A stretch of DNA of 64,000 nucleotides from NCBI RefSeq assembly GCF_003426815.1, contig NZ_QKYK01000005.1, positions 62,001 to 126,000 of the forward strand, written 5' to 3'. Numbering within the stretch: the first letter of the stretch is position 1; the number at the start of each line of letters is the position of its first letter. A program made the position numbers and the translations under genes. Below the pieces are notes generated by a model, which worked only from the letters and a program-made list of their open reading frames with translations, ran no database searches and had not been told where the DNA came from. Source of the DNA: Desertimonas flava. GTDB taxonomy: Bacteria; Actinomycetota; Acidimicrobiia; Acidimicrobiales; Ilumatobacteraceae. Of the stretch, positions 1 through 64,000 are shown piece after piece.

Positions 1-2
1 GT

Positions 3-80
3 GGCAAGGACCTGGCGTGCTACTGCCCGCTCGACGGTCCCTGCCACGCAGACGTCCTCATCGAGGTGGCGAACGCCTGA
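3..80 (+). CDS. DUF4326 family protein, C-terminal fragment
   Basis: Only the last 25 codons lie in the window; the 5' part is cut off by the left edge. The frame reads GKDLACYCPLDGPCHADVL followed by IEVANA and TGA at 78-80. The Cys-Tyr-Cys-Pro-Leu then Cys-His-Ala-Asp spacing is the signature of the small DUF4326 proteins, which end in just this way. Their biochemical role is not established; the cysteines suggest metal or cofactor binding, which is inference. The stop codon lies inside a strong inverted repeat that probably ends the transcript. Confidence 0.75.
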   Translation, partial: GKDLACYCPLDGPCHADVLIEVANA

Positions 81-97
81 CCGGCGTTCGCCACCTC
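63..97. terminator. Bidirectional hairpin between convergent genes
   Basis: A perfect 15-bp inverted repeat (63-77 pairs with 83-97, five-base loop) overlaps the stop of the DUF4326 gene and lies 12 bp beyond the stop of the convergent multicopper oxidase gene. No T-run follows on either strand, as is common for hairpin terminators in high-GC actinobacteria. Confidence 0.7.
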
Positions 98-108
98 ACA
101 CCCCCCGA

Positions 109-1560
109 TTACTCCGCCGGATTGACGATCAGCGCCGTCACCATGCCGAACATGCCGTCGTCGGACTCGACGTGGTTGAGGATGTGGCAGTGCCACACCC
201 AGGTGCCGGGCAGCTCGGCGTGGAAGAGCACGGTGTAGCGCTCACCGGGCGACACGAGGATCGTGTCGGCGGCGTACGGAGCGTCGAGCGGCTCGCCGTC
301 CTTGGCGACCACCAGCTGCTCGAAGCCGTGCAGGTGCATCGGGTGCACCTGGAGACCCTCGTTGTAGTACGTCACCCGCACCCAGTCGCCCTCGTCGACG
401 ACCACCGGCTCGGTCGCCGGGAAGCTCTTGCCGTTGAGCGTCAGGCCGATCGCCCCGGCGTCGTTGACCACCATCGGGAAGTCGAGGGCGATCTCCATGT
501 CCGCTGGGACCTCGATGCCAGAGATCGTCGTGCCGGCCACCGACGGCAGTTCGCCGACGTACATCGTGCCGAACAGGCCGTTGGGCACCGCCGTGTGGCC
601 GTGGGCGTGGGCGTGGTACATGCCGATCCCCGCCTCGGTCGTGGTGTAGCGGTAGGTGAAGGTCTCGCCCGGCTCGACGAGGTCCTGGGTGAGCGGCGCC
701 ACGCCGTCCATCTCGTTGGGGACGTCGATGCCGTGCCAGTGGATGTCGGTGCCGAGGGGCAGCTCGTTGGTGATCTCCACCTCGACGGTGTCGCCGACGT
801 CGACGTTGATCCGCGGCCCGGGCACCATGCCGTTGTAGGCCCACGCCTCGACGATCTGTCCGGGTGCGACCTCCCAGTCGACGAGCGAGGCGGTCAGCTC
901 GAAGTGCTTGGTGCCGTCGGCCAGGATCGTCGGCTCGAGCACCTGGTTGCCGCGTCCCTCGGTCTCGGCCGGGAACTCCAGCACGGAGTCGATCATGCGC
1001 TGGTCCATCGCGGCCGCCTCCTCCTCGGTCATCATCGCGTGGTCCGAGTGATCGGCGGCACCGGCGGCCGCCGCGGCGTCGTCGCCGACGACGAGCGTGG
1101 CGGTCATCCCCGAGCCGGCGTGGCCGGGGATCTCGCAGTAGACGGTGTAGGTGCCCGGCTCGAGATCGGAGATGTCGAGCGTCGCCGTCCCGCCGGAGGG
1201 GATGTTCTCGCTCAGCAGGTCGGTGCCCTCGATGCCGAGGTTGTGTTCCATCGAGCCGCTGTTGGTGATCTCGATCGAACCGCCGACACCGATCTGGGCG
1301 GCGGACAGGGCGATGGAGAACTCGCTGAGGTCGGCCGAGATCACCGGCCGGTCGGCGGCGGCCCCTCCGCCACCACCGTCGGACTTCCGGAGGGCCAGGC
1401 CGATGCCGATGATGCTGGCGAACAGCACGAGCACGGCGACGCCGAGCACTCCGAGCGTCCAACCATCACGGCTGATGCGGTATCGCTCGACCTCGCCTTC
1501 GAGCCGGGAGATCCGCTCCTCCGGGTCGTCGATCGGGGGCGGGGGGGTGATCACGTCCAT
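109..1560 (-). CDS. Membrane-anchored laccase-like multicopper oxidase with N-terminal cupredoxin domain
   Basis: This 483-residue protein begins with a short charged helix (about 14-30) and one membrane segment (about 34-57), so the catalytic part should face outside. A plastocyanin-like domain follows (about 70-160), with type 1 copper ligands visible as MEHN and CEIPGHAGSGM. The rest is a two-domain multicopper oxidase carrying all four histidine motifs: HWHG, YHAHAHGH, HPMHLHGF and HCHILNHVESDDGM. The type 1 Cys lies in the last domain, as in type B two-domain laccases. Expected chemistry is one-electron substrate oxidation with O2 reduced to water; the extra cupredoxin may relay electrons. 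Nitrite reductase is less likely because a full trinuclear-site histidine set is present. A DosR-box-like sequence lies 58-77 bp upstream, suggesting control by the nearby DevR-type regulator. Start ATG at 1558-1560. Confidence 0.85.
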   Translation of the reverse strand: MDVITPPPPIDDPEERISRLEGEVERYRISRDGWTLGVLGVAVLVLFASIIGIGLALRKSDGGGGGAAADRPVISADLSEFSIALSAAQIGVGGSIEITNSGSMEHNLGIEGTDLLSENIPSGGTATLDISDLEPGTYTVYCEIPGHAGSGMTATLVVGDDAAAAAGAADHSDHAMMTEEEAAAMDQRMIDSVLEFPAETEGRGNQVLEPTILADGTKHFELTASLVDWEVAPGQIVEAWAYNGMVPGPRINVDVGDTVEVEITNELPLGTDIHWHGIDVPNEMDGVAPLTQDLVEPGETFTYRYTTTEAGIGMYHAHAHGHTAVPNGLFGTMYVGELPSVAGTTISGIEVPADMEIALDFPMVVNDAGAIGLTLNGKSFPATEPVVVDEGDWVRVTYYNEGLQVHPMHLHGFEQLVVAKDGEPLDAPYAADTILVSPGERYTVLFHAELPGTWVWHCHILNHVESDDGMFGMVTALIVNPAE

Positions 1561-1617
1561 GGTCGATCATCCAACGGGTTCGCCGGTCCCGGTCGACACG
1601 GACGACGGTCCCGATTG

Positions 1618-1637
1618 TTTGGGACTTTCGGCCCCCT
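1618..1637. promoter_or_regulatory. DosR/DevR-box-like operator upstream of multicopper oxidase
   Basis: The core GGGACTTTCGGCCC at 1621-1634 matches the published mycobacterial DosR consensus GGGACTTNNGNCCC at every specified base. It sits 58-77 bp before the oxidase start codon, a usual distance for an activator site. The assignment is supported by a DevR-type regulator gene 1.2 kb away whose recognition helix matches the DosR type. Confidence 0.6.
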
Positions 1638-1701
1638 TCTCCAGGCGATCACGCCGAAGCACCGGGAACCGGGCCAGATCGCGCCAGCACGAGACCCAAG
1701 A

Positions 1702-1730
1702 CTCGATCGGTGACAGCCGTCACGATCGAG
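1702..1730. repeat. Intergenic hairpin repeat, unit 1
   Basis: The left arm CTCGATCGGTGAC pairs with the right arm GTCACGATCGAG across a four-base loop with one bulged G. The right arm runs into the first copy of the 24-base direct repeat (1721-1744). The same GATCGTGAC/GTCACGATC arms recur at 1868-1894. Confidence 0.55.
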
Positions 1731-1867
1731 CCCCAGATCCCGGACCGGTCGCGTTTCCGGGCGTTCATGTCGGAGCCGTGGGTCAGGCACAGGTCTGTTC
1801 GCTGTGCTGCGGCACGATGGTCTGCTCCTGAGGCTGGAGTGCGGCTCGTGGGGACGTTTCGGGGGCT

Positions 1868-1938
1868 GGATCGTGACGGTTTTCGTCACGATCCCGCCCC
1901 AGACCACCGAATGGCACGATCGAGCCCCAGATCCCGGA
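1868..1938. repeat. Intergenic hairpin repeat, unit 2, with direct-repeat copy
   Basis: A perfect 11-bp stem GGATCGTGACG/CGTCACGATCC with a GTTTT loop (1868-1894) is followed by a degenerate (1887-1909) and then an exact (1915-1938) copy of the 24-base sequence also found at 1721-1744. The arrangement looks like a short interspersed palindromic element rather than a simple terminator. Confidence 0.5.
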
Positions 1939-1954
1939 GCGGGTGCCGAAAACG

Positions 1955-1987
1955 ACACGGGCGGCCCCCGCGCGGGGTCGCCCGTGT
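1955..1987 (-). terminator. Hairpin terminator for the membrane protein gene
   Basis: A 14-bp stem with one G-T pair (1955-1968 with 1974-1987, five-base loop) lies 21 bases beyond the stop codon of the gene ending at 2009 on the minus strand. There is no T-tract, as usual in this genome. Confidence 0.65.
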
Positions 1988-2008
1988 CCGTCCCACCAGG
2001 ACAGGGGG

Positions 2009-2692
2009 TCAGCTGGTGGGGCGATGGGCTCGGCGCAGGTGCACCAGGCCGGCGACCACCAGCACGGCCATCAGGCCGGCGGCGACGAAAGCGACGATCG
2101 CGGCGATGCCGGCGATGGTGCCGATCGTCGACCAGGCGTAGGTGGACAGCAGCAGCCCACGCAGGGTCTCACCACGGAAGAGCGTGTCGCGCTGGCTCGT
2201 GATCTCGTCGACGGTGGCCTGCAGCTCGGCGATCTCGTCCTCGCTCGCTCCCTCTTCGGTCGCCGCCGTGACGGCGGCCCGGGCCTCGCCCTGCACGGCG
2301 CCGAGCTCGGCGTAGGTGGCACCATCGGCGATGCCCTGCAGGTGCCCGTCGATGTAGCTGGCGTAGGCCTCGGCCTCGTCACCCGTTGTGACCTGTTCGC
2401 CGGCGAACTTCACCAGATCCTCGCGACCCTCGTCGACGAGCGCCGCTTCGTCGGGGAAGAACACCTGTTGGGCCCCGAGCTCACGTCCCACGTAGTCGTC
2501 AGCGAAGTTCGCGCCCCAGGTGAGCAAGCCGCCGGCCACGCCGAACACGACGGCAGCGACGGCGCCGAGGGCGATGAGCACGGTGTCGACGGTCCGGCGC
2601 CGGATGGCCACCACCGGTGCGGTCGGCTGAGTGTCCGAGCCGAACGCGGTCGGGCTCGGGCTCGGGGTTGTCGGAGTGATCGGGGTGGTCAT
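2009..2692 (-). CDS. Two-helix membrane protein of unknown function
   Basis: 227 residues: a Pro/Thr-rich cytoplasmic N-terminus, a membrane helix at about 37-60, an outer loop of some 125 residues rich in Asp/Glu with a helical stretch near the end, a second membrane helix at about 190-212 and a basic tail (HLRRAHRPTS). I do not recognise a catalytic motif. The phrase TLFRGETLRGLLL recalls actinobacterial membrane proteins that I remember being mislabelled LigA dioxygenase; nothing here supports such an activity. The ATG at 2690-2692 is chosen because GAAAGG precedes it by a good distance; an upstream ATG in frame at 2809 lacks one. Two GGGACCAA half-boxes 21 bp apart lie upstream, so it may belong to the DevR regulon. 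Confidence 0.75.
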   Translation of the reverse strand: MTTPITPTTPSPSPTAFGSDTQPTAPVVAIRRRTVDTVLIALGAVAAVVFGVAGGLLTWGANFADDYVGRELGAQQVFFPDEAALVDEGREDLVKFAGEQVTTGDEAEAYASYIDGHLQGIADGATYAELGAVQGEARAAVTAATEEGASEDEIAELQATVDEITSQRDTLFRGETLRGLLLSTYAWSTIGTIAGIAAIVAFVAAGLMAVLVVAGLVHLRRAHRPTS

Positions 2693-2725
2693 CGGGACGC
2701 CTTTCTCGGACGATGTCACCGTTGA

Positions 2726-4627
<1,902 letters not shown>

Positions 4628-4659
4628 CCACCCGACTGGACCAGCCGGTCAGCAGCCGG

Positions 4660-5529
4660 TCAGCGCGGTCCGGGGACGACGATGGCGACGCACGGTGCGT
4701 GGTGCACCACCTGCTGACTGACGGATCCGAGCAGCACGCCGCGGAACCCGCCGCGCCCGCGCGATCCGACCACGACCATCGACGCCGTGTCCGCGGCGGC
4801 GTCGAGAAGGGCCGCCGCAGCGGACCCGGAGACCACGCGCACGTCGATCGCCACGCCGAGCTCGTCGGCGCCGGCGTCAGTGAGGGCGCCGCGCACCATC
4901 GCTTCACCTTCGGCCGCCAGGTCGAGCACGTCACCGTGCGGTCCGAACGCCGCGGCCTCGGGGAGGAGCACCGGCCGATGGGCGTGCACGGCGACCAGCC
5001 GCGTCCCGCGGGCCGCGGCCTCGGCGAGCGCCCATTCCAGGGCGAGCTGCGACGGCTTCGAGCCATCGACACCGACGACGATCTCGCCGTCGTCGCCGGC
5101 CTGGGCCACCCAGGAATCGTGACGGACGATGGCCAATGGCACGGTCGTGTGGTGCGCACACTGCTGGCTCACCGAGCCGAGCAGCAGCCCGCGAAAGCCG
5201 CCCATGCCCCGCGCCCCCACCACGAGCAGATCGGCGTCGGCCGACGCCTCGAGGAGCGTGGGGACCGGGAGCCCGCACACCACCTGTCGTTCGACCTCCA
5301 CCCCGTCGAGGTCGACCTGGGCGAGGATCTCGTCGAGCGCCGCTGCCGCGTCACGCTCGCCGTACTCGGGGCGGAACACATCGTCGCCGGTGCCGTGGTG
5401 CTGGCCGAGATAGGTCCAGGCCATGACCGCCGAGAGCCGCCCACCCCTGTGGCGGCATTCTCGAACGGCCCAACGGATCGCCGTCAGGGCGGACGGCGAC
5501 TCGTCGACTCCGACGACGATGCGTTCCAT
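4660..5529 (-). CDS. Tandem-domain universal stress protein
   Basis: 289 residues made of two UspA domains. Each opens with a beta-strand and acidic residue (IVVGVDESPSA; IVVGVDGSKPS) and ends in the nucleotide-binding loop: GARGMGGFRGLLLGSVSQ in domain 1 and GSRGRGGFRGVLLGSVSQ in domain 2. Both fit the G-x2-G-x9-G-S ATP-binding pattern. Such two-domain Usps are major members of the mycobacterial dormancy regulon. The gene is divergent from a split-barrel flavin/F420-type protein, with a DosR-like box between them, and lies next to the DevR/DevS-type pair, so induction under low oxygen or redox stress is a reasonable inference. Confidence 0.9.
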   Translation of the reverse strand: MERIVVGVDESPSALTAIRWAVRECRHRGGRLSAVMAWTYLGQHHGTGDDVFRPEYGERDAAAALDEILAQVDLDGVEVERQVVCGLPVPTLLEASADADLLVVGARGMGGFRGLLLGSVSQQCAHHTTVPLAIVRHDSWVAQAGDDGEIVVGVDGSKPSQLALEWALAEAAARGTRLVAVHAHRPVLLPEAAAFGPHGDVLDLAAEGEAMVRGALTDAGADELGVAIDVRVVSGSAAAALLDAAADTASMVVVGSRGRGGFRGVLLGSVSQQVVHHAPCVAIVVPGPR

Positions 5530-5585
5530 GACCACGACGATGCCGGGCAGAACGCGTCGGTCCGTAGGGGCGACGGTCCACGCCT

Positions 5586-5605
5586 GTCGGGACATTCGGC
5601 CCTGG
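5586..5605. promoter_or_regulatory. DosR-like box between divergent stress genes
   Basis: GGGACATTCGGCCC at 5589-5602 differs from the DosR consensus GGGACTTNNGNCCC at one specified base and shares the TTCGGCCC half with the box at 1621-1634. It lies 57 bp before the Usp start and 33 bp before the split-barrel gene start, so it could serve both. Confidence 0.55.
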
Positions 5606-5637
5606 CCGCGTCGGTGATCGCAGCCGACCATGCAGAC

Positions 5638-6009
5638 GTGACGTGTGACGGGGCCGCCGGAATCCGCGAGCTCGACCGTCGGGCGTGTCTCGCCTTGTTG
5701 GCGACGACCGATCGCGCCCGTGTCGCACTGTCGAACCAGGCCCTTCCGGTGATCGTCCCCGTGCGCTACCGGCTGGACGGCGTGCAGATCGTCATCGACG
5801 CGTGCACCGGCATCCTGACCGCGGCCGCTTCCGGCGGCCACATCGTGTGCCTCCAGGCGGACGTCACCGATCCGGAGACGTCGATCGCGTGGAGCGTCGC
5901 CGTCACCGGCCCGCTGCGCGGTGCCGAGTGGCACGCTGACGGGACCGTGGTGGGCGTGCTCGACACCGCCTCGATCACCGGTTGCAGCGTCGACGGCCCG
6001 GCGTCGTAG
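5638..6009 (+). CDS. Pyridoxamine 5'-phosphate oxidase-like split-barrel protein
   Basis: About 123 residues. The pattern LDRRACLALLATTDRARVALSNQALPVIVPVRYRL, seen here in pieces (RELDRRACLALL, then RVALSNQALPVIVPV), is that of small actinobacterial FMN/F420-binding split barrels often linked to dormancy regulons. Substrate and cofactor cannot be read from the sequence. The start is uncertain: GTG at 5638 fits the usual length before the first helix; GTG at 5614 is an alternative. It is divergent from the Usp gene and shares the intervening DosR-like box. Confidence 0.75.
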   Translation: MTCDGAAGIRELDRRACLALLATTDRARVALSNQALPVIVPVRYRLDGVQIVIDACTGILTAAASGGHIVCLQADVTDPETSIAWSVAVTGPLRGAEWHADGTVVGVLDTASITGCSVDGPAS

Positions 6010-6029
6010 TCCGTCGCTCCGCTGGCACC

Positions 6030-6054
6030 TCCCGGCTGGGCCCGACCACCGGGA
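6030..6054. terminator. Hairpin between convergent genes
   Basis: TCCCGG (6030-6035) pairs with CCGGGA (6049-6054); an outer GTCCGTC (6009-6015) can also pair with GACGGAC (6053-6059). It lies between the stops of the split-barrel gene (6009) and the convergent acyl-CoA dehydrogenase (6126). Confidence 0.4.
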
Positions 6055-6125
6055 CGGACGAGTGTGTCACGGATCGTCACCGTTGCCGACGGCGATCCGC
6101 GACTGCTCGGTCGAGCGAGCCCGGG

Positions 6126-7463
6126 TCAGGGACCGGCGAAGATGCCGTTCTCTGCGTTGCCGCCGGCGGCGATGGCCGCGTAGTACGCCGACTTCGGGTC
6201 GTAGCCCTTGGCGGGCTCTTCCCAGCTGGTGAGCTCGGACCGGCCGACGACGTGCCAGTGCACCTCGTCGGGGCCGTCGGCGAGGCGCAGCGTGCGCTGG
6301 GAGGCGTAGAGGCGGGCGAGCGGTGTCCACTCCGACACGCCGGTGGCGCCGTGGATCTGGATCGCCTCGTCGATGATCTGGCAGACGCGAATGGGCACCA
6401 TCGCCTTGACGGCCGACACCCACACCCGGGCCTCGGCGTTGCCGAGCGTGTCCATCGCCTTGGCGGCGGTGAGCACCATGCGGCGCATCGACTCGATCTC
6501 GATGCGGGCCTTGGCGATCGTCTCGACGTTCTTGCCGAGGTGGGCGATCGGCTTGCCGAACGCCTCACGTGACAGGCCGCGCTGGGCCATCAGACCGAGC
6601 GCCCGCTCGGCGGCGCCGATCGAACGCATGCAGTGGTGGATGCGGCCGGGGCCGAGGCGCACCTGGCTGATCTCGAAGCCGCGACCCTCGCCCAACAGGA
6701 CGTTGGAGTAGGGCACGCGCACGTCGTTGAACCGCAGGTGCATGTGTCCGTGGGGAGCATCGTCCTCGCCGAACACGTGCATCGGCGCGATGATCTCCAC
6801 GCCGGGAGCGTCCATCGGCACGAGGATCTGCGACTGGCGCTGGTAGGGCGCGGCGTCGGGGTCGGTGAGGACCATGGCGATCATGATCTTGCAGCGGGGG
6901 TCGCCGGCGCCGGAGATGTAGTACTTCTCACCGGTGATCACCCATTCGTCGCCGTCGCGGACCGCGCGGCAGGCGATCGCCTTGGCGTCCGACGACGGGA
7001 CGTCGGGCTCGGTCATCGCGTAGGCCGAGCGGATCTCGCCGTTGAGCAGCGGCTTGAGCCACTTGTCCTTCTGTTCCGGCGTGCCGACGCGCTCGAGCAC
7101 CTCCATGTTGCCGGTGTCGGGGGCGGCGCAGTTCATCACCTCGGAGGCGATCGGGTTCTTGCCCAGCTCGACGGCGATGTACGCGTAGTCGAGGTTGGAC
7201 AAGCCCTCGCCCGTCTCGGCGTCGGGGAGGAAGAAGTTCCAGAGGCCGGCCTCCTTCGCCTTGGCCTTCAGCGAGTCGAGCAGCTCGAGCTGCCCCTCGC
7301 CATATCCCCAGTGCTCGGCGCGACCCACCCCGAGGCGGTGGAACTCGTTCGTCGCCGGCTCGATGACGTCGGCGATGAAGGCCTTCACCTTGTCGTAGAG
7401 CGGTCGGACGCCCTCGGACATCCGGAGGTCGTACATCTCGGGCGTGGACGGCAGGGCGGTCAT
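6126..7463 (-). CDS. Acyl-CoA dehydrogenase, ACAD10/11-like
   Basis: 445 residues with the full acyl-CoA dehydrogenase fold: N-terminal helices, the FAD/substrate segment SAYAMTEPDVPSSDA, the middle beta-domain (GDEWVITGEKYYISGAG) and C-terminal helices. Near the end LADGPDEVH stands where medium-chain enzymes have their catalytic YEG; this ADGPDEVH form is typical of the ACAD10/ACAD11 and related bacterial branch. Expected reaction is alpha,beta-oxidation of an acyl-CoA with electrons passed to ETF, though ACAD10/11 members also act on phosphorylated 4-hydroxyacyl-CoA. An ideal AAGGAGG precedes the ATG at 7461-7463. It is divergent from the hotdog-fold gene across 178 bp. Confidence 0.9.
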   Translation of the reverse strand: MTALPSTPEMYDLRMSEGVRPLYDKVKAFIADVIEPATNEFHRLGVGRAEHWGYGEGQLELLDSLKAKAKEAGLWNFFLPDAETGEGLSNLDYAYIAVELGKNPIASEVMNCAAPDTGNMEVLERVGTPEQKDKWLKPLLNGEIRSAYAMTEPDVPSSDAKAIACRAVRDGDEWVITGEKYYISGAGDPRCKIMIAMVLTDPDAAPYQRQSQILVPMDAPGVEIIAPMHVFGEDDAPHGHMHLRFNDVRVPYSNVLLGEGRGFEISQVRLGPGRIHHCMRSIGAAERALGLMAQRGLSREAFGKPIAHLGKNVETIAKARIEIESMRRMVLTAAKAMDTLGNAEARVWVSAVKAMVPIRVCQIIDEAIQIHGATGVSEWTPLARLYASQRTLRLADGPDEVHWHVVGRSELTSWEEPAKGYDPKSAYYAAIAAGGNAENGIFAGP

Positions 7464-7641
7464 CAGGGTCCTCCTTGGACGACGGCGCGGGTTCAGATCA
7501 TGAGGCGACGGACAGCCAGCCCGCGGCGCTCCGCAAGTCTGGCGGACCGCTCGCTCCGATGCCGAGTCCGGCGGCGAAAAAGTGACTTCGACGTCATGTC
7601 CGCTGCGTCGGCGACGGCCGGCGCCCCATAGGGTCGCGCCC
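7464..7641. promoter_or_regulatory. Divergent promoter region with short palindrome
   Basis: This 178-bp gap must drive the acyl-CoA dehydrogenase leftward and the hotdog gene rightward. It holds the inverted repeat TGAC-N6-GTCA (7583-7596). The TTCATCATGATGAA operator found elsewhere in the window is absent here, so this pair appears to be controlled differently. Confidence 0.35.
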
Positions 7642-8547
7642 GTGACGTTCGCAACCACCGAGATCACGCTGACCGGACCGTGGCGCTCACCGGCGCAGAT
7701 GCTGGAAGAACAGGAGGTCGACGGCCACAGCAGCATCCACGACGGGGACACGGCGGCGTCGCTGGGACTCACGGGCGCTCCGATCGAGGCGCCCACCCAT
7801 TTCAGCCAGTTCGACCCCCTGGCGTTCCGCCTGTGGGGACGACGGTGGTTCGAGCACGGCTGCATCAGCTGCCACTTCCGCACGATGGTGGTGGAGGGCG
7901 AGCAGGTCCAGGCGTCGCTCACGACCACCGGGGTCGACTCGGCGACGGTCGAAGCTCACAAGACCGACGGCACGCCCGTGCTCACGGGCACCGCATCGGT
8001 CGGTCCCGACCATCCCCCGAGCGCGCTCACCGAACGGCTGGCGGCGTTCGGTGATCCCGGCGATCTCCACATCGTCGACCGCCTGCACGTCGGCATGCGC
8101 AGCGACACCGAGATCGTCTCGGTCGACCGGTCCACGCCGAACGGGTCGGGCTATCCGTTCTCGCTGGACGACAAGCTCGCCCGCATCACCGAGGCGTCAC
8201 CGTGGTACTCGGACGGGGCCGCCGACAACCCGTGGGGACGGGCGATCCTGCCGTTCGAGATGATCAGCGTCCTGGCGTCGAAGTCAGGATTCGGCTGGCC
8301 GGTCCGCGGACCCGTCCTCGGCCTGTTCCTCGACCTCGAGGTCCGGCTGCTCGGCACGCCGCTGTTCGTCGGCGAGCCCTATGCGCTGAGCCGCGAGGTG
8401 GTCGGCCTCGGCCAGAGCCGCCGCACCGAGTCGTACTGGACGCGGACCTCGATCGCACGGGCGACCGGAGGCGATCCCGTCGCCGAGGTGTTGCTCCATT
8501 CCGGCGTCTTCAAGGACTCGTTCGCGGGCTACCCGAAGGCTCAGTAG
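7642..8547 (+). CDS. Hotdog-fold acyl-CoA hydratase/thioesterase-like protein
   Basis: About 301 residues, long enough for two hotdog domains. The N-terminal part contains DGHSSIHDGDTAASLGL, GAPIEAPTHFSQF and FEHGCISCHFRTMVVEGE, arranged like MaoC/thioesterase-type hotdog proteins (a DGxxxIHDD-like stretch, then a central helix with PTHxSQ, then GExV). The C-terminal half has no motif I recognise. It probably acts on the thioester product of the divergent acyl-CoA dehydrogenase, by hydration or hydrolysis; this is inference from neighbourhood. GTG at 7642 is preferred, with AGGGTC upstream; an ATG at 7582 would add a basic tail that does not look like part of the fold. Confidence 0.6.
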   Translation: MTFATTEITLTGPWRSPAQMLEEQEVDGHSSIHDGDTAASLGLTGAPIEAPTHFSQFDPLAFRLWGRRWFEHGCISCHFRTMVVEGEQVQASLTTTGVDSATVEAHKTDGTPVLTGTASVGPDHPPSALTERLAAFGDPGDLHIVDRLHVGMRSDTEIVSVDRSTPNGSGYPFSLDDKLARITEASPWYSDGAADNPWGRAILPFEMISVLASKSGFGWPVRGPVLGLFLDLEVRLLGTPLFVGEPYALSREVVGLGQSRRTESYWTRTSIARATGGDPVAEVLLHSGVFKDSFAGYPKAQ

Positions 8548-8634
8548 CAGCCGTCAGCGGCGAGTCGGGCCGGCGCAGCAGTTCGATCTCGTCGATCCCC
8601 GAGGCTGCGGTCGAGCCGTCCGCAGACCGCGACG

Positions 8635-10041
8635 TCAGGCACGAACGAGATCGGCCCCGAATGTCCGGCGCACCGCCGCCGACGAGGGATTCTCGAGCAT
8701 GTCGTCGAGCGGCGCGTCGAGGAGGCAGAGGTCGGTGCGTTCCCCCGACGCGATGCGCCGGAGCCGCGTCGGATGGTCGGCCGTACCGAGGAAGAGGTCC
8801 AGGGCGCGGCGAGCAGTCACCCGTTCGCCGGGACCGAGGAGGTTCCCCCGTCTCGTCCGGCGAGCGGACGCGGCGGCGATGGCCCGCCACGGGTCGGGGT
8901 GACCGAACGGCGGATCGGTGCCTCCGGCAACGGCGATGCCGGCGTCGAGCAGCGAGCGCAGGCGCCACAGGTCGGGCAGGTCCGCGGGCTCCACGTCGGT
9001 CAGGTACTCGTCGCCACGCTCGGCCACAAGGTTCGGCTGCGTCACCACGAGCAGTCCGGCGTCGCGGATGTCACCGAACAGTTCAGGCGGGATCACCGCG
9101 CCGTGCTCGATGCGATCACCGGGGTGCACCCCCGCGACTCTCCACGCGGCGAGTGCGACGACGAGGCCGACGCGGGTCACACAGTGGATCGCGACCGGGC
9201 GGCCGCGCGCGTGACCGGCAACGATGCGGGCCGCGAGATCATCGAGGTCGGGCGCCTGGTGCTCGGTGGGAAGGATCTTCACCGGGCCGCGCGGCACGGC
9301 TGGCAGGACATCGTCGGGGAGGTCCGGACCGCCGGTGATCGTCACTCGCACGGGGAAGCCGGGATCGGCCGCCGGCGCCAGGGCGGTGAGATCGTCGCCG
9401 GCGGCAGACGGCGTCATGTCGGTGACCCCGGTCACGCCATACCCCGCGAGCTCGCGCCCCACGGCGGCGATGTCGATCGGCGTTCGGGCAACACGATCGC
9501 GCAACCAGGCGTCGAGCCCGAAGAGCCGCCCGGTGGGCCGTCCGCCGGCGTCGCGTTCGACGCCGGCGTGTTCGAGGGCGCCGACTCCGGTTGTCGCCAT
9601 CGCGGCCGTGTTGAGCACCCACATCTGGCCGCTTCGGTGCTGCACACGGATCGGGACATCCCCTCCGGCCAGACGGTCGAGCAGGTCCGCATCGAGGTGG
9701 CCGGCAACCGATTCGTGGTAGCCGAACCCGCGGATCCAGCCCGGGCGACCGGCCGCCGCTTGACGCAGGGCCTCGGTGAAGCCGTGCCGGTCGATCACGT
9801 CGGGAGGGCCGACGGGCACGGACGCGCGCGCGGCCGCCAGCGCCGCGAGGTGGACGTGGTGATCGTGGAGCCCGGGAATGAGCTCTCCACCCGCAGCATC
9901 GACGACGGCGTCGGCCGCGAGGGCGGCGACGCGCTGGCGCCCGTGTCCGGCGCCGACATGGACCACCGTGCCGTCCCGCCAGAGGACGTGGGACACGCGG
10001 CCCTCCACCAACGCGTCGACGATGGCGAACGTCGCGGTCAT
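8635..10041 (-). CDS. YtcJ-like amidohydrolase
   Basis: 468 residues of the metal-dependent amidohydrolase superfamily. The first beta-strand carries the metal motif GLHDHHVHL (HxH), preceded by the small beta-sandwich with VVDAAGGELIPG. Further conserved pieces are VAIHCVT, a GDRIEHG motif, and VAGGTDPPFG holding the last Asp ligand. YtcJ/N-substituted formamide deformylase relatives hydrolyse C-N bonds in amides or lactams, but no substrate can be named. Its ATG overlaps the stop of the preceding CoA-transferase gene (ATGA at 10038-10041), so the two are translationally coupled. Confidence 0.8.
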   Translation of the reverse strand: MTATFAIVDALVEGRVSHVLWRDGTVVHVGAGHGRQRVAALAADAVVDAAGGELIPGLHDHHVHLAALAAARASVPVGPPDVIDRHGFTEALRQAAAGRPGWIRGFGYHESVAGHLDADLLDRLAGGDVPIRVQHRSGQMWVLNTAAMATTGVGALEHAGVERDAGGRPTGRLFGLDAWLRDRVARTPIDIAAVGRELAGYGVTGVTDMTPSAAGDDLTALAPAADPGFPVRVTITGGPDLPDDVLPAVPRGPVKILPTEHQAPDLDDLAARIVAGHARGRPVAIHCVTRVGLVVALAAWRVAGVHPGDRIEHGAVIPPELFGDIRDAGLLVVTQPNLVAERGDEYLTDVEPADLPDLWRLRSLLDAGIAVAGGTDPPFGHPDPWRAIAAASARRTRRGNLLGPGERVTARRALDLFLGTADHPTRLRRIASGERTDLCLLDAPLDDMLENPSSAAVRRTFGADLVRA

Positions 10042-11303
10042 GTGTCGATCCCCATCGACTCGAGGACGGCAGCGGTGTCACGACCGAGACATCCGGCGTT
10101 CCCATGGGACCCGGCAACGAGCGTCGGCGGGCGTGCCGGATCACTCCTGGCGGCGGGCCACGGGCGGCCGGCAGGCTCACGAGCCTCTGCCGCGACCCTG
10201 GCAAGGGCGACGTCGACGAGCCAGCGACCGCCGGTGGCTGCGAGGTGGGCGACGGTCGCCGCCGTCGTCAGCCCGGTCAGGGGATCGGCGACGGCGTCAC
10301 CGACGAACCGCGGCTCCCGATCGGCGCGGGCAGACGTCCAGCCGACGAGCCCGCCGGCGGCGGCGGTGTCGTCGCCGAATCCGACACGCAGGGCCGCAGG
10401 CTCGGCGCGACCGTGTGACGTGATCGACACCCAGATCCTCGGTCCCGCCGCCAGCAGAGCCGGCGCGTCGATTCCCATCTGGCGCAGCGCGCGGGGCCGG
10501 GACCCCTCGATGACGACGTCGGCGCGAGCGAGCAGTGCGGCGAGGCGAGCGCGACCGGCGGATGCCGCGAGGGGCAGCGCCACCGATTGGGAGCGTCGGT
10601 TGAGCAGGTCGTAGAAGCCTGCCGTCGCCCGAGCGCCGTCCGGGCGGGTCGTGCTCTCAACCTTGACGACGCGGGCGCCGAGCCGGGCGAGGAGATCACC
10701 AGCGAGCGGCGCGGCCCAGAGCGACCCGAGGTTCACCACCGTCATCCCGGCGAGCGGCCGGGCCGTCGCCGATCCGGCCGGATGGAGCAGCACCCCCCGG
10801 CGACCCGCCACCTCCCCGACGCGTGAACACGGAATGCCGAGCAGGGCTGCGCGTTCGACCAGCTCGCCGGCGTCGCGATGCTCGGCTGCCGCGGCGACGT
10901 CGGCCCAGGGGTTCGCAGGATCCTCGACCGGGCTTGCGAGCCAGGCCGGCACGCTGGCGCGATCCTCCTCCCGGGCGAGCGAGACCGCCAGCCAGCCATC
11001 CCGCGAGCGGACGAATCTCGTCGCCCCGCCACAGCTCGTCAGCCCGGCCGCCGGACCGATCTGCAGAGCATCGGCCCGGGATGCCAGGATTCCCACACCG
11101 CGGGCCGGGTACTCGTCGGCCAGCGCCGCACCACGCCGGTCGAGGTACTCCACGAGGTCCAGAGTGGTCCGCACCAGCCGTACCGGAACACCGACGGCCG
11201 GATCGGTCAGCCACTGCGCTCCTGACGCCGCCCAGAGGTCGGTGGTGTCGACGTCGCGTCGCTCCGGGCCGGCGCGCCATGGAGGATCCAACCACCTCGG
11301 CAC
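10038..11303 (-). CDS. Family III CoA-transferase (CaiB/BaiF type), atypical N-terminal half
   Basis: 421 residues. From about residue 190 the sequence is a standard family III start: MTVVNLGSLWAAPLAGDLLARLGARVVKVES in fragments (GSLWAAPLAGDLL; ARVVKVES), followed by VIEGSRPRALRQMG and an Asp in VGFGDDTAAAGG at the usual catalytic position. The first 185 residues look like a degenerate copy of the family's C-terminal region rather than an N-terminal domain, giving a rearranged order. It should move CoA between carboxylic acids without free energy cost. Coupled to the downstream amidohydrolase by a 4-base overlap. Start is a GTG at 11301-11303 with poor ribosome site, so the true start may be internal. 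Confidence 0.65.
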   Translation of the reverse strand: MPRWLDPPWRAGPERRDVDTTDLWAASGAQWLTDPAVGVPVRLVRTTLDLVEYLDRRGAALADEYPARGVGILASRADALQIGPAAGLTSCGGATRFVRSRDGWLAVSLAREEDRASVPAWLASPVEDPANPWADVAAAAEHRDAGELVERAALLGIPCSRVGEVAGRRGVLLHPAGSATARPLAGMTVVNLGSLWAAPLAGDLLARLGARVVKVESTTRPDGARATAGFYDLLNRRSQSVALPLAASAGRARLAALLARADVVIEGSRPRALRQMGIDAPALLAAGPRIWVSITSHGRAEPAALRVGFGDDTAAAGGLVGWTSARADREPRFVGDAVADPLTGLTTAATVAHLAATGGRWLVDVALARVAAEAREPAGRPWPAARSDPARPPTLVAGSHGNAGCLGRDTAAVLESMGIDT

Positions 11304-11343
11304 GCCGCCATCATTGCTCGCCGAGGCAACCCCGTACGATTCT

Positions 11344-12315
11344 GTGATCGCCCACCACGAGCTCGACCCGACCGGCTACCGGCAGTTCATCCGATCGCCC
11401 TTCGTCGATGAAGTCCTCGCCGGCACCGATGCAGTCTCGCTCGTCGTCGTCCGGCCGGCCGGTCCCGGAACCTCGACTCTTCCCCCGCCGGGGAGCCTGC
11501 CCGTGGTGGTCGCATGGATCGGCGACCGTCTCGGAGGAGTCGGCCCCGCTGAGGCGGACGTGGTCGTCGGCGAGTCGGACGTCGACCAGCTCGTCCGGAG
11601 CGTGACGACCCACCCACTCGCCGCGGTGACGTTGGCCGTCCTCCTCCGGGCGGTCGAACAGTGCGATCTCGACACCGGGCTGGCGCTCGAGTCGACGGCC
11701 TACTCGCTCCTGCAGGGCGGTCCGGAGTTCGCCGCGTGGCGCGCCGCAACGACGACCACCCTCGGCCCGTCGAGTGCGCCAGTCGTGCTCACCGACCGCT
11801 CGGGCACCGAGCTCGCCATCACGCTGAACCGCCCAGAGCGCCACAACGCGATCGACGCCCACCTGCGAGACGAGCTGTCGGCCGCGCTGGCCGTCGCGAT
11901 CGCCGATCCGACCATCGAGACGGTGCGGCTCGATGGTCGCGGCCCCTCGTTCTGCAGTGGTGGGGACCTCGCCGAGTTCGGCAGCCGCAGCGATCCGGTC
12001 GAGGCACACCTCGTCCGCCTGGCCCGTAGCCCGGCCCGCCAGATCGCCCGCCTCGGCAACGTCACGGCGTACCTGCACGGCGCGGCGTTCGGCGGCGGCA
12101 TCGAGATGGCCGCGTTCGCCCGACGAGTGGTCGCCCACCGGGCGACACGCATCGCCCTGCCGGAGATCGCGCTCGGACTCATCCCCGGCGCCGGAGGCAC
12201 GGTCAGCCTCACCCGCCGCTGCGGCCGTCAACGCACCGCCGCGCTCGCCCTCACGGGTCGCGAGATCGACGCCGAGACCGCGCTCGACTGGGGACTCGTG
12301 GACGAGCTCACCTGA
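11344..12315 (+). CDS. Enoyl-CoA hydratase/isomerase family protein with N-terminal extension
   Basis: 323 residues. The crotonase fold occupies the last 180 or so: LTLNRPERHNAI-like ITLNRPERHNAID, oxyanion-hole loop SFCSGGDLAEFG, then GAAFGGGIEMAAFA and LGLIPGAGGTVSL. A family-typical Glu pair is not obvious, so hydratase versus isomerase is open. The first 140 residues (up to about AWRAATTTT) are not crotonase; they are Leu/Val/Asp-rich and I do not recognise them. Start taken as GTG at 11344, without clear ribosome site. It is divergent from the CoA-transferase gene with 40 bp between. Confidence 0.7.
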   Translation: MIAHHELDPTGYRQFIRSPFVDEVLAGTDAVSLVVVRPAGPGTSTLPPPGSLPVVVAWIGDRLGGVGPAEADVVVGESDVDQLVRSVTTHPLAAVTLAVLLRAVEQCDLDTGLALESTAYSLLQGGPEFAAWRAATTTTLGPSSAPVVLTDRSGTELAITLNRPERHNAIDAHLRDELSAALAVAIADPTIETVRLDGRGPSFCSGGDLAEFGSRSDPVEAHLVRLARSPARQIARLGNVTAYLHGAAFGGGIEMAAFARRVVAHRATRIALPEIALGLIPGAGGTVSLTRRCGRQRTAALALTGREIDAETALDWGLVDELT

Positions 12316-12396
12316 GTCGCCGATCCGCGACGCGTCCGGAGCGGATGGTGGCGCCTGAACTCGGCCGCGACCGGGCGGTCAGGCCATCATCGACGC

Positions 12397-13230
12397 ATGC
12401 CTGTGAGCCTCGACGATCTGCAGACCCTTCGCTACGAACTGCACGATCCGGGCGACACCGGGGTTGCCGTCGTGACGCTCGATCGCCCCGAGTCCCGCAA
12501 TGCGCAGAACAAGCGGATGACCTACGAGCTGAACGCCTGCTTCGACGACGCGTCACGACGCACCGACGTCAAGGTGATCGTGCTGCAGGCCGACGGGCCC
12601 CACTTCTCCAGTGGCCACGACCTCCGGGACCAGGAGTCGCAGCGAGAGTTCGATCTCGTCTCGACCAGCGGTGGGTTCTCCCGCGAGGGCCAAGAGGGGC
12701 ACATGGCGTGGGAGGAGGAGGTGTACTTCCAGATGTGCTGGCGGTGGCGGAACATACCGAAGCCCGTGATCGCCGCCGCCCAGGGCAAGACGATCGCCGG
12801 TGGCCTGATGCTCCTGTGGATCGCCGACATCATCATCGCGGCCGACGACGCCCAGTTCTCCGATCCCGTGGTCGCCATGGGCGTCAACGGTGTCGAGTAC
12901 TTCGCCCATCCGTGGGAGTTCGGCGCCCGTCGCGCCAAGGAGCTCCTCTTCACCGGCGACTTCATCGGTGCCGACGACGCACTGCGACTCGGCATGGTGA
13001 ACCATGTGGTGCCGCGAGCCGAGCTCCACCGGTTCACGCTGGACCTCGCCGCACGCATCGCGACCCGGCCGGGATTCGCCCTCAAGCTCGCCAAGGAGAG
13101 CGTCAACCAGACACTCGAGGCCCAAGGTCAGTGGAATGCACTGAGGGCGGCCTTCTCGCTGCAGCACCTGGCCCACGCGCACAACCGGATCCGCTTCGGC
13201 GTCCCGGTTGATCCAGGCGACCGCCAGTAA
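12397..13230 (+). CDS. Enoyl-CoA hydratase
   Basis: 277 residues, full crotonase length. Visible are TLDRPESRNAQN, the oxyanion loop HFSSGHDLRDQ, GKTIAGGLMLLWIADIIIA and the segment VAMGVNGVEYFAHP, followed by GDFIGADDALRLGMVN. In the last stretch the usual proline-containing EVNLG is replaced, so substrate preference differs from short-chain crotonase. The role would be hydration (or isomerisation) of an unsaturated CoA thioester. It follows the other crotonase gene by 81 bp and precedes the aldehyde dehydrogenase by 67 bp. Confidence 0.85.
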   Translation: MPVSLDDLQTLRYELHDPGDTGVAVVTLDRPESRNAQNKRMTYELNACFDDASRRTDVKVIVLQADGPHFSSGHDLRDQESQREFDLVSTSGGFSREGQEGHMAWEEEVYFQMCWRWRNIPKPVIAAAQGKTIAGGLMLLWIADIIIAADDAQFSDPVVAMGVNGVEYFAHPWEFGARRAKELLFTGDFIGADDALRLGMVNHVVPRAELHRFTLDLAARIATRPGFALKLAKESVNQTLEAQGQWNALRAAFSLQHLAHAHNRIRFGVPVDPGDRQ

Positions 13231-13246
13231 TTCCTCATGATGATAA
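13231..13246. promoter_or_regulatory. FCD-type operator copy upstream of aldehyde dehydrogenase
   Basis: TTCCTCATGATGATAA is an imperfect match to the TTCATCATGATGAA operator family; the central TCATGA is exact. It starts immediately after the stop of the enoyl-CoA hydratase gene, 52 bp before the next start codon. GATAAC at its right end could be a -10. Confidence 0.5.
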
Positions 13247-13297
13247 CCTCATCGAGGCAACCGGCGCGCGCCGGACGACCGACTCGAGGAGCTCAAC

Positions 13298-14818
13298 ATG
13301 ACCCAGACGGACGACCGCCACACCACCGTCGACCTTTCCGCCTATCCGATCTCCGAGGCGACGGCACACCGCTTGCGCACGATGACCATCGGTCACGTGA
13401 TCGACGGCGTCGTCGTCGGACCAGGATCGTCGGGCACGCTCCCTGTGTACGACCCGTCGACCGGTCGGGCCGTCGCGTCGATGGCCGTCGCCGGCCCTTC
13501 CGAGGTCGAGGCAGCGATCGCATCGGCCCGCCAGGCGTTCGAGGACGGCCGATGGCAGTTCCTCGACCCGCTCGACAAGGAACGCCGCCTCCGTGAGCTC
13601 TCGCGCCTCATCGCCGTCCATGCCGAGGAGCTCGCCGAGCTCGACGTCATCGACGGCGGCATCCTGAGGGTCTACTCCGGATTCATCGCCAAGTTCGCCG
13701 TCGACGGCGTCGACTACTACAGCGGCTGGCCGACGAAGCTCCAGGGTTCGATCCCGGCAACCCCGGGCGACATCGTGGTGCGAGCGACCCGCGAACCGGT
13801 CGGTGTGGTCGGGCTGATCATGCCGTGGAACGGCCCCAGCGCCGTCGTCGTGGCCGTCGCCGCCGCTCTCGCGGCCGGCAACAGCGTGATCCTCAAGCCC
13901 GCCGAGCAGACGCCGATCACCGCCGTCCGCCTCGCCGAGCTGGCGCTCGAAGCGGGCATTCCACCGGGGGTCTTCAACGTCCTGCAGGGGACGGGCGATG
14001 TCGCCGGCGCCGGCCTCGTCGCCCACCCCGACGTCGACACGATCGCGTTCACCGGCTCGGTCGACACCGGTCGACGGATCCAAGCCGCGGCCGCGGCGAG
14101 GGTGAAGCGCGTCTCGCTCGAGCTCGGCGGCAAGAGTGCCCACATCGTGTTCGAAGATGCCGACCTGGACGCAGCAGCCGACGCCACCGCTGCCGCTGTC
14201 TGGGGCAACTCGGGGCAGGTGTGCACGGCCGGGTCGCGCGTCCTCGTCCAGCGCTCCGTCCACGACCGCTTGCTGGAGCGGATCATCGATCGTTCCAAGG
14301 GCCTGACCATCGGCAACGCGTTCGACCCGACGGCCCAGATCGGCCCACTGATCTCGGCGGATCAGCTCGATCGCGTCGCCGGCTACGTGACGATCGGCCG
14401 CGACGAAGGAGCCGAGCTCGTCCTCGGCGGGTCGCGCATCGGCGACGCCGGCTACTTCCACGAGCCGACCATCTTCGCCGGGGTCGACAACTCGATGCGG
14501 ATCGCCCGCGAGGAGATCTTCGGCCCTGTCATGTCGGTGATCCCGTTCGACTCCGAGGACGACGCGGTCCGCGTCGCCAACGACTCGGAGTTCGGGCTGG
14601 CGGCCGGGGTGTGGACGCAGGACGTGTCCCGGGCCCATCGCGTGCCTCGTCGTCTGAAGGCCGGCACGGTGTGGGTCAACACCTACCAGGCCGTCTATCC
14701 GTCGGTCCCCTACGGCGGAGTGAAGCAGTCCGGACACGGCCGCAACCTCGGCGCCGAGTCCCTTGACGACTTCCTACAGACCAAGAGCGTCTGGACTCGC
14801 ATCGGCGCCGAGCCGTGA
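13298..14818 (+). CDS. NAD(P)+-dependent aldehyde dehydrogenase
   Basis: 506 residues with all hallmarks: MPWNGPS (Asn of the oxyanion site), LKPAEQTP (cofactor Lys), FTGSVDTGR, general base Glu in LELGGKSA, nucleophile Cys in GNSGQVCTAGSR and the EIFGPVMSV loop. It oxidises an aldehyde to its acid with NAD(P)+. A GAGGAG ribosome site precedes the ATG. The operator at 13231 suggests control by an FCD regulator, in line with other catabolic genes here. The aldehyde substrate is unknown; adjacent crotonases and P450 suggest a side-chain degradation intermediate. Confidence 0.93.
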   Translation: MTQTDDRHTTVDLSAYPISEATAHRLRTMTIGHVIDGVVVGPGSSGTLPVYDPSTGRAVASMAVAGPSEVEAAIASARQAFEDGRWQFLDPLDKERRLRELSRLIAVHAEELAELDVIDGGILRVYSGFIAKFAVDGVDYYSGWPTKLQGSIPATPGDIVVRATREPVGVVGLIMPWNGPSAVVVAVAAALAAGNSVILKPAEQTPITAVRLAELALEAGIPPGVFNVLQGTGDVAGAGLVAHPDVDTIAFTGSVDTGRRIQAAAAARVKRVSLELGGKSAHIVFEDADLDAAADATAAAVWGNSGQVCTAGSRVLVQRSVHDRLLERIIDRSKGLTIGNAFDPTAQIGPLISADQLDRVAGYVTIGRDEGAELVLGGSRIGDAGYFHEPTIFAGVDNSMRIAREEIFGPVMSVIPFDSEDDAVRVANDSEFGLAAGVWTQDVSRAHRVPRRLKAGTVWVNTYQAVYPSVPYGGVKQSGHGRNLGAESLDDFLQTKSVWTRIGAEP

Positions 14819-14847
14819 CGTCACCGGTCTCCACCACGACGGCCGGC

Positions 14848-14876
14848 TTGCGCAGTTCCTCATGAGGAACTAGCGT
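14848..14876 (+). promoter_or_regulatory. Promoter with perfect operator in spacer, for P450/ferredoxin
   Basis: TTGCGC (-35, 14848-14853) and TAGCGT (-10, 14871-14876) are exactly 17 bp apart. The 18-bp perfect palindrome AGTTCCTCATGAGGAACT (14854-14871) fills the whole spacer. A protein bound there would exclude RNA polymerase, the geometry of repression. Confidence 0.65.
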
Positions 14877-14926
14877 CGCTTGCGGCCGGGATACGGCTGG
14901 GGACGACACAGCGGAGGGGGCTCCAC

Positions 14927-16180
14927 ATGCTCGATGAACGACTCGACGACGAGCCAGGCGGCGGCCGGCGGGATGTCGGCACGTGCCCCGTCAAGCACTT
15001 CACGGTCTTCGACGACGTGGCCGCCGGGCACTACTGGGCCGCGACAGGCGAGCTGCGCGAGGAGACCCCCGCCTTCTTCAACGACCACGCGCAGGGGTAC
15101 TGGGTCGTCACCCGCCACGACGCGGTCAAGGACCTCTACCAGCGGACCGACCTCTTCTCCAGCGAGTCGTTCACCGCGTGGGAGCCCAACCCTCCGTATC
15201 GGTTCGTGCCGACGCAGATCGACCCGCCCGAGCACATCAAGTACCGCCAGCTGCTCAATCCGAAGTTCTCGCCGGGAGCTGTCGGCCGGGCCGAGGGACC
15301 GGCGCGAGAGATCGCCGAACGGCTGATCTCGCAGATCGCACCGTCGGGCCGGTGTGACTTCGTCGCCGACTTCGCCATCCGCTTCCCGACCGAGGTCTTC
15401 CTGACCGTCATCGGGCTGCCCCCGGCCGATGCCGACCTGCTCGTCCCGTGGGTGGAGGACTTCTTCCTCGGCCTCAACGGAGCCGAGGACAAGGTCGGCG
15501 GCATGGTGGCGGCCCTCGAGGGGATACGCGGCTACTTCGTCGATCTCCTCGCCCAACGGCGCGAGACGCCTGCCGACCCCGAGACCGACCTCATCCAGCA
15601 CCTGCTCGAGTCCGAGGTCGATGGCGAGCCGCTCTCGGACACCGTGCTGCTCGACATGTGCACCGTGCTCGTCCTCGCCGGACTCGACACGACACGCGGC
15701 CAGCTCGGCTACCTCTTCCAGTTCCTCGCCGAGCGGCCCGACGTGCGCCAGCAGATCGTCGACGATCCCTCGCTGATCCCTGCGTGCGTGGAGGAGTCGC
15801 TCCGCCTCCACTCGATCACGATCGCCGACGCCCGGAAGGCGACCAAGGACGCCGAGTTCCACGGGTGCCCGGTGCGCGCCGGCGACATGGTGATGGGCCT
15901 CGTCGCCGCCGCCAACCGGGATCCGCGCCACTACGAGTCGCCCGACGAGTTCCGGCTCGACCGCAAGGGGAACCACCACTTCGGCTTCGCCGGCGGCCCA
16001 CACCGCTGCCTCGGCGCCCACCTCGCCCGGCGCGAGATGATCGTCGCCGTCGAGGCGTGGCACGCCGCCATCCCGCACTACGAGATCGACGAGGGGGCCG
16101 AGCTCAGAGAGCGCGGCGGTCAGCTGACGCTGATCTCCCTTCCACTCCACTGGACACCCGCCGAGGGGGACGAACCATGA
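14927..16180 (+). CDS. Cytochrome P450
   Basis: 417 residues. The haem-binding loop reads FGFAGGPHRCLGAHLAR with the axial Cys; the K-helix has EESLR; the I-helix is VLAGLDTTRG with the acid-Thr pair for O2 activation. Class I soluble bacterial P450, receiving electrons from the ferredoxin encoded directly downstream with a 4-base overlap. The N-terminal CPVKHF and the general sequence style resemble P450s of terpenoid/steroid-degrading actinobacteria, but the substrate cannot be assigned. GGAGGGGG precedes the ATG. Controlled by the palindrome-filled promoter at 14848. Confidence 0.93.
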   Translation: MLDERLDDEPGGGRRDVGTCPVKHFTVFDDVAAGHYWAATGELREETPAFFNDHAQGYWVVTRHDAVKDLYQRTDLFSSESFTAWEPNPPYRFVPTQIDPPEHIKYRQLLNPKFSPGAVGRAEGPAREIAERLISQIAPSGRCDFVADFAIRFPTEVFLTVIGLPPADADLLVPWVEDFFLGLNGAEDKVGGMVAALEGIRGYFVDLLAQRRETPADPETDLIQHLLESEVDGEPLSDTVLLDMCTVLVLAGLDTTRGQLGYLFQFLAERPDVRQQIVDDPSLIPACVEESLRLHSITIADARKATKDAEFHGCPVRAGDMVMGLVAAANRDPRHYESPDEFRLDRKGNHHFGFAGGPHRCLGAHLARREMIVAVEAWHAAIPHYEIDEGAELRERGGQLTLISLPLHWTPAEGDEP

Positions 16181-16374
16181 AGCTGTTCATCGACGCCGAT
16201 GTCTGCACCGGCCACGGGCGCTGTTACACGCTCGCGCCGACGCTGCTCACCTACGACGACGAGGGATTCGTGACCGAACGAGGCGCCCCGCTCGACGTCC
16301 CGTCCGGCCTGGAGGGCGAGGCCCGCGAGGCCGCGCTCAGCTGCCCGGAGGGCGCCATCACCGTGCAGGACTGA
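16177..16374 (+). CDS. P450 redox-partner ferredoxin (3Fe-4S type)
   Basis: 65 residues with one iron-sulfur centre: CTGHGRC near residues 10-16 and a later SCPEGAI. The C-x2-H-x2-C arrangement with His in place of a cluster Cys is usual for 3Fe-4S ferredoxins that serve actinobacterial P450s. Start ATG overlaps the P450 stop (ATGA), so the pair is made together. No ferredoxin reductase is encoded nearby. Confidence 0.92.
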   Translation: MKLFIDADVCTGHGRCYTLAPTLLTYDDEGFVTERGAPLDVPSGLEGEAREAALSCPEGAITVQD

Positions 16375-16382
16375 CGTGCCTG

Positions 16383-16402
16383 GCGGGCGGCTGCCCGCCC
16401 GC
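16383..16402. terminator. Bidirectional hairpin between ferredoxin and FCD regulator
   Basis: GCGGGCGG (16383-16390) pairs perfectly with CCGCCCGC (16395-16402) over a four-base loop, filling nearly all of the 28 bp between the convergent genes. Confidence 0.65.
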
Positions 16403-17200
16403 TCACTTCCACTCGATGGGGCCGTCGAGGTCGCCCTCCCAATGGTCACGGTAGATGGGGAGGAGATGGGCGATGTGCGCAGCCATCGCATCCCGTGCGG
16501 CGGGACCGTCGCCGTCGATGATCGCTTCGGCGATCGCCTCATGGTCGTCGTCGATCAGGCCGCGGATCTGGAACGGGTCGATCTGGAGAAGAACATGGGT
16601 TCGGATGATGTCGCCGACGGCGCCGAGGATCAGGCCGAGCACGCGGTTGCCGGCCAGGTCGTTGACGTCGAAGTGCAGCGTGTTCGAGTGGGCGGTGTAG
16701 GCGGCCCGCTCGCCGCCGTCGTGGAACTCGTGGGTGTGGGTGTCGAGCGCCGAGATGACCGCGGCGCGATCGGGGTGGCGAGCCGCCAGTTCGGCGGCGA
16801 CGGGCTCGAGCGTGTGCCACGCGTCGAGCAGCTCGTCGTAGGTCGCTCCGGCGAGCTGGAAGTACAGCGTCATGGTCCTGGCGAGGTTGGCCGACTGCGC
16901 CTCGCCCACCATCGGCCCGCCCTGCGGGCCGCGCCGGATGGTCACGATCCCCTGGGCCTCGAGCAGACGGAGCGCCTCGCGCAGCGACTCGCGGCTCACC
17001 TGGTAGTGCTCGAGCATCTCCCCCTCGAGAGGCAGGCGATCACCGCTCCGGAGGCCGCTGCCGACGATGCTCTTGACGATCGCGAAGGCGACCACCTCGC
17101 TCGTCTTCCACACCGTGCGCGGAAGGCCCGGCGCGTTGACCCGCCTCGCCTCGCTCCCCTGAGCGTCGGTCCCGACCTCCGGATGCTGCGCTCTGGACAC
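16403..17200 (-). CDS. FadR-type GntR/FCD transcriptional regulator
   Basis: 265 residues. The N-terminal winged helix (about 30-100) has RLPLEGEMLEHYQVSRESLREALRLL in pieces (YQVSRESLREALRLLEAQG) and wing IRRGPQGGP. The C-terminal FCD domain keeps the His-rich ligand pocket (FHDGG, HFDVN, DDDHEAIAEAI). Such repressors usually release DNA on binding an acid or CoA metabolite. GTG at 17198-17200 is chosen because GGGAGGAG lies just upstream; a longer frame to 17266 exists but would run through the operators. Divergent from the ABC importer operon with two operator copies between them, so it probably controls both itself and the importer. Ends in GPIEWK, similar to the paralogues at 36992 and 56913. 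Confidence 0.88.
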   Translation of the reverse strand: MSRAQHPEVGTDAQGSEARRVNAPGLPRTVWKTSEVVAFAIVKSIVGSGLRSGDRLPLEGEMLEHYQVSRESLREALRLLEAQGIVTIRRGPQGGPMVGEAQSANLARTMTLYFQLAGATYDELLDAWHTLEPVAAELAARHPDRAAVISALDTHTHEFHDGGERAAYTAHSNTLHFDVNDLAGNRVLGLILGAVGDIIRTHVLLQIDPFQIRGLIDDDHEAIAEAIIDGDGPAARDAMAAHIAHLLPIYRDHWEGDLDGPIEWK

Positions 17201-17229
17201 GGTGCTCCTCCCTACCGATAGCGACCTTA

Positions 17230-17245
17230 GTTCATCATGATGATC
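17230..17245. promoter_or_regulatory. FCD operator, copy 1 of the divergent region
   Basis: GTTCATCATGATGATC contains the 12-base perfect palindrome TCATCATGATGA. It lies 30 bp upstream of the regulator's start and just before the -35 of the importer promoter. Confidence 0.65.
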
Positions 17246-17248
17246 CGG

Positions 17249-17278
17249 TTGACATCTCTTTATCATGATGAATACACT
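17249..17278 (+). promoter_or_regulatory. Promoter of the ABC importer with operator in spacer
   Basis: TTGACA (17249-17254) and TACACT (17273-17278) are 18 bp apart, with the operator TTTATCATGATGAA (17259-17272) between them. Together with copy 1 at 17230 this makes a double-operator switch for the gene starting at 17396. Confidence 0.65.
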
Positions 17279-17395
17279 CTGGCCGAGGCAGAAGGCTCCG
17301 ATCGGGTTTCGCCCCGCGAGACAGACCGAGGAGTGGTGAGATCGCCCCGATCTCCATCAAGTGAACTGCCACTGACGTACGGGGGTCCGTCATCC

Positions 17396-18973
17396 ATGAA
17401 CGACAATGCGGCGGTCAAACGGGCTCCCGCCTTGCAGATCATCGGGTTGAGCAAGACATTCCCCGGGCAGCGGGCGCTCGACGACGTCGACCTGACCGTC
17501 GCGGCCGGTGAGATCCACGCCCTCGTGGGCCAGAACGGGTCCGGCAAGTCGACGGTCGTCAAGGTCGTCGCCGGGTACCACGCACCCGACGCCGGCGCGA
17601 CGGCGACGGTCGACGGGGTCGAGTTCGAGCTGGGCTCGGCTCCAGCCGCCCTCGCCGCTGGGCTGCGGTTCGTCCACCAGGACCTCGGCCTCGTCGAATC
17701 GATGACGGTGTCGGACAACTTCAAGATGATGCAGGCGCAGCGGCGGCTGACCCCGCTGAGGCGGCGCGACGACCGCATCGCTGCCGGAGCGGCGCTGAGG
17801 GAGCTCGGCTACGACATCGACCCCGCAGCGGTGGTGGCCGATCTCGCCGAGTCCGAGCGCACCGCCGTCGCCGTCGCCCGGGCGCTCGACGGCGCCGACG
17901 AGGCGGCCACATTCCCCCTTCTCGTCCTCGACGAGGCGACGGCCGCTTTGCCGGGTCCCGAGGTCCAGCGGCTGTTCCGCGCCCTGCGCCGCATCGCCGA
18001 GCGGGGTACCGCGATCCTGTTCATCTCGCACTACCTCGACGAGGTGCTCGGCATCGCCGACGTCGTCACCGTCCTGCGCGACGGCCGCAAGGTGACCACC
18101 ACCGCGACCGACGGCGTCAGCCACGAACGGCTCGCCAACCTCATGCTCGGTCGCGAGCTCGTCGCCGATGCGGCGGCCAACACGCGCGTCACCAGCGGTC
18201 CGGCGGGTGCCAAGCCGGTGCTCGTCGCCCGCGGAGTGGGCGGCGCCGACCTGCTCCCCATCGACCTCGACGTCGCGCCAGGCGAGGTGCTCGGGGTCGC
18301 CGGACTGACCGGTTCAGGGCGCGACGAGCTCGCCTCGCTGCTCGGCGGGCGCCTACCGCGGGTTGGCGAGCTGACCGTGAACGACACCATCGTTGCGCCG
18401 ATGGCTCCGCACAAGGCGATCGACGCCGGGCTCTGCTACGTGCCGGCGGACCGCGGCAACGACGCGCTGTTCCGCATGGAATCGGTGCGGAACAACCTGA
18501 CGATCTCCGACCTCTCCCCGTTCTGGTCGCGGGGCCGGCTCCAGAGTGGCGACGAGCAGGCCCACGCCAAGGTCTGGATCGAGGAGCTCGACATCAAGCC
18601 GGCGCGCAGCGACATCGTGGTCGGCGAACTATCGGGAGGCAATCAGCAAAAGGTCGTGATGGCCCGCTGGTTCCGGTGCTCCCCCAAGGTCCTCGTGCTC
18701 GACGAACCGACCCAGGGCGTCGACGTGGGCTCGAAGGCCGACATCTACCGCATCGTCGACCTGGCCACCGATCGCGGCACGGCGACGATCGTGTGCTCGT
18801 CCGACAGCGCCGAGCTCGAGCGGCTGTGCTCACGGGTCCTCGTGCTGCACCGCGGCGCGGTCGTCGCCGAGCTCCAGGGGACCGACGTGACCGCCGAGCG
18901 GATCGAAGAGATCCAGCTCCTTCCCGACTCGACCCTGCAACGGCCCGCCGCCCGACAAGGAGCCCTCCAATGA
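17396..18973 (+). CDS. Ribose-type ABC importer, double ATPase subunit
   Basis: 525 residues, two nucleotide-binding domains in the RbsA/MglA manner. Domain 1 has Walker A GQNGSGKST, Q-loop HQDLGLVESM and Walker B LLVLDEATAALP, but its signature is degenerate (LAESERTAVAVARAL). Domain 2 has the usual weak Walker A (GLTGSGRDE) with a good signature LSGGNQQK and Walker B VLVLDEPTQGVD. It energises the permease encoded next, with which it overlaps by 4 bases. The family normally imports sugars, but the surrounding catabolic genes make another substrate likely. An FCD-controlled promoter lies upstream. Confidence 0.92.
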   Translation: MNDNAAVKRAPALQIIGLSKTFPGQRALDDVDLTVAAGEIHALVGQNGSGKSTVVKVVAGYHAPDAGATATVDGVEFELGSAPAALAAGLRFVHQDLGLVESMTVSDNFKMMQAQRRLTPLRRRDDRIAAGAALRELGYDIDPAAVVADLAESERTAVAVARALDGADEAATFPLLVLDEATAALPGPEVQRLFRALRRIAERGTAILFISHYLDEVLGIADVVTVLRDGRKVTTTATDGVSHERLANLMLGRELVADAAANTRVTSGPAGAKPVLVARGVGGADLLPIDLDVAPGEVLGVAGLTGSGRDELASLLGGRLPRVGELTVNDTIVAPMAPHKAIDAGLCYVPADRGNDALFRMESVRNNLTISDLSPFWSRGRLQSGDEQAHAKVWIEELDIKPARSDIVVGELSGGNQQKVVMARWFRCSPKVLVLDEPTQGVDVGSKADIYRIVDLATDRGTATIVCSSDSAELERLCSRVLVLHRGAVVAELQGTDVTAERIEEIQLLPDSTLQRPAARQGALQ

Positions 18974-20073
18974 CCACCGTCGTCACCGCCGTCGAGGCGC
19001 CGTCGAGGCGCCGGCTGCCGTCGCTTCCCGGCCTCGGCAAGGCGAGCGTCCTCTACCTGTTCGCGCTGATCTTCGTCATCTTCAGCCTGTGGATCCCCGA
19101 GACGTTCCTCACGCACTCCACGTTCAAGCTGGTCCTCGGGGACCAGGTCGTGATCGGCATCCTCGGACTCGCCGTCCTCGTGCCGCTCATCGCCGGCACG
19201 TTCGACCTGTCCGTGGGGGCGATGCTCGCCTTCGGCCTCGTCATCGTCAGCTGGTTCCAGGCCGAGACCGGCGTCAACCCGATCATCGCCGTCCTGCTGT
19301 CCCTCCTGGCGTGCGCGGCCGTCGGCTTCGTGTCCGGCCTGATCGTGGTCAAGCTGCGCGTCAACTCGTTCATCGCCACGCTCGGCATGAGCCAGGTGCT
19401 CACCGCCGCCACGCTCTACATCTCCAGCAACCGCCAGATCGTCGGGGTCTTCTCGAGCGGGTATCTCAGCTTCGGGCGGCGCCAGCCGTTCGGGATCCCG
19501 ATCGTCGTCTTCTACCTCGTCGCGTTGGCGCTCGTCATCTGGTATGTCATCGAGTGCACCCCGCTCGGGCGGCATCTCCAGGCCACCGGTGCCAACCCCG
19601 AAGCGGCCCGCCTGGCCGGTGTGCGCACCGACCGCATCGTGTGGGGATCGCTCGTCGCGTCGGCCACGGTCGCCGGCTTCGCCGGGGTCGTGTACGGCGC
19701 CAAGGTCGGATCGTTCTCCAACACGTTCGGCCCGCCCCTGCTGTTCCCCGCCTTCGCAGCCGTGTTCTTCGGCTCGACGCAGTTCAAGAACCGCGCCAAC
19801 GTGTGGGGCACCCTCATCGCCGTGTACACGCTGGCCTTCGGCGTGAAGGGCCTGCAGCTCGCGTTCGAGAGCGGCGTCTACTGGATCACTCCGGTCTTCA
19901 ACGGTCTCGCCCTGCTCGTCGCCGTGTCGCTGGCGAGCCGCAAGGCGATTCCCAGGCTGCGCCCGGCCCAGCGCGCCGAGCCGGAACCGACCGCCACCGG
20001 GCCCGACGCCGGACCGGCCGCCACGATCACGTCGGCCGACGCGGCCGAACGGTCCCCCCAGCCCACGCCGTGA
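18970..20073 (+). CDS. Ribose-type ABC importer, permease
   Basis: 367 residues, around nine hydrophobic segments from about 27 to 335, with the BPD_transp_2 motifs GTFDLSVGAMLAFG and SFIATLGMSQVLTA, and TPLGRHLQATGANPEAARLAGV for contact with the ATPase. The C-terminal 35 residues are a Pro/Ala/Thr-rich cytoplasmic tail. It forms a homodimeric channel with the upstream ATPase and downstream binding protein. ATG overlaps the ATPase stop. Confidence 0.93.
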   Translation: MTTVVTAVEAPSRRRLPSLPGLGKASVLYLFALIFVIFSLWIPETFLTHSTFKLVLGDQVVIGILGLAVLVPLIAGTFDLSVGAMLAFGLVIVSWFQAETGVNPIIAVLLSLLACAAVGFVSGLIVVKLRVNSFIATLGMSQVLTAATLYISSNRQIVGVFSSGYLSFGRRQPFGIPIVVFYLVALALVIWYVIECTPLGRHLQATGANPEAARLAGVRTDRIVWGSLVASATVAGFAGVVYGAKVGSFSNTFGPPLLFPAFAAVFFGSTQFKNRANVWGTLIAVYTLAFGVKGLQLAFESGVYWITPVFNGLALLVAVSLASRKAIPRLRPAQRAEPEPTATGPDAGPAATITSADAAERSPQPTP

Positions 20074-20089
20074 CCCGTCACGGCGTGGG
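20062..20089 (+). terminator. Hairpin at the permease stop, intra-operon
   Basis: A perfect 13-bp inverted repeat (20062-20074 with 20077-20089) embraces the permease stop codon, 71 bp before the binding-protein start. It may act as an attenuator or as an RNA end that shields the upstream message and so sets the relative yield of membrane and binding proteins. Confidence 0.5.
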
Positions 20090-20159
20090 TACCACCACGC
20101 CCGGAACCTTCCGGGACAGACAAACCGCCGGCGATCCACCGGCACCAAGGGAGAGATCC

Positions 20160-21278
20160 ATGAAGCGATACGTGTCCATGGCCGCGGCGGGCCTCCTCGC
20201 CGCCGGCTTCGCCGCAGCCGGAACTGCCTCGGCTGGTTCCGAACCGTCCGGTGATCCGGCGGCCGACGCCGAGGCCGCCGCCGAGCGGGTGGCGCCGTAC
20301 CTCGAGCCGGTGACCGAGATCCCCGTCACCGAGCCGCTCGACGCGGTGCCCGAGCCCGGGCGCAAGGTGTACTGGCTGGAGGGCAACATCCAGTCGATCC
20401 TGCCGATCACCGGCGGGTTCGAGGCTGCGACGGCAGCCCTCGGCTGGGACCTCACCACCATCACGTACGACCCGGCCGATCCGCAAGGACCCAATGCGGC
20501 CATGCAGCAGGCCGTGGACGCCGGTGCCGACTACATCGCCATCTCCGGACAACCGGTGTCAGCCATCGAGCAGGCGCTGGCCGCGGCGAAGGCAGCCGAG
20601 ATCCCGGTCTTCGCGATGTTCGGCGAGAACGTGTCCGATCCCGAGACGGGGATCGTCGGCGTGGTCGGCGGGCTCGACCTCACGGCCGACAACGCCGAGC
20701 GCCTCGGCGACTTCATGATCGCCGAGTCGGGGGGCGAGGCCGACATCCTCATCGTCAACGTCCCCGACTTCACGATCCTCGCCTATGCCGAAGAAGTCCT
20801 CACCACCCACCTCGACGAGAACTGTGGCGCCTGTGAGTACGAGACGCTGGAGGGCACGATCTCGGACATGGCCTCGGGTGCGCTGTCTGGTCAGATCGTG
20901 TCGTACCTCCAGACCCACCCGGAGACGACGGACATCTACCTCGCCATCGGCGATATGGCCCTCGGCCTGCCCGAGTCGATCGAGGCCGCCGGCATCGACA
21001 CCGATGCCCGGATCCTTGGCGGTGTGCCCAACGTCGACCAGATCCAGTCGTTGATCGACGGAACCACCGATGCCTGGATGACGCTGCCGCGCGTGTCGGC
21101 CGCGTGGCAGATGGTGGACGGGATGGCTCGCTACGACCTCGGGATGGACGTGTCGGTCTCCGAGGCGGTTCCGATGCGACCGATCTACACCCCGGACAAC
21201 GTCCCCTCGCCCGCCGAGGACTACGCCGGCGTCGAAGGCTACGAGGACCAGTGGAAGGCCCTGTGGGGAGTCGAGTGA
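20160..21278 (+). CDS. Ribose-type ABC importer, substrate-binding protein
   Basis: 372 residues with an export signal (MKRYVSMAAAGLLAAGFAAA, cleavage near the following ASAG). The mature part is a type I periplasmic-binding fold (Peripla_BP_4): KVYWLEGNIQS, AVDAGADYIAISGQ, a hinge stretch ENVSDPETGIVG and MALGLPESIEAAG. An Asp/Glu/Ala-rich linker precedes the fold. Two cysteines (CGAC) occur in the middle, unusual in this family and possibly a disulfide. AAGGGAGAG precedes the start. Ligand unknown; it is encoded with the importer and a SnoaL-like protein. Confidence 0.88.
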   Translation: MKRYVSMAAAGLLAAGFAAAGTASAGSEPSGDPAADAEAAAERVAPYLEPVTEIPVTEPLDAVPEPGRKVYWLEGNIQSILPITGGFEAATAALGWDLTTITYDPADPQGPNAAMQQAVDAGADYIAISGQPVSAIEQALAAAKAAEIPVFAMFGENVSDPETGIVGVVGGLDLTADNAERLGDFMIAESGGEADILIVNVPDFTILAYAEEVLTTHLDENCGACEYETLEGTISDMASGALSGQIVSYLQTHPETTDIYLAIGDMALGLPESIEAAGIDTDARILGGVPNVDQIQSLIDGTTDAWMTLPRVSAAWQMVDGMARYDLGMDVSVSEAVPMRPIYTPDNVPSPAEDYAGVEGYEDQWKALWGVE

Positions 21279-21727
21279 GCCCGACGGACACCGACACGGC
21301 GATCGCCCAGCTCCTCGAGCGACAGGCCATCGTCGACCTCCTGCTGCGGTACGCGTCGACGATCGACACGAAGGACTACGTCACGTTGCGGTCGTTGTTC
21401 TGCGAGGACATCCACGGGCGCTACGGCGACGAGGTGGTGGACGGAGCCGACAACCTGCTCGCGTGGATCGACTCGAAGACCGCCGACGTGACGTGGCAGC
21501 ACCACTACCTGAACGTGTACCACGTCGACTTCGTGAGTGACACCGAGGCCAAGACGCTGACCTATCACACGTCGCATCAGACGAAGGCCGACGCGCCGAA
21601 CACGTGCGTGAAGATCGTCGCCCGGTATCACGACACGGTTCGCAAGGTGGACGGCGTGTGGAAGATCGCCGACAAGTACATGGAGGTGGGCTGGGTCGAC
21701 TCGTCGACCGTCGAGCCACCATCCTGA
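21275..21727 (+). CDS. SnoaL/NTF2-like protein
   Basis: 150 residues, start GTG overlapping the binding-protein stop (GTGA). Pattern LLERQAIVDLLLRYASTIDTKDYVTL in pieces (RQAIVDLLLRYASTID; LRSLFCED) followed by HHYLNVYHVDF and DGVWKIADKYMEV is that of SnoaL_4-type cone-shaped barrels, many of which bind or isomerise ring compounds. Being the last gene of an importer operon suggests it acts on the imported compound. Catalytic residues cannot be fixed; H in TWQHHYL and D in IDTKD are candidates. Confidence 0.8.
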   Translation: MSPTDTDTAIAQLLERQAIVDLLLRYASTIDTKDYVTLRSLFCEDIHGRYGDEVVDGADNLLAWIDSKTADVTWQHHYLNVYHVDFVSDTEAKTLTYHTSHQTKADAPNTCVKIVARYHDTVRKVDGVWKIADKYMEVGWVDSSTVEPPS

Positions 21728-21750
21728 CGACGACGTCGGGAGTCGGGAGG

Positions 21751-21799
21751 ACACGGCCGGTCCGGCGAGCCGCTCCGCGGTTCACCGGACCGGCCGTGT
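21751..21799. terminator. Strong bidirectional terminator
   Basis: A perfect 15-bp stem (21751-21765 with 21785-21799) with a 19-base loop lies between the convergent SnoaL-like gene (stop 21727) and the molybdenum hydroxylase large subunit (stop 21807). Confidence 0.8.
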
Positions 21800-21806
21800 C
21801 GCGTCG

Positions 21807-24131
21807 CTACCGCGAGTCGGCCATCGCGAGATGGATGGCCATCGGGGTGAGCGGCTGGCGCGTCAGGCGGGCACCGAGATGGGCGACCGCGTCGGCGACG
21901 GCATTGATGACCGCCGGCGGGGCGCCGATCGCCCCACCCTCGCCCATCCCCTTGTAGCCGCCCGGGTTGGTGGCGGCCGGTGTCTCGATGTGCCCGTACT
22001 CGATCACCGGAACCTCGGCGGCGGTGGGCAGCAGGTAGTCGACGAACGTCGTGCTCAGCGGGTTGCCGTCGTCGTCGTAGACCATGTGCTCGTACAGCAC
22101 GCCGCCGATCCCCTGGACGACGCCGCCGGCGATCTGGCCCTCGACGATGTCGGGATTGATCATCACGCCGCAGTCCTCGCTCACCACGTATCGCAGCAGC
22201 CGGACCTCGCCGGTCCGCGGATCGACCTCGGCGAGGCAGGCGTGGCACGAGTTGGAGAACGTGAACGGGGCGTCGGGGCTGTAGCGCGCCTTCTCCTCCA
22301 GTCCCATCTCGAGGCCGGCCGGCAGGGCGGCCGGGTTGAGGTAGGCCATCCGGGCGACCTCGGCGATGGAGACTGACCTCGTCGGCGTGCCCGCCACCGA
22401 GACCGCTCCGGCGTCGACCACGAGGTCGTCGGCAGCGGCTTCGAGGTGGTGAGCGGCGATCTCGACGACCTTGGCACGCACCCGGTCGGCCGCCAGGTCG
22501 GCCGCGCCGCTCAGGATCACCGCGCTCCGGCTGCCGCCGGTGCCCGGGCCGAACGGCGCCGACGCCGTGTCGCCCTGGACGACGGTGACGTCGTCGACCG
22601 AGACGCCGAGCCGGTCGGCGACGACCTGGGCGATCGTCGTCTCCAGGCTCTGGCCGTGGTTGCCACTGCTCATCAGTGCCTGGACCTGACCGTTGACGCC
22701 GATGCTGACGACGGCGCCCTCGCTCGCCATGTTGCCGACGGCGAGACCCGACGGCTCGACGTAGAGCCCGAGTCCGACGCCGACGCAGCGGCCCTCGGCA
22801 CGCGCCCTGGCCTGCTCGGCCCGGATCTCGTCGTAGCCGATCATGCTCACCGCCTGCTCGAGGGAGGCGGCGATCGACACCCGGTCGTACACCAGCCCGG
22901 CCGCCGTCGTGTACGGCAGGTCGATGTCGCGCACGACGTTGCGGCGGCGCAGCTCGAGCGGGTCGATGCCGAGCTCGCGGGCGACGTGGTCCATCATCTG
23001 CTCACGGATGACGGTCTCCATCATCCACGGTCCCCGGTACGAGCAACGCCCGCAGGTGTTGGAGTAGGCGGCCGTCGCGCTGAAAGCGACCTTGGGGATC
23101 CGGTACGGCCCGGCGAAGAGCAGCCCGACGAACCCGATGGCGCTCGAGCCGGCGGCGGGGAAGGCGCCGACGTCCTCCACCAGGTCGGCTCTCACTCCGA
23201 GGATGCGAGCGTCGGCGTCGAGCGCCACGCTCACGGTCATCGAGTCGTTGCGGGCGTGCTGGCCCGCCAGCAGGTTCTCGCGCCGGTCCTCGATCCACTT
23301 GACCGGCCGGCCGAGAAGCTTCCCGGCGATCACGACCGCCAGCTCGTCGGGAAGCATGAACATCTTCTGACCGAAGCCGCCGCCGACGTCACCCATGACG
23401 ACGCGGACGCGGTTCTCGGGAAGCTGCAGCGCCCGCGACAGGAAGCCACGGACGCCGTGCGCTCCCTGGGTGGAGGTGTGGACCACGAGTTCGTTGCGGA
23501 ACGCGTCGTACTGCGAGACGATGCCCCGGCACTCCATCGGGACGCAGAGGTAGCGGTGCTGGTGGAACGTCTCGGTGACCACCCGCTCCGCGTCCTCGAA
23601 GATGCGGTCGAGCTCGGGGTCAGGAGCCGCCGGGATCTGGCCCGCCACGTTGTCGGCCCGGTCCGGATGGACGGGGCGCGCCCCTGCCGCGAGTGCGGCG
23701 TCGACACCGACGACGGCGTCGATCGGATCGATCTCGACCTCGACGAGTTCGCAGGCGTCCTCGGCGACGTACCGGCTCTCGGCCACCACCATGACGAGCG
23801 GCTCACCGGCGAAGCGCACGTCGCCCTCGGCCATCATCCGGAACGGGCGGCCCTGGTCGCCACCTTCGAAGTCCACCCAGGACTCGGCGACGAGATGGTT
23901 GATGTCGGCGCCGCTGAAGACACCGACGACGCCGGGCAGCTCGCGGGCTGCGTCGGTGTCGAGCCGCACGATCGTGCCGGCCGCCACGTCGCTGCGGACG
24001 AACGCGACGTGCAACATGCCGGCGACGGACACGTCGTCGACGTACGTGCCGTGTCCGGTCAGCAACCGCGCGTCCTCGCGACGCTGGACGCGCTGGCCGA
24101 CGAAGCGGTTCCCGGCCGGGCCGCTGCTCAT
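21807..24131 (-). CDS. Molybdenum hydroxylase large subunit (xanthine dehydrogenase family)
   Basis: 774 residues, the molybdopterin-cytosine-dinucleotide binding subunit. Markers: RREDARLLTGHGTYVDD at the N-terminus, GGGFGQKMF for the cofactor, and catalytic Glu in GYKGMGEGGAIGAPP near the C-terminus. The active-site loop reads CGRCSYRGPW where form I CO dehydrogenases have AYRCSFR and form II enzymes AYRGAGR, so CO oxidation is unlikely and a hydroxylase of a carbonyl or N-heteroaromatic is more likely. Last gene of a four-gene operon (P450, FAD, FeS, Mo subunits), its ATG overlapping the FeS subunit's stop. A longer frame to 24236 exists; ATG at 24129-24131 is the normal start MSSGPAGNRFVGQ. 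Confidence 0.9.
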   Translation of the reverse strand: MSSGPAGNRFVGQRVQRREDARLLTGHGTYVDDVSVAGMLHVAFVRSDVAAGTIVRLDTDAARELPGVVGVFSGADINHLVAESWVDFEGGDQGRPFRMMAEGDVRFAGEPLVMVVAESRYVAEDACELVEVEIDPIDAVVGVDAALAAGARPVHPDRADNVAGQIPAAPDPELDRIFEDAERVVTETFHQHRYLCVPMECRGIVSQYDAFRNELVVHTSTQGAHGVRGFLSRALQLPENRVRVVMGDVGGGFGQKMFMLPDELAVVIAGKLLGRPVKWIEDRRENLLAGQHARNDSMTVSVALDADARILGVRADLVEDVGAFPAAGSSAIGFVGLLFAGPYRIPKVAFSATAAYSNTCGRCSYRGPWMMETVIREQMMDHVARELGIDPLELRRRNVVRDIDLPYTTAAGLVYDRVSIAASLEQAVSMIGYDEIRAEQARARAEGRCVGVGLGLYVEPSGLAVGNMASEGAVVSIGVNGQVQALMSSGNHGQSLETTIAQVVADRLGVSVDDVTVVQGDTASAPFGPGTGGSRSAVILSGAADLAADRVRAKVVEIAAHHLEAAADDLVVDAGAVSVAGTPTRSVSIAEVARMAYLNPAALPAGLEMGLEEKARYSPDAPFTFSNSCHACLAEVDPRTGEVRLLRYVVSEDCGVMINPDIVEGQIAGGVVQGIGGVLYEHMVYDDDGNPLSTTFVDYLLPTAAEVPVIEYGHIETPAATNPGGYKGMGEGGAIGAPPAVINAVADAVAHLGARLTRQPLTPMAIHLAMADSR

Positions 24132-24658
24132 GCCGTCACCCCGCTCGGTGCGCCGCCGCCCGCCGCTCTCGCGTTCCGGCGGCTGGCGACGAGTTGGACG
24201 GCCCGGACGATGCCCTGGTACCCGGTGCACCGGCACAGGTTGCCCGACAGACCGTCACGGATCTGGGCGTCGTCGGGGTCGGGATGGCGCTCGAGCAGGG
24301 CGTGGATCGAGACCACGAAGCCCGGCGTGCAGAAGCCGCACTGGAGACCGTGGCACTCGTGCATCGCCTGCTGGACGTCCGAGAGCTCGCCCGGAGCCGG
24401 CGCGACGCCCTCGATCGTCGTCACGGCCGCGCCCTCGGCCTGGACGGCGAACATCAGGCAGGCGCGTACCGCCTCGCCGTCGACGAGCACCGTGCACGCC
24501 CCGCACACGCCGTGCTCGCAGCCCAGGTGGGTTCCCGTGAGTCCGAGCTCCTCGCGCAGGGCATCGGCGAGCAGCGTGCGAGGATCCACGTCGATGCCCC
24601 GTTGCGACCCGTTGACGGTCATGGTCACGCGGACCGCGGTGTCGGCGGATGATCTCAT
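24128..24658 (-). CDS. Molybdenum hydroxylase 2Fe-2S subunit
   Basis: 176 residues with two [2Fe-2S] clusters: the plant-type site GCEHGVCGACTVLVDGE ending in a Cys eleven residues on, and the C-terminal four-helix site QCGFCTPGF plus NLCRCTGYQ. It carries electrons from the Mo centre to FAD. ATG overlaps the stop of the FAD subunit gene (ATGA), and its own stop overlaps the large subunit start. Confidence 0.95.
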   Translation of the reverse strand: MRSSADTAVRVTMTVNGSQRGIDVDPRTLLADALREELGLTGTHLGCEHGVCGACTVLVDGEAVRACLMFAVQAEGAAVTTIEGVAPAPGELSDVQQAMHECHGLQCGFCTPGFVVSIHALLERHPDPDDAQIRDGLSGNLCRCTGYQGIVRAVQLVASRRNARAAGGGAPSGVTA

Positions 24659-25533
24659 CGTTCCTCCTCGGCGTTGCGCAGTGCCATGGTCCAGGCGTCG
24701 GCCATCATCGCGGCGGCAACCCGGGCGCGATAGGACGCGGGGACCTGGGAGTCGTCGGTGACGTCCTCGACGGACGCCAGCGCATCGTCGCCGAGGGCGG
24801 TCGCGTCGACGCTCGCGGCCGACCTGCCGATCAGCGTCCGCTCGACGGCATCGAGCCGGACGGGGATGTCGCTGACGCCGAAGAGGCCGAGTGCGCAGCG
24901 CACGATCGCGGCGTCGGCATCCAGTTCGACGGCAGCGACGGCGCCGGCGATGGCGAAGTCGCCGTGGCGCCGGGCGAACTCGGCGACGCCGAACCCGGAG
25001 CGGCCCGACCACACCGGGAAGTCGACGGACACGAGCACCTCGTCGGCCTCCATGCTGGTGGACCAGAACCCGGTGAAGAAGTCGGCGGCGGCGATCGTCC
25101 GCCGCCCGGAGGCCGACGCCACCGTCATCGTGGCGTCGAGTACCCGGGCGACGGCCGGGTACTCGGCCGACGGGTCGGCGTGGGCGATCGAACCGCCGAC
25201 GGTGCCGCGGTTGCGGATCTGGAAGTGACCGATGTACGGCGTCACGAGCGTCAGCAGCGGCACCGCGTCCGCGACGCGGGGGTCGGTTTCGATCGCCGCA
25301 TCACGTGTCCCGGCACCCACCGTGAGCCGGTCGGGGTGGCGTTGCACACCGCACAGCTCGTCCACCCGGCCGAGGTCGACGAGATCGTCGAAACGGGCCA
25401 GCCGCAGGTTGAGCATCGGGACCAGGCTCTGACCACCGGCAAGGATCTTGCCCCCGTCACCCACGGCGGCGATCGTCTGCAACAGCTCGTCGAGTCGTCG
25501 CGGCGCGTGGTACCGGAACGGGGGTGGCTTCAC
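24655..25533 (-). CDS. Molybdenum hydroxylase FAD-binding subunit
   Basis: 292 residues. The PCMH-type FAD domain shows KILAGGQSLVPMLNLRLA and IRNRGTVGGSIAHADPSAEYP, the two phosphate-binding loops, and the CoxM C-terminal domain follows. Start GTG at 25531-25533 overlaps the P450 stop codon (GTGA), so the hydroxylase is translated in step with the P450. The electron acceptor (quinone or NAD+) cannot be told. Confidence 0.93.
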   Translation of the reverse strand: MKPPPFRYHAPRRLDELLQTIAAVGDGGKILAGGQSLVPMLNLRLARFDDLVDLGRVDELCGVQRHPDRLTVGAGTRDAAIETDPRVADAVPLLTLVTPYIGHFQIRNRGTVGGSIAHADPSAEYPAVARVLDATMTVASASGRRTIAAADFFTGFWSTSMEADEVLVSVDFPVWSGRSGFGVAEFARRHGDFAIAGAVAAVELDADAAIVRCALGLFGVSDIPVRLDAVERTLIGRSAASVDATALGDDALASVEDVTDDSQVPASYRARVAAAMMADAWTMALRNAEEER

Positions 25534-26765
25534 GACCGCCGCCAGACCAGCGGCAGCGAGATCAGCGACACCTGTCCGCCGCGGGCGAGCAACGGCTCGT
25601 CCTGGTCCACCTCGAACTCCGGGATCACCTTGAGCCATTCCTCGAGCGCCAGGCGCAACTCGACACGGGCGAGGTGCGAGCCCAGGCAGCGGTGCTCGCT
25701 CGCGCCGAAGGCGATGTGCCGGTTCGGGCTGCGGTCGATCCGCACCTGATCGGCGTCGGGGAAGACCCTGGGGTCGCGAGTGGCCGACTGGATGCTCAGC
25801 AGGACCATGTCGTCCTTGTGCATCGGGCAGCCCTTGAAGTTCACATCCCGTGTCACCTTGCGCGCCATCGAGACGATCGGGAAGACCCGGAGGAACTCCT
25901 CGACGGCACTGGGGATCAGCGCCGGCTCGCCGACCAGTCGGGAGCGGTCGGCAGGCGTTGTGGCGAGGTGCCACATCTGCCAGCCCAGCTGGCTCTTCAG
26001 CGTGTCGAGACTGCCGAGCGTGAGCGTGACCAGGATGTCGATGATGTCCGCATCCGGCATGGGAGCGTCACCGAGCGGCGCCGTGCTCATCATCGTCACG
26101 AAGTCCAGGGACGGATCGAGCGGCCGGCGGCGACGATCGGCCAGCATGTCCTCCCAGTACGCGGCCAACTCCCCCCAGGCCGCGGTCATCGCGGCTGCGG
26201 CTTCGTCACCCCCGCCGGCGTTGCCCGACATCCGGTGGGCGATCGAGACGAAGAACTCGGCGTCGTCCATCGGTAGGCCCATCGAGGCGAGGAAGCCGGC
26301 GACCGGAAACCGATCGCCGAAGGCCGCCATGTAGTCGCACGATCCGTCGTCGGCCACGCGGGCCACCTCGGCCGCGGCCAGCTCGCGAAGGCGCGGTTCG
26401 AGACGCTGCACCGAGGCCGGTGAGAACCACGGGTTCATGGGTCGCCGGTAGTCCATGTGGATCGGCGGGTCCGAGAACGAGGGCAAGAACCGGTAGGCGG
26501 GGTCGGGGTTCGTCGCGACGATGGAGTGGTTCGAGAACAGCTCAGGCGACTGGAAGGCCTCGCGGATGTCGTCGTAGCGCGTGAGGACCCAGTACCCCTG
26601 CGCCTCGGTGTTGAAGAAGTAGCGATGCTGCTCGCGCAGCTCGTCGATGGTCCGCCAGTGGGTCAGCGCTGGTGCCGTCTCGTTGAGATCGACGAACAGC
26701 GACGCGGGACTCTCCTGGTTCTCGTCGGTCTCGGTGACGTCGGCTGCGCCGGTCGATGCGTCCAC
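25530..26765 (-). CDS. Cytochrome P450, first gene of the molybdenum hydroxylase operon
   Basis: 411 residues. Haem loop AFGASEHRCLGSHLAR, K-helix EEFLR, I-helix LGSLDTLKSQ with Ser in place of the usual Ala before the acid position. Start GTG at 26763-26765 after a strong GAGGGGG; a longer frame to 26879 lacks one. No ferredoxin gene is linked, so it must borrow one (possibly that at 16177). Being coupled to a Mo hydroxylase suggests two successive oxygenations of one compound, one using O2 and one using water. A TTGACA -35 (26861-26866) and an operator-like sequence lie upstream. Confidence 0.92.
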   Translation of the reverse strand: MDASTGAADVTETDENQESPASLFVDLNETAPALTHWRTIDELREQHRYFFNTEAQGYWVLTRYDDIREAFQSPELFSNHSIVATNPDPAYRFLPSFSDPPIHMDYRRPMNPWFSPASVQRLEPRLRELAAAEVARVADDGSCDYMAAFGDRFPVAGFLASMGLPMDDAEFFVSIAHRMSGNAGGGDEAAAAMTAAWGELAAYWEDMLADRRRRPLDPSLDFVTMMSTAPLGDAPMPDADIIDILVTLTLGSLDTLKSQLGWQMWHLATTPADRSRLVGEPALIPSAVEEFLRVFPIVSMARKVTRDVNFKGCPMHKDDMVLLSIQSATRDPRVFPDADQVRIDRSPNRHIAFGASEHRCLGSHLARVELRLALEEWLKVIPEFEVDQDEPLLARGGQVSLISLPLVWRRS

Positions 26766-26860
26766 GTGAACCCCCTCATACGACAGCGCCGAGCGCGGAC
26801 AGCGACGCCGGGACCTTCGGTTCGGTCTGTCCACCGATCGAATCACGCTCTCGGGAGCAG

Positions 26861-26883
26861 TGTCAAGAATCCTCATCAAGAAT
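26861..26883 (-). promoter_or_regulatory. Candidate promoter element and weak operator for P450/Mo hydroxylase operon
   Basis: On the minus strand a perfect TTGACA lies at 26866-26861, directly preceded by the degenerate operator AATCCTCATCAAGAAT (26868-26883 on plus). The -10 is not clear. The arrangement (operator just before the -35) is the same as at 55194-55216. Confidence 0.4.
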
Positions 26884-26933
26884 ACTCCGGTCGATCATCG
26901 ACGCCGCGCCGGACTTCTCCTTCCTGTCCCGGA

Positions 26934-26947
26934 ATCATTATGATGAA
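26934..26947. promoter_or_regulatory. FCD operator upstream of NADPH oxidoreductase
   Basis: ATCATTATGATGAA differs from TTCATCATGATGAA at two positions. It ends 21 bp before the ATG at 26969, close to where transcription should begin. Confidence 0.55.
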
Positions 26948-26968
26948 TCTGCCGAAAGGGGTTATTCA

Positions 26969-27994
26969 ATGTCCGACGAGAACCGACAGCTGCTGCTTCG
27001 TGAGCGTCCGCTCGGGGTGGTGACCGACGAGTGCTTCGAGATGGCGCGCACCGCAGTGCCCCAACCTGGCGACGGTCAGATCCTGGTCCGCACCCTGTGG
27101 CTCGGTTTCGAACCGGCAATGCGCGGCTGGTTGAACGACATCCGTTCGTACACACCGCCCGTGGGCATCGGTGAGGTGATGCGCGCGTGGGGTATCGGCC
27201 AGGTCGTCGACTCACGGCATCCCGACCACGCCGTCGGTTCTCTCGTCCACGGCGACCTCGGCTGGCAGGACTACGCCCTGCTCGACGGCGGCGACACCGG
27301 CATCGAGCGCGTGCCCGACGGCATCTCCGATCCGCGGCTGATGCTGAGTGTGGCCGGGCTGACCGGTCTGACCGCGTACTTCGGAATGACCGAGGTCGGC
27401 CGCCCCGAGGCCGGCGACGTGGTGCTCGTGACGGCCGCCGCCGGGGCGACCGGATCGGTCGCCGCCCAGATCGCCAGAGCACTCGGCGCGGGACGGGTGA
27501 TCGGCACGGCCGGGAGTCCGGAGAAGCGGGACTGGGTGCGCGAGGTCGCCGGGCTCGACGACTGCCTCGACCACCACGACCCCGAGGTGCGCAGGGCGAT
27601 CCGCTCCGCGGCGCCGGAGGGATTGAACGTCGTGTTCGACAACGTCGGCGGCTCGCTTCTGGACGCTGCGCTGTTCAACATCGCGGTCGGTGCCCGCATC
27701 GCACTGTGCGGTTCGATCTCGACGGGCTACCGGCCCGAGCGGCCCGAGGTCGGCATCCACTACTACCAGCTGCTCACCACGCGCCGCTCGCGCATGGAGG
27801 GCTTCTTGGTCTCGGACCACAGCGATCGCTACACCGAGGCCCGCCAGCGGCTGCTCGACTGGGTGGCGGACGGGAGCATCCGGGTGGAGTACGACGTGTT
27901 GGACGGCCTGGAGCACGCGCCGGAGGGAATCCGCCGGCTGTTCGAGGGCAAGAACCTGGGCAAGCAGCTCCTCCACGTCGCCGATCCCGGCTGA
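26969..27994 (+). CDS. NADP-dependent medium-chain oxidoreductase (CurA/LTB4-reductase-like)
   Basis: 341 residues of the zinc-free MDR branch. N-terminal MSDENRQLLLRERPLG and PAMRGWLND are typical of the CurA/leukotriene B4 12-hydroxydehydrogenase/prostaglandin reductase group. The Rossmann domain has VTAAAGATGSVAAQIARALGA and GTAGSPEKRDWV; FDNVGG follows. Members reduce the double bond of enones with NADPH. AAAGGGG precedes the ATG. Divergent from the P450/Mo hydroxylase operon and sharing a region with two operator-like sequences, so it may reduce an enone made in that pathway. Confidence 0.9.
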   Translation: MSDENRQLLLRERPLGVVTDECFEMARTAVPQPGDGQILVRTLWLGFEPAMRGWLNDIRSYTPPVGIGEVMRAWGIGQVVDSRHPDHAVGSLVHGDLGWQDYALLDGGDTGIERVPDGISDPRLMLSVAGLTGLTAYFGMTEVGRPEAGDVVLVTAAAGATGSVAAQIARALGAGRVIGTAGSPEKRDWVREVAGLDDCLDHHDPEVRRAIRSAAPEGLNVVFDNVGGSLLDAALFNIAVGARIALCGSISTGYRPERPEVGIHYYQLLTTRRSRMEGFLVSDHSDRYTEARQRLLDWVADGSIRVEYDVLDGLEHAPEGIRRLFEGKNLGKQLLHVADPG

Positions 27995-28023
27995 CGCTCG
28001 CGCCCGGCGTCGGAACTCCGGTC

Positions 28024-29100
28024 TCAGGAGCGGGCTGCGAGGAGGCGCGCGGCCCGGCGCGCCAGCATCGGGATGTTGTCACCGCGTGACGCCATCCGTT
28101 CGTCGGTGCTCTCGCCGCGGACGTAGCGCTGGTGGAGCTGCTGCAGGATCACACATGTCCGCCAGCACGCGAACGCCTCGTACCACGCCACGTCACCGAC
28201 ATCGAAGTGCACCCGGTCGGCGTAGCGCGCCACCACCGCACTGCGGTCCGGTAGTCCCATCGACTCGAGACCGGGAACGTGAAGGGCACGGTCGTCAGGG
28301 GTGTCGGACGGGTCAGGCCAGTAGTTGAGGAGCGTGCCGAGATCGGCCAGGGGGTCGCCCAGCGTGGCCATGTCCCAGTCGAACACCGAACTGACGCGGT
28401 CGGGCCGACCCGGCACGAACTGGCAGTTGTCGATCTTGAAGTCGTTGTGGAGGATCGCCGGGGGCGGCGACGTCGGCGCCCGCCGCTCGAGCTCGTCGGC
28501 TGCCGGCGACATGATCGCGTCGAAGTCCTCGGTGGCCACGAGATCCCACCGCTTGCGCCAGCCGGCGAGTTGGCGCGCCATGTACCCGTCCGGTCGCCCG
28601 AGGTCGGCCAGATCACACCGGGCCGGGTCGACGTTGTGGAGGTCCGCCAAGGCGTCCACCGTCGCCAGGCCGATGCGATACGCCGCATCGTCGATGGCGG
28701 CGAAGCTGGGCGGGAGCACCGCCCAGATCACCTCACCGCGTCGGTACTCCGACACGACGAAGTCACTGCCGACGACACCGTGATCGTCGCAGAACAAGAA
28801 CGCACGTGGTGCCCGGTCGTACTCTTGCCAGAGGCGCGACAGGACGCGGAACTCCCGCTTCATGTCATGGGCTCCCGGTGCGATCACCCCGAACGGGGGC
28901 CGGCGGAGGACGAAGCTCTGCTCGCCGTACCGGAGGAGGTAGGTCAGGTTGGCCGAGCCGTTCGGGAACTGCATCACGTCGAGGTCGCCGTCGACCTCGA
29001 GGTGCGACCGCACGTAGGCGTCGAGACGGTCCCAATCGAGCTCCTCCCCCGGCCGGACCGGGGCGACCTCGGGCGGTACGTGGTTCTGCCAGGTCTCCAT
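28024..29100 (-). CDS. APH-family small-molecule kinase (ACAD10/11 kinase-domain type)
   Basis: 358 residues. Nucleotide site FVLRRPPFG, catalytic loop ILHNDFKIDNCQF (H-N-D-x4-N) and metal-binding FDWDMATLGDPLADLG. This form of the aminoglycoside phosphotransferase fold is the one fused to acyl-CoA dehydrogenase in animal ACAD10/ACAD11, where it phosphorylates 4-hydroxyacyl-CoA before the dehydrogenase domain removes phosphate. Here it is a free protein at the end of an operon with a thiolase-like protein and a DUF35 partner, and the window has two ACAD10/11-like dehydrogenases (6126 and 52994). A hydroxyacyl-CoA kinase role is inference. Start ATG 29098-29100, 5 bp after the previous stop. 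Confidence 0.85.
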   Translation of the reverse strand: METWQNHVPPEVAPVRPGEELDWDRLDAYVRSHLEVDGDLDVMQFPNGSANLTYLLRYGEQSFVLRRPPFGVIAPGAHDMKREFRVLSRLWQEYDRAPRAFLFCDDHGVVGSDFVVSEYRRGEVIWAVLPPSFAAIDDAAYRIGLATVDALADLHNVDPARCDLADLGRPDGYMARQLAGWRKRWDLVATEDFDAIMSPAADELERRAPTSPPPAILHNDFKIDNCQFVPGRPDRVSSVFDWDMATLGDPLADLGTLLNYWPDPSDTPDDRALHVPGLESMGLPDRSAVVARYADRVHFDVGDVAWYEAFACWRTCVILQQLHQRYVRGESTDERMASRGDNIPMLARRAARLLAARS

Positions 29101-29105
29101 CGGGA

Positions 29106-30251
29106 CTACCGGGCCAGCACGGTGCAGGCGCTGATGCCGGGGGCACCGTAGACGTGCGTGAACCCTACCTGTGGATCGTTGGGCACCTGCCGATCGCCGG
29201 CCTCGCCCCGCAACTGCACCACGATTTCGTGCACCTGCCGCAGCCCTGATGCTCCGATCGGTTCGCCGTTGGCGATGCAACCTCCGTCGGTGTTGATCGG
29301 CAGCCGGCCGTTGATCTCCGTCGCCCCCGACATGATGAGGTCGACCTGCTCGCCATGCTCGCAGAGGCCCGTCTCGGCCATGTGCATCAGCTCAGCGCCT
29401 GCCTCGGTGTCCTGCACCTGGGCGACATCGACGTCGGATGGCTCGACGCCGGCCTGCTCGAACGCCTCCCTGGCCGCTTGCACCGTGGGCCCATCGGTCC
29501 GGTCGGGCGACAGCGAGGGAGAGAACACCTCGAACGTGCCGTAGGCGCGCGAGCGCATCACGCACGACTTCAGGTACACGGGCCGATCGGTGAAGCGTGA
29601 CGCCAGCTCGGCCCGGCACAGCACGAGGGCGACGGCGCCTTCGGCGGGCGAGCAGAACATGTACTTCGTCAGCGGCTTGCTCAGCATGTCCGACGACTCG
29701 ATCTCCTCGACGCTCATCGGGCGGCGCCGCCACGCGTTCGGGTTGAGCGCCCCGTTGCGGTACGCCTTGGCCGCGATCGCCGACAGGACGGCCGGGTCGA
29801 TGTCGTGGTCGTGCAGGTAGCGCTGGGCCTTGATGCCGAAGAACTGCGTGGTCAGCATCAGGCCGGTCTCGCCGTACCACTCGCCGAGCCCGTAGGACGC
29901 AGGGTCGGCGTTGAATGCTCCCGGCGGGTGCTTGTCGAATCCGATGGCGATCCCCACGTCGTAGTCACCAGATCGGATGGCGCGATCGGCCATCGCCAGG
30001 CTGCTGCCGCCCGTGGCGCAGCCGTTGATGACGTTGACGAACTCGATCCCGGTCAGGCCGAGGTCGGCCACCAGGGCGTCGGCGTTGCCGGCTGCGGCGC
30101 TCCCCCCGAAGGCGAACTGCACGCCCCCCCAGCCGATGCCGGCGTGGGCAAGGGCCTGGCGGGCCGCGTGTGCGCCCTGCTCCCGCCCCGACACGCCGTC
30201 GTGACGGCCGAAGGGATGGATCCCCACGCCGACGATCGCTACCTCGGTCAT
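29106..30251 (-). CDS. Thiolase-like lipid-transfer protein, Cys retained
   Basis: 381 residues, SCP-x/lipid-transfer type thiolase. The nucleophile position is kept as C78 in NGCATGGSS. Near the C-terminus the thiolase motif NxGGxxAxGHPxGASG appears as NTDGGCIANGEPIGASG, with Glu in place of the His of GHP, which would change the proton-transfer chemistry. It may be a thiolase or an aldolase acting on a CoA thioester. Its ATG overlaps the stop of the DUF35 gene upstream (ATGA), and such pairs form complexes in known systems (for example BbsAB and Ltp2-ChsH2). Confidence 0.85.
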   Translation of the reverse strand: MTEVAIVGVGIHPFGRHDGVSGREQGAHAARQALAHAGIGWGGVQFAFGGSAAAGNADALVADLGLTGIEFVNVINGCATGGSSLAMADRAIRSGDYDVGIAIGFDKHPPGAFNADPASYGLGEWYGETGLMLTTQFFGIKAQRYLHDHDIDPAVLSAIAAKAYRNGALNPNAWRRRPMSVEEIESSDMLSKPLTKYMFCSPAEGAVALVLCRAELASRFTDRPVYLKSCVMRSRAYGTFEVFSPSLSPDRTDGPTVQAAREAFEQAGVEPSDVDVAQVQDTEAGAELMHMAETGLCEHGEQVDLIMSGATEINGRLPINTDGGCIANGEPIGASGLRQVHEIVVQLRGEAGDRQVPNDPQVGFTHVYGAPGISACTVLAR

Positions 30252-30712
30252 GACGTCACCTCCGTCTCGGGGCCCGTGCTGGGCGCGAACGCGAACGTGT
30301 AGACCGCACCGTCGTCGCCAGTGCGGATCGGCTCCAAGACCAGCTGCAGGGCGTCGCCGACCTCGAGGGAGTCGACATCATCGGCGATGAGCCGCGACTC
30401 GACGAGGATCTCGTCGCCGAGGTTCACGTACCCGACGGCGTAGGGCCGGAACGGTCGTTCATCGGCGTTGAGATACGGGGTCTTCGGCGGGAACCCCTGG
30501 ATCGTGTAGGCCCAGAGGGTGCCCCGAGTGGGCAAGGCGATCTCGCTGACCGCACTGCCGGTGCACTTGGGGCACGACTGCTGTGCGGGGAACGAAACGG
30601 TCCCGCAGGAGTCACACCGCGACCCCCGCAGCGCCCACCCGCCGGCCGGATCGGCGACGAAGAGCGCCTCGTCGACGAAGCGACTGCCGGTCCCATCGAT
30701 TGTCACTGTCAT
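30248..30712 (-). CDS. DUF35/OB-fold acyl-CoA-binding partner protein
   Basis: 154 residues. A rubredoxin-like zinc ribbon (CDSCG and CPKC, C-x2-C twice, about residues 33-51) followed by an OB fold (LWAYTIQGFPP, PYAVGYVNLGDE). These proteins bind CoA thioesters and pair with thiolase-like enzymes. Two ATGs stand in tandem (30710-30715); the second is preferred because GGAGGG is five bases away rather than two. First gene of the operon with the thiolase-like gene and the APH kinase; an operator with an embedded TATAAT lies about 105 bp upstream. Confidence 0.88.
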   Translation of the reverse strand: MTVTIDGTGSRFVDEALFVADPAGGWALRGSRCDSCGTVSFPAQQSCPKCTGSAVSEIALPTRGTLWAYTIQGFPPKTPYLNADERPFRPYAVGYVNLGDEILVESRLIADDVDSLEVGDALQLVLEPIRTGDDGAVYTFAFAPSTGPETEVTS

Positions 30713-30815
30713 CATCGCCCTCCGTTCAGGGCCACAGGCCCGCTCGACATCCTGACGCTGCGTGCCCCCCGTGGCAGGTGGCCGGTACCCCCGTGGGGGC
30801 CTCCACCGACGGACA

Positions 30816-30829
30816 AATCATCATTATAA
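30816..30829 (-). promoter_or_regulatory. Operator with embedded TATAAT, DUF35/thiolase/kinase operon
   Basis: Minus strand TTATAATGATGATT is a variant of the TTCATCATGATGAA family and contains a perfect -10 hexamer TATAAT (30823-30828). TCGAGG 18 bp further upstream is a weak -35. A leader of about 100 bases would follow, holding a GGCCCCCACGGGGG stem (near 30787-30800) and a GGGCC/GGCCC stem just before the ribosome site. Confidence 0.5.
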
Positions 30830-30856
30830 ATACGGCCACCGAGTGACCTCGAATCG

Positions 30857-32581
30857 TCATCGTGCGCTTCCTCCCAGGATCGCCCGCAGCTCACGCTTGA
30901 GCACCTTGCCCTGGGGACTCCTCGGCAACGGCTCGTCGACGATCCAGACGTGGACCGGCACCTTGAACGCGGCCAGCTGCGACGCGGCGTGGGCTCGCAG
31001 GCCGTCGACGTCGACATCGGCTCCGTCCCGGAGGCGGACGACGACACCCACCTCCTCGCCGAGCACGTCGTGGGGAACCGGTATGGCCGCCACCTCGTCG
31101 ACTGCAGGATGCTCGAACATCGCCGCCTCGACCTCGGCGGACGACACGTTCTCACCGCCGCGGATGATCAGGTCCTTGGCCCGGTCGAGAATGGTCACGA
31201 ACCCCCCGGCATCGACCCGGCCGATGTCACCTGTGCGGAACCATCCGTCGGCGAACGCGCTCGCGGTGGCCTCCGGCAGGTTCCAATAGCCACGCACCAC
31301 GTTCGGCCCCCTGACGACGAGCTCACCGGTCGAGCCGGGCGGAAGCTGGTGACCCTCGTCGTCGACGGTCGCCACGTCGCACACCGGGATCGGCACCCCG
31401 ACGCTGTCCGGCCGGTTCGCGTAATCGGCGCCGGAGATCATCGTGACGACGGTGCACGTCTCGGTGAGCCCCCAGCCGTTGCGCAGCGTTCGTTGCGGGA
31501 GGGCTCGGCGCACCCGCCGGGCCAGTTCGGGTGCGGCTGCTGCACCCCCGTAGGTCAGCGACACCAGACTGGAGAGCTCGCGTGTGGCGACGTCGGGATG
31601 GTCGACGAGCTGCCTGGTCATCGCCGGGACGCCGCTGAACGCGGTGATCCGCTCGCGCTCGATCAACTCGAGCGCGGCGCCGGCGTCCCACTTGGGCATG
31701 AGCACGAGCGCCGACCCAGCGGCCAGGCTGCCGACGATCAGGCCGTAGAGACCGGTGACGTGGAACAGCGGAACCCCCACCAGGAGGCGGGCCGGGCCGA
31801 TCGCGCCGGCGACCTGCCGCCCAGCCCGGCGACTGTCCCGTGCCGACGTGAACGCCAGACTCGTCACACTGCTGCAGATGTTCCGGTGTGTGGCGATCGC
31901 GCCCTTCGGGCGACCTGTCGTCCCGGACGTGTAGAGGATGGTCGCGTCGGAGTCGGGGTGCACCGTCGCCGGTGGCAGCTCGACGCCGGGCCGGACCGGC
32001 CAGTCCCGGAAACGCCGTGTCCCGTCCGGGACCTCCCCGGCGCTGTCGTCGACGACGACGAGTTGCACGTCGCAAGCGGCGGCACGGAGCCGCGCCGCGC
32101 GCTCGGTGTCGCACACGACCAGGGCTGCGCCTGAGTCGTGGACGCCGAACGCCAACTCCGGTCCCGACCACCAGCTGTTGAGCGGTACGGCGACCGCACC
32201 GAGTGCAGCAATCGCCCAGAAGGCGACCACCCACTCGCTTCGGTTGCGCATGGCGACGGCGACACGATCTCCGTCGCCGACGCCGAACGTGTCGCGCATC
32301 TCGAGCGCGAAGGCAGCAACGAGGTCGAGGTGATCGGCGAAGGAGATCCGCCGCTGGCTGTCGACGAGGTATTCCCGCTCGCCGTGCCGACGGCTGGCCT
32401 CGAGCAGATCACGCAAGTTCGTCGGGGCGTGTTTCCACGTCCGGACGTCCCGTCCCCCGACGGCGACGGTCATCATCTCGAAGGGACCGCCCGTGGCCGT
32501 CAACTCGGCGTGCAGGGCACCGTACTCACCGTCGAACGGCGAGGAGCCGGCCGCGGCTGCCGGTTCGTGCGGGCGTTCCAT
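30857..32581 (-). CDS. Acyl-CoA synthetase (AMP-forming)
   Basis: 574 residues of the ANL superfamily. Motifs: P-loop LYTSGTTGRPKGA, VPLFHVTG, GWGLTETC, GWFRTGDIG and the catalytic Lys in PRSPQGKVLKREL. It joins a carboxylic acid to CoA at the expense of ATP, giving the pathway entry thioester. The N-terminal 60 residues before the first helix are somewhat long. Start ATG at 32579-32581 lies 9 bp after the stop of the CoA-transferase gene; no good ribosome site, which suggests coupling to it. Which acid is activated is unknown. Confidence 0.92.
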   Translation of the reverse strand: MERPHEPAAAAGSSPFDGEYGALHAELTATGGPFEMMTVAVGGRDVRTWKHAPTNLRDLLEASRRHGEREYLVDSQRRISFADHLDLVAAFALEMRDTFGVGDGDRVAVAMRNRSEWVVAFWAIAALGAVAVPLNSWWSGPELAFGVHDSGAALVVCDTERAARLRAAACDVQLVVVDDSAGEVPDGTRRFRDWPVRPGVELPPATVHPDSDATILYTSGTTGRPKGAIATHRNICSSVTSLAFTSARDSRRAGRQVAGAIGPARLLVGVPLFHVTGLYGLIVGSLAAGSALVLMPKWDAGAALELIERERITAFSGVPAMTRQLVDHPDVATRELSSLVSLTYGGAAAAPELARRVRRALPQRTLRNGWGLTETCTVVTMISGADYANRPDSVGVPIPVCDVATVDDEGHQLPPGSTGELVVRGPNVVRGYWNLPEATASAFADGWFRTGDIGRVDAGGFVTILDRAKDLIIRGGENVSSAEVEAAMFEHPAVDEVAAIPVPHDVLGEEVGVVVRLRDGADVDVDGLRAHAASQLAAFKVPVHVWIVDEPLPRSPQGKVLKRELRAILGGSAR

Positions 32582-32590
32582 GGAGGGTGA

Positions 32591-33808
32591 TCAGCCCACC
32601 GCGTTGCCGGCGCGCAACCGTTCGACGGTCGCCGCGTCGTAGCCCAACTCGGCCAACACTTCGTCGGTGTGCTCACCGAGACCCGGTGCCGTCCCGAGCG
32701 TGGCGACCTCCTCGCCGAACTGGGCCGGCGCCGGCACGAGATTGATCATGCCGTTGCCCTCGTGCTCGATGCGCTGGACGAACCGGTTGGCGACGATCTG
32801 CTCGTCACGATGCGTCTCGCCGGCACCGAGCAACACGTCCCACTGGCCGGACTGCCGCGACAACAGGTCGCGCCACTCGTCGAGGGTGTGCTCGGAGAAG
32901 AGCGCGTCGAGCAACTCGATGCAGGCCGCTGAGTTGACCTTGCGTGCCTCGGCGTCGATGAAGCGGACATCGGACAACCACTCGAGCTTGTCGACCACGA
33001 TGCAGAAGTCGGGCCAGTACCGGTCGGCCTGCAAGAACCCCAGGGCGATGTAGTGGTCGTCCTTGGTCCGGTACACGTTGGTGAGCGGGTTCGGCGTGGT
33101 GTCGTGCCGTTGGGGCGGGAGCTGATCGACTCCGAGCACGCTGGTCCCTGACACCGTCATGCCCATCGCCCAGAGCCCCGCCGACAGCAGCGACACGTCG
33201 ACCACCTCACCGCGGCCGGTACGTTCCCGATGGAAGAGTGCAGTTCCGATCGCCCCCGCCAACGCCGTCCCGGTCTGCAGATCACCGAATCCCGGACCGG
33301 GCATCGAGAGTGGGAACTCACGATCGGCCGGTGTGACCCCGAGGGCCGCGCCCGACCGCCCCCAGTACGTGATGCCGTCGAAGCCGCCCTTGTCGGCATC
33401 CGCCCCGCGCGGTCCGTTGGCGCTCCCCCGCCCGTACACGATGCGGGGATTGCGCTTCAGGACGTCGGCGGGCTCGATGCCCAGCTTCCGGCGCGCCGGC
33501 GGCAGCAGGTTCGTCATGAACACGTCAGCGCCGTCGATGAGGCGCATCAGCACCTCTCGCCCCTCGTCGTCGGAGATGTCGATCCCCACCGCGCGCTTCC
33601 CCCGGTTGACCGCCTCCCACAGGTGGGCAACACCTTCCACCTTGTTGGGGACTCCCCAGGCCGCGGTGTTGCGGCCCGGGTCACCGTACGACGGATGTTC
33701 GACCTTGATGACGTCCGCCCCCCAGTCGCCGAGGATCGCGGCAGCTGCCGGGACGAAGACGTAGGTGGCCAGTTCGATCACCCGGATCCCCTCGAGCGGC
33801 TTCGTCAT
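32591..33808 (-). CDS. Family III CoA-transferase (CaiB/BaiF)
   Basis: 405 residues. N-terminal GIRVIELATYVFVPAAAAILGDWGADVIKVEHP, seen here as IRVIELATYVFVPA and WGADVIKVEHP; catalytic Asp in KGGFDGITYWGRSG; later GDLQTGTALAGAIGTALFHRERTGRG. It would pass CoA from one acyl group to another through an enzyme aspartyl thioester. It is followed by an acyl-CoA synthetase in the same direction, giving two routes of activation. TTGACA (33887-33892) and an operator lie upstream. Confidence 0.92.
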   Translation of the reverse strand: MTKPLEGIRVIELATYVFVPAAAAILGDWGADVIKVEHPSYGDPGRNTAAWGVPNKVEGVAHLWEAVNRGKRAVGIDISDDEGREVLMRLIDGADVFMTNLLPPARRKLGIEPADVLKRNPRIVYGRGSANGPRGADADKGGFDGITYWGRSGAALGVTPADREFPLSMPGPGFGDLQTGTALAGAIGTALFHRERTGRGEVVDVSLLSAGLWAMGMTVSGTSVLGVDQLPPQRHDTTPNPLTNVYRTKDDHYIALGFLQADRYWPDFCIVVDKLEWLSDVRFIDAEARKVNSAACIELLDALFSEHTLDEWRDLLSRQSGQWDVLLGAGETHRDEQIVANRFVQRIEHEGNGMINLVPAPAQFGEEVATLGTAPGLGEHTDEVLAELGYDAATVERLRAGNAVG

Positions 33809-33850
33809 TGGTCGTACCTTCCTCCCACCCGACCGGGTGTCGACTCCCTA

Positions 33851-33892
33851 AAGATCATGATGAACATTGCAGGGCGACGCCGCCGGTGTCAA
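33851..33892 (-). promoter_or_regulatory. Promoter and FCD operator for CoA-transferase/ligase operon
   Basis: TTGACA (33887-33892, minus) is 17 bp from CAATGT (33864-33869). The operator AAGATCATGATGAA (33851-33864) abuts the -10 and covers the likely transcription start, 43 bp before the CoA-transferase ATG. Confidence 0.55.
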
Positions 33893-33981
33893 CGTGCGCG
33901 GTCGCCCGTCGGCCGTCATGCTCCGCAACCCTGAGGGTGGCGGCCGGTCATCGCGGTCGGCCGAACCGACGAGGCGCGGAG

Positions 33982-34006
33982 GAGGCGGCGGTGCGACCGC
34001 CCCCTC
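33982..34006 (-). terminator. Terminator hairpin of the solute-binding protein gene
   Basis: GAGGCGGCGGT (33982-33992) pairs with ACCGCCCCCTC (33996-34006) with one mismatch and a GCG loop, 7 bases beyond the stop codon at 34013. Confidence 0.65.
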
Positions 34007-34012
34007 GGCGGC

Positions 34013-35152
34013 TCAACGGAACAGCGCGTCCCACTCCTCGATGAAAGCACTCAGCGCCTCGGGCTGCTGCCCCTCGAGGTCCACGTCCCGCACCTGCTCA
34101 TTGGTGGCGAGCGCACCAGGAACATCGGCGATGACGGCCCCGCCGGAGTGGATCGGCTCCTGCCCCGCCATCGTCACCATGAAGTTGGCGAACAGCTGCG
34201 CCGCGTTCGGGTTGGGGGCGTCGGCGATGATCGTGCCGAAGAACTTCGCACCCCAGAGCGCATCGGGAATGGCGAAGTCGACCGGCGCCCCGTCGTCGAT
34301 CGCCTCCACGAACGACGGCACCGGAGCGATGTACGAGCCGGCGATGATCTCTCCGGCGATCAGCGCTTCCTGCATCGCACCGCCACTCGTGTAGATCCGC
34401 GGCTCCTGCTCGGCCAAGTCGGCGACGAACGTGTCACCGTAGGTCTCGTCGAGCCACGCGTAGTAGTCGGCCAGAACCGGCGAGATGGACGGGTCCACGA
34501 CGCCGATCCTGCCTCCGGCGAGTTCCGGATCGAGCAGGTCGGGGTAGTCGGTGAGCCCGTCGGGGTAGTGGTCGGTGTTCCACGCGAACGTGAAGACGAC
34601 CGAGCTGACCTCGAACACGCCGTCGTCGTGGACGTAGGCCTCGGTGTCGTAGTCCGACTCACAGGTGAACTGCGGACCCGTCGGCTCGGCGAACCACCCC
34701 TCGGCGCCCTTCTCGGCCACCCACGCCGGCGCTGCGGACACCATGAGGTCGGCGGCGTGCCGACCGGTCTCCTGTTCGGCCTCGACGCGAGCGATCGCCG
34801 TCGCGTCGACGTCGCGGACGATCTCGACGTCGATGTCGTCGTACTCGGCCTCGAAGAGCTCGGCCAACCGGTTGAGATTGTCGAGACCCTGGCTCGAGTA
34901 GACGGTGAGCTCACCCTCCTCCTGCGCCGCAGCGACCAGAGCCTCGAGCCCGTCGGCGATGCAGGCTTCGTCGACGGCGGGCGCCGAGGATTCGTCGGTG
35001 CCGCCGACAACAGTCCCGGCCGGCGTGGTGTCGTCGCCCTCGTCGGCCTCGTCGGCCTCCGAACCCGCCGCGACCGACCCCGCCGCGGCGACCGCCAGGC
35101 CCACCGCGACCGCCGCCGACAGCAGCATTCTTCCGTGACCCCGAATCCTCAT
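34013..35152 (-). CDS. ABC solute-binding protein, iron(III)-type fold
   Basis: 379 residues. Signal peptide (hydrophobic MLLSAAVAVGLAVAAAG) followed by a long acidic low-complexity linker (ADEADEGDDTTP) before the fold. The domain opens with ELTVYSSQGLDNLNRLAELFEAEY in pieces (GELTVYSSQG; LAELFEAEYDD) and shows VVFTFAWNTDHYPDGLTDYPDLLDP and NPNAAQLFANFMVT, as in the FbpA/AfuA-like family 1. Homologues take iron but also phosphonates, thiamine and organic acids, so the ligand is open. No permease is adjacent. ATG at 35150-35152 after AAGGGGGG. Controlled by the promoter/operator at 35208. Paralogous to 40883 and 45272. Confidence 0.88.
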   Translation of the reverse strand: MRIRGHGRMLLSAAVAVGLAVAAAGSVAAGSEADEADEGDDTTPAGTVVGGTDESSAPAVDEACIADGLEALVAAAQEEGELTVYSSQGLDNLNRLAELFEAEYDDIDVEIVRDVDATAIARVEAEQETGRHAADLMVSAAPAWVAEKGAEGWFAEPTGPQFTCESDYDTEAYVHDDGVFEVSSVVFTFAWNTDHYPDGLTDYPDLLDPELAGGRIGVVDPSISPVLADYYAWLDETYGDTFVADLAEQEPRIYTSGGAMQEALIAGEIIAGSYIAPVPSFVEAIDDGAPVDFAIPDALWGAKFFGTIIADAPNPNAAQLFANFMVTMAGQEPIHSGGAVIADVPGALATNEQVRDVDLEGQQPEALSAFIEEWDALFR

Positions 35153-35207
35153 CGTCCCCCCTTGGAAAGTGCGGCGCGCGTCAGCGCGCCGGTCTGAACT
35201 CGATTGA

Positions 35208-35236
35208 AGGATAATCATCAGGAGGAATCTGGTCAA
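35208..35236 (-). promoter_or_regulatory. Promoter with operator in spacer for solute-binding protein
   Basis: Minus strand TTGACC (35231-35236) and TATCCT (35208-35213) are 17 bp apart. The operator TAATCATCAGGAGGAA (35212-35227) occupies the spacer; it differs at two positions from the reverse complement of the copy at 13231. Confidence 0.65.
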
Positions 35237-35250
35237 ATCGATGGCCAGAA

Positions 35251-35297
35251 ATGATCATGATGAAATATTGACTCGGGGAGGACCCGAGTCGTATCGT
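35251..35297 (+). promoter_or_regulatory. Operator and promoter for thiolase-like/DUF35 operon
   Basis: The operator ATGATCATGATGAA (35251-35264) stands just before TTGACT (35268-35273); TATCGT (35292-35297) follows after 18 bp. The start codon of the thiolase-like gene is 53 bp further. The same operator sequence occurs at 40737. Confidence 0.6.
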
Positions 35298-35350
35298 CCG
35301 GGTGTCGCCGGGGGGCCGATCGGGCTCCACGCCAGACGGGGGTACCACCT

Positions 35351-36538
35351 GTGACCGACGTGTACGACCACCGCGACCGATGCGCCATCGTGGGCATCGG
35401 CGCGACCGACTTCAGCCGGGATTCGGGACGGAGCGATCTGTCCCTCGCTGCGCAGGCGGCCCTCGCCGCGCTCGATGACGCCGGTCTCACGGCTGCCGAC
35501 GTCGACGGGATCGTCCGGTGCGACGCCGACACCGTGCTGCACAACGACCTCGCCGACTGCCTCGGAATCGACAACCTCACGTTCTGGTCACAGGTCGGGC
35601 CCGGCGGCGTGGCACCGTGCGCAATGGTCGGCCAGGCGGTGGCGGCGATCCTGTCCGGACAGGCGACGACGGTGCTGGTGTTCCGCGAGCTCAACGGGCG
35701 CTCAGGCCGGCGCTACGGCCGTTCGTCCCAGACCGAGGCACGGGTGGGCGGAGCCGGCACCTACGACGAGTTCTTCGCCCCGTCGGGGCTGCTCACGCCC
35801 GGCCAGATCTTCGCCCTGATGGCGCAACGCCACTTCGCCGAGTTCGGCACGACCTCCGAACAGCTCGCCCACGTCGCCCTCACCTGCCGCAAGCGAGCGA
35901 ATGCCAATCCCCGCGCCCAGATGCACGACCGCACGCTCACGCTCGACGACTACCTCGCCTCGCGTGTGATCGCCAGCCCGCTGCGCCTGTACGACTTCTG
36001 CCTCGAAACCGACGGCGCGTGCGCAGTCGTCGTCACGAGCATCGAACGGGCCCGCGATCTCCGCCAGCCACCTGCCGTGATCCGTGCGGTCGCTCAGGCC
36101 GGGATTCCCGATCCCCAACCCGGGATCCAGTTCCCCGTGCTGATGAGGGACTCCATCACCGAACTGCCGGCGAAGAACGTCGGCGAGCTGCTGTTCCGGC
36201 GCGCCGGACTCGGCCCCGGCGACATCGACGTCGGACAGTTCTACGACTGCTTCTCGATCACGGTCCTGATGCAGCTCGAGGACTACGGGTTCTGCGAGAA
36301 GGGGGAGGGCGGTCCGTTCGTCGCCGGCGGCGACATCGATCTCGGTGGGTCCATCCCCATCAACACCGGTGGAGGTCACATGTCCGAGGGATACATCCAC
36401 GGGATGAATCACGTCGTGGAGGGGGTTCGGCAGATCCGCGGCTCGTCGACGTCGCAGGTGGACGGCGCCGAGACCTGCCTCGTCACCTCGACCCCGCTGC
36501 CGCCCGGGAGCGCCCTGATCCTCCGGAGCGACCGGTGA
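35351..36538 (+). CDS. Thiolase-like lipid-transfer protein lacking the nucleophilic Cys (Ltp2-like)
   Basis: 395 residues, SCP-x thiolase fold: CAIVGIGATDF at the start, VGPGGVAPCAMVGQAV at the nucleophile loop, FYDCFSITVLMQLEDYGFC and NTGGGHMSEGYIHGMNH in the C-terminal half. Aligning the loop with the Cys-containing paralogue at 29106 places Gly where C78 stands; the Cys in APCAM is eight residues late. Loss of this Cys with retained Tyr residues (YDCFS, SEGYIHG) is what is known for the steroid side-chain retro-aldolase Ltp2, which works with a DUF35 protein. A retro-aldol role is therefore a reasonable inference. GTG start; its stop overlaps the DUF35 start. Confidence 0.85.
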   Translation: MTDVYDHRDRCAIVGIGATDFSRDSGRSDLSLAAQAALAALDDAGLTAADVDGIVRCDADTVLHNDLADCLGIDNLTFWSQVGPGGVAPCAMVGQAVAAILSGQATTVLVFRELNGRSGRRYGRSSQTEARVGGAGTYDEFFAPSGLLTPGQIFALMAQRHFAEFGTTSEQLAHVALTCRKRANANPRAQMHDRTLTLDDYLASRVIASPLRLYDFCLETDGACAVVVTSIERARDLRQPPAVIRAVAQAGIPDPQPGIQFPVLMRDSITELPAKNVGELLFRRAGLGPGDIDVGQFYDCFSITVLMQLEDYGFCEKGEGGPFVAGGDIDLGGSIPINTGGGHMSEGYIHGMNHVVEGVRQIRGSSTSQVDGAETCLVTSTPLPPGSALILRSDR

Positions 36539-36939
36539 CAGGGCTGGTCCCGGTCGACGGCGACCTCGACACCGGAGGGTTCTTCGAGGCCGCCCGGCGA
36601 GGCGAGCTGGCCGTGCGGCGCTGCAACGGTTGCGATGCGCTGCTCCACCTGCCGCGCGCGTACTGCAAGCGGTGCGGCAGCTGGGACGGCCGCTGGGAGA
36701 CGGTGGCCGGGACCGGGACCGTCTACTCGTGGTCGGTCGTGGAGCACCAGGTGCATCCGGCCTACCCGGTCCCCTACACGATTCTCCTCGTCCAGCTCGA
36801 CGACGAACCCGCCGCGCGGTTCGTCGGTCACCTCGACGGTTCCCCCGACGTGTCGATCGGGCAGCCCGTCGAGGCGTGGTTCGACCGCGTCGACACTGTC
36901 GACGGCGACACCGTCGTACCTCGCTGGCGCCTCGCCTGA
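36535..36939 (+). CDS. DUF35/OB-fold partner of the thiolase-like protein
   Basis: 134 residues. Zinc ribbon CNGCDALLHLPRAYCKRCGSW (two C-x2-C pairs, about residues 31-50, given here as CNGC and CKRC) and OB fold with VYSWSVVEHQVHPAYPVPYT. GTG start overlaps the stop of the thiolase-like gene (GTGA). Closely similar in style to the DUF35 protein at 55236, including LHLPRAYC and HPAYPxPYT, so both operons are paralogous copies. It probably activates or docks the aldolase-like partner. Confidence 0.88.
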   Translation: MTGLVPVDGDLDTGGFFEAARRGELAVRRCNGCDALLHLPRAYCKRCGSWDGRWETVAGTGTVYSWSVVEHQVHPAYPVPYTILLVQLDDEPAARFVGHLDGSPDVSIGQPVEAWFDRVDTVDGDTVVPRWRLA

Positions 36940-36991
36940 CCACCGACGCATTTCCCGAACGAGCCCGGGCACCCGGGATAACGTCGCCCGG

Positions 36992-37777
36992 ATGGCACGG
37001 AAAGCACGCACGGCCGCGCCGCAACGACAGGGTTCGCTCGCGATCGCGACGGGAACGTCGCGGCGGCCGCTCAAGACGTCCGAGAGCGTTGCGCGCGACA
37101 TCGTGCGCCACATCGTCACCGCCGGGCTCGAACCGGGGGACAACCTCCCCCACGAAACGGCGATGCTGGCCGAGTACGGGGTCAGCCGCGAGTCGCTGCG
37201 CGAGGGCCTGCGGCTTTTGGAAGTGCAGGGCCTGATCACCATCCGCCGTGGCCCCGGCGGCGGTCCGGTCGTCGGCGCCGTCGATCCAGCCCATCTCGGT
37301 CGGGTCTCGACCCTCTACTACCACCTCGCAGGGGCGACCTATCGCGAGCTGTTCGAGGCGTGGGTCACCGCCGAGGTGTACATCGCCGACCTGGCCGCAC
37401 GGAACCCCGACCGCGAGCTGGTACGAACAACCATGGCTCGATTCCGCGGTCATCACCCTGCGGTCGACGAGCCGCTGATGCAGTTCGTCGACGACCACTC
37501 CTCGTTCCACGAGGCGCTGGGCACGCTGGCGCGGAACAAGGTCATGCAGCTCTCCCTGATGGCGATCGGGCAGATCGTCACGCACCACATTCTCAGCCAC
37601 GCCGACCCGCGGGCGGCCGGCACGATCATCGAGAGCGGTCACGAGGCGATCGCCGCCGCGGTCGCGGCCGGGCATGCCTCCAAGGCGAGGACCCTCATGG
37701 AGCGGCACGTCCGCGAGATCGTCTCGTTCTACGAGGCCGAGATCGGGCCGCAAGACGACTACATCGAGTGGCGTTGA
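36992..37777 (+). CDS. FadR-type GntR/FCD regulator
   Basis: 261 residues. Winged helix at about 35-105: NLPHETAMLAEYGVSRESLREGL in pieces (AEYGVSRESLREGLRLLEVQG) and ITIRRGPGGGP. The FCD pocket has DDHSSFHEALG, THHILSHADP, SGHEAIAAAV and MERHVREIV, with the expected metal-binding His set. Directly downstream of the thiolase-like/DUF35 pair (52 bp), same strand, so likely its regulator through the operator at 35251. Ends in DDYIEWR, like its paralogues. Start ATG at 36992 has a weak ribosome site. Confidence 0.88.
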   Translation: MARKARTAAPQRQGSLAIATGTSRRPLKTSESVARDIVRHIVTAGLEPGDNLPHETAMLAEYGVSRESLREGLRLLEVQGLITIRRGPGGGPVVGAVDPAHLGRVSTLYYHLAGATYRELFEAWVTAEVYIADLAARNPDRELVRTTMARFRGHHPAVDEPLMQFVDDHSSFHEALGTLARNKVMQLSLMAIGQIVTHHILSHADPRAAGTIIESGHEAIAAAVAAGHASKARTLMERHVREIVSFYEAEIGPQDDYIEWR

Positions 37778-37820
37778 CCGGCGCCCATGGCGCGGTCGGT
37801 TCCCCACGGTCGACGCGTCG

Positions 37821-39080
37821 TCAGCGCGGCACCTCGCGCCACGACACGTCCTTGTCGACACGCGGCTCGGACGGCAGGCCGAGCACGCGCTCGCCGAGGA
37901 TGTTGCGCTGGACCTCGTCGGAGCCACCGGCGATCCGGTAGCCCGGCGCACCGAGCAGGTGCTCGCCCCAGGCGTAGGTTCCCCACTCGCCGGTGTCGGC
38001 CACCAGCGACGGCCCGAGGATCTCGGACACGATGTCCGAGAACAGGGCCATGCCGTTGGTCCAGAGGAGTTTGCCGAGCGAACCCTCCGGTCCGGGCACT
38101 CCCCCCGACCTGCGAACCGCGGCCGCCCGCCGATTGACGAGCTCTTCCACGCGGTGGTGTGTGTAGGCGGTGGCGAGCCGCTGACGGTGCACCGGATCCC
38201 CCGTCACGCCGCACGCACGGGCCGTCGCCAGCAGCTGGCGCCAGGAGCCACCGACCCGGGCGCTGCCCGAGCCGTCGGAGTGGTCGCGCTCGAAGCCGAG
38301 GGTGGTCAGGGCGACCTTCCAGCCCTCGCCGACCGGGCCGAGGCGCATCGTGTCGGGAACCCGGACGTCGTTGAAGAACACCTCGTTGAACGAGGAACCG
38401 CCGCTCATCTGCTTGATCGGCCGGATCTCGATGCCGTCGAGGTTCATCGGGATGAGGAACGCCGTCATGCCCCGATGCTTGACGACGTCGGGATCGCTCC
38501 TGGCGATCAGCTCGCCCCATTGCGCGAACTGGGCACCCGAGCTCCAGACCTTCTGGCCGTTGATCACCCACTCGTCGCCGTCGCGATCGGCTCGGCAGCC
38601 GAGGCTGGCGAGGTCGGAGCCGGCACCCGGCTCGGAGAAGAGCTGGCAGCAGATCGACCTCGCCGCGAGCAGGTCGGGAAGCACGTCACGGCGTTGATCG
38701 TCGTTGCCGAACAGGCGGACCGTGGGCGCGACCAGGCGCGTCGTCACGCTGTGGGCCTCGTGGCCGGTGGGTCGGACGTAGCGGCGCTCGAGCGCGGCGA
38801 ACGCCCGGTTGAACTCGGGCGGGAGATCGAGGCCGCCGAACTCGGCCGGCCACGAGATGGCGTGATAGCCCCGTTCCGACTTGGCTTGGGTCCACGCCTG
38901 GGCGCGGTTGATCAGGGCCCGCTCGTCGTCCTCGCTGAGGGCGTGGAACACCGACACGCTGAAATCGCCCTTCCCCCACACCAACTCATCGGTCGAGGAG
39001 TCCGGAAGGGGCTCGGCGTGCTCGTCCAGCCAGGCGCGAGCTTCGGCGAGGAAGCGGTCGAGGTCGCGGGGGTCGTCCAT
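37821..39080 (-). CDS. Acyl-CoA dehydrogenase (FadE-type)
   Basis: 419 residues. AISWPAEFGGLDLPP, the FAD segment CQLFSEPGAGSDLASL, WVINGQKVWSSGAQFA, and the C-terminal GGSDEVQRNILGERVLGLP. In the last motif Gly stands at the place of the medium-chain catalytic Glu, common among bacterial FadE and steroid-type dehydrogenases that carry the base elsewhere. It introduces a double bond next to the thioester. The ATG at 39078-39080 is preceded in frame by a GTG; neither has a good ribosome site, and the amidohydrolase stop is 40 bp upstream, so it may be coupled to that gene. Confidence 0.9.
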   Translation of the reverse strand: MDDPRDLDRFLAEARAWLDEHAEPLPDSSTDELVWGKGDFSVSVFHALSEDDERALINRAQAWTQAKSERGYHAISWPAEFGGLDLPPEFNRAFAALERRYVRPTGHEAHSVTTRLVAPTVRLFGNDDQRRDVLPDLLAARSICCQLFSEPGAGSDLASLGCRADRDGDEWVINGQKVWSSGAQFAQWGELIARSDPDVVKHRGMTAFLIPMNLDGIEIRPIKQMSGGSSFNEVFFNDVRVPDTMRLGPVGEGWKVALTTLGFERDHSDGSGSARVGGSWRQLLATARACGVTGDPVHRQRLATAYTHHRVEELVNRRAAAVRRSGGVPGPEGSLGKLLWTNGMALFSDIVSEILGPSLVADTGEWGTYAWGEHLLGAPGYRIAGGSDEVQRNILGERVLGLPSEPRVDKDVSWREVPR

Positions 39081-39120
39081 CACTCAGATCGTTGTCGTCG
39101 GGGGCGGGCGGGGGCTGCGG

Positions 39121-40299
39121 TCAGTCGAGGTGGTACAGGGCGGCGGCGTTGTCGTGGAGGATCTTCCTGAGATGGGGCTCGGGGATGTCGCCGAGCTCCT
39201 TGGCGATGTACTCACGCGGCTCGACGGCGGAGCTCGCCGGGCCCGGCGCCATGCTCGTCGGGTGCGGGAAGTCGCTCTCGTAGAGGATCCAGTCCGAGCC
39301 GAACTGCTCGATCGCCGCCTTGACCGTCGGCCCCTCGAACCAGAAGCAGCCGTACATCTGCCGCAGGAAGTACTCGCTGGGCAGCAGGTCGTACTCGGGG
39401 TGCTCTTGCGGAACCCCGCAGTTCTTCCATTGCCAGTCGAGGTGCTCGAGCGCGAACGGCAGCCAACCGACCCCACTCTCGACCGACACGAACTTCAGAT
39501 CGGGGAAGCGGTGGCACACGCCGCCCGTGATGAGGTTGGCGACGACACTGACGTTGGCCACCCCGAACTGGACGCCGAAGCCGGCGTAGTTGGCGTGCTC
39601 CCCGGCGCCGTCATAGGCACGGTCGAAGATCGACATGTCGCCCGATCCGATGTGGAAGTTGACCGACAGGCCGTTGGCCTGGCAGGTCGCCCACAGCCGA
39701 TCCCAATGCGGATCAGCGAGCTTGGGCATGTTCCAGAAACCCGGCTCGCCCGTCATGATCACGCCCTTGTGCCCGAGGGCGAGGGCGCGCTCGATCTCGG
39801 CCTCCGTCGCCTCGAGATCCCAGAACGGCAAGGCCATGATCGGCACGAACCGGCGCGGGTCGATGGCGCAGTACTCGGCCAGGAAGTCGTTGTACGCCCG
39901 CACGCAGGCGAGCATCAGCTCGTGATCGCCGATCGTCAGCATCTTGCCGGCGCCGAACCCGGCAACGTTGGGATAGAGGACGGCCGACCAGATGCCGTAC
40001 TTGTCCATGATGCGGAGGCGTTCCTCGGCGTTCCACGTCGCCGGGTCGACGTCACCGAGCCGCGGCGGGTGTTGCGGCGGGAACTGGTTCCAGCCGGCCT
40101 GGGCGGCACCGGCCGCCGCGCCGACGCGCTTCTCACCGAAGAACCACGCGTCCTCCTGGAGCGCCTCGTCCCACCGCACGTGGGGGACCTTGTCGCCCCA
40201 TCTCTCGACGGAGAGGCGCGACGTCCACAGGTCGTACGGCTCGATCACGTGGGTGTCGGTGTCGATCACCTTGTACTGGTCGACGTCTGACGGTTGCAT
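39121..40299 (-). CDS. Amidohydrolase-2 family metal-dependent hydrolase/decarboxylase, copy A
   Basis: 392 residues. The N-terminal metal motif is DTDTHVIEPYDLW; further on are NFHIGSGD, VSVESGVGWLPFALE and the catalytic Asp region YESDFPHPTS. This TIM-barrel group includes ACMSD and gamma-resorcylate decarboxylase as well as hydrolases. In many members the first motif is HxH; here THVIEP keeps a single His with Asp/Glu, as in numerous actinobacterial relatives of unknown activity. Same length and nearly the same motifs as copy B at 47386. AAGGGGG precedes the start; promoter and operator at 40319. Confidence 0.85.
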   Translation of the reverse strand: MQPSDVDQYKVIDTDTHVIEPYDLWTSRLSVERWGDKVPHVRWDEALQEDAWFFGEKRVGAAAGAAQAGWNQFPPQHPPRLGDVDPATWNAEERLRIMDKYGIWSAVLYPNVAGFGAGKMLTIGDHELMLACVRAYNDFLAEYCAIDPRRFVPIMALPFWDLEATEAEIERALALGHKGVIMTGEPGFWNMPKLADPHWDRLWATCQANGLSVNFHIGSGDMSIFDRAYDGAGEHANYAGFGVQFGVANVSVVANLITGGVCHRFPDLKFVSVESGVGWLPFALEHLDWQWKNCGVPQEHPEYDLLPSEYFLRQMYGCFWFEGPTVKAAIEQFGSDWILYESDFPHPTSMAPGPASSAVEPREYIAKELGDIPEPHLRKILHDNAAALYHLD

Positions 40300-40318
40300 C
40301 GATCCCCCTTCGGACAAA

Positions 40319-40358
40319 TTCATTATGAGATTTACTCGGAGATGCCGCTCGATGTCAA
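40319..40358 (-). promoter_or_regulatory. Promoter and operator of amidohydrolase copy A
   Basis: TTGACA (40353-40358, minus) is 17 bp from GTAAAT (40330-40335). The operator-like TTCATTATGAGATT (40319-40332) overlaps the -10 and the likely start of transcription, 20 bp before the ATG. Confidence 0.55.
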
Positions 40359-40374
40359 CCCGCGGGCGCCTTCG

Positions 40375-40710
40375 TCAGTCCGACGACGGCAGCGACTTGG
40401 CATCCTGCAGGCCGAGGACCGTGTCACCCACCGACAGGTCCCCCTCGCCCGCCTTGACGCACAGCACCTCGAGCCCGAGCTCTCGATCGCTGTAGCGCTT
40501 GCCGATCAGCGTTCCCGACCCCGTTCGTCCGGCGCCGGCCGGCGAGGCCGGGGCAGACGGGGCCGGGGCAGACGGGGCCGCGGCATCGAACGGGAGCATC
40601 GCGACGCCCCCGCAGCGCAGATCCACGTCGACACCGGCCGGCGCCCGCACCACCATGATCTGTGTCTCGCACACTGCACTTCGCAGCCGCGTCCCAACGG
40701 CAAGCTCCAT
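40375..40710 (-). CDS. Small cysteine-containing protein of unknown function
   Basis: 111 residues. The N-terminal third is [20 protein letters not shown] followed by APAGVDVDLRCGGVAML: a compact domain with two Cys. A low-complexity Ala/Pro/Ser/Gly linker sits in the middle, and the C-terminal part (LIGKRYSDRELGLEVLCVKAGEGDL) carries another Cys. I do not recognise a named family. It has one of the best expression signals in the window: AAGGAGGGG before the ATG and a promoter with TTGCCA and TATGGT around an operator. It precedes the amidohydrolase copy A gene in the same direction, 75 bp apart with a separate promoter. A metal- or substrate-carrier role is possible but unsupported. Confidence 0.75.
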   Translation of the reverse strand: MELAVGTRLRSAVCETQIMVVRAPAGVDVDLRCGGVAMLPFDAAAPSAPAPSAPASPAGAGRTGSGTLIGKRYSDRELGLEVLCVKAGEGDLSVGDTVLGLQDAKSLPSSD

Positions 40711-40729
40711 CGGCCCCTCCTTCGACTCC

Positions 40730-40758
40730 ACCATAAATGATCATGATGAATCTGGCAA
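40730..40758 (-). promoter_or_regulatory. Promoter with operator in spacer for small protein gene
   Basis: Minus strand TTGCCA (40753-40758) and TATGGT (40730-40735) are 17 bp apart; the operator ATGATCATGATGAA (40737-40750) fills the spacer. Same operator sequence as at 35251. Confidence 0.65.
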
Positions 40759-40822
40759 CCGCTGATGGAACGGCTCGACGCCGGACCGAAGCCTCCGGGT
40801 CGGCTTGGGGTCAGGCCGCTGA

Positions 40823-40851
40823 TTGCTCTTGTCGCTAATCCATGATAATCC
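40823..40851 (+). promoter_or_regulatory. Candidate promoter with weak operator for solute-binding protein
   Basis: TTGCTC (40823-40828) and TAATCC (40846-40851) are 17 bp apart; between them lies TAATCCATGATAAT (40836-40849), a poor match to the operator family that keeps CATGAT. Start codon is at 40883. Confidence 0.35.
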
Positions 40852-40882
40852 TTTAGGGAATCTTGAGACCTTGGGGGTTGAA

Positions 40883-41944
40883 ATGCGTGTCAGGTCGTCG
40901 TCGGTCGTCATCGCGGGCGCGGTCACCGCACTGTCGCTCGCCTCGTCGTCGAGCCTCGTCGGGGGCGCGGCGGCCTCCACCGATCCCCCCGCAGGCAGCG
41001 CCGACGTCACCCCGGAGTGGGAGTCCATCGTCGACGCCGCCGTGGGCGAGGGCAAGGTGGTGCTGTACGCCGTGAACTTCCCGGAACAGAACGAGCGGCT
41101 CGAAGCGGCGTTCGAACAGGAGTACCCGGAGATCGATCTGGAGATCGTGCGGGTCACGAGCGAGATCGACGCCAAGCTCGACAGCGAGCGCGAGACCGGA
41201 GTCGACGGCGCCGACATCTCGTTCGGCGTCAACTACCCCTGGGTCCTCGACGCCGAGGCCGCCGGCGACCTGGCGCCGATCGAGGTCGGCCCGAACGTCG
41301 CCGCGTGGGTCGGGACGCCGTGGCTCGATGCCGAGCGGAACTACCTGGTGGGGACCACCCAGGTGCTCGGCTTCGGCTGGAACACCGATCTCCTCGAGGG
41401 CGAACCTCCCCAGGAGTGGTCGGATCTGTTGAACCCGGAGTACGCCGGCATGATCGGCTTCACCGAGCCGGCGAGCCCCGTCATCGCCGACTTCTGGAGC
41501 TTCGCCGAGGAGCAACTCGGTGGCGAGGACGGGTTGCGCCAGCTCGCCGAGCTGGACCCCGTCTTCTACGCCTCAGGGGTGCCGTTGATGCAGGGCCTGG
41601 GTGCGGGCGAGATCAGCGTGACCGGCTACGCCAGCGCCCAGCTCGAGGCCGACAAGGCGGCCGGCGCTCCGGTGGAGTTCTTCGTGCCCAGTCCGGCCTG
41701 GACGTCGGCCAACCTGGTCTACCTGCCGTCGTGGGCCCACCGGCCGAACGCCGCCCAGGTGCTCGCCGATTTCATCGCCTCCCCCGCCGGGCAGGAAGCG
41801 CTGTCCATCAACGGAGCCAGTCCTCTCGATGGCATCGAGAGTGCGCTGGTCGACATCGACGACGTGCAGGTCGTCGACATCACCCGCACGCCGGAGTGGG
41901 CCGAGGAGTACATCGCCCGCTGGTCGGACATCTTCGGGCGATGA
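40883..41944 (+). CDS. ABC solute-binding protein, iron(III)-type fold
   Basis: 353 residues with a signal peptide (hydrophobic VVIAGAVTALSLASSSSLVG, Ala-rich cleavage region). The fold starts with GKVVLYAVNFPEQNERLEAAFEQEYPEIDLEIVR (here GKVVLYAVNFPEQ) and includes VLGFGWNTDLL, NPEYAGMIGF and NAAQVLADFIASPAGQEAL. The usual YSSQG entry is replaced by YAVNF, so the ligand site differs from the two paralogues. First gene of an operon with a TIM-barrel protein and an SDR through 4-base overlaps, a context suggesting an organic ligand rather than iron. No permease is adjacent. Confidence 0.88.
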   Translation: MRVRSSSVVIAGAVTALSLASSSSLVGGAAASTDPPAGSADVTPEWESIVDAAVGEGKVVLYAVNFPEQNERLEAAFEQEYPEIDLEIVRVTSEIDAKLDSERETGVDGADISFGVNYPWVLDAEAAGDLAPIEVGPNVAAWVGTPWLDAERNYLVGTTQVLGFGWNTDLLEGEPPQEWSDLLNPEYAGMIGFTEPASPVIADFWSFAEEQLGGEDGLRQLAELDPVFYASGVPLMQGLGAGEISVTGYASAQLEADKAAGAPVEFFVPSPAWTSANLVYLPSWAHRPNAAQVLADFIASPAGQEALSINGASPLDGIESALVDIDDVQVVDITRTPEWAEEYIARWSDIFGR

Positions 41945-42768
41945 GGGATCCGGCCCCCGCTGCTCACACCATCCACTGGTCGCCGTCGTTCGGCGGCCGT
42001 CCTGACCTTCCGGCCATCATCCGGGCCAGCGCCGACGCCGGCTTCTCCCACATCGGGCTCGATCTCGCCACGGTCGACGGATACGTCGACGGTGGCGGCT
42101 CGCTGACGTCGTTGGCGCGCTTGTTCGAGTCGGCTGACCTCCGCGCGACCGACGTCGTCGCCCTGTCATTGCGTCCCGACACCGACCCGGTCGCCGTAGC
42201 CCGACGGCTGGCTGCTGTCGTCGATGCGGTCGGTGCCGCCTGCTGTGTCGGCGCGGTGGCCCACCCGGTCGGACACGCAGCCGTGGTCGACGGATTCGGT
42301 GCCGGCCTGGACGTCATCGCCCCCACGGGCGCGCGTCTCGCCGTCGAGTTCGGCGGCTACATGGGGCTGCGGACCCTCGACGAGGCCGTCGCAGTCTGCG
42401 ACGAGCTCGGATGGGATCGAGCGGGCGTCCTCGTCGACACGTACCAGTGTGCTCGTGCCGGGGCCACACCCGAGGCGGTGGCCGCCCTCGAAGCGGGCCA
42501 GATCGCTCTCGTCCAGGTCGCCGACGCCATCGGCCCGCCGCCCACCGGCGACGACCTCGTGCACGAGAGCCGCCACCGGCGGCTGGCGCCCGGCGCCGGC
42601 GACCTTCCGATCGCCCGGTACCTCGAGGCCGTCATGTCGGTCGGTTACGCCGGCCCGCTCGCGGCCGAGGTGCTCTCCGACGAGATCCGCGCATCCGACC
42701 CGACGACCGTGTCCAGGCTGTTGTACAGCGCCCTCGCGTCGGTGGCCGCAGCGGTGGTCGCGCCGTGA
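41941..42768 (+). CDS. Xylose isomerase-like TIM-barrel protein
   Basis: 275 residues, AP endonuclease 2/sugar-phosphate isomerase-like barrel: HTIHWSPSFGG, SHIGLDLATVDGYV, ARLAVEFGGYMGLRTL, GVLVDTYQCARAG and ALVQVADAIG, with Glu, Asp and His at the expected metal positions. Family members isomerise or epimerise keto sugars, or dehydrate polyols. ATG overlaps the binding-protein stop. With an SDR following, the set looks like a small polyol- or hydroxyacid-type pathway; the substrate is unknown. Confidence 0.78.
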   Translation: MRDPAPAAHTIHWSPSFGGRPDLPAIIRASADAGFSHIGLDLATVDGYVDGGGSLTSLARLFESADLRATDVVALSLRPDTDPVAVARRLAAVVDAVGAACCVGAVAHPVGHAAVVDGFGAGLDVIAPTGARLAVEFGGYMGLRTLDEAVAVCDELGWDRAGVLVDTYQCARAGATPEAVAALEAGQIALVQVADAIGPPPTGDDLVHESRHRRLAPGAGDLPIARYLEAVMSVGYAGPLAAEVLSDEIRASDPTTVSRLLYSALASVAAAVVAP

Positions 42769-43562
42769 GTCGCTTCGGCGGTCGGGTCGCCGTCGTCACC
42801 GGCGCGGGCTCGGGCATCGGGGCCGCGGTCGCCCGCCGGCTGACGGCCGACGGTGCGCTCGTCGCCGCGCTCGACGTGGACGGCGACGCCGCCCGGGCGA
42901 CCGTCGCCGACGCCGGTGGCAGCATCGCGGTCGTCGCCGACGTGGCCGACCCTGGTTCCGTCGATGCCGCCGTGGCAGCAGTCGAGCAACAGCTCGGACC
43001 CGTGGACCTGCTCGCCCACGTGGCCGGCATCGACGCGGACCGCGCGCTCAAGGAACGGCTCGCCGAACACCGCCGCGCCGTCGAGCGAGGTGACGGCGAG
43101 CGGGGATTCCGCGGCCTCGTCGACCTGACCGACGAGCAGTGGGATCGCGTCCTGCGCGTGAACCTCGACGGCACGTTCTACGTCGTGCGCGCCACGCTCC
43201 GGGTGATGATCCCCCGCCGGCGCGGCGCCATCGTCACCACTGCATCCACCGCAGGAATGTCGGGCAACGCCGGCGTCGCCCACTACGCGGCGTCGAAGGG
43301 CGGCGTCCGCATCCTCACGCAGTCGGTGGCGCGCGAGGTCGCGCCGTTCGGCATCCGCGTGAACACGATCGCTCCGGGAGCGACGGCCACACCGATGTTC
43401 GGCCGGACCCCCGACGGTGAGCGGCTGGTGGCGGGCACGCCGATCGGCCGGAGCGCCGATCCCGACGAGCTCGCCGCGGCGTACTCGTATCTCCTCAGCG
43501 ACGACGCCAGCTACATCGTCGGCGAGACGATGAACGTCAACGGCGGCATGGTGATCCAGTGA
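42765..43562 (+). CDS. Short-chain dehydrogenase/reductase
   Basis: 265 residues. TGAGSGIG coenzyme loop, Asp near ALDVDGDAA suggesting NAD+, HVAGI in place of NNAG, catalytic Ser in TTASTAGMSG and Tyr/Lys in YAASKGG. It carries an extra 20-residue insertion (KERLAEHRRAVERGDGE) after HVAGIDADR that is unusual for the family. GTG start overlaps the TIM-barrel stop. Oxidoreduction of a secondary alcohol is expected. Confidence 0.88.
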   Translation: MSRFGGRVAVVTGAGSGIGAAVARRLTADGALVAALDVDGDAARATVADAGGSIAVVADVADPGSVDAAVAAVEQQLGPVDLLAHVAGIDADRALKERLAEHRRAVERGDGERGFRGLVDLTDEQWDRVLRVNLDGTFYVVRATLRVMIPRRRGAIVTTASTAGMSGNAGVAHYAASKGGVRILTQSVAREVAPFGIRVNTIAPGATATPMFGRTPDGERLVAGTPIGRSADPDELAAAYSYLLSDDASYIVGETMNVNGGMVIQ

Positions 43563-43608
43563 CCGGGCCCTCGTACGACTCCGTACCGACATCACGAAAG
43601 GTGCACGA

Positions 43609-44427
43609 ATGACCACACCGACCACCAGGGTGGAGCTCGGCGACCCGCTCCCCGCCGAGCTGGCTGCGTACTACGACGCGATCGACGCCGGGCGAGCCGG
43701 TGACGCCGCCGCCTGTTTCAGCGACGACGCGACGTACGCCGTGCCGCCGCCCGACGGCATCGAGACCGATCCGCGCTCGGTGTGCAACGGGCGCAGCGAG
43801 ATCGCGTCGCACCTGGACCAGCGGGCTGAGCGTCCCCATGTCCACACCATCGTTCTCTGCACCGTCGAGGGCCAGAGCGTCGCCCTGGAAGGCCTGCTGC
43901 TGGACCGGCACTCCGGGGAGGCCCAGGCGTCGTTCGCAGCATCGCTGCAGCTGGCCGGCGACGGCACCATCGGCCGCTACCTCGCCTACGCATCACCCGT
44001 CGTGCACCCGCAGCCGGCGGTGGCCAATCCATCCGCCGCGGAGCCGGGTGTGGCCATCGACAAGATCCACGAGTACTTCCACGCCCTCGACGACAGCCGG
44101 TTCGAGGATGCCGCCGGATGCTTCAGCCTGGACACGCTCTATTCCCATCCGCCCTACAAGGATCCGACCGTCGGCGGCCCCGGACGAGCCGAGTTCCGCG
44201 GGCGGGCGGAGCTGACGGCGGCGTTTCATCGTCGCGGCGCGCAACGCATCGACCATCGGATCGTCTTCCACGCGCAGCGCGGCCCGCACCTGTTGTTGGA
44301 GGGCATCGTCAACGACGACGCCGGGGCGTTGCTGGGTTCGTTCGTCTCCCAGGCAACCCTCGACGAGGCGGGGCTGATCCGGCGCTACGCGTCGTGGTAC
44401 ACCCAACCCGGAGTCGGCCGCCGCTGA
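43609..44427 (+). CDS. Tandem SnoaL/NTF2-like protein
   Basis: 272 residues made of two NTF2-like domains (about 15-130 and 150-265). Each starts with a helix and the D-A-x-x-C-F-S motif: AGDAAACFSDDATY and FEDAAGCFSLDTLY, followed by RSEIASHL and RAELTAAF. The repeat suggests an internal duplication. GAAAGGTG precedes the ATG. Last gene of the importer-protein/TIM-barrel/SDR set. Activity unknown; cyclase, isomerase or dehydratase roles are known in the fold. Confidence 0.8.
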   Translation: MTTPTTRVELGDPLPAELAAYYDAIDAGRAGDAAACFSDDATYAVPPPDGIETDPRSVCNGRSEIASHLDQRAERPHVHTIVLCTVEGQSVALEGLLLDRHSGEAQASFAASLQLAGDGTIGRYLAYASPVVHPQPAVANPSAAEPGVAIDKIHEYFHALDDSRFEDAAGCFSLDTLYSHPPYKDPTVGGPGRAEFRGRAELTAAFHRRGAQRIDHRIVFHAQRGPHLLLEGIVNDDAGALLGSFVSQATLDEAGLIRRYASWYTQPGVGRR

Positions 44428-44473
44428 GACCCGACCGGCGCGCCCGGCCGTCGGGGGGCGGCGGCCCACCCGC

Positions 44474-45244
44474 TCAGTGCAGTGACTCGCCGCCGTCGAC
44501 CACCAGGTTGGCCCCAGTGATGAAGGCGGCTTCGGGCGAGCAGAGGAAGGCCGCCGCGGCCCCCAGGTCGCTGGGGAGACCGGCGCGCCCGAGCGGCACA
44601 TTGGCGACGGCCTCGGCGAAGGCGTCGGGATTGGTCGCGGTCAGCGGGGTCTCGGTGATCCCCGGTGAAAGCCCGTTGACGCGGATCCCGTGCGGCGCCA
44701 GCTCCGTCGCGGCAACCCTGATCGCCATGTTGAGCCCGGCCTTCGTCGCGGCATACACCAGACGGCCGGGCCGAGCACCGAGGGCACGGATCGACGACAC
44801 GGCGAGGATCGCCTGGTTGGGCTGGGAGGAACGCACCATCGCCTGACCGGCCCGCTGACAGCCGTAGATGGCGCCGGTGAAGTTCAACGCCACCACGTCG
44901 TCGAACTCCTTCGCCGTCAACTCGAGGAACGGCGTCACCCAGCCCGTCCCGGCGTTGGCGACGAAGATGTTCAGGTGGGGCACCCGAGCATCGATGACGT
45001 CGAACAGCTCGTCGATCGATGCTCTGCTGCCCATGTCGGCGACGACCGGGACGACGTCTTGGCCCGCCGCCGCCACCGAGCGCAGTGCTCCAGCGGCCTC
45101 GTCGAGGGGCTCCCTCCCGCGCGCGACGACCACGACGCTCGCCCCCCCACGGACGAAACGTTCGGCGATCGCCCGGCCGATGCCCTTGCTCCCCCCGGTC
45201 ACGACCGCCCACTGGCCGTCGAACGGTCGCTCTGACTCCGTCAT
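44474..45244 (-). CDS. Short-chain dehydrogenase/reductase
   Basis: 256 residues. TGGSKGIG coenzyme loop, Arg near VVVARGREPL suggesting NADP(H), NAGTGW, catalytic Ser in AVSSIRAL and YAATKAG with Tyr/Lys, and the C-terminal VDGGESLH. AGAGGAAG lies before the ATG. It is 27 bp downstream of the solute-binding protein at 45272 in the same direction, so both probably share a transcript. Confidence 0.9.
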   Translation of the reverse strand: MTESERPFDGQWAVVTGGSKGIGRAIAERFVRGGASVVVVARGREPLDEAAGALRSVAAAGQDVVPVVADMGSRASIDELFDVIDARVPHLNIFVANAGTGWVTPFLELTAKEFDDVVALNFTGAIYGCQRAGQAMVRSSQPNQAILAVSSIRALGARPGRLVYAATKAGLNMAIRVAATELAPHGIRVNGLSPGITETPLTATNPDAFAEAVANVPLGRAGLPSDLGAAAAFLCSPEAAFITGANLVVDGGESLH

Positions 45245-45271
45245 ACGACTTCCTCTCGTCTCGAAGCTCTG

Positions 45272-46312
45272 CTATTGGAACAGCTCGCGCCACTCCGCGA
45301 TGTACTCGGTCACGAAGTCGGGCGTCAGCTGATCGAGATCCTGCTGGCGAACGTTCTCGATCTCGGTTTCGGTTCCTCCGACACCTGGCAGGACCGACGC
45401 GCCGTTGCGAGCCAGGGCCTCCTGCCCCGACTGCGTCACCATGAAGTCGGCCAGCACCTGAGCGGCGTTCGGGTTCGGCGCGGATGACAGGACCCCTCCC
45501 CAGAAGTTGGCGCCGAAGATCGTCTCGGGATAGGCGAAGTCGACCGGGGCGCCCTCGGCCTGCGTGTCACGCAGGCTGGCACCGGTGTAGACGGCCGCGG
45601 CGATCTCGTTCGAGGCCAGCGCCTCGTTGATCGCAGCGGCGCCGGGGTAGATCCGCGGGTTCTGGGCAGCCAGATCGGCGACGTACTCCTCCCCCATCTC
45701 CTCCTCGAGGTAGACGTAGAAGTCGACCAGTGTCTCGTTGGCCGCTTCGACCACGCCGACCCGGCCGTCTGCGAGCGACGGGTCGAGGAGATCGGCGTAG
45801 CCCGTGAGGCCATCGGGCACCTCGTCGGTGTTCCAGCCGAAGCCGAAGATCACCGCGTTCGACTTGAAGTACGTGCCGTTGGGTGTCCCCGTCTCCTGGT
45901 CGTAGTCAGGGTTCTCGAAGGCCGGACCGGCATGATCGACGTAGTAGCCGTCGGTGTCGGCCTGGACGACCCAGCGCTGGTCGGCGCTGACGTAGACGTC
46001 GGCCTCGCCCCGCCCGGTCTGCCGTTCGACCTCGATGCGCGGCACGAGGTCCTGTGGGAGCCCGCGGACCACGACGAGATCGATGTCGTACGCCTCCTCG
46101 AACCGCGATTCCAGCTCGCCGAGCTCGGGGACGCCCTGGCTCGAGTAGATCGTGACCTTGCCCTCGTCCTCGGCGGCCGCAATGATCTCGTCCCACTCGG
46201 TCGATCCGCTCGTGGCGGAGACCGGGCGAACGGTGGCCCCGATCGCGACGGCCATCGAGGCGGCCAGTGCCGCGGCGATGCGTCCGGCCTTCGACCTGCG
46301 TGCGTGCTTCAT
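45272..46312 (-). CDS. ABC solute-binding protein, iron(III)-type fold
   Basis: 346 residues. Signal peptide with basic start (MKHARRSKAGR) and hydrophobic IAAALAASMAVAIGA. The domain has GKVTIYSSQGVPELGELES, VVVRGLPQDLVPRIE, GFGWNTDEVPDGLTGYADLLDP and NPNAAQVLADFMVTQSGQEAL. Third paralogue of the set. Co-transcribed with an SDR and divergent from an FCD regulator; its promoter carries an ATGAT-N4-ATCAT operator like that before the ABC ATPase at 50901, which makes the two proteins likely partners. The permease is not in the window. Confidence 0.88.
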   Translation of the reverse strand: MKHARRSKAGRIAAALAASMAVAIGATVRPVSATSGSTEWDEIIAAAEDEGKVTIYSSQGVPELGELESRFEEAYDIDLVVVRGLPQDLVPRIEVERQTGRGEADVYVSADQRWVVQADTDGYYVDHAGPAFENPDYDQETGTPNGTYFKSNAVIFGFGWNTDEVPDGLTGYADLLDPSLADGRVGVVEAANETLVDFYVYLEEEMGEEYVADLAAQNPRIYPGAAAINEALASNEIAAAVYTGASLRDTQAEGAPVDFAYPETIFGANFWGGVLSSAPNPNAAQVLADFMVTQSGQEALARNGASVLPGVGGTETEIENVRQQDLDQLTPDFVTEYIAEWRELFQ

Positions 46313-46366
46313 GACGGAATCCCCCAACTGTTCTGGTCGTGACGCCACGTGGGGCGCCTCCGCTGA

Positions 46367-46402
46367 ATGATAAGAATCATCTGCCGATTTCGTCTTTGTC
46401 AA
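46367..46402 (-). promoter_or_regulatory. Promoter with variant operator for solute-binding protein
   Basis: TTGACA (46397-46402, minus) is followed by GATGAT (46376-46381) after 15 bp, or TGATTC after 17. The inverted repeat ATGAT-AAGA-ATCAT (46367-46380) overlaps the -10. It lies between the binding-protein gene and the divergent FCD regulator and may serve both. Confidence 0.55.
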
Positions 46403-46484
46403 GCGTGAAGTGTGCCGCGGCCGTCCAGCACGAGCGCGAGCGGCCCGTGATACCGTCCGCTGTCCGCAGCCAAGGAGCGTTCGA

Positions 46485-47285
46485 TTGGCGGACCAGCCGA
46501 CATCATCCGATGGGATGGCAGAGAGAGATGACCGCCGATCGGCGGAAGCACCGTGGCCGCCGGCAACGACCCGACGTGGCGTCAAGACGTCCGAGGCCGT
46601 GATGATGCTGCTCGTCCGAGCGATGGTCGATCGTGGCCTGAAGAGCGGCGACCGCCTCCCGACCGAGGCCGAGATGATGCGCGAGTACGGCGTCAGCCGG
46701 GCGTCGCTCCGAGAAGCGATCCGCCTGCTCGAGGTGCAGGGCCTGATCTCGCTCAAACCCGGCCCGGGCGGCGGAGCCACCGTCGGATCCGCCGACCACC
46801 GGAACTTCGCTCGCACCGCCACGCTCTTCCTCCACATGGGGGGCATGTCCTACGGCGACCTCACCGCGACGCAGAAGGTCCTCGAACCGCTTCTCGCCGA
46901 GGGCGCCGCCCGCAATCCCGACAGGGAGGCGAAGCGGGCTGCGCTCGCCCCGTACCTGACGACCGACATCAAGACCGACGATCGCGACTACCGGCGGCTC
47001 GCGTCCGGCTTCCACGACGCCGTCGCCGCCTTGGCGCGCAACGGCGTCCTCGCGCTCCTCGCCCGCTCGACGAGCGGGATCGTCACCTCCCACGTGACCG
47101 CGCACATGGACCCCGTCGAGCTCCGGCAGGAGATCCTCGACGATCACCGGGCGATCGCCCGGGCGATCTGCGCCGGCCGGGCGCGGCTCGCCAAGCGATT
47201 GATGGCCGAGCACTACGCCCGCCAGCACGACTACCTCGCGACGCACTGGCCGACCCGACTGGAGGAGATCGTCGAGCGGCCGTGA
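46485..47285 (+). CDS. FadR-type GntR/FCD regulator, probable TTG start
   Basis: 266 residues. Winged helix RLPTEAEMMREYGVSRASLREAI (here REYGVSRASLREAIRLLEVQG) and LKPGPGGGATVG; FCD pocket with FHDAVAAL, SHVTAHMDP, DDHRAIARAI and MAEHYARQH. The TTG at 46485-46487 is chosen as start because AAGGAG stands seven bases before it; the ATG at 46515 would need a different ribosome site (GATGGGATGG region) and is the alternative. Unlike its three paralogues it does not end in IEWR/K. Divergent from the solute-binding protein gene; likely regulator of that gene and of copy B amidohydrolase downstream. Confidence 0.85.
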   Translation: MADQPTSSDGMAERDDRRSAEAPWPPATTRRGVKTSEAVMMLLVRAMVDRGLKSGDRLPTEAEMMREYGVSRASLREAIRLLEVQGLISLKPGPGGGATVGSADHRNFARTATLFLHMGGMSYGDLTATQKVLEPLLAEGAARNPDREAKRAALAPYLTTDIKTDDRDYRRLASGFHDAVAALARNGVLALLARSTSGIVTSHVTAHMDPVELRQEILDDHRAIARAICAGRARLAKRLMAEHYARQHDYLATHWPTRLEEIVERP

Positions 47286-47323
47286 CCGCGCGTTCGACAC
47301 CCCTTGCCCCTCCGCCGAGATCA

Positions 47324-47347
47324 GGATAATCTTATGATGAATTATCC
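47324..47347. promoter_or_regulatory. Nested palindrome/operator before amidohydrolase copy B
   Basis: GGATAAT (47324-47330) and ATTATCC (47341-47347) form perfect outer arms around the operator core ATCTTATGATGAAT (47329-47342). TTGCCC at 47304-47309 could be the -35 and GATAAT (47325-47330) the -10, so the operator covers the start of transcription. Confidence 0.55.
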
Positions 47348-47385
47348 GCGACGCTGCTCGGCGCGTCACGACACGAGGAGGGGTG

Positions 47386-48564
47386 ATGGGGGCAACGGCG
47401 ATCAACGAGATCCCGATCATCGACGTCGACACGCACGTCATCGAGCCGTACGACCTCTGGACATCGAGGCTGGCCTCCAAGTGGGGTGACCAGGCTCCCC
47501 AGGTGCGCTGGGACGATGCCGCGGAGGAGGACGCCTGGTTCCTGGGAGGGGAACGGCTCGGGGCCGCAGCCGGGTCCGCGATGGCCGGCTATCACGAGTA
47601 CCCACCGCATCATCCTCGACGACTCGACGACGCCGATCCGGCGACGTGGGACGCGACCGCTCGCCTGGCCCGCATGGACGAGTACGGCATCGAGGCGCAA
47701 ATCCTCTATCCGAACGTCGGGCTGTTCAACGCCGGGCGGGTCATGGGCCTTCGCGACAGCGAGCTCCAGGTGGACATCGTCCGCGCGTACAACGACTGGC
47801 AGACCGACTGGAGCAGCGCGGCACCGGACCGCTTCGTTCCCGTCTCGTCCCTCCCCTTCTGGGATCTCGGCGCCACGTTGACCGAGATCGAACGTTGCGC
47901 CGAGATGGGTCATCGCGGGGTGATCTTCACGCAGAACCCGATGGCCTTCGGCCTGCCCGGCCTCGACGAGCGGCATTGGGACCCCATGTGGGCCGCCTGT
48001 CAGGAGCGCGAGCTCCCGGTGAACTTCCACATCGCCACCGGCGACAACGGTCTGCTCGCCTACAACGGTCACCCCGACAACGGCAAGCACGCCAACTACG
48101 CGTCGATGGGCGTGTCGTTCTTCATGGGGAACGCTCGCACGATCGCCCAGCTCATCTGCGGCGGGGTGTGCCACCGCTTCCCGTCGCTCGACTTCGTGTC
48201 GGTCGAGAGCGGGATCGGCTGGATCCCCTTCGCACTCTCGGCGCTCGACTGGCAGTGGAAGAACTGCGGTGTCCATCTCGAGCATCCGGAGTACGAGCTG
48301 CTGCCGAGCGAGTTCTTCCAGCGTCAGATCTACGGGTGCTTCTGGTTCGAGGATGCGACGGCCAAGGCCGCGCTCGACATCCTCGGGCCGGACAACATCC
48401 TGTACGAGACCGACTTCCCTCACCCGACGAGCATGTCGCCGGGCCCGGCGTCGGGCGCGATGCGACCCGACGACTACCTGGAGCAGACCTTCGCCGGCAC
48501 GTCCGAGGACGTCCTGCGCAAGATCCTCCACGACAACGCGGCGCGCCTCTACAAGCTCCCCTGA
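47386..48564 (+). CDS. Amidohydrolase-2 family metal-dependent hydrolase/decarboxylase, copy B
   Basis: 392 residues, the same length as copy A at 39121 and sharing long motifs with it: DVDTHVIEPYDLWTSRL, DPATWDA, RAYNDW, VESGIGWIPFALS, YGCFWFEDAT, YETDFPHPTSMSPGPAS and ILHDNAARLY. Members of this TIM-barrel family hydrolyse or decarboxylate ring acids; the exact reaction is unknown. The GAGGAGGGG site favours ATG at 47386 over the in-frame GTG three bases earlier. Two divergent copies, each with its own operator, suggest either two substrates or two steps of one route. Confidence 0.87.
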   Translation: MGATAINEIPIIDVDTHVIEPYDLWTSRLASKWGDQAPQVRWDDAAEEDAWFLGGERLGAAAGSAMAGYHEYPPHHPRRLDDADPATWDATARLARMDEYGIEAQILYPNVGLFNAGRVMGLRDSELQVDIVRAYNDWQTDWSSAAPDRFVPVSSLPFWDLGATLTEIERCAEMGHRGVIFTQNPMAFGLPGLDERHWDPMWAACQERELPVNFHIATGDNGLLAYNGHPDNGKHANYASMGVSFFMGNARTIAQLICGGVCHRFPSLDFVSVESGIGWIPFALSALDWQWKNCGVHLEHPEYELLPSEFFQRQIYGCFWFEDATAKAALDILGPDNILYETDFPHPTSMSPGPASGAMRPDDYLEQTFAGTSEDVLRKILHDNAARLYKLP

Positions 48565-48575
48565 GATCGCGACCG

Positions 48576-48612
48576 GGGACGGCGGATCGAGCCCCCGTTG
48601 CTCCGCCGTCCC
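48576..48612. terminator. Bidirectional terminator
   Basis: GGGACGGCGGA (48576-48586) pairs perfectly with TCCGCCGTCCC (48602-48612) over a 15-base loop, in the 70 bp between the convergent amidohydrolase (stop 48564) and flavoprotein (stop 48635) genes. Confidence 0.75.
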
Positions 48613-48634
48613 TGGCCGTGTGCCGACCGCTGGG

Positions 48635-49954
48635 TCAAGCCCGATCGAGTGAGGCGAGCACGGTGTCGGCCGCGCGCAGGCCGAAGACGCCGGCCGTCGC
48701 CAGCCCTCCGCCGTACCCGCCGGCGTGGACCCCTCCGGCGTCCGCCCCGGCGGCGAGCAGCCCCGGCAAGGCCCGCCCTGCGGCATCGAGGGCCCGGGCT
48801 GCGTCGTCGATGCGGACCCCACCGTGGGTGAAGGTGATCGCGGCTCGCACCTCGAGGGCGTAGAACGGCGCGACGGCGACCGACTGCTTGGGCGGTGTGG
48901 CGCGGGCGTTGAACGAAGCGAGCGTGGCCGGAAGATCCTCGGTGGCGAACCCCCACTCGCTCACCGCCCGCCCGAGCTCGGCGAGCGAGTCGGCCCGGGC
49001 CGCGTGCGCGCCGTGCGACGCCGCCACCTCGAAGGAGTTCGGGCGCTCGCCGCCGGCGATCGGCGACGCCTGGTCGTCGTACAGCAGCTGGTCGAACACC
49101 ATCACCGCGCGACCCGAGGGCTGACGCACGGTCCACTGCGCGTTGTAGTGGTCGCTCGGGAACGGCGGCTCGAAGACCTCGCCGTCGATGTTGACGAGCG
49201 CGGCACGGTGGCTGTGATACTGCGAGAGCAGGGTGTACACGCCAGGGACCCACACGTCGGTGGGCCAGCTGATGAGGTGACCGTAGAACCCGTCCATGGC
49301 GGGCGACGTGGCGGCACCGGCGGCCAGCGCAGCCCGGAGCCCGTCGCCCTCGCTGGCCCGGTTCGACCGCAGCAGCATGCTCGGCGCGTTGGGGTGCACG
49401 TGGGCGGCGAGCAGCTGCGCGTCGGCCTGGAAGCCGCCCGACGCCAGCAGCGTCCACGGGGCGCGGATCTCCACCTCCTCGCCCCCGTGGTAGACCGCGG
49501 CACCGGCGACGCGACTGCGCTCCACGACCAGTGAGTACATCTGGGCGCGCGTACGCACCGTTCCCCCTGCCCGCTCCACCGCCGACCGGCACCAGTCGAG
49601 ATACTCGGACATGCCGACCGGCCGGCCTCGCCCGTAGTCGAGGACGACGGCCTCGTCGCCGACCGGGGCGCCCGATGCCATGATCCACGCCATCAGTCGG
49701 GGGTACTCGTCGCAGAGTGAGCGGATCAGGCCCGGGTCGGCATGCGGCGACTCCTCGATCAGCACAGCGGGCTCCGGGGCGGTCCACACCCATCCGCCCG
49801 ACATCGCCGAGGAGCCGCCGATCTCCGGAGCCTTCTCGACCACGGCGACGCGGCCACCGCGTTCAGCGACGGCGGCGGCCGCTGTCATCCCGGCCATCCC
49901 CGAACCGATGACGACGAGGTCGAGCCCTCGGTCGTCCGTCGAGTTGGTCCCCAT
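48635..49954 (-). CDS. FAD-dependent dehydrogenase (fumarate reductase/3-ketosteroid dehydrogenase type)
   Basis: 439 residues. Dinucleotide motif DLVVIGSGMAGMTAAAA, FAD contacts EKAPEIGGSSAMSGGWVW, LASGGFQAD and the C-terminal GVHAGGYGGGLATAGVFG. The IGGSSAMSGG pattern is shared by fumarate reductase flavoproteins, 3-ketosteroid-delta1-dehydrogenases and related enzymes. It is somewhat short for a ketosteroid dehydrogenase (about 510-570), so another enone or alkane dehydrogenation is as likely. Start ATG at 49952-49954, 8 bp after the NmrA-like gene's stop; same operon as that gene and the ABC ATPase. Confidence 0.82.
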   Translation of the reverse strand: MGTNSTDDRGLDLVVIGSGMAGMTAAAAVAERGGRVAVVEKAPEIGGSSAMSGGWVWTAPEPAVLIEESPHADPGLIRSLCDEYPRLMAWIMASGAPVGDEAVVLDYGRGRPVGMSEYLDWCRSAVERAGGTVRTRAQMYSLVVERSRVAGAAVYHGGEEVEIRAPWTLLASGGFQADAQLLAAHVHPNAPSMLLRSNRASEGDGLRAALAAGAATSPAMDGFYGHLISWPTDVWVPGVYTLLSQYHSHRAALVNIDGEVFEPPFPSDHYNAQWTVRQPSGRAVMVFDQLLYDDQASPIAGGERPNSFEVAASHGAHAARADSLAELGRAVSEWGFATEDLPATLASFNARATPPKQSVAVAPFYALEVRAAITFTHGGVRIDDAARALDAAGRALPGLLAAGADAGGVHAGGYGGGLATAGVFGLRAADTVLASLDRA

Positions 49955-49962
49955 CGTGTCGG

Positions 49963-50901
49963 TCAGCCCGAGACCGATCCGATCGCCTCGTCCGACGTGG
50001 TCCAGTCCTGAGCGGCCAGCCACTCCCGCATCGGTGTCGGGCGGACGTCGAATCGGGCGGTCATGTCGTCCATCGGGACGAGGAACGGGTTGGCCTCGTT
50101 CTTGAAGAGGTAGTGCTTCTCGAGGTTCGACACGTACGTCTCCCGGTCGAGTCCGGACACGTCGCGGAACAGCTCGTACATGCGCTCGCCGAACTCGCGC
50201 GGCGTGATGCGGCGATACACGATCGGGCGGCCGAGGCGCTCGCTGAGCAGCTCGGCGACGTCGGTCGGGCGGAGCGTCTCGGGTCCGCCGACATCGAGGG
50301 TGACGCCCTCACAGTCGTTGCGGCTCATCGTCTCGATCATCCACGCGGCGACATCGTCGAGACAGATCCAGCTCACGTCCAGCGTCTCGGCATGGGGATA
50401 CGAGAACTCCCCGTGCTCGAGGAGGTACGGCTTGACCCATTTCGTCAGCAGGTTGTCCATGAACAGCGACGGCCGGATGATGGTGATCGGTGCGCCCGTG
50501 GACTTGACCGCCTGGGACATCTCGTAGCCCTGATCCATGCTGGGCACCCCGATCGGGCGATCGGGGAACCACGAGGTGGTGTTGTACACCAGCCGCCCCA
50601 CACCGGCGTCGACCACGGCACGCCCGACGTTGGTGATGTGCTCGACCCGCCGGGATCGCTCGGCGAATGCGGGGGCCGTGTAGAACACGACGTCGGCGCC
50701 GCGACAGGCGGCGACGAGCGAGCCGGGGTCGTTGAGGTCGGCGGCGACGACGTCGACGTCGCGCAGCGTCTCGTGGAGTGTCGTCTGCCGGGTGACCGCC
50801 CGCACGCGGTGGCCGTCCGCCACCAGCCGGCGGACCTGGGCCAGCCCCGGCCGGCCACTCGCGCAGAGGACCGTGACCGTCGACGCGGTGGCGGCGGCCA
50901 T
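49963..50901 (-). CDS. NmrA-like NAD(P)-binding protein (atypical SDR)
   Basis: 312 residues. The Rossmann start VTVLCASGRPGLAQVRRLV has CASGRPG in place of GATGxxG, so cofactor binding may be altered. VVAADLNDPGSL, VVFYTAPAFAE, YNTTSWFP and IIRPSLFMDNLL are typical of NmrA/TMR-type proteins, which act as redox sensors or reductases. There is no YxxxK catalytic pair. ATG shares one base with the stop of the ABC ATPase gene (TGATG), so translation is coupled. Confidence 0.82.
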   Translation of the reverse strand: MAAATASTVTVLCASGRPGLAQVRRLVADGHRVRAVTRQTTLHETLRDVDVVAADLNDPGSLVAACRGADVVFYTAPAFAERSRRVEHITNVGRAVVDAGVGRLVYNTTSWFPDRPIGVPSMDQGYEMSQAVKSTGAPITIIRPSLFMDNLLTKWVKPYLLEHGEFSYPHAETLDVSWICLDDVAAWMIETMSRNDCEGVTLDVGGPETLRPTDVAELLSERLGRPIVYRRITPREFGERMYELFRDVSGLDRETYVSNLEKHYLFKNEANPFLVPMDDMTARFDVRPTPMREWLAAQDWTTSDEAIGSVSG

Positions 50902-52034
50902 CAGCCGGCGCTCGCCGCGATCGCGGCGGGGCGTTCCGCTCCCCTGGCGACGAGCGCACCGTCCTCGTCGTACATCGCCGCCTTGGACGGGTCGAAGACC
51001 GCCAGCACCCGGTCGCCCGGAGCGAGGTCGGCCGGTGGCGACGTGATCTGGGCATCGATGCGGGACTCGCCGATCTTGAGCACGACGTCGACGTGCCGTC
51101 CACCGAAGGAGACGACGACGACCTCGGCATCGAAGCCGACCTCGTGCTCGGCCGCCACCGTGCCGGCGGGTCGCACGTCGAGGTCATCGCTGCGCAGCCG
51201 GAGCACCACCTGATTTCTGCCTGCGGGGAGCCGGCCGGTGACCTTGCCGCCGGCCAACCACCACTCGCCGTCGCGCTCGATCATCTCGAAGCGGTTGCCC
51301 ATCCCGATGAATCCTGCGACGTACTCGGAGGCCGGCGACGCGAAGACCTCGCGCGGTGTGCCCAGTTGCTCGATGCGACCCTTGCGCATGATCGCCAGGC
51401 GGTCACCCAGAGCGAGCGCCTCACTCTGGTCGTGCGTGACGTACACGGCGGTGAAGTCCAACCGGTTGTGGAGCTCCGCCAGTTCGTTGCGCACCTGCTC
51501 GCGCAGGCGGGCGTCGAGGTTGCTGAGCGGCTCGTCGAAGAGCACCAGGTCGGGGCGGGCGACGAGCCCGCGAGCCAGAGCGACGCGCTGCTGCTGTCCG
51601 CCGCTCAGCTGACCGGGATAGCGGTCGAGCAGCTCGCCGCAGTCGACGACGTCGGCCATCTCCTCGACCCACCCGGCCGAGATCCCTTGACGCATCTTGC
51701 GAGCCTTGAGCGGGTAGGCGATGTTCTTGCGCACGGTCATGTGCGGCCAGAGCGCATAGGACTGGAAGACCATGCCGATGCTCCGCTTGTCCGGCGAGAG
51801 GTTGAGCTTCGACGAACTGTCGAACACCTTCTCCCCGCCGAACGTCAAGACGCCCTCGTTCGCCGACTCCAGACCGGCCAGGCAGCGCAGCGTCGTGGTC
51901 TTGCCGCAACCGCTCGGGCCCAGCAGCACGAGGAACTCGCCCTGCTCGATCTCCAGGCTCAGGTCGTCGACGGCGATCGTCGGCGGTTTTCCTTCGAATC
52001 GCTTTGTCAGCCCCTCGATCTCGACTCGCGACAT
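50901..52034 (-). CDS. ABC importer ATPase (iron/spermidine/putrescine type), no linked permease
   Basis: 377 residues. Walker A GPSGCGKTT, Q-loop VFQSYALWPHM, signature LSGGQQQRVALARGL, Walker B LVLFDEPLSNLD and the switch His in YVTHDQSEAL; the last 130 residues are the TOBE regulatory domain. It would power a two-permease importer of the FbpABC/PotABCD class and so fits the three solute-binding proteins in this window, but no permease gene is visible. GGGAGG precedes the ATG. Leader gene of an operon with the NmrA-like and flavoprotein genes, controlled by TTGACA and an inverted repeat at 52086. Confidence 0.93.
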   Translation of the reverse strand: MSRVEIEGLTKRFEGKPPTIAVDDLSLEIEQGEFLVLLGPSGCGKTTTLRCLAGLESANEGVLTFGGEKVFDSSSKLNLSPDKRSIGMVFQSYALWPHMTVRKNIAYPLKARKMRQGISAGWVEEMADVVDCGELLDRYPGQLSGGQQQRVALARGLVARPDLVLFDEPLSNLDARLREQVRNELAELHNRLDFTAVYVTHDQSEALALGDRLAIMRKGRIEQLGTPREVFASPASEYVAGFIGMGNRFEMIERDGEWWLAGGKVTGRLPAGRNQVVLRLRSDDLDVRPAGTVAAEHEVGFDAEVVVVSFGGRHVDVVLKIGESRIDAQITSPPADLAPGDRVLAVFDPSKAAMYDEDGALVARGAERPAAIAASAG

Positions 52035-52085
52035 GACGCCTCCCTCACTCCCCGATATCCGACCGCATTGCAGACCCCCAAGTAC

Positions 52086-52122
52086 AGATGACTATCATCT
52101 AACGAATTACCCCGGATGTCAA
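52086..52122 (-). promoter_or_regulatory. Promoter with variant operator for ABC ATPase operon
   Basis: TTGACA (52117-52122, minus) is 17 bp from GATGAT (52094-52099). The inverted repeat AGATGA-CTA-TCATCT (52086-52100) covers the -10 and overlaps the stop codon of the LLM gene. It resembles the site at 46367 more than the main TTCATCATGATGAA type. Confidence 0.6.
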
Positions 52123-52992
52123 ATCGCCGAGGAGGACGCCGGCTGCGTCCAAGAACCGCTGGCGCTTCGTGGCGAGATCGCCGTCGGCCGGCCAGAGCTG
52201 ATTGGCCCACACCGTCACGTGTTCGTAGTCGTGGTCCGCGTACCGCTCGAGGTCGGCGGGGTCGCACCCGGCCATGCGAACGTAGAGCGGGAGTGGATGG
52301 TCGCGACCGACCTCCTCACAGTGAGCGCGAAGGCGGTCGCGAAGGCGGCCGGCCTCCTCGAACGTCGGGTTGCCCGAGCTGAACCAGCCATCCGCGATCC
52401 GGGCGGCCCGGCGTAGCGCCCGCTCGGTGTTGCCTCCGAGGACGAGCGGGACGCGGACGGCGTCGCTGGTCGCCAGCACGGTGTCGAAACGGTAGTGGGG
52501 GCCGGCGCCGACCAGCTCACCGCCCGACCAGGCGGCACGGAGCACGGCGAGCGACTCGTCGAAGCGGCTCCCGCGCTCGGCGAACGGTACGCCGAGCGCG
52601 TCGAACTCCTCCTCCAACCATCCCGAACCGACACCGAGCATGAACCGACCCGATGCCACACCCTGGAGCGTGAGCGTCATGCGCGCGACGGCGAGCGGGT
52701 GGCGGAGGGGGAGGATGAAGATCCCCGTCGCCAGCTTGATGCGGGACGTGACCGCCGCCGCCGCGCCCAGCGCGATGAGCGGGTCGAGCAACTCGGTGGC
52801 CGGGTCGATGATCTTGGCGCGATGTGACTCGTTGGTGCTGGTCCCGCTCGTCGGGTGCTCGGTCCGGTAGTCCACCGGCAGCACGACGTGTTCGCCGAGC
52901 CAGACGGTCGCGAACCCCGCCTCCTCGGCCGCCTGGACGAGGGCCACGAACTCCGCGGCCCGGATGTCGTAGACCGAGAGCCCGACGTCCAT
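52099..52992 (-). CDS. LLM-class (F420-dependent type) oxidoreductase
   Basis: 297 residues of the luciferase-like TIM barrel: GFATVWLGEHVVLP, IKLATGIFILPLRHPLAVARM, FMLGVGSGWLEEEFDALGV and RVPLVLGGNTERALRRAARIADGW. These traits belong to the F420-dependent branch of actinobacteria (TIGR03619-like). It transfers hydride between F420H2 and an organic substrate, or acts as a flavin monooxygenase; the two cannot be separated here. It is 1 base from the upstream acyl-CoA dehydrogenase stop, same operon. Confidence 0.88.
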   Translation of the reverse strand: MDVGLSVYDIRAAEFVALVQAAEEAGFATVWLGEHVVLPVDYRTEHPTSGTSTNESHRAKIIDPATELLDPLIALGAAAAVTSRIKLATGIFILPLRHPLAVARMTLTLQGVASGRFMLGVGSGWLEEEFDALGVPFAERGSRFDESLAVLRAAWSGGELVGAGPHYRFDTVLATSDAVRVPLVLGGNTERALRRAARIADGWFSSGNPTFEEAGRLRDRLRAHCEEVGRDHPLPLYVRMAGCDPADLERYADHDYEHVTVWANQLWPADGDLATKRQRFLDAAGVLLGDLTSGVIR

Positions 52993-52993
52993 C

Positions 52994-54286
52994 TCAGCGC
53001 CCGACAGCAGCGAGGACGTCGGCGAACCGGGCTTCGGCCTCGGCGCGCAGCCGGGGCAGGTGCTGGGTCGGGAAGAGGTCGTCGGTTCCCGAGTAGGACT
53101 TCAGCAGCTCGCGGGCGAGCGTCACCTTGTGCACCTCCGTCGCGCCGTCGGCCAGGCCCATGTGGAACGATTCCAACACCATCGAGGCGAACGGCATCTC
53201 GTGGGACACGCCGAGCGATCCGTGCAGCTGCAGCGCTCGTGACGCCACGTCGTGCAGCACCTTCGGCATCGCCGCCTTGACGGCCGAGATGTCGGCCCGC
53301 ACCCGCTGGTAGTCGTTGTAGCGATCGATCTTCCACGCGGTGTTGAGGACGAGGAGGCGGAACTGCTGCAGCTCGATCCACGAGTCGGCGATCATCGCCT
53401 GCACCAACTGCTTGCGAGCGAGCAGTTCTCCCTGTGTGGATCGCGACAGCACGCGTTCGCACATCTGGTCGAGAGCCTGGCGGACCAGCCCGACCGTTCG
53501 CATCGCGTGGTGGATGCGCCCTCCTCCGAGACGGGTCTGGGCGACGATGAAGCCGTCGCCGCGCCCTCCCAGCAGATGGTCCCTGGGGATGCGTACGTCG
53601 TGGTAGCGCACGTAGCTGTGCGTGCCCCGGTCCTCCTCGTGACCGTAGATCCCGACGTTGCGGACGATCTCGATGCCCGGAGTGTCCGCCGGCACCACGA
53701 ACATCGACAGGCGCCGGTGGCGTGCCTCGTCGGGATCGGTCACGGCGAGCAGGATGAGGAAGGAGGCGAAGTTGGCATGCGACGAGAACCACTTCTCGCC
53801 GTTGATGACCCACTCGTCACCATCGAGCACCGCCGACGTGGTGAAGCCGGTCGGGTCCGATCCCCCGCGAGGCTCGGTCATCGAGTACGCCGACACGATC
53901 TCTTGACGCAGCAGCGGTTCCAGGTACCGCTCCTTCAACTCGGGCGTGCCGTAGTGCGCGAGGATCTCGCCATTGCCCGAGTCGGGAGCATGGCAGCCGA
54001 ACACGATCGGACCGCTGTGGCTGCGCCCGAGGATCTCGTTCAGCAGGGCGAGCTTGACCTGGCCGTAGCCCTGGCCGCCGAGGTGCGGACCGAGGTGACA
54101 GGCCCACAGGCCTCTCTCGCGCACCCGCTGTTGCAGCGGCGGCACGAGGGCGTTGCGAACGGGGTCGCTCATGTCCCAGGCGTGGCGGACCACCTTGTCG
54201 ACGGGCAGCACCTCCTGCTGCACGAAGTCCTCGACCCAGTCGAGCTCCTTCTGGTAGGCGTCGTCGGTCTCGAAGTCCCAGCTCAT
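52994..54286 (-). CDS. Acyl-CoA dehydrogenase, ACAD10/11-like
   Basis: 430 residues. SAYSMTEPRGGSDPTG for FAD binding, GDEWVINGEKWFSSHANFA, and HMGLADGATEVHKVTLARELL near the C-terminus. The LADGATEVH motif places it in the ACAD10/ACAD11-like branch with the gene at 6126. A frame-open stretch upstream to 54922 is antisense-like background; the ATG at 54284-54286 after GGGAG is the natural start (MSWDFETDDAYQ). Second gene of the SDR/dehydrogenase/LLM operon. Confidence 0.9.
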   Translation of the reverse strand: MSWDFETDDAYQKELDWVEDFVQQEVLPVDKVVRHAWDMSDPVRNALVPPLQQRVRERGLWACHLGPHLGGQGYGQVKLALLNEILGRSHSGPIVFGCHAPDSGNGEILAHYGTPELKERYLEPLLRQEIVSAYSMTEPRGGSDPTGFTTSAVLDGDEWVINGEKWFSSHANFASFLILLAVTDPDEARHRRLSMFVVPADTPGIEIVRNVGIYGHEEDRGTHSYVRYHDVRIPRDHLLGGRGDGFIVAQTRLGGGRIHHAMRTVGLVRQALDQMCERVLSRSTQGELLARKQLVQAMIADSWIELQQFRLLVLNTAWKIDRYNDYQRVRADISAVKAAMPKVLHDVASRALQLHGSLGVSHEMPFASMVLESFHMGLADGATEVHKVTLARELLKSYSGTDDLFPTQHLPRLRAEAEARFADVLAAVGR

Positions 54287-54348
54287 TGCGAACGTTCTCC
54301 CGTGGTGGGTCGTGGTGATGTGTCGGTGGACGTGACGGCGGAGGACCG

Positions 54349-55125
54349 TCAGTCCTTGATCGGGAAGGGCGACGAGACGGAGACGCCTCCGTCCACGGTG
54401 ATCACGGCGCCGGTCGTGAAGCTCGACTCGTCCGATGCGAGGTACAGGGCGGTGCCCACGATCTCGCTCGGCCGTCCGAGTCGCTGCAGCGGGAACCGGC
54501 GGCGAGCGTGGGCTTCGAAGCTCTCGACGTCCCAGGCCTTGGAGATGTCGGTGAGGAACGGTCCGACCATGATCCCGTTGGATCGCACGGTCGGACCGAA
54601 CGACACGGCGAAGCCCCTCGTCAGGCTGTTGAGCCCGGCTTTGGCGGCTGCGTAGGGAAGATCCGTCATCGTGGGATGGTCGGCCCCGATGCTGCTGATG
54701 TTGATGATCGCTCCGCCGCCGGCGGCCTGCATCTGCTCGCCGACGAGGGCGCCGAGCCGGAACGGGCCCTTGAGGTTGACGCCGATGACCTTGTCGAACA
54801 GGTCCTCGGTGACCGCACTCAGCCGCGGGTACAGCGGCGCCATACCGGCGTTGTTGATCAACACGTCGACGTGACCGAACGCCGCCAAGGACTCGGCGGC
54901 GAGACGATCGACATCGTCCCAACGTCCCATGTGCGCGGCGATCGCGAGCGCTCTCCGACCGGTCTTGTCCTCGACGATCGCGGCCAGTTCCTCACAGGCA
55001 TCGAGCTTGCGGCTCGAGATGACGACGTCGGCGCCGGCGCCGGCCAAGGCCAGCACCATCTCACGGCCGAGGCCTCGGCTGCCACCGGTGACGAGCGCGA
55101 CCTTTCCCGCCAGATCGATGTTCAT
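54349..55125 (-). CDS. Short-chain dehydrogenase/reductase
   Basis: 258 residues. TGGSRGLG coenzyme loop with Arg-Lys in SSRKLDAC suggesting NADP(H), NNAGMAP, catalytic Ser in NISSIGADHP, and a changed catalytic centre: YAAAKAG still holds Tyr and Lys. C-terminal VDGGVSVSSPFP. First gene of a minus-strand operon with acyl-CoA dehydrogenase and LLM oxidoreductase, under the promoter/operator at 55171-55216. Confidence 0.9.
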   Translation of the reverse strand: MNIDLAGKVALVTGGSRGLGREMVLALAGAGADVVISSRKLDACEELAAIVEDKTGRRALAIAAHMGRWDDVDRLAAESLAAFGHVDVLINNAGMAPLYPRLSAVTEDLFDKVIGVNLKGPFRLGALVGEQMQAAGGGAIINISSIGADHPTMTDLPYAAAKAGLNSLTRGFAVSFGPTVRSNGIMVGPFLTDISKAWDVESFEAHARRRFPLQRLGRPSEIVGTALYLASDESSFTTGAVITVDGGVSVSSPFPIKD

Positions 55126-55170
55126 CCCTTGGTCGTCTCCCCTTGCTGACGCGACTCGGACCTGGCTGGC

Positions 55171-55216
55171 ACGGTACTTGCCGACGGCGGCCTGGTCAAG
55201 AGATCCTCATGATGAA
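55171..55216 (-). promoter_or_regulatory. Promoter and FCD operator of SDR/dehydrogenase/LLM operon
   Basis: TTGACC (55194-55199, minus) and TACCGT (55171-55176) are 17 bp apart. The operator ATCCTCATGATGAA (55203-55216) lies directly upstream of the -35; it differs from the consensus at two positions. Confidence 0.6.
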
Positions 55217-55235
55217 TGTGATCAGACAGTCCTGG

Positions 55236-55664
55236 TCACGATGCGACCGGACGCCAGTTGGGCAGGAGCATCGGCGGACCGTCGGCCGTGTCGATCTCGT
55301 CCCACCACAACTCCATCGGCTGGCCGGCCCGCAGATCCGGACGCCCGGCGATGTGACCGACGAGCCGGACCCCGGGCGCGCCGTCGAGATCGACGAGGAC
55401 CACGGTGTACGGCGACGGATAGGCCGGGTGGAACTGGCGGGTGACCACCGTCCAGCCGTAGAGCGTGGCGCCGCCGTCGACGTCGCGCCAGTCGGTGTCC
55501 CAGCTGCCGCAGTGGTAGCAGTAGGCGCGGGGAAGATGGAGCGACGTACCGCACGCCCGGCAGGCCTTGACGACGAGGCGGCGCTCCTGGGCCGCCCGGA
55601 AGAATCCCCCGGTGTCCCGGTCGTCGTCGACGGGGAGGATCCGGAATGCGGTGGGCGAGTTCAT
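55236..55664 (-). CDS. DUF35/OB-fold partner of the thiolase-like protein
   Basis: 142 residues. Zinc ribbon with CRACG and CYHCG around LHLPRAYC, then the OB fold with LYGWTVVTRQFHPAYPSPYT. Close relative of the DUF35 protein at 36535 (same LHLPRAYC and HPAYPxPYT phrases). It follows the thiolase-like gene by 4 bp. ATG at 55662-55664. Expected to form a complex with that enzyme and bind the acyl-CoA chain. Confidence 0.88.
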   Translation of the reverse strand: MNSPTAFRILPVDDDRDTGGFFRAAQERRLVVKACRACGTSLHLPRAYCYHCGSWDTDWRDVDGGATLYGWTVVTRQFHPAYPSPYTVVLVDLDGAPGVRLVGHIAGRPDLRAGQPMELWWDEIDTADGPPMLLPNWRPVAS

Positions 55665-55668
55665 CGGT

Positions 55669-56877
55669 TCAGCGATCCTTCGTGAGCAGCAGGGCACTGG
55701 CGGCGATCGGCGGGGCCGAGGTGACGAGGCTGACCTCGGCCCCGGGCACCTGGGAATGCGACGTGCCGCGGATCTGGCGGACCCCCTCGACGATGTGGTT
55801 CATGCCGTGGATGTAGCCCTCCGACAAGTGGCCACCAGACGTGTTGATCGGCAACCGGCCGCCGAGATCGATCGCCCCGCTCTCGGCGAACGGGCCGCCT
55901 TCTCCGGCGGAACAGAATCCGTAGTCCTCGAACTGCACGAGCGCGGTGATCGTGAAGCAGTCGTAGAACTGGGCGACGTCCACGTCGTCGGGCCCGAGGC
56001 CCGCCCGTTCGTACAACCGGCCGGCGACCTGCCGCGAGGCCATGTGCAGGGCACTGTCACGGACGAGCACCGGCCACATCATCCCGCCCTGACCGCCCTG
56101 GCTGACCCCTTGGGCCACCGCACGGATGAGCGCCGGAGGCTGGCGGAGGTCGCGGGCCCGCTCGGCGGTCGTGACGACCAGCGCGTTGGCCCCGTCGGTC
56201 TCGAGACAGAAGTCGAAGAGCCGGAGCGGCTCGGCGATCATCGGCGCGTCGAGGTAATCGCCCATCGTCATCACGCGGTCGTGCATCTGAGCAGACGGAT
56301 TGGCGTTGGCCCGCTCACGGCAGGCGACGGCGATGCGGCCCAGCTGTTCGTGGGTCGTCCCGTACTCGGTCATGTGGCGCTGGGCGATCAGGGCGAAGAA
56401 CTGGCCCGGAGTGACGAGCCCCCATGGCAGGAAGAACTCGTCCCAGGTCTGCTGGCCACCCACGCGCGCCTGGCTCGATGCCGGTGTGCCGGCGCCGAAG
56501 CGCCGGCCCGAGCGCCCGTTCAACGACCGGAACACGACGACGGTCGTCGCCTGACCGCTGAGGATCGCCCCGACCGCCTGGGCCACCATGCCGGCCGGGG
56601 CGATCCCTCCCGGACCGACCGTGGAGGTGTAGGCGAGGTTCTCGAGGCCCAAGGACTCGGCGAGGTCGGTGTACGACACGAGATCGGAGTCGCATCGCAC
56701 GATGCCGTCGACGTCGGCGGTCGACAAGCCGGCATCGGCGAGCGCATCGAGCGTCGCGGCCGTGGCGAGCGACAGCTCGGACACACCGGAGTCCTTGGTG
56801 AACTCGGTGGCGCCGATTCCGGCGATCGCGCACCGGTCGCGATGGTCGTATGCCGTCGGTGGGGTAGCGAGCGTCAT
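55669..56877 (-). CDS. Thiolase-like lipid-transfer protein lacking the nucleophilic Cys (Ltp2-like)
   Basis: 402 residues. CAIAGIGATEF, VGPGGIAPAGMVAQAV at the nucleophile loop (no Cys at all), FYDCFTITALVQFEDYGFC and NTSGGHLSEGYIHGMNH. Strongly parallel to the protein at 35351: same loop without Cys, same Tyr-containing motifs. A thiolase reaction is therefore improbable; retro-aldol cleavage as in Ltp2 is the better guess. GAGGAGG precedes the ATG at 56875-56877; only 35 bp separate it from the divergent FCD regulator. Confidence 0.86.
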   Translation of the reverse strand: MTLATPPTAYDHRDRCAIAGIGATEFTKDSGVSELSLATAATLDALADAGLSTADVDGIVRCDSDLVSYTDLAESLGLENLAYTSTVGPGGIAPAGMVAQAVGAILSGQATTVVVFRSLNGRSGRRFGAGTPASSQARVGGQQTWDEFFLPWGLVTPGQFFALIAQRHMTEYGTTHEQLGRIAVACRERANANPSAQMHDRVMTMGDYLDAPMIAEPLRLFDFCLETDGANALVVTTAERARDLRQPPALIRAVAQGVSQGGQGGMMWPVLVRDSALHMASRQVAGRLYERAGLGPDDVDVAQFYDCFTITALVQFEDYGFCSAGEGGPFAESGAIDLGGRLPINTSGGHLSEGYIHGMNHIVEGVRQIRGTSHSQVPGAEVSLVTSAPPIAASALLLTKDR

Positions 56878-56912
56878 GTGATTCCTCCTCGGCTCGTGAG
56901 AGACTGCTCGAC

Positions 56913-57695
56913 GTGCCGCTTCGAGACACGCCCGCCATCGGGACCGCACGCAACGGATCGGAGCCGGCCCAGGACGCGGCGCGCCGGGTCCGCAAGACGT
57001 CCGAGGTCGTGGCGATGCGGATCGTCAAGGACATCGTCGACCGCGGCATGGTCGAAGGCGATCGGCTGCCGCTCGAAGCGGACATGGTGCGCAACTACGA
57101 GGTCAGCAGGGCGTCGCTCCGCGAGGCACTGCGGATCCTCGAGGCGCAGGGTCTCATCGTCCTGCGTCCGGGTCGTGGCGGCGGACCCACGGTCGGCGCC
57201 TCCGATCCGGCCCATCTCGCCCGGACCGCAACGCTGTACTTCCACCTCGACGGCACGTCGTACGAAGAGATGTTCATCGCGCACCTCGAGCTCGAGTGCG
57301 AGGTGACGGCGGAGGCGGCCACGAACCCGGACCGCCGGCTCGTCGAACGCACGCTGAGACCGTTCACCGACGAGGCCGGGCAGGCCGACGGTGCACCCCA
57401 GCGAGCCCACATCCTCGCCTTCCATCCCAGCGTGGCGAGTGTCTGCCCGAACCGCGTGCTCGTCCTCCTCACGAACGCGCTGGCCCACATCGTTCGCACG
57501 CACGTGCTCGCATCGATGGAGCCGGTGCACATGCACGCCGCGGTCGCCGCCGAGCACGGCCAGCTCGCCCGCGCGATCATCGCCGGGGACGAGGGCAGGG
57601 CGCGGACCCTCACCGAGCGGCACTTCCGGGCCCAGCTCGACTACTACCGCGAGCACTGGCCGGCGCGCCTCGCCCGCCCGATCGAGTGGCGATGA
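56913..57695 (+). CDS. FadR-type GntR/FCD regulator
   Basis: 260 residues, GTG start. Winged helix RLPLEADMVRNYEVSRASLREAL (here NYEVSRASLREALRILEAQG) and LRPGRGGGPTVG. The FCD part is poorer in the expected His residues than in its paralogues (HILAFHPS, RTHVLASMEP, AAEHGQLARAI, TERHFRAQ), so effector binding may differ. Ends in RPIEWR. Divergent from the thiolase-like/DUF35 operon across only 35 bp, the typical arrangement for a local regulator, although no clear TTCATCATGATGAA copy is in that gap. Confidence 0.85.
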   Translation: MPLRDTPAIGTARNGSEPAQDAARRVRKTSEVVAMRIVKDIVDRGMVEGDRLPLEADMVRNYEVSRASLREALRILEAQGLIVLRPGRGGGPTVGASDPAHLARTATLYFHLDGTSYEEMFIAHLELECEVTAEAATNPDRRLVERTLRPFTDEAGQADGAPQRAHILAFHPSVASVCPNRVLVLLTNALAHIVRTHVLASMEPVHMHAAVAAEHGQLARAIIAGDEGRARTLTERHFRAQLDYYREHWPARLARPIEWR

Positions 57696-57700
57696 CGCGC

Positions 57701-58603
57701 TCACGCAGCGAACCCGGCGATCAATCCGGCGAGCTCGTCCGGGGCGTCGCCCTGGACGTTGTGGCCGGCGCCGGGCACCGTGACGACCGTGATGCCGGGC
57801 ACCAACGTGCGGTAGCGGGCGACGTCCTCCGCGTGCACGATCGGTGACCGTTCGCCGAGCACGACCATCGTCGGGCACGTGAGGCGGGCGACGTCGTCCC
57901 AGTAGCGCGGGAGATCGGCGAAGATCGGCGCCATCCGGTCACCGCCCGAGGGCGGCGGGCGCCGGTCCCCCCGCCATGTCCACCGACCGTCGCCGAGGGG
58001 TCGGGCGTTGTAGAGCACGCTGCGCCGCAGGGACTCCTCGTCGGGCCCGACGCGGAATGTGCGCGTGTGGCGCACCATCTCGTCGAGTGAGTCGAAAACG
58101 GTCCGATCGGTGAACGTGGTGATGTGCGTGCTCCGGTCCGGGGTCGACCCCGGCGACACGTCCACGAGGATCACCCGCGCCAACAGGTCGGGGCGCAGAC
58201 CGGCCATGGCGATGATGGCCAGTCCGCCCATCGACATGCCGACGACGAGGTCGGGGCGCACCTCCTCGAGCACCGGCGCCAGGTCGGCTGCGTGGTCGCT
58301 CGGGAGGTACGGGGGGTGGTCGTACCAGCCCGAGCGCCCGTGGCCCGGGAGGTCGACGGCGAGCGCGTCGGCACCGAGCCGGAACAGGACCCCGTCCCAC
58401 GTGTGGGCGTTCTGACCACCCCCGTGGAGGAGCACGACACGAGGGTCGCCGCGGCCCCACCGCAGGGCGCTGAGCGAGACCCGCGCGCCCCGGAAGCTCA
58501 CCCGCTCGACCGGCGGGAGCTCGGCGAGCCCGAGGCGGCCGGCCGCCTGAGCCATCATGTCGAACTCGCCGGGTACTCCCGTCGGCGGTGGCGTCGCCGT
58601 CAT
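57701..58603 (-). CDS. Alpha/beta hydrolase
   Basis: 300 residues. Oxyanion segment VVLLHGGGQNAHTW, nucleophile elbow GMSMGG with the catalytic Ser, a later Asp near TMVVLGERSPIVHAED, and the catalytic His in GAGHNVQGD. Serine hydrolase acting on an ester, thioester or C-C bond (meta-cleavage hydrolases share the fold). Last gene of the overlapping operon; its ATG overlaps the LLM stop (ATGA). Confidence 0.9.
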   Translation of the reverse strand: MTATPPPTGVPGEFDMMAQAAGRLGLAELPPVERVSFRGARVSLSALRWGRGDPRVVLLHGGGQNAHTWDGVLFRLGADALAVDLPGHGRSGWYDHPPYLPSDHAADLAPVLEEVRPDLVVGMSMGGLAIIAMAGLRPDLLARVILVDVSPGSTPDRSTHITTFTDRTVFDSLDEMVRHTRTFRVGPDEESLRRSVLYNARPLGDGRWTWRGDRRPPPSGGDRMAPIFADLPRYWDDVARLTCPTMVVLGERSPIVHAEDVARYRTLVPGITVVTVPGAGHNVQGDAPDELAGLIAGFAA

Positions 58604-59553
58604 CGGGAACGCCCTCCGGTCAGCTCGCGAAGTACCGGCAGGAGCTCGCTCCCGGCGCGCTCGATCTGCTCGTCGACGGCGGCCGTCCCGGCCCCGGCGA
58701 CGTGCAGCCGCATGTTGACGGTGTCGATCCCCGCCCGGGCGATGTGGTCGCGTGCACGTTCCGCGATCTCGTCGGGCGAGCCGCTGAGCATCGGGGTGTG
58801 GAACCCCTGCGTCTGCCGTGTGCCGACCGGTGAGCGTTGGCGATACGTCGCGGCCAGGGCGGCCGCCTCCTCGGTCTGCGGCGGCTGACCGATCCAGAAG
58901 CCTCGAATCCACACGACGGGTCCTGTGCCGCCCGCCTCCCGGTAGGCCGCCGTGAGACCACCGAGCCGGTCGGGGTCCTCCCCGCCCGGGTACACGATCC
59001 CCATCCCGAGCGTGGCGGCCAGGCGGACGGCGGACCGGCTGTTCGTCGCGCTGAGCACCGGGCCGGGATCGGCGCGCCACGCCCGGATCGCCGCGTCGGC
59101 GCTCGCCGCGTGGCGGCCTCCGAGGACCTCCATCAGCAGCGCCTGCTGCTCACGGAACCGTTCGGTCCGCTGCCCCGGGTCGACACCAACGAGCTCGAGA
59201 TCGGAGGCCGCATAGCCCGACGCCACGGCGAGGGCCACCCGGCCCGGGTGGCGCGCGGCGGTCCAGCAGAGCTCCTCGGCCACGAGGACGGCGCTGCGCA
59301 GGCCGAGCAGCAGCGGCGTCGGGGCCGCCCAGATCGTGGTCGTGGCGTCCAGCAACCATCCCGCCACGAGCAATGGTTGGGGAAGGTAGCTGGTGAAGTT
59401 GGCGTGGTGCTCGCTCAGCGTGACGCCGTCGAACCCGGCCGCTTCGGCCGCGCGCGCCTGGCCGACGAGCACCCGCAGCTGATCGTCCGCGGGTCTCGCC
59501 GTGTCGGGGTGCAGTCCCAGCGAGACCGAGCCGGACGCGAACGGGCGGCTCAC
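58600..59553 (-). CDS. LLM-class flavin/F420-type oxidoreductase
   Basis: 317 residues, luciferase-like barrel: GFDGVTLSEHHANFTSYLPQ at the start (given here as GFDGVTLSEHHANF), VAEELCWTAARHPGRVALAVASG, and a C-terminal GSPDEIAERARDHI. The EHH motif after the first strand is typical of the luciferase/monooxygenase branch. GTG start overlaps the stop of the double CoA-transferase gene (GTGA). Substrate unknown. Confidence 0.83.
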   Translation of the reverse strand: MSRPFASGSVSLGLHPDTARPADDQLRVLVGQARAAEAAGFDGVTLSEHHANFTSYLPQPLLVAGWLLDATTTIWAAPTPLLLGLRSAVLVAEELCWTAARHPGRVALAVASGYAASDLELVGVDPGQRTERFREQQALLMEVLGGRHAASADAAIRAWRADPGPVLSATNSRSAVRLAATLGMGIVYPGGEDPDRLGGLTAAYREAGGTGPVVWIRGFWIGQPPQTEEAAALAATYRQRSPVGTRQTQGFHTPMLSGSPDEIAERARDHIARAGIDTVNMRLHVAGAGTAAVDEQIERAGSELLPVLRELTGGRSR

Positions 59554-61877
59554 TCCAACCCCCCGGCGTCCAGGCACACTCCGGTCGCGACGAGGTCGTC
59601 GATCTCGGTCGCCGAACACCCGAGCTCACCGAGGATCTGTCGCGTGTGCGCTCCGAGGAGCGCGTTGGGACCGCGGTTGCGGCCAGGGGTGCCACCGAGG
59701 TGGGTCACCAGTCCGACCTCGCGTATGGGACCGTGGGCGGGATGTTCCTGAGCGAACACTCGCTCCGACTCGAGCGCCCACGGTTCGAAGAAGAGCTCGG
59801 GGAGGTAGCTGGTCGGCGCGACCGCCTCACACGCGACCCCGGCCGCTTCCAGTCGCGCGGTCGCCTCGGCCGTGCTCATGCCGGCGATCTCGCGCTCGAG
59901 CACCGCGCCGAGGTCGGCCGCGCCGATCGAGGCGTCGCAGCCGAACGTGGCACGCAGCCGGCCGATCGAGCCGGACCCGACGGCGGCGAGGCAGATCCAA
60001 CCGTCGGCCGTCCGGTAGAGCCGGTAGGTGGGGGCCCAGCCCCGCTGGTGCTCGTCGAGCACCAGGTCCGGACGGAGCGGAGTGCCGTCGGCGGTGGTCA
60101 CGTTCTCGCTCATCACGAACAGGCTGGAGTGCAGATGCGGGCTCTCGACGTACTGGGCGACACCGGTTCGGGCGCGGTGCTCGAGGGCCAGCAGCACCGC
60201 CGTCGCGCCGAGCAGACCGTTGTAGTAGTCGGCGTTGCCGAACGCCTTGCGGATCGGCGGCCGGCCCTCACCCGCAGCTTGGTAGAGGACGCCGGTGAAG
60301 CCAGAGAGCAGGGGCTCGAAGCTCTTCTCGTCCCGGCGCGGCCCGCTCGACCCGAACCCGGGGAGATAGGCGTACACCAGGTCGGGGTTCACCGCAGCGA
60401 GCTGCTCGTACCCGACGCCCAGCTTCTCGGCCTTGCCCGGCCGGAGGTTGTGCATCACGACGTCGGACGTGGCGACGAGGCGGCGCAGCACCCCGAGCCC
60501 GGCGGGTGTGCGCAGATCGATGGCCAGGCTGCGCTTGCCGCGATTGCAGGCCTCGAACGGATCCGGGAACGGTCGCAACTGATCACCGGCGGGCTGTTCG
60601 ATCTTGATCACGTCGGCGCCGAGGTCCGACAGCAGCTTGGCGCCGTAGCCGGTGGCGAAAAACGAGCTCAGATCGAGCACCCGGACCCCGTCGAGCGCAC
60701 CCGAGAGCTCCCCGGAGGGCCGTTGCGCCGCCGACCGATCACGCCAGGCCGAGCGCACGGACTCGACGTCGGACCGGTTGGCGTCGGGAAGCGGCGCCGG
60801 CACCGGTCGCGGAGCCGGGGACTCGGCGAACACGATGACCGGGCTGGTCTGGCGCATCCGCCCCAGCACCGGATCCTCCACCTCCACGGTCATACCGGCG
60901 TGGCGCACCTGGTCGTCGTCGAGTACTTCCGCCGGCCGCAGCACGGGTTTCACTGCCAGATCGGCGGCAGCGAATCGCTCGATCCACTCCGCCCGGGTCC
61001 TCGTCGCGAAGACTCGCGGCGCGAGCACCCGGGCCACCTCGGTCTCGTCGTCGTCCAGCGGGACCGACATCTCCGGCTGTCCCTCGATCGTGCGGACGCG
61101 ATCGCCGAGTCCGAGGATCTCCATGCTCCGCTTGAAGCCGCCCTCACCGCCTGAGTGCATCATCACGTACTCGCCGTCCGAGCACAAGAAGCTGTCGGTG
61201 ATGATCCTGCTGTTCCCGAAGCCGGCGGCGCCCGACGCGTCGCGCCGGATGAACGACAGCCCCCGCTCACTCCACCACCACGTCATGGGGGTCTGAACGA
61301 GCGCGCCGTCGAGCAGCGACACGTCGACCAGCTGTCCTGCGCCCGTGATCCGTCTCGCCCGGATGGCGGCGAGGGTTCCGATCGCGGCGAGGAAGCCAGT
61401 CGCGTAGGCGATGGCCGGATGCCCGTGGAAGTGCGGTCCCGGCTCCGGCCCATCGACTTCGTGATGGAGCCCGAGACGAGCGGCTACGAGTGCGTCGTAG
61501 CCGGGTCGGTCCCGCCAGGGCCCGTGCCGCCCGTACCCGGTGATCGAGCACACGATGAGGTCGGGATCGGCCGCTCGCAACTCCTCGTGACCGAGGCCGT
61601 ATCGCTCCGCCCGCCCCGCGCCGAAGGACTCGACGAACACATCGGCCCGGGCGATCAGCTCACGAATCTGTCGCCGGTCGCCGGGGTCGCCGGCGTCGAG
61701 GACGATGCTCCACTTGCTGCGATCGAACACGGCCCGGTGCTGGGGCAGACCGGTCGCGCCGGGGCGCTCCACCTTGATCACCCGCGCGCCGTAGTCGGCG
61801 AGCAGCGCCGTGCCGACCTGACCCGGCATGCCCCACGAGGCGTCGACGACCACCGTGCCCTCGAGGGGACCGGGCAT
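59550..61877 (-). CDS. Fused double family III CoA-transferase (CaiB-CaiB)
   Basis: 775 residues with two complete CaiB/BaiF-type modules joined by a Pro/Ala/Ser-rich linker near residues 355-395. Module 1: VVVDASWGMPGQVGTALLADYGARVIKVERP in pieces (GARVIKVERPG) with catalytic Asp in DRPGYDALV. Module 2: VRVLDLSSFFATGYGAKLLSDLGADVIKIEQP in pieces (LGADVIKIEQPAGD); at the equivalent catalytic place it has DEKSFEPLL, Glu in place of Asp. Family III enzymes are interlocked dimers, so the fusion may form an internal pair with one working site. Overlaps the P450 stop by one base and the LLM start by four. Confidence 0.88.
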   Translation of the reverse strand: MPGPLEGTVVVDASWGMPGQVGTALLADYGARVIKVERPGATGLPQHRAVFDRSKWSIVLDAGDPGDRRQIRELIARADVFVESFGAGRAERYGLGHEELRAADPDLIVCSITGYGRHGPWRDRPGYDALVAARLGLHHEVDGPEPGPHFHGHPAIAYATGFLAAIGTLAAIRARRITGAGQLVDVSLLDGALVQTPMTWWWSERGLSFIRRDASGAAGFGNSRIITDSFLCSDGEYVMMHSGGEGGFKRSMEILGLGDRVRTIEGQPEMSVPLDDDETEVARVLAPRVFATRTRAEWIERFAAADLAVKPVLRPAEVLDDDQVRHAGMTVEVEDPVLGRMRQTSPVIVFAESPAPRPVPAPLPDANRSDVESVRSAWRDRSAAQRPSGELSGALDGVRVLDLSSFFATGYGAKLLSDLGADVIKIEQPAGDQLRPFPDPFEACNRGKRSLAIDLRTPAGLGVLRRLVATSDVVMHNLRPGKAEKLGVGYEQLAAVNPDLVYAYLPGFGSSGPRRDEKSFEPLLSGFTGVLYQAAGEGRPPIRKAFGNADYYNGLLGATAVLLALEHRARTGVAQYVESPHLHSSLFVMSENVTTADGTPLRPDLVLDEHQRGWAPTYRLYRTADGWICLAAVGSGSIGRLRATFGCDASIGAADLGAVLEREIAGMSTAEATARLEAAGVACEAVAPTSYLPELFFEPWALESERVFAQEHPAHGPIREVGLVTHLGGTPGRNRGPNALLGAHTRQILGELGCSATEIDDLVATGVCLDAGGLE

Positions 61878-63154
61878 CAGCCGGCACCCTCCATCGCGAC
61901 GGCCGCGTCCTGCCAGGGATCCACCAGCACCGGGAAGCGCGCGTACTCGTCGTAGAAGGTGCTCTCGTCGTACACCGGGGCGGCGTCGGGATCAGGGCGG
62001 GCACCCATCGCCTGCAACCGGAGTCCCATGGCGACCAGCGATCCCATGGCGCCACCGTCGGGGTCCGCTGATCCCATCGCCAACCTGCGCCCGATGCACG
62101 TGTGCGGACCGGCCGCGAACGCGAGTCCGTAGCCGGGCACCGATGCGTGGCTCACGTCTCGGTAGGGGTCGAAGACGTTGCGCGTCGGCCCGAAGACCGC
62201 GGGATCGCGGTTGGCGGCGCCGAACAGCAGCGCCAACCGCTCGCCCTCGGCGACGACCGACCCGTCGCTCAGCTCGACGCGCTCGGATGCCTTGCGCAGC
62301 AGTACCGGAAGCACCGGATGCAGCCGCAGGGTCTCTTCGGCCGCAGCCCGGACGAACGCCGGGTCCGTCCGTCGCTCGAGATCGGCGGGATGGTCGGCGA
62401 ACCATGCTGCGAGATGAGCGGTCAGGTGGACCAGGCTGCGTGCGGTCGTGCGGATCGAACCAGCCAGGTAGACGAGCACCTCGCGCAGGGCGAGCTCCTC
62501 GTCCCAGGCCGGACCGGCACCGTCGACGAGGAGCGTCAACACGTCACGCGGCAGCGAGTCGGGGCTGGCGCGTCCGGACGCGACGTCGGCGACCATCTGT
62601 CGGCGGCGGGCGAGTGACGGTGCGAAGAACTCCGTCGCGAAGACCGCTCGGCGGGCGATGTCGTCCTCGTCGATCCGTCGCCGCTCGTCGTCGTCGACCT
62701 TGGCGTACTCGGCGACACGCCCCTCGGTCAGGTCCCGCAGCCGAGCCGCCGACGCGTCGTCGTGGACCCCGTCGATCCCGGCGATCCGGGCGGCCACCTG
62801 AGTGAGCCACGACAGGCCGAGCTCGACGAGGTCGGCGGCGACGATGTCGCCTCGGGCGACCGAGCCGCGGCACTCGGCCGAGAAGCGGTCGAGCTGGCGT
62901 CGCAGGATGTCGCGCTCGTAGGCCTCGATCGCGGCCGGCGTGAACAGGACGGCTTGGCGACGCCGGCGCTCACGGTGCTCGTCGCCGTCGATGACGGGCA
63001 GCGTGCCGCGCATCCGGGGCAGGTCGGGACGCCCGTTGCCGAACCGCGGGGACCGCAGCACCTCCGAGACGAGGTGGTAGCTGTCGATCGTGCGCAGACC
63101 GGCGACGTTGTCGGGCACCTCGGGCGGGCGCACCTCGTCGATGGCATCGTTCAT
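61877..63154 (-). CDS. Cytochrome P450
   Basis: 425 residues. Haem loop AFAAGPHTCIGRRLAMG with the axial Cys, K-helix EETLRLHP, and I-helix VYLAGSIRTTARSLVH, where the usual Asp/Glu before Thr is replaced by Arg (SIRTT), which would alter proton delivery. The protein is unlike the two other P450s in the window in its N-terminus (SYHLVSEVLRSPRFG). ATG shares an overlap with the LLM gene stop. No ferredoxin follows. Middle gene of the terminal operon. Confidence 0.9.
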   Translation of the reverse strand: MNDAIDEVRPPEVPDNVAGLRTIDSYHLVSEVLRSPRFGNGRPDLPRMRGTLPVIDGDEHRERRRRQAVLFTPAAIEAYERDILRRQLDRFSAECRGSVARGDIVAADLVELGLSWLTQVAARIAGIDGVHDDASAARLRDLTEGRVAEYAKVDDDERRRIDEDDIARRAVFATEFFAPSLARRRQMVADVASGRASPDSLPRDVLTLLVDGAGPAWDEELALREVLVYLAGSIRTTARSLVHLTAHLAAWFADHPADLERRTDPAFVRAAAEETLRLHPVLPVLLRKASERVELSDGSVVAEGERLALLFGAANRDPAVFGPTRNVFDPYRDVSHASVPGYGLAFAAGPHTCIGRRLAMGSADPDGGAMGSLVAMGLRLQAMGARPDPDAAPVYDESTFYDEYARFPVLVDPWQDAAVAMEGAG

Positions 63155-64000
63155 GGGCGGCTCCTCGTTCCCTCGGTCGGTGCGTTCGTGACGGTCGGAG
63201 TCCCCAGCGTCCCGCGGACCTCGTCGAGGATCTCTGTGAACGCGCCGACGAAGGCGTCGAGCTGCCTTGGCGCCCCGGGGGCGCAGCCCACGACGAGGTG
63301 GCGGACCCCGGCGGCGAGATAGGCGTCGATGCCGCGGCGCAGGTCCTCGACGTCACCCAGGATGTAGGCCCGGCGGAAGTGCTGCTCGGACACGCCGCTG
63401 AATCCGACGCGACCGTAACCACGCTGCAGCGCGTCCTCGGCGTCGGCGCCCGGCACGTAGAAGGTGGTGGCGGCGAAGTCGAAGCCGCGTCCGAGGTCCA
63501 CGCCGACCTCGGTCGCGACGGTACGCAGCTCGCGATAGCGGGCGGCGACCTGGTCGGGCGAGACGAGGTACGGGTTGTAGCCGCGGCCACGGAGCACGGC
63601 TCGCCGCAGCGCCGCGGCGGAACGACCGCCGATCCAGACGTCGGGCCGCGCCCCTGCAACCGGCTCCATGACCACGTCGCCGAAGTTGTTCCACTCCCCC
63701 GCGTAGGAGAACGGCCGGCCGCTCCAGAGGCCGGCGATCACGTCGAGGGCTTCGTCGGTGTAGCGACCGCGGGTCGAGTGGTCGGCGCCCGCCATGGCGA
63801 ACTCGATCGGGACGTCGCCGCCGGGGCCGACTCCCATCACCACGCGCCGCCCGGCGGACTGAGCGACGGTGAGAAGTGCTTTGGCGATCACCGCCGGGCG
63901 GCGAAAGGGCACCACGAGCACGTTGCTGCCGATCGTGACCCGTTCCGTGCAGCCGGCGAGGATGCCCAGGCCGGCGATGCCGTCGATGTAGTGAGCGAGA
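63151..64000 (-). CDS. LLM-class oxidoreductase, 5' end beyond the window
   Basis: 283 residues are visible; the frame stays open to the right edge, so the N-terminus is missing. Visible are TIGSNVLVVPFRRPAVIAKAL, RRVVMGVGPGGD, RGRYTDEALDVIAGLW and PDVWIGGRSAAALRRAV, all typical of the F420-dependent/luciferase-like barrel (phrases such as VLVxPxRxPxxxAK and IGGxSxxALRRA). Stop overlaps the P450 start (ATGA). It is the first gene seen of the operon that ends at 57701. Confidence 0.88.
   Translation of the reverse strand, partial: LAHYIDGIAGLGILAGCTERVTIGSNVLVVPFRRPAVIAKALLTVAQSAGRRVVMGVGPGGDVPIEFAMAGADHSTRGRYTDEALDVIAGLWSGRPFSYAGEWNNFGDVVMEPVAGARPDVWIGGRSAAALRRAVLRGRGYNPYLVSPDQVAARYRELRTVATEVGVDLGRGFDFAATTFYVPGADAEDALQRGYGRVGFSGVSEQHFRRAYILGDVEDLRRGIDAYLAAGVRHLVVGCAPGAPRQLDAFVGAFTEILDEVRGTLGTPTVTNAPTEGTRSRP

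Follow-up and report, generated by a model that had tools for sequence, protein, structure and literature searches.

The closest precedent for the locus described here is the lumichrome (riboflavin) cluster of Nocardioides simplex, in which, according to the published account (PMC12746152), a P450 and a xanthine-oxidase-type enzyme share one actinobacterial catabolic cluster, as they do here. There LumU, a fusion P450 that is self-sufficient, and the single-chain xanthine-oxidase-type enzyme LumJ are described as both acting on one compound, at steps separated by hydrolyses and a decarboxylation (PMC12746152). Unlike LumU and LumJ, the present operon encodes a separate P450 and a hydroxylase in three subunits. 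Quinoline 2-oxidoreductase (1t3q) and nicotine dehydrogenase (NdhABC) are, as here, xanthine-oxidase-family hydroxylases made of separate subunits. NdhC is 40% identical to the molybdenum (Mo) subunit of the operon and stands beside its clade in the tree, but has the loop AFRGVG in place of YRGPW; around ndhABC, no P450 was found among the features annotated in the stretch fetched, for which the annotation table is incomplete. The P450 resembles CYP101D1, CYP101J2 and P450cam in keeping the I-helix Asp-Thr, and differs from CYP101 P450s in having Gly-to-Ser changes in the I-helix and the Cys loop. Like the thiolase/OB-fold pairs BbsAB and Ltp2-ChsH2, the cluster holds thiolase-like and OB-fold pairs; unlike the operon members, these belong to the operon's surroundings.

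Organization of the operon

The operon lies in Desertimonas flava (assembly GCF_003426815.1, contig NZ_QKYK01000005.1, positions 62,001-126,000 of the forward strand), a stretch of 64,000 nt referred to here as the window, whose positions serve as coordinates throughout. The initial annotation proposed an operon of P450, FAD, FeS and Mo genes, and all four are found on the minus strand where it placed them:

25530-26765, minus strand: cytochrome P450 (PF00067), first gene of the operon, with a GTG start after GAGGGGG
25680-25709, minus strand: P450 Cys loop FGASEHRCLG, with Ser at the usual Gly of FxxGxxxCxG
26001-26015, minus strand: P450 I-helix GSLDT, with Ser at the usual second Gly
24655-25533, minus strand: FAD subunit of a predicted xanthine-oxidase-family Mo hydroxylase (glyceraldDH_beta below cut-off, FAD_binding_5)
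24128-24658, minus strand: subunit with two [2Fe-2S] clusters (FeS; glyceraldDH_gamma below cut-off, Fer2_2)
21807-24131, minus strand: molybdenum (catalytic) subunit (MoCoBD_1, MoCoBD_2)
23042-23025, minus strand: SYRGPW active-site loop, Mo residues 364-369

The four-base overlap claimed for each junction is likewise present at all three. The P450 stop codon (25532-25530) shares GTGA with the FAD start codon, a GTG at 25533, while ATGA is shared both by the FAD stop at 24655 with the FeS ATG at 24658 and by the FeS stop at 24128 with the Mo ATG at 24131. Four-base gene overlaps are common in bacteria and on their own prove little about a functional link; the proper evidence that the P450-Mo link is real is its conservation across loci, not the overlaps.

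The molybdenum hydroxylase

Judged by its domains and active-site Glu, the trio is a predicted three-subunit xanthine-oxidase-family hydroxylase. All three subunits carry domains of the family: MoCoBD_2 (270 bits), MoCoBD_1 (219 bits) and Ald_Xan_dh_C (91 bits) in the Mo subunit, FAD_binding_5 (149 bits, above cut-off) in the FAD subunit and Fer2_2 (113 bits, above cut-off) in the FeS subunit. The active-site Glu is Glu 731 in the C-terminal loop KGMGEGG, and it is aligned in relatives. The best NCBIfam match of each subunit is to glyceraldehyde dehydrogenase, in every case below the cut-off (FAD, 214 bits against 350; FeS, 196 against 290; Mo, 595 against 790), and among the models listed no subunit passes an NCBIfam equivalog cut-off of a characterised xanthine-oxidase-family enzyme. 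The closest solved structure to the Mo subunit is quinoline 2-oxidoreductase (1t3q, 529 bits).

The Mo protein also scores 588 and 536 bits with large-subunit models of aerobic CO dehydrogenase, but these values fall below the cut-offs of 950 and 991 bits. SYRGPW stands in place of the form I loop AYRCSFR with its Cu-binding Cys, and it is not the AYRGAGR of form II CoxL-like proteins, which lie in a separate clade. No cox accessory genes (coxD/E/F/G) came up among the window proteins subjected to Pfam scans. Loop and scores together thus rule out a form I or form II CO dehydrogenase with near certainty.

The initial annotation was correct that SYRGPW differs from both of these motifs, but the suggestion that it is an active-site type new in itself is not supported. 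In the alignment, YRGPW is common to most relatives found, mainly as AYRGPW, so taken whole the motif does not set this operon apart; as aligned, its Ser is the sole loop feature peculiar to the P450-linked branch. In the Mo tree, YRGPW and AYRGAGR rows fall in separate clades (SH-aLRT 100 for the YRGPW rows), and the Mo clade clusters with nicotine dehydrogenase, not with the AYRGAGR group (SH-aLRT 94; all supports are SH-aLRT values from quick searches). In the literature searched, AYRGPW and SYRGPW appear in no paper and YRGPW only in one on ecosystem adaptation in Lake Victoria, and no YRGPW-clade enzyme that has been characterised came to light.

The cytochrome P450

Membership of the P450 superfamily is indicated by PF00067 (75 bits, cut-off 22.8), a Cys ligand, an ExxR motif (EEFLR) and the I-helix Asp-Thr. 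The P450 Cys-loop signature is FxxGxxxCxG, and this protein departs from it in having Ser for Gly; this is variation and no ground to exclude it from the superfamily. Its best solved matches are 3lxh (185 bits) and 6wgw, named CYP101D1 (183 bits), with CYP101J2 and CYP143 further down. As a rule, a P450 is placed in CYP101 itself when it shares over some 40% identity with members of that family; on these matches we describe the present P450 as CYP101-like.

Linkage of the P450 to the molybdenum hydroxylase

A large-subunit phylogeny and a check for absence of the P450, both set beforehand, were run. A P450 adjoins the Mo genes at all seven SYRGPW loci found (the window, L009, L010, L011, L012, L013 and L063), and these rows form one clade in the Mo tree (SH-aLRT 100). 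Because a P450 is present at all the SYRGPW loci found, the close relatives of this Mo hydroxylase, the link is real and not one of chance. Elsewhere, a P450 is linked at 10 of 80 other YRGP-type loci and at none of 31 AYRGAGR-type loci, which served as a control. The comparison of SYRGPW with other YRGP loci gives p 3e-6, a statistic that ignores relatedness, and two near-copy pairs (L010/L013 and L011/L012) reduce the seven rows to about five lineages. The other YRGP loci do not differ significantly from the AYRGAGR loci (Fisher p 0.059), and thus a P450 habit general to the wider YRGP clade is suggested, not shown.

The order P450-FAD-FeS-Mo is found also in L009, and in L010-L013 the P450 follows the Mo gene instead of preceding the FAD gene. 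A four-base overlap joins the P450 to the adjacent Mo or FAD gene in L009, L011, L012 and L013 and, by ORF coordinates, to its neighbour in L010 as well. Mo and P450 trees are concordant in setting the window and L009 against L010-L013. At L063, which falls within the SYRGPW clade, the P450 beside the Mo genes is only distantly similar (27% identity), and less of the catabolic cluster is shared. Chance neighbourhood or hitch-hiking might draw on that distant P450 and on the roughly 20 P450 genes of the 6.2-Mb genome, but 7/7 loci against 0/31 in the control, with genes rearranged yet adjacent, rule it out as highly improbable. Since the pair is kept despite the changed gene order, the P450 and the Mo enzyme probably act on the same compound. 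The conserved linkage, single clade, concordant trees and shifted order with the overlap kept all count toward our main reading, in which the two enzymes work together in a large catabolic cluster on the same compound or its product; we give this a probability of about 0.6.

The surrounding catabolic cluster and proposed pathway

The following genes lie around the operon:

8635-10041, 39121-40323 and 47383-48564: three amidohydrolase-superfamily genes (Pfam scans)
13298-14818: aldehyde dehydrogenase of the same cluster
14927-16180, plus strand: second P450 (PF00067)
16177-16374, plus strand: single-cluster ferredoxin (Fer4_15), overlapping the second P450; candidate redox partner
17237-21278, plus strand: sugar-type ABC importer (ATPase, permease and binding protein; PF00005, PF02653, PF13407)
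21275-21727, plus strand: SnoaL_4 protein (PF13577), convergent with the Mo gene
26969-27994, plus strand: enone/double-bond reductase, MDR superfamily (PF16884, PF00107), divergent from the operon
29106-30251, minus strand: SCP2/BbsB-type thiolase-like protein (PF22691)
30248-30715, minus strand: OB-fold (ChsH2/DUF35-type) partner of the thiolase-like protein (PF01796, PF12172)
30857-32581, minus strand: acyl-CoA ligase (PF00501)
32591-33808, minus strand: class III CoA-transferase (PF02515)

The enone reductase matches 4b7c (292 bits) and then double-bond and pulegone reductases, and it adjoins the P450 also in L011-L013, there lying behind it. The SnoaL_4 gene begins with a GTG in a four-base overlap with the end of the binding-protein gene, and its product weakly matches a putative scytalone dehydratase. 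SnoaL_4 and thiolase genes are found beside the Mo trio also in L010-L012, and the OB protein in L010 and L011. PDB matches of the thiolase-like protein are SCP2-thiolase and benzoylsuccinyl-CoA thiolase chains, with lipid-transfer protein 6ok1 among the matches for the cluster's thiolase/OB-fold pairs. Genes for acyl-CoA dehydrogenase and enoyl-CoA hydratase are also present in the window (Pfam); together with the CoA ligase and CoA-transferase genes, they were counted in favour of the main reading.

We infer a common substrate, which the catabolic cluster would import, oxidise and make into a CoA ester, this being shortened by beta-oxidation-like steps and by thiolase/OB-fold cleavage. The P450 would perform a hydroxylation that requires O2, with the ferredoxin at 16177-16374 as its probable electron supplier, and the Mo enzyme would oxidise the same compound, or a product of it, with oxygen from water. 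The most likely target of the Mo enzyme would be a C-H adjacent to a nitrogen in the ring or the C-H of an aldehyde, yielding a lactam or an acid for later steps. The initial annotation had taken the pair as a hint of successive hydroxylations of one ring compound: two steps of one pathway fit the data, and the further idea that they are directly consecutive on one ring is an unsupported guess.

The Mo enzyme may instead be an aldehyde oxidase: the P450 would oxidise a methyl or methylene group to the alcohol and the aldehyde, and the sole task of the Mo enzyme would be to produce the acid for CoA activation. We regard this as possible but doubtful: the glyceraldehyde dehydrogenase matches of all three subunits, albeit below cut-offs, and the CoA ligase and CoA-transferase genes agree with it, but the closest solved relative is a quinoline 2-oxidoreductase, the tree neighbour is nicotine dehydrogenase and the cluster already has its own aldehyde dehydrogenase. 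That enzyme (13298-14818) could do an aldehyde step alone, and was counted against the main reading as well.

Kinship by structure and tree with the quinoline and nicotine hydroxylases would favour an N-heterocycle as substrate, the Mo enzyme hydroxylating a ring carbon next to nitrogen and the P450 oxidising another position, as in lumichrome breakdown. The P450, however, is nearest to CYP101 enzymes, which are known for terpenoid substrates, and among those window proteins that were scanned with Pfam, none could be clearly ascribed to the degradation of nitrogen rings. Of the ring hydrolase, TPP decarboxylase and catechol dioxygenase genes of the lumichrome cluster, the same scan recognised no decarboxylase or dioxygenase; the three amidohydrolase-superfamily genes could open a nitrogen ring. 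With the lumichrome account (PMC12746152) as precedent for a P450 and a xanthine-oxidase-type enzyme on one heterocycle, we hold this alternative only tentatively.

Clusters with the P450 but without the molybdenum hydroxylase

The P450 of G643 belongs to the same clade (56% identity), has the same two Gly-to-Ser changes and is surrounded by a large part of the catabolic cluster seen here, but no Mo gene of the operon's clade, and none closer than 42%, occurs in the G643 genome. The P450 therefore does not need this Mo enzyme, and the P450 with the CoA-dependent pathway forms the core; the Mo enzyme is a further step joined to it, one that probably handles the same compound. G554 and G366 hold related clusters with related P450s; the best Mo gene of the former is 44% identical, and the latter genome has no Mo gene match. 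Both G643 and G554 have matches to the importer ATPase and binding protein in their Mo-less clusters, and G554 also has one to the permease. All three Mo-less clusters, together with the distant P450 of L063 and the near-copy rows, were counted against the main reading.

The G643 cluster also bears on an idea that we consider improbable, namely that the pair is redox-coupled, the Mo enzyme passing its two substrate electrons through FeS and FAD to the P450 so that O2 is needed and little or no NAD(P)H. The four-base coupling survives rearrangement, the operon itself has no ferredoxin or reductase gene, and the P450s adjoining YRGP-type Mo genes belong to different families. Among the stretches compared, which are short, those of L009-L013 and L063, the six other SYRGPW loci, show no match to the window ferredoxin; of the Mo-less ones, L143, L145, L100 and L101 match it and L099, L144 and L146 do not. 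Against such coupling, the same-clade P450 of G643 occurs in a cluster without this Mo enzyme, the window ferredoxin is available 10 kb away, and a [2Fe-2S] ferredoxin gene is present in both L010 and L011 (by Pfam Fer2 in the latter). Moreover, of the 45 YRGP loci with long flanks, 17 lack FAD/FeS genes in their vicinity, and four of these 17 are P450-linked. Equally improbable is the broader notion that SYRGPW marks a distinct class of Mo hydroxylase evolved as a P450 partner, the two forming one machine in which electrons from molybdenum would help haem O2 activation, giving two oxygen insertions, one from O2 and the other from water, at little or no cost in NAD(P)H.

P450s take their oxygen from O2 and use up electrons, while Mo hydroxylases take theirs from water and release electrons, and a conserved pair whose genes overlap offers a good opportunity to study both chemistries combined on one molecule. 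Should the two enzymes work in tandem, the operon would provide a ready-made pair of catalysts for oxidising rings or side chains, and the G643 cluster without Mo genes offers a natural comparison for the purpose of the added step. In a search of plasmids, the Mo subunit had matches of up to 44% identity among those listed, and the P450 had one match (41%, E 1e-60).

Operon and molybdenum subunit

The four genes of the operon lie on the minus strand and overlap by 4 bases at all three of their junctions, as the initial annotation described:

26765-25530, minus strand, P450
25533-24655, minus strand, FAD subunit
24658-24128, minus strand, FeS subunit
24131-21807, minus strand, Mo subunit

The host genome (6.22 Mb in 73 contigs) contains nine MoCoBD_1 matches. 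Its P450 genes number about 20, as two of them account for two each of the 22 hits. The solved structure nearest to the Mo subunit is quinoline 2-oxidoreductase (529 bits), followed by a CoxL protein (512 bits) and then the CO dehydrogenases; none of the FAD, FeS and Mo subunits reaches an NCBIfam equivalog cut-off. A quick tree search of 33 rows, with supports given as SH-aLRT, places the 20 YRGPW rows in a single clade (100), nearest to which are nicotine dehydrogenase and a Thermomicrobium protein (94), with the AYRGAGR rows of the form II CoxL-like type lying apart.

In the 56 alignment rows made up of the window gene, L002, which is the same gene, and loci L009-L062, the active-site loop reads SYRGPW in the window, L002 and L009-L013, and AYRGPW in most remaining rows, while two carry PYRGPW (L017, L046) and three PYRGPF (L018, L028, L041). 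L063, a later find, likewise has SYRGPW. The sequences of L060 and L062 stop short of the loop and were excluded from the linkage counts. The counterpart of this loop in bovine xanthine dehydrogenase is A910-F911-R912-G913-F914-G915, so that the Pro and Trp of the loop occupy the places of the substrate-stacking Phe and a Gly in that enzyme.

Linkage of P450 genes to SYRGPW-type subunits

YRGP loci were drawn from one scan of genome contigs (54 loci) and from 395 sampled genomes of the class, which gave 45 places (the window's own and 44 others, which were fetched), with 31 AYRGAGR-type loci out of 296 genomes of the class as a control; ten duplicates were removed. A P450 gene on the same strand within 1.3 kb was found at all seven SYRGPW loci, compared to 10 of 80 other YRGP loci (12 when either strand is allowed) and none of the 31 controls. 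The detection profile was itself derived from P450s at these loci, and highly divergent P450s may escape it. Restricting the count to loci with at least 1.3 kb on both flanks gives 4/4, 8/58 and 0/24, respectively. Since L010/L013 and L011/L012 are near-copies, the seven SYRGPW rows represent about five lineages. L011 and L012 carry a nearly identical Mo-P450 group on two contigs of one MAG, reflecting either duplication or mixed strains.

In a Mo tree of 86 rows, from which nine short or incomplete rows were left out and in which only six control rows were retained, the SYRGPW rows form a single clade (SH-aLRT 100, with the Ser column kept in). The P450 label requires seven changes on this tree, at least six of these being forced by the starred branches, versus a mean of 15.8 with shuffled labels.

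Gene order varies among the SYRGPW loci. L009 reads amidohydrolase-P450-FAD-FeS-Mo, L063 reads FAD-FeS-P450-Mo, and L010, L011 and L012 read FAD-FeS-Mo-P450 with a SnoaL_4 gene directly ahead of the FAD gene; L013, which starts within the Mo gene, continues Mo-P450, and an enone reductase comes next in L011-L013. Overlaps of 4 bases occur at P450/FAD in L009, FeS/P450 in L063 and Mo/P450 in L011-L013, as well as in L010 (P450 start 10355, Mo stop 10358), where the P450 runs off the locus. Other junctions differ in size: FAD/FeS overlap by 8 bases in L009-L012 and L063 and FeS/Mo by 1 base in L009, and P450 and Mo abut in L063.

P450 families

The solved structures nearest to the window P450 are 3lxh and 6wgw (CYP101D1), with CYP101J2 and CYP143 further down. 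It forms a clade (SH-aLRT 100) with the P450s of L009, L010-L013 and L143, the last from genome G643. All seven members carry the I-helix motif GSLDT, with Ser at the second Gly (window 26001-26015), and the six covering the Cys loop carry FGASEHRC, with Ser replacing a Gly of FxxGxxxCxG (window 25680-25709), L010 being truncated earlier; both Gly-to-Ser changes of this subfamily fall at near-invariant sites. Neither change was found in the other 26 aligned P450s or in four P450s from L144-L146. A distant second group (SH-aLRT 99; 23-27% identity to the window P450) comprises L063 and six Mo-linked P450s (L093, L094, L095, L097, L137, L138), to which that of L079 attaches with lower support (82). 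YRGP-type Mo genes are thus linked to P450 partners of differing kinds.

The cluster without molybdenum genes

The initial annotation took the joined genes as a hint of two successive hydroxylations of one ring compound, and the reciprocal comparison speaks against this. G643 encodes a P450 56% identical to that of the window with no Mo genes within the 19 kb fetched, and its best genome-wide Mo match reaches 42% identity, versus 46-49% for the weakest clade members, which, judged by identity, would place it outside the clade. The G643 cluster otherwise matches the window in an amidohydrolase (70%), two thiolase-like proteins (72 and 69%), an acyl-CoA dehydrogenase (58%), an APH-type kinase (61%), an ABC ATPase (46%), a binding protein (34%), SnoaL_4 (43%) and others. 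Similar clusters with related P450s (41-47%) occur in G554 and G366, whose fetched stretches likewise contain no Mo genes. Genome-wide, G554 has a best Mo match of 44% and G366 has none. The P450 and the CoA-dependent pathway thus form the core, with the FAD, FeS and Mo genes as an addition. Because G643 is nested within the P450 clade (SH-aLRT 99), its cluster may have lost the Mo genes just as well as the other members may have gained them separately.

Proposed pathway and electron supply

Judging from gene content, a sugar-type ABC transporter would import a compound that the P450(s) and the Mo enzyme then oxidise; an MDR enzyme may reduce an enone, and CoA activation would lead through beta-oxidation-like steps to thiolase/OB-fold cleavage. 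The substrate of the Mo enzyme could be an aldehyde or a heterocycle, between which sequence alone does not decide. In the importer region (17237-21727) the binding-protein gene overlaps the SnoaL_4 gene by 4 bases, an order that recurs in G554 (L145), and a Thermomicrobium Mo trio likewise adjoins a sugar ABC importer. The window has three thiolase-like and two OB-fold genes (29106-30715, 35351-36538, 55236-56949), and two of the three thiolases adjoin an OB-fold gene.

A single-cluster ferredoxin gene lies beside the second P450 of the window, and the stretches without Mo genes from G643 (65 codons, 44%), G554, G366 and G091 contain relatives of it; such ferredoxins would be the natural electron donors of these P450s. 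No match to it was found in the short stretches fetched for L009-L013 and L063, and L010 and L011 contain a [2Fe-2S] ferredoxin gene. This absence is the one finding that leans slightly towards the unlikely reading in which electrons pass from the Mo enzyme to the P450; the stretches being short, it does not make that reading more probable.

That a P450 and an XO-type enzyme act on one compound is already a known idea: the lumichrome pathway (PMC12746152) has both in one catabolic cluster, although at separate steps. Among the best-ranked open-licence PMC results, none described the coupling of a P450 to a comparable three-subunit Mo hydroxylase.

Molybdenum subunits without FAD or FeS neighbours

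When each flank must span 4.5 kb or more, 45 YRGP loci remain; 17 of these lack a nearby FAD or FeS gene, among them L079, L094, L095, L097, L031, L032, L064, L072 and L075. Genome G412 has four complete Mo genes, plus a weak partial match, versus one FAD gene, its FAD-FeS pair lying on a contig that carries no Mo gene. Several catalytic subunits may be served in trans by one electron-transfer module. Genes for an SDR, a Mo subunit and a P450 recur together in L093, L094, L095, L097 and L138, where the stretches fetched contain neither FAD nor FeS genes; in L093 and L097 the Mo gene overlaps the P450 gene.
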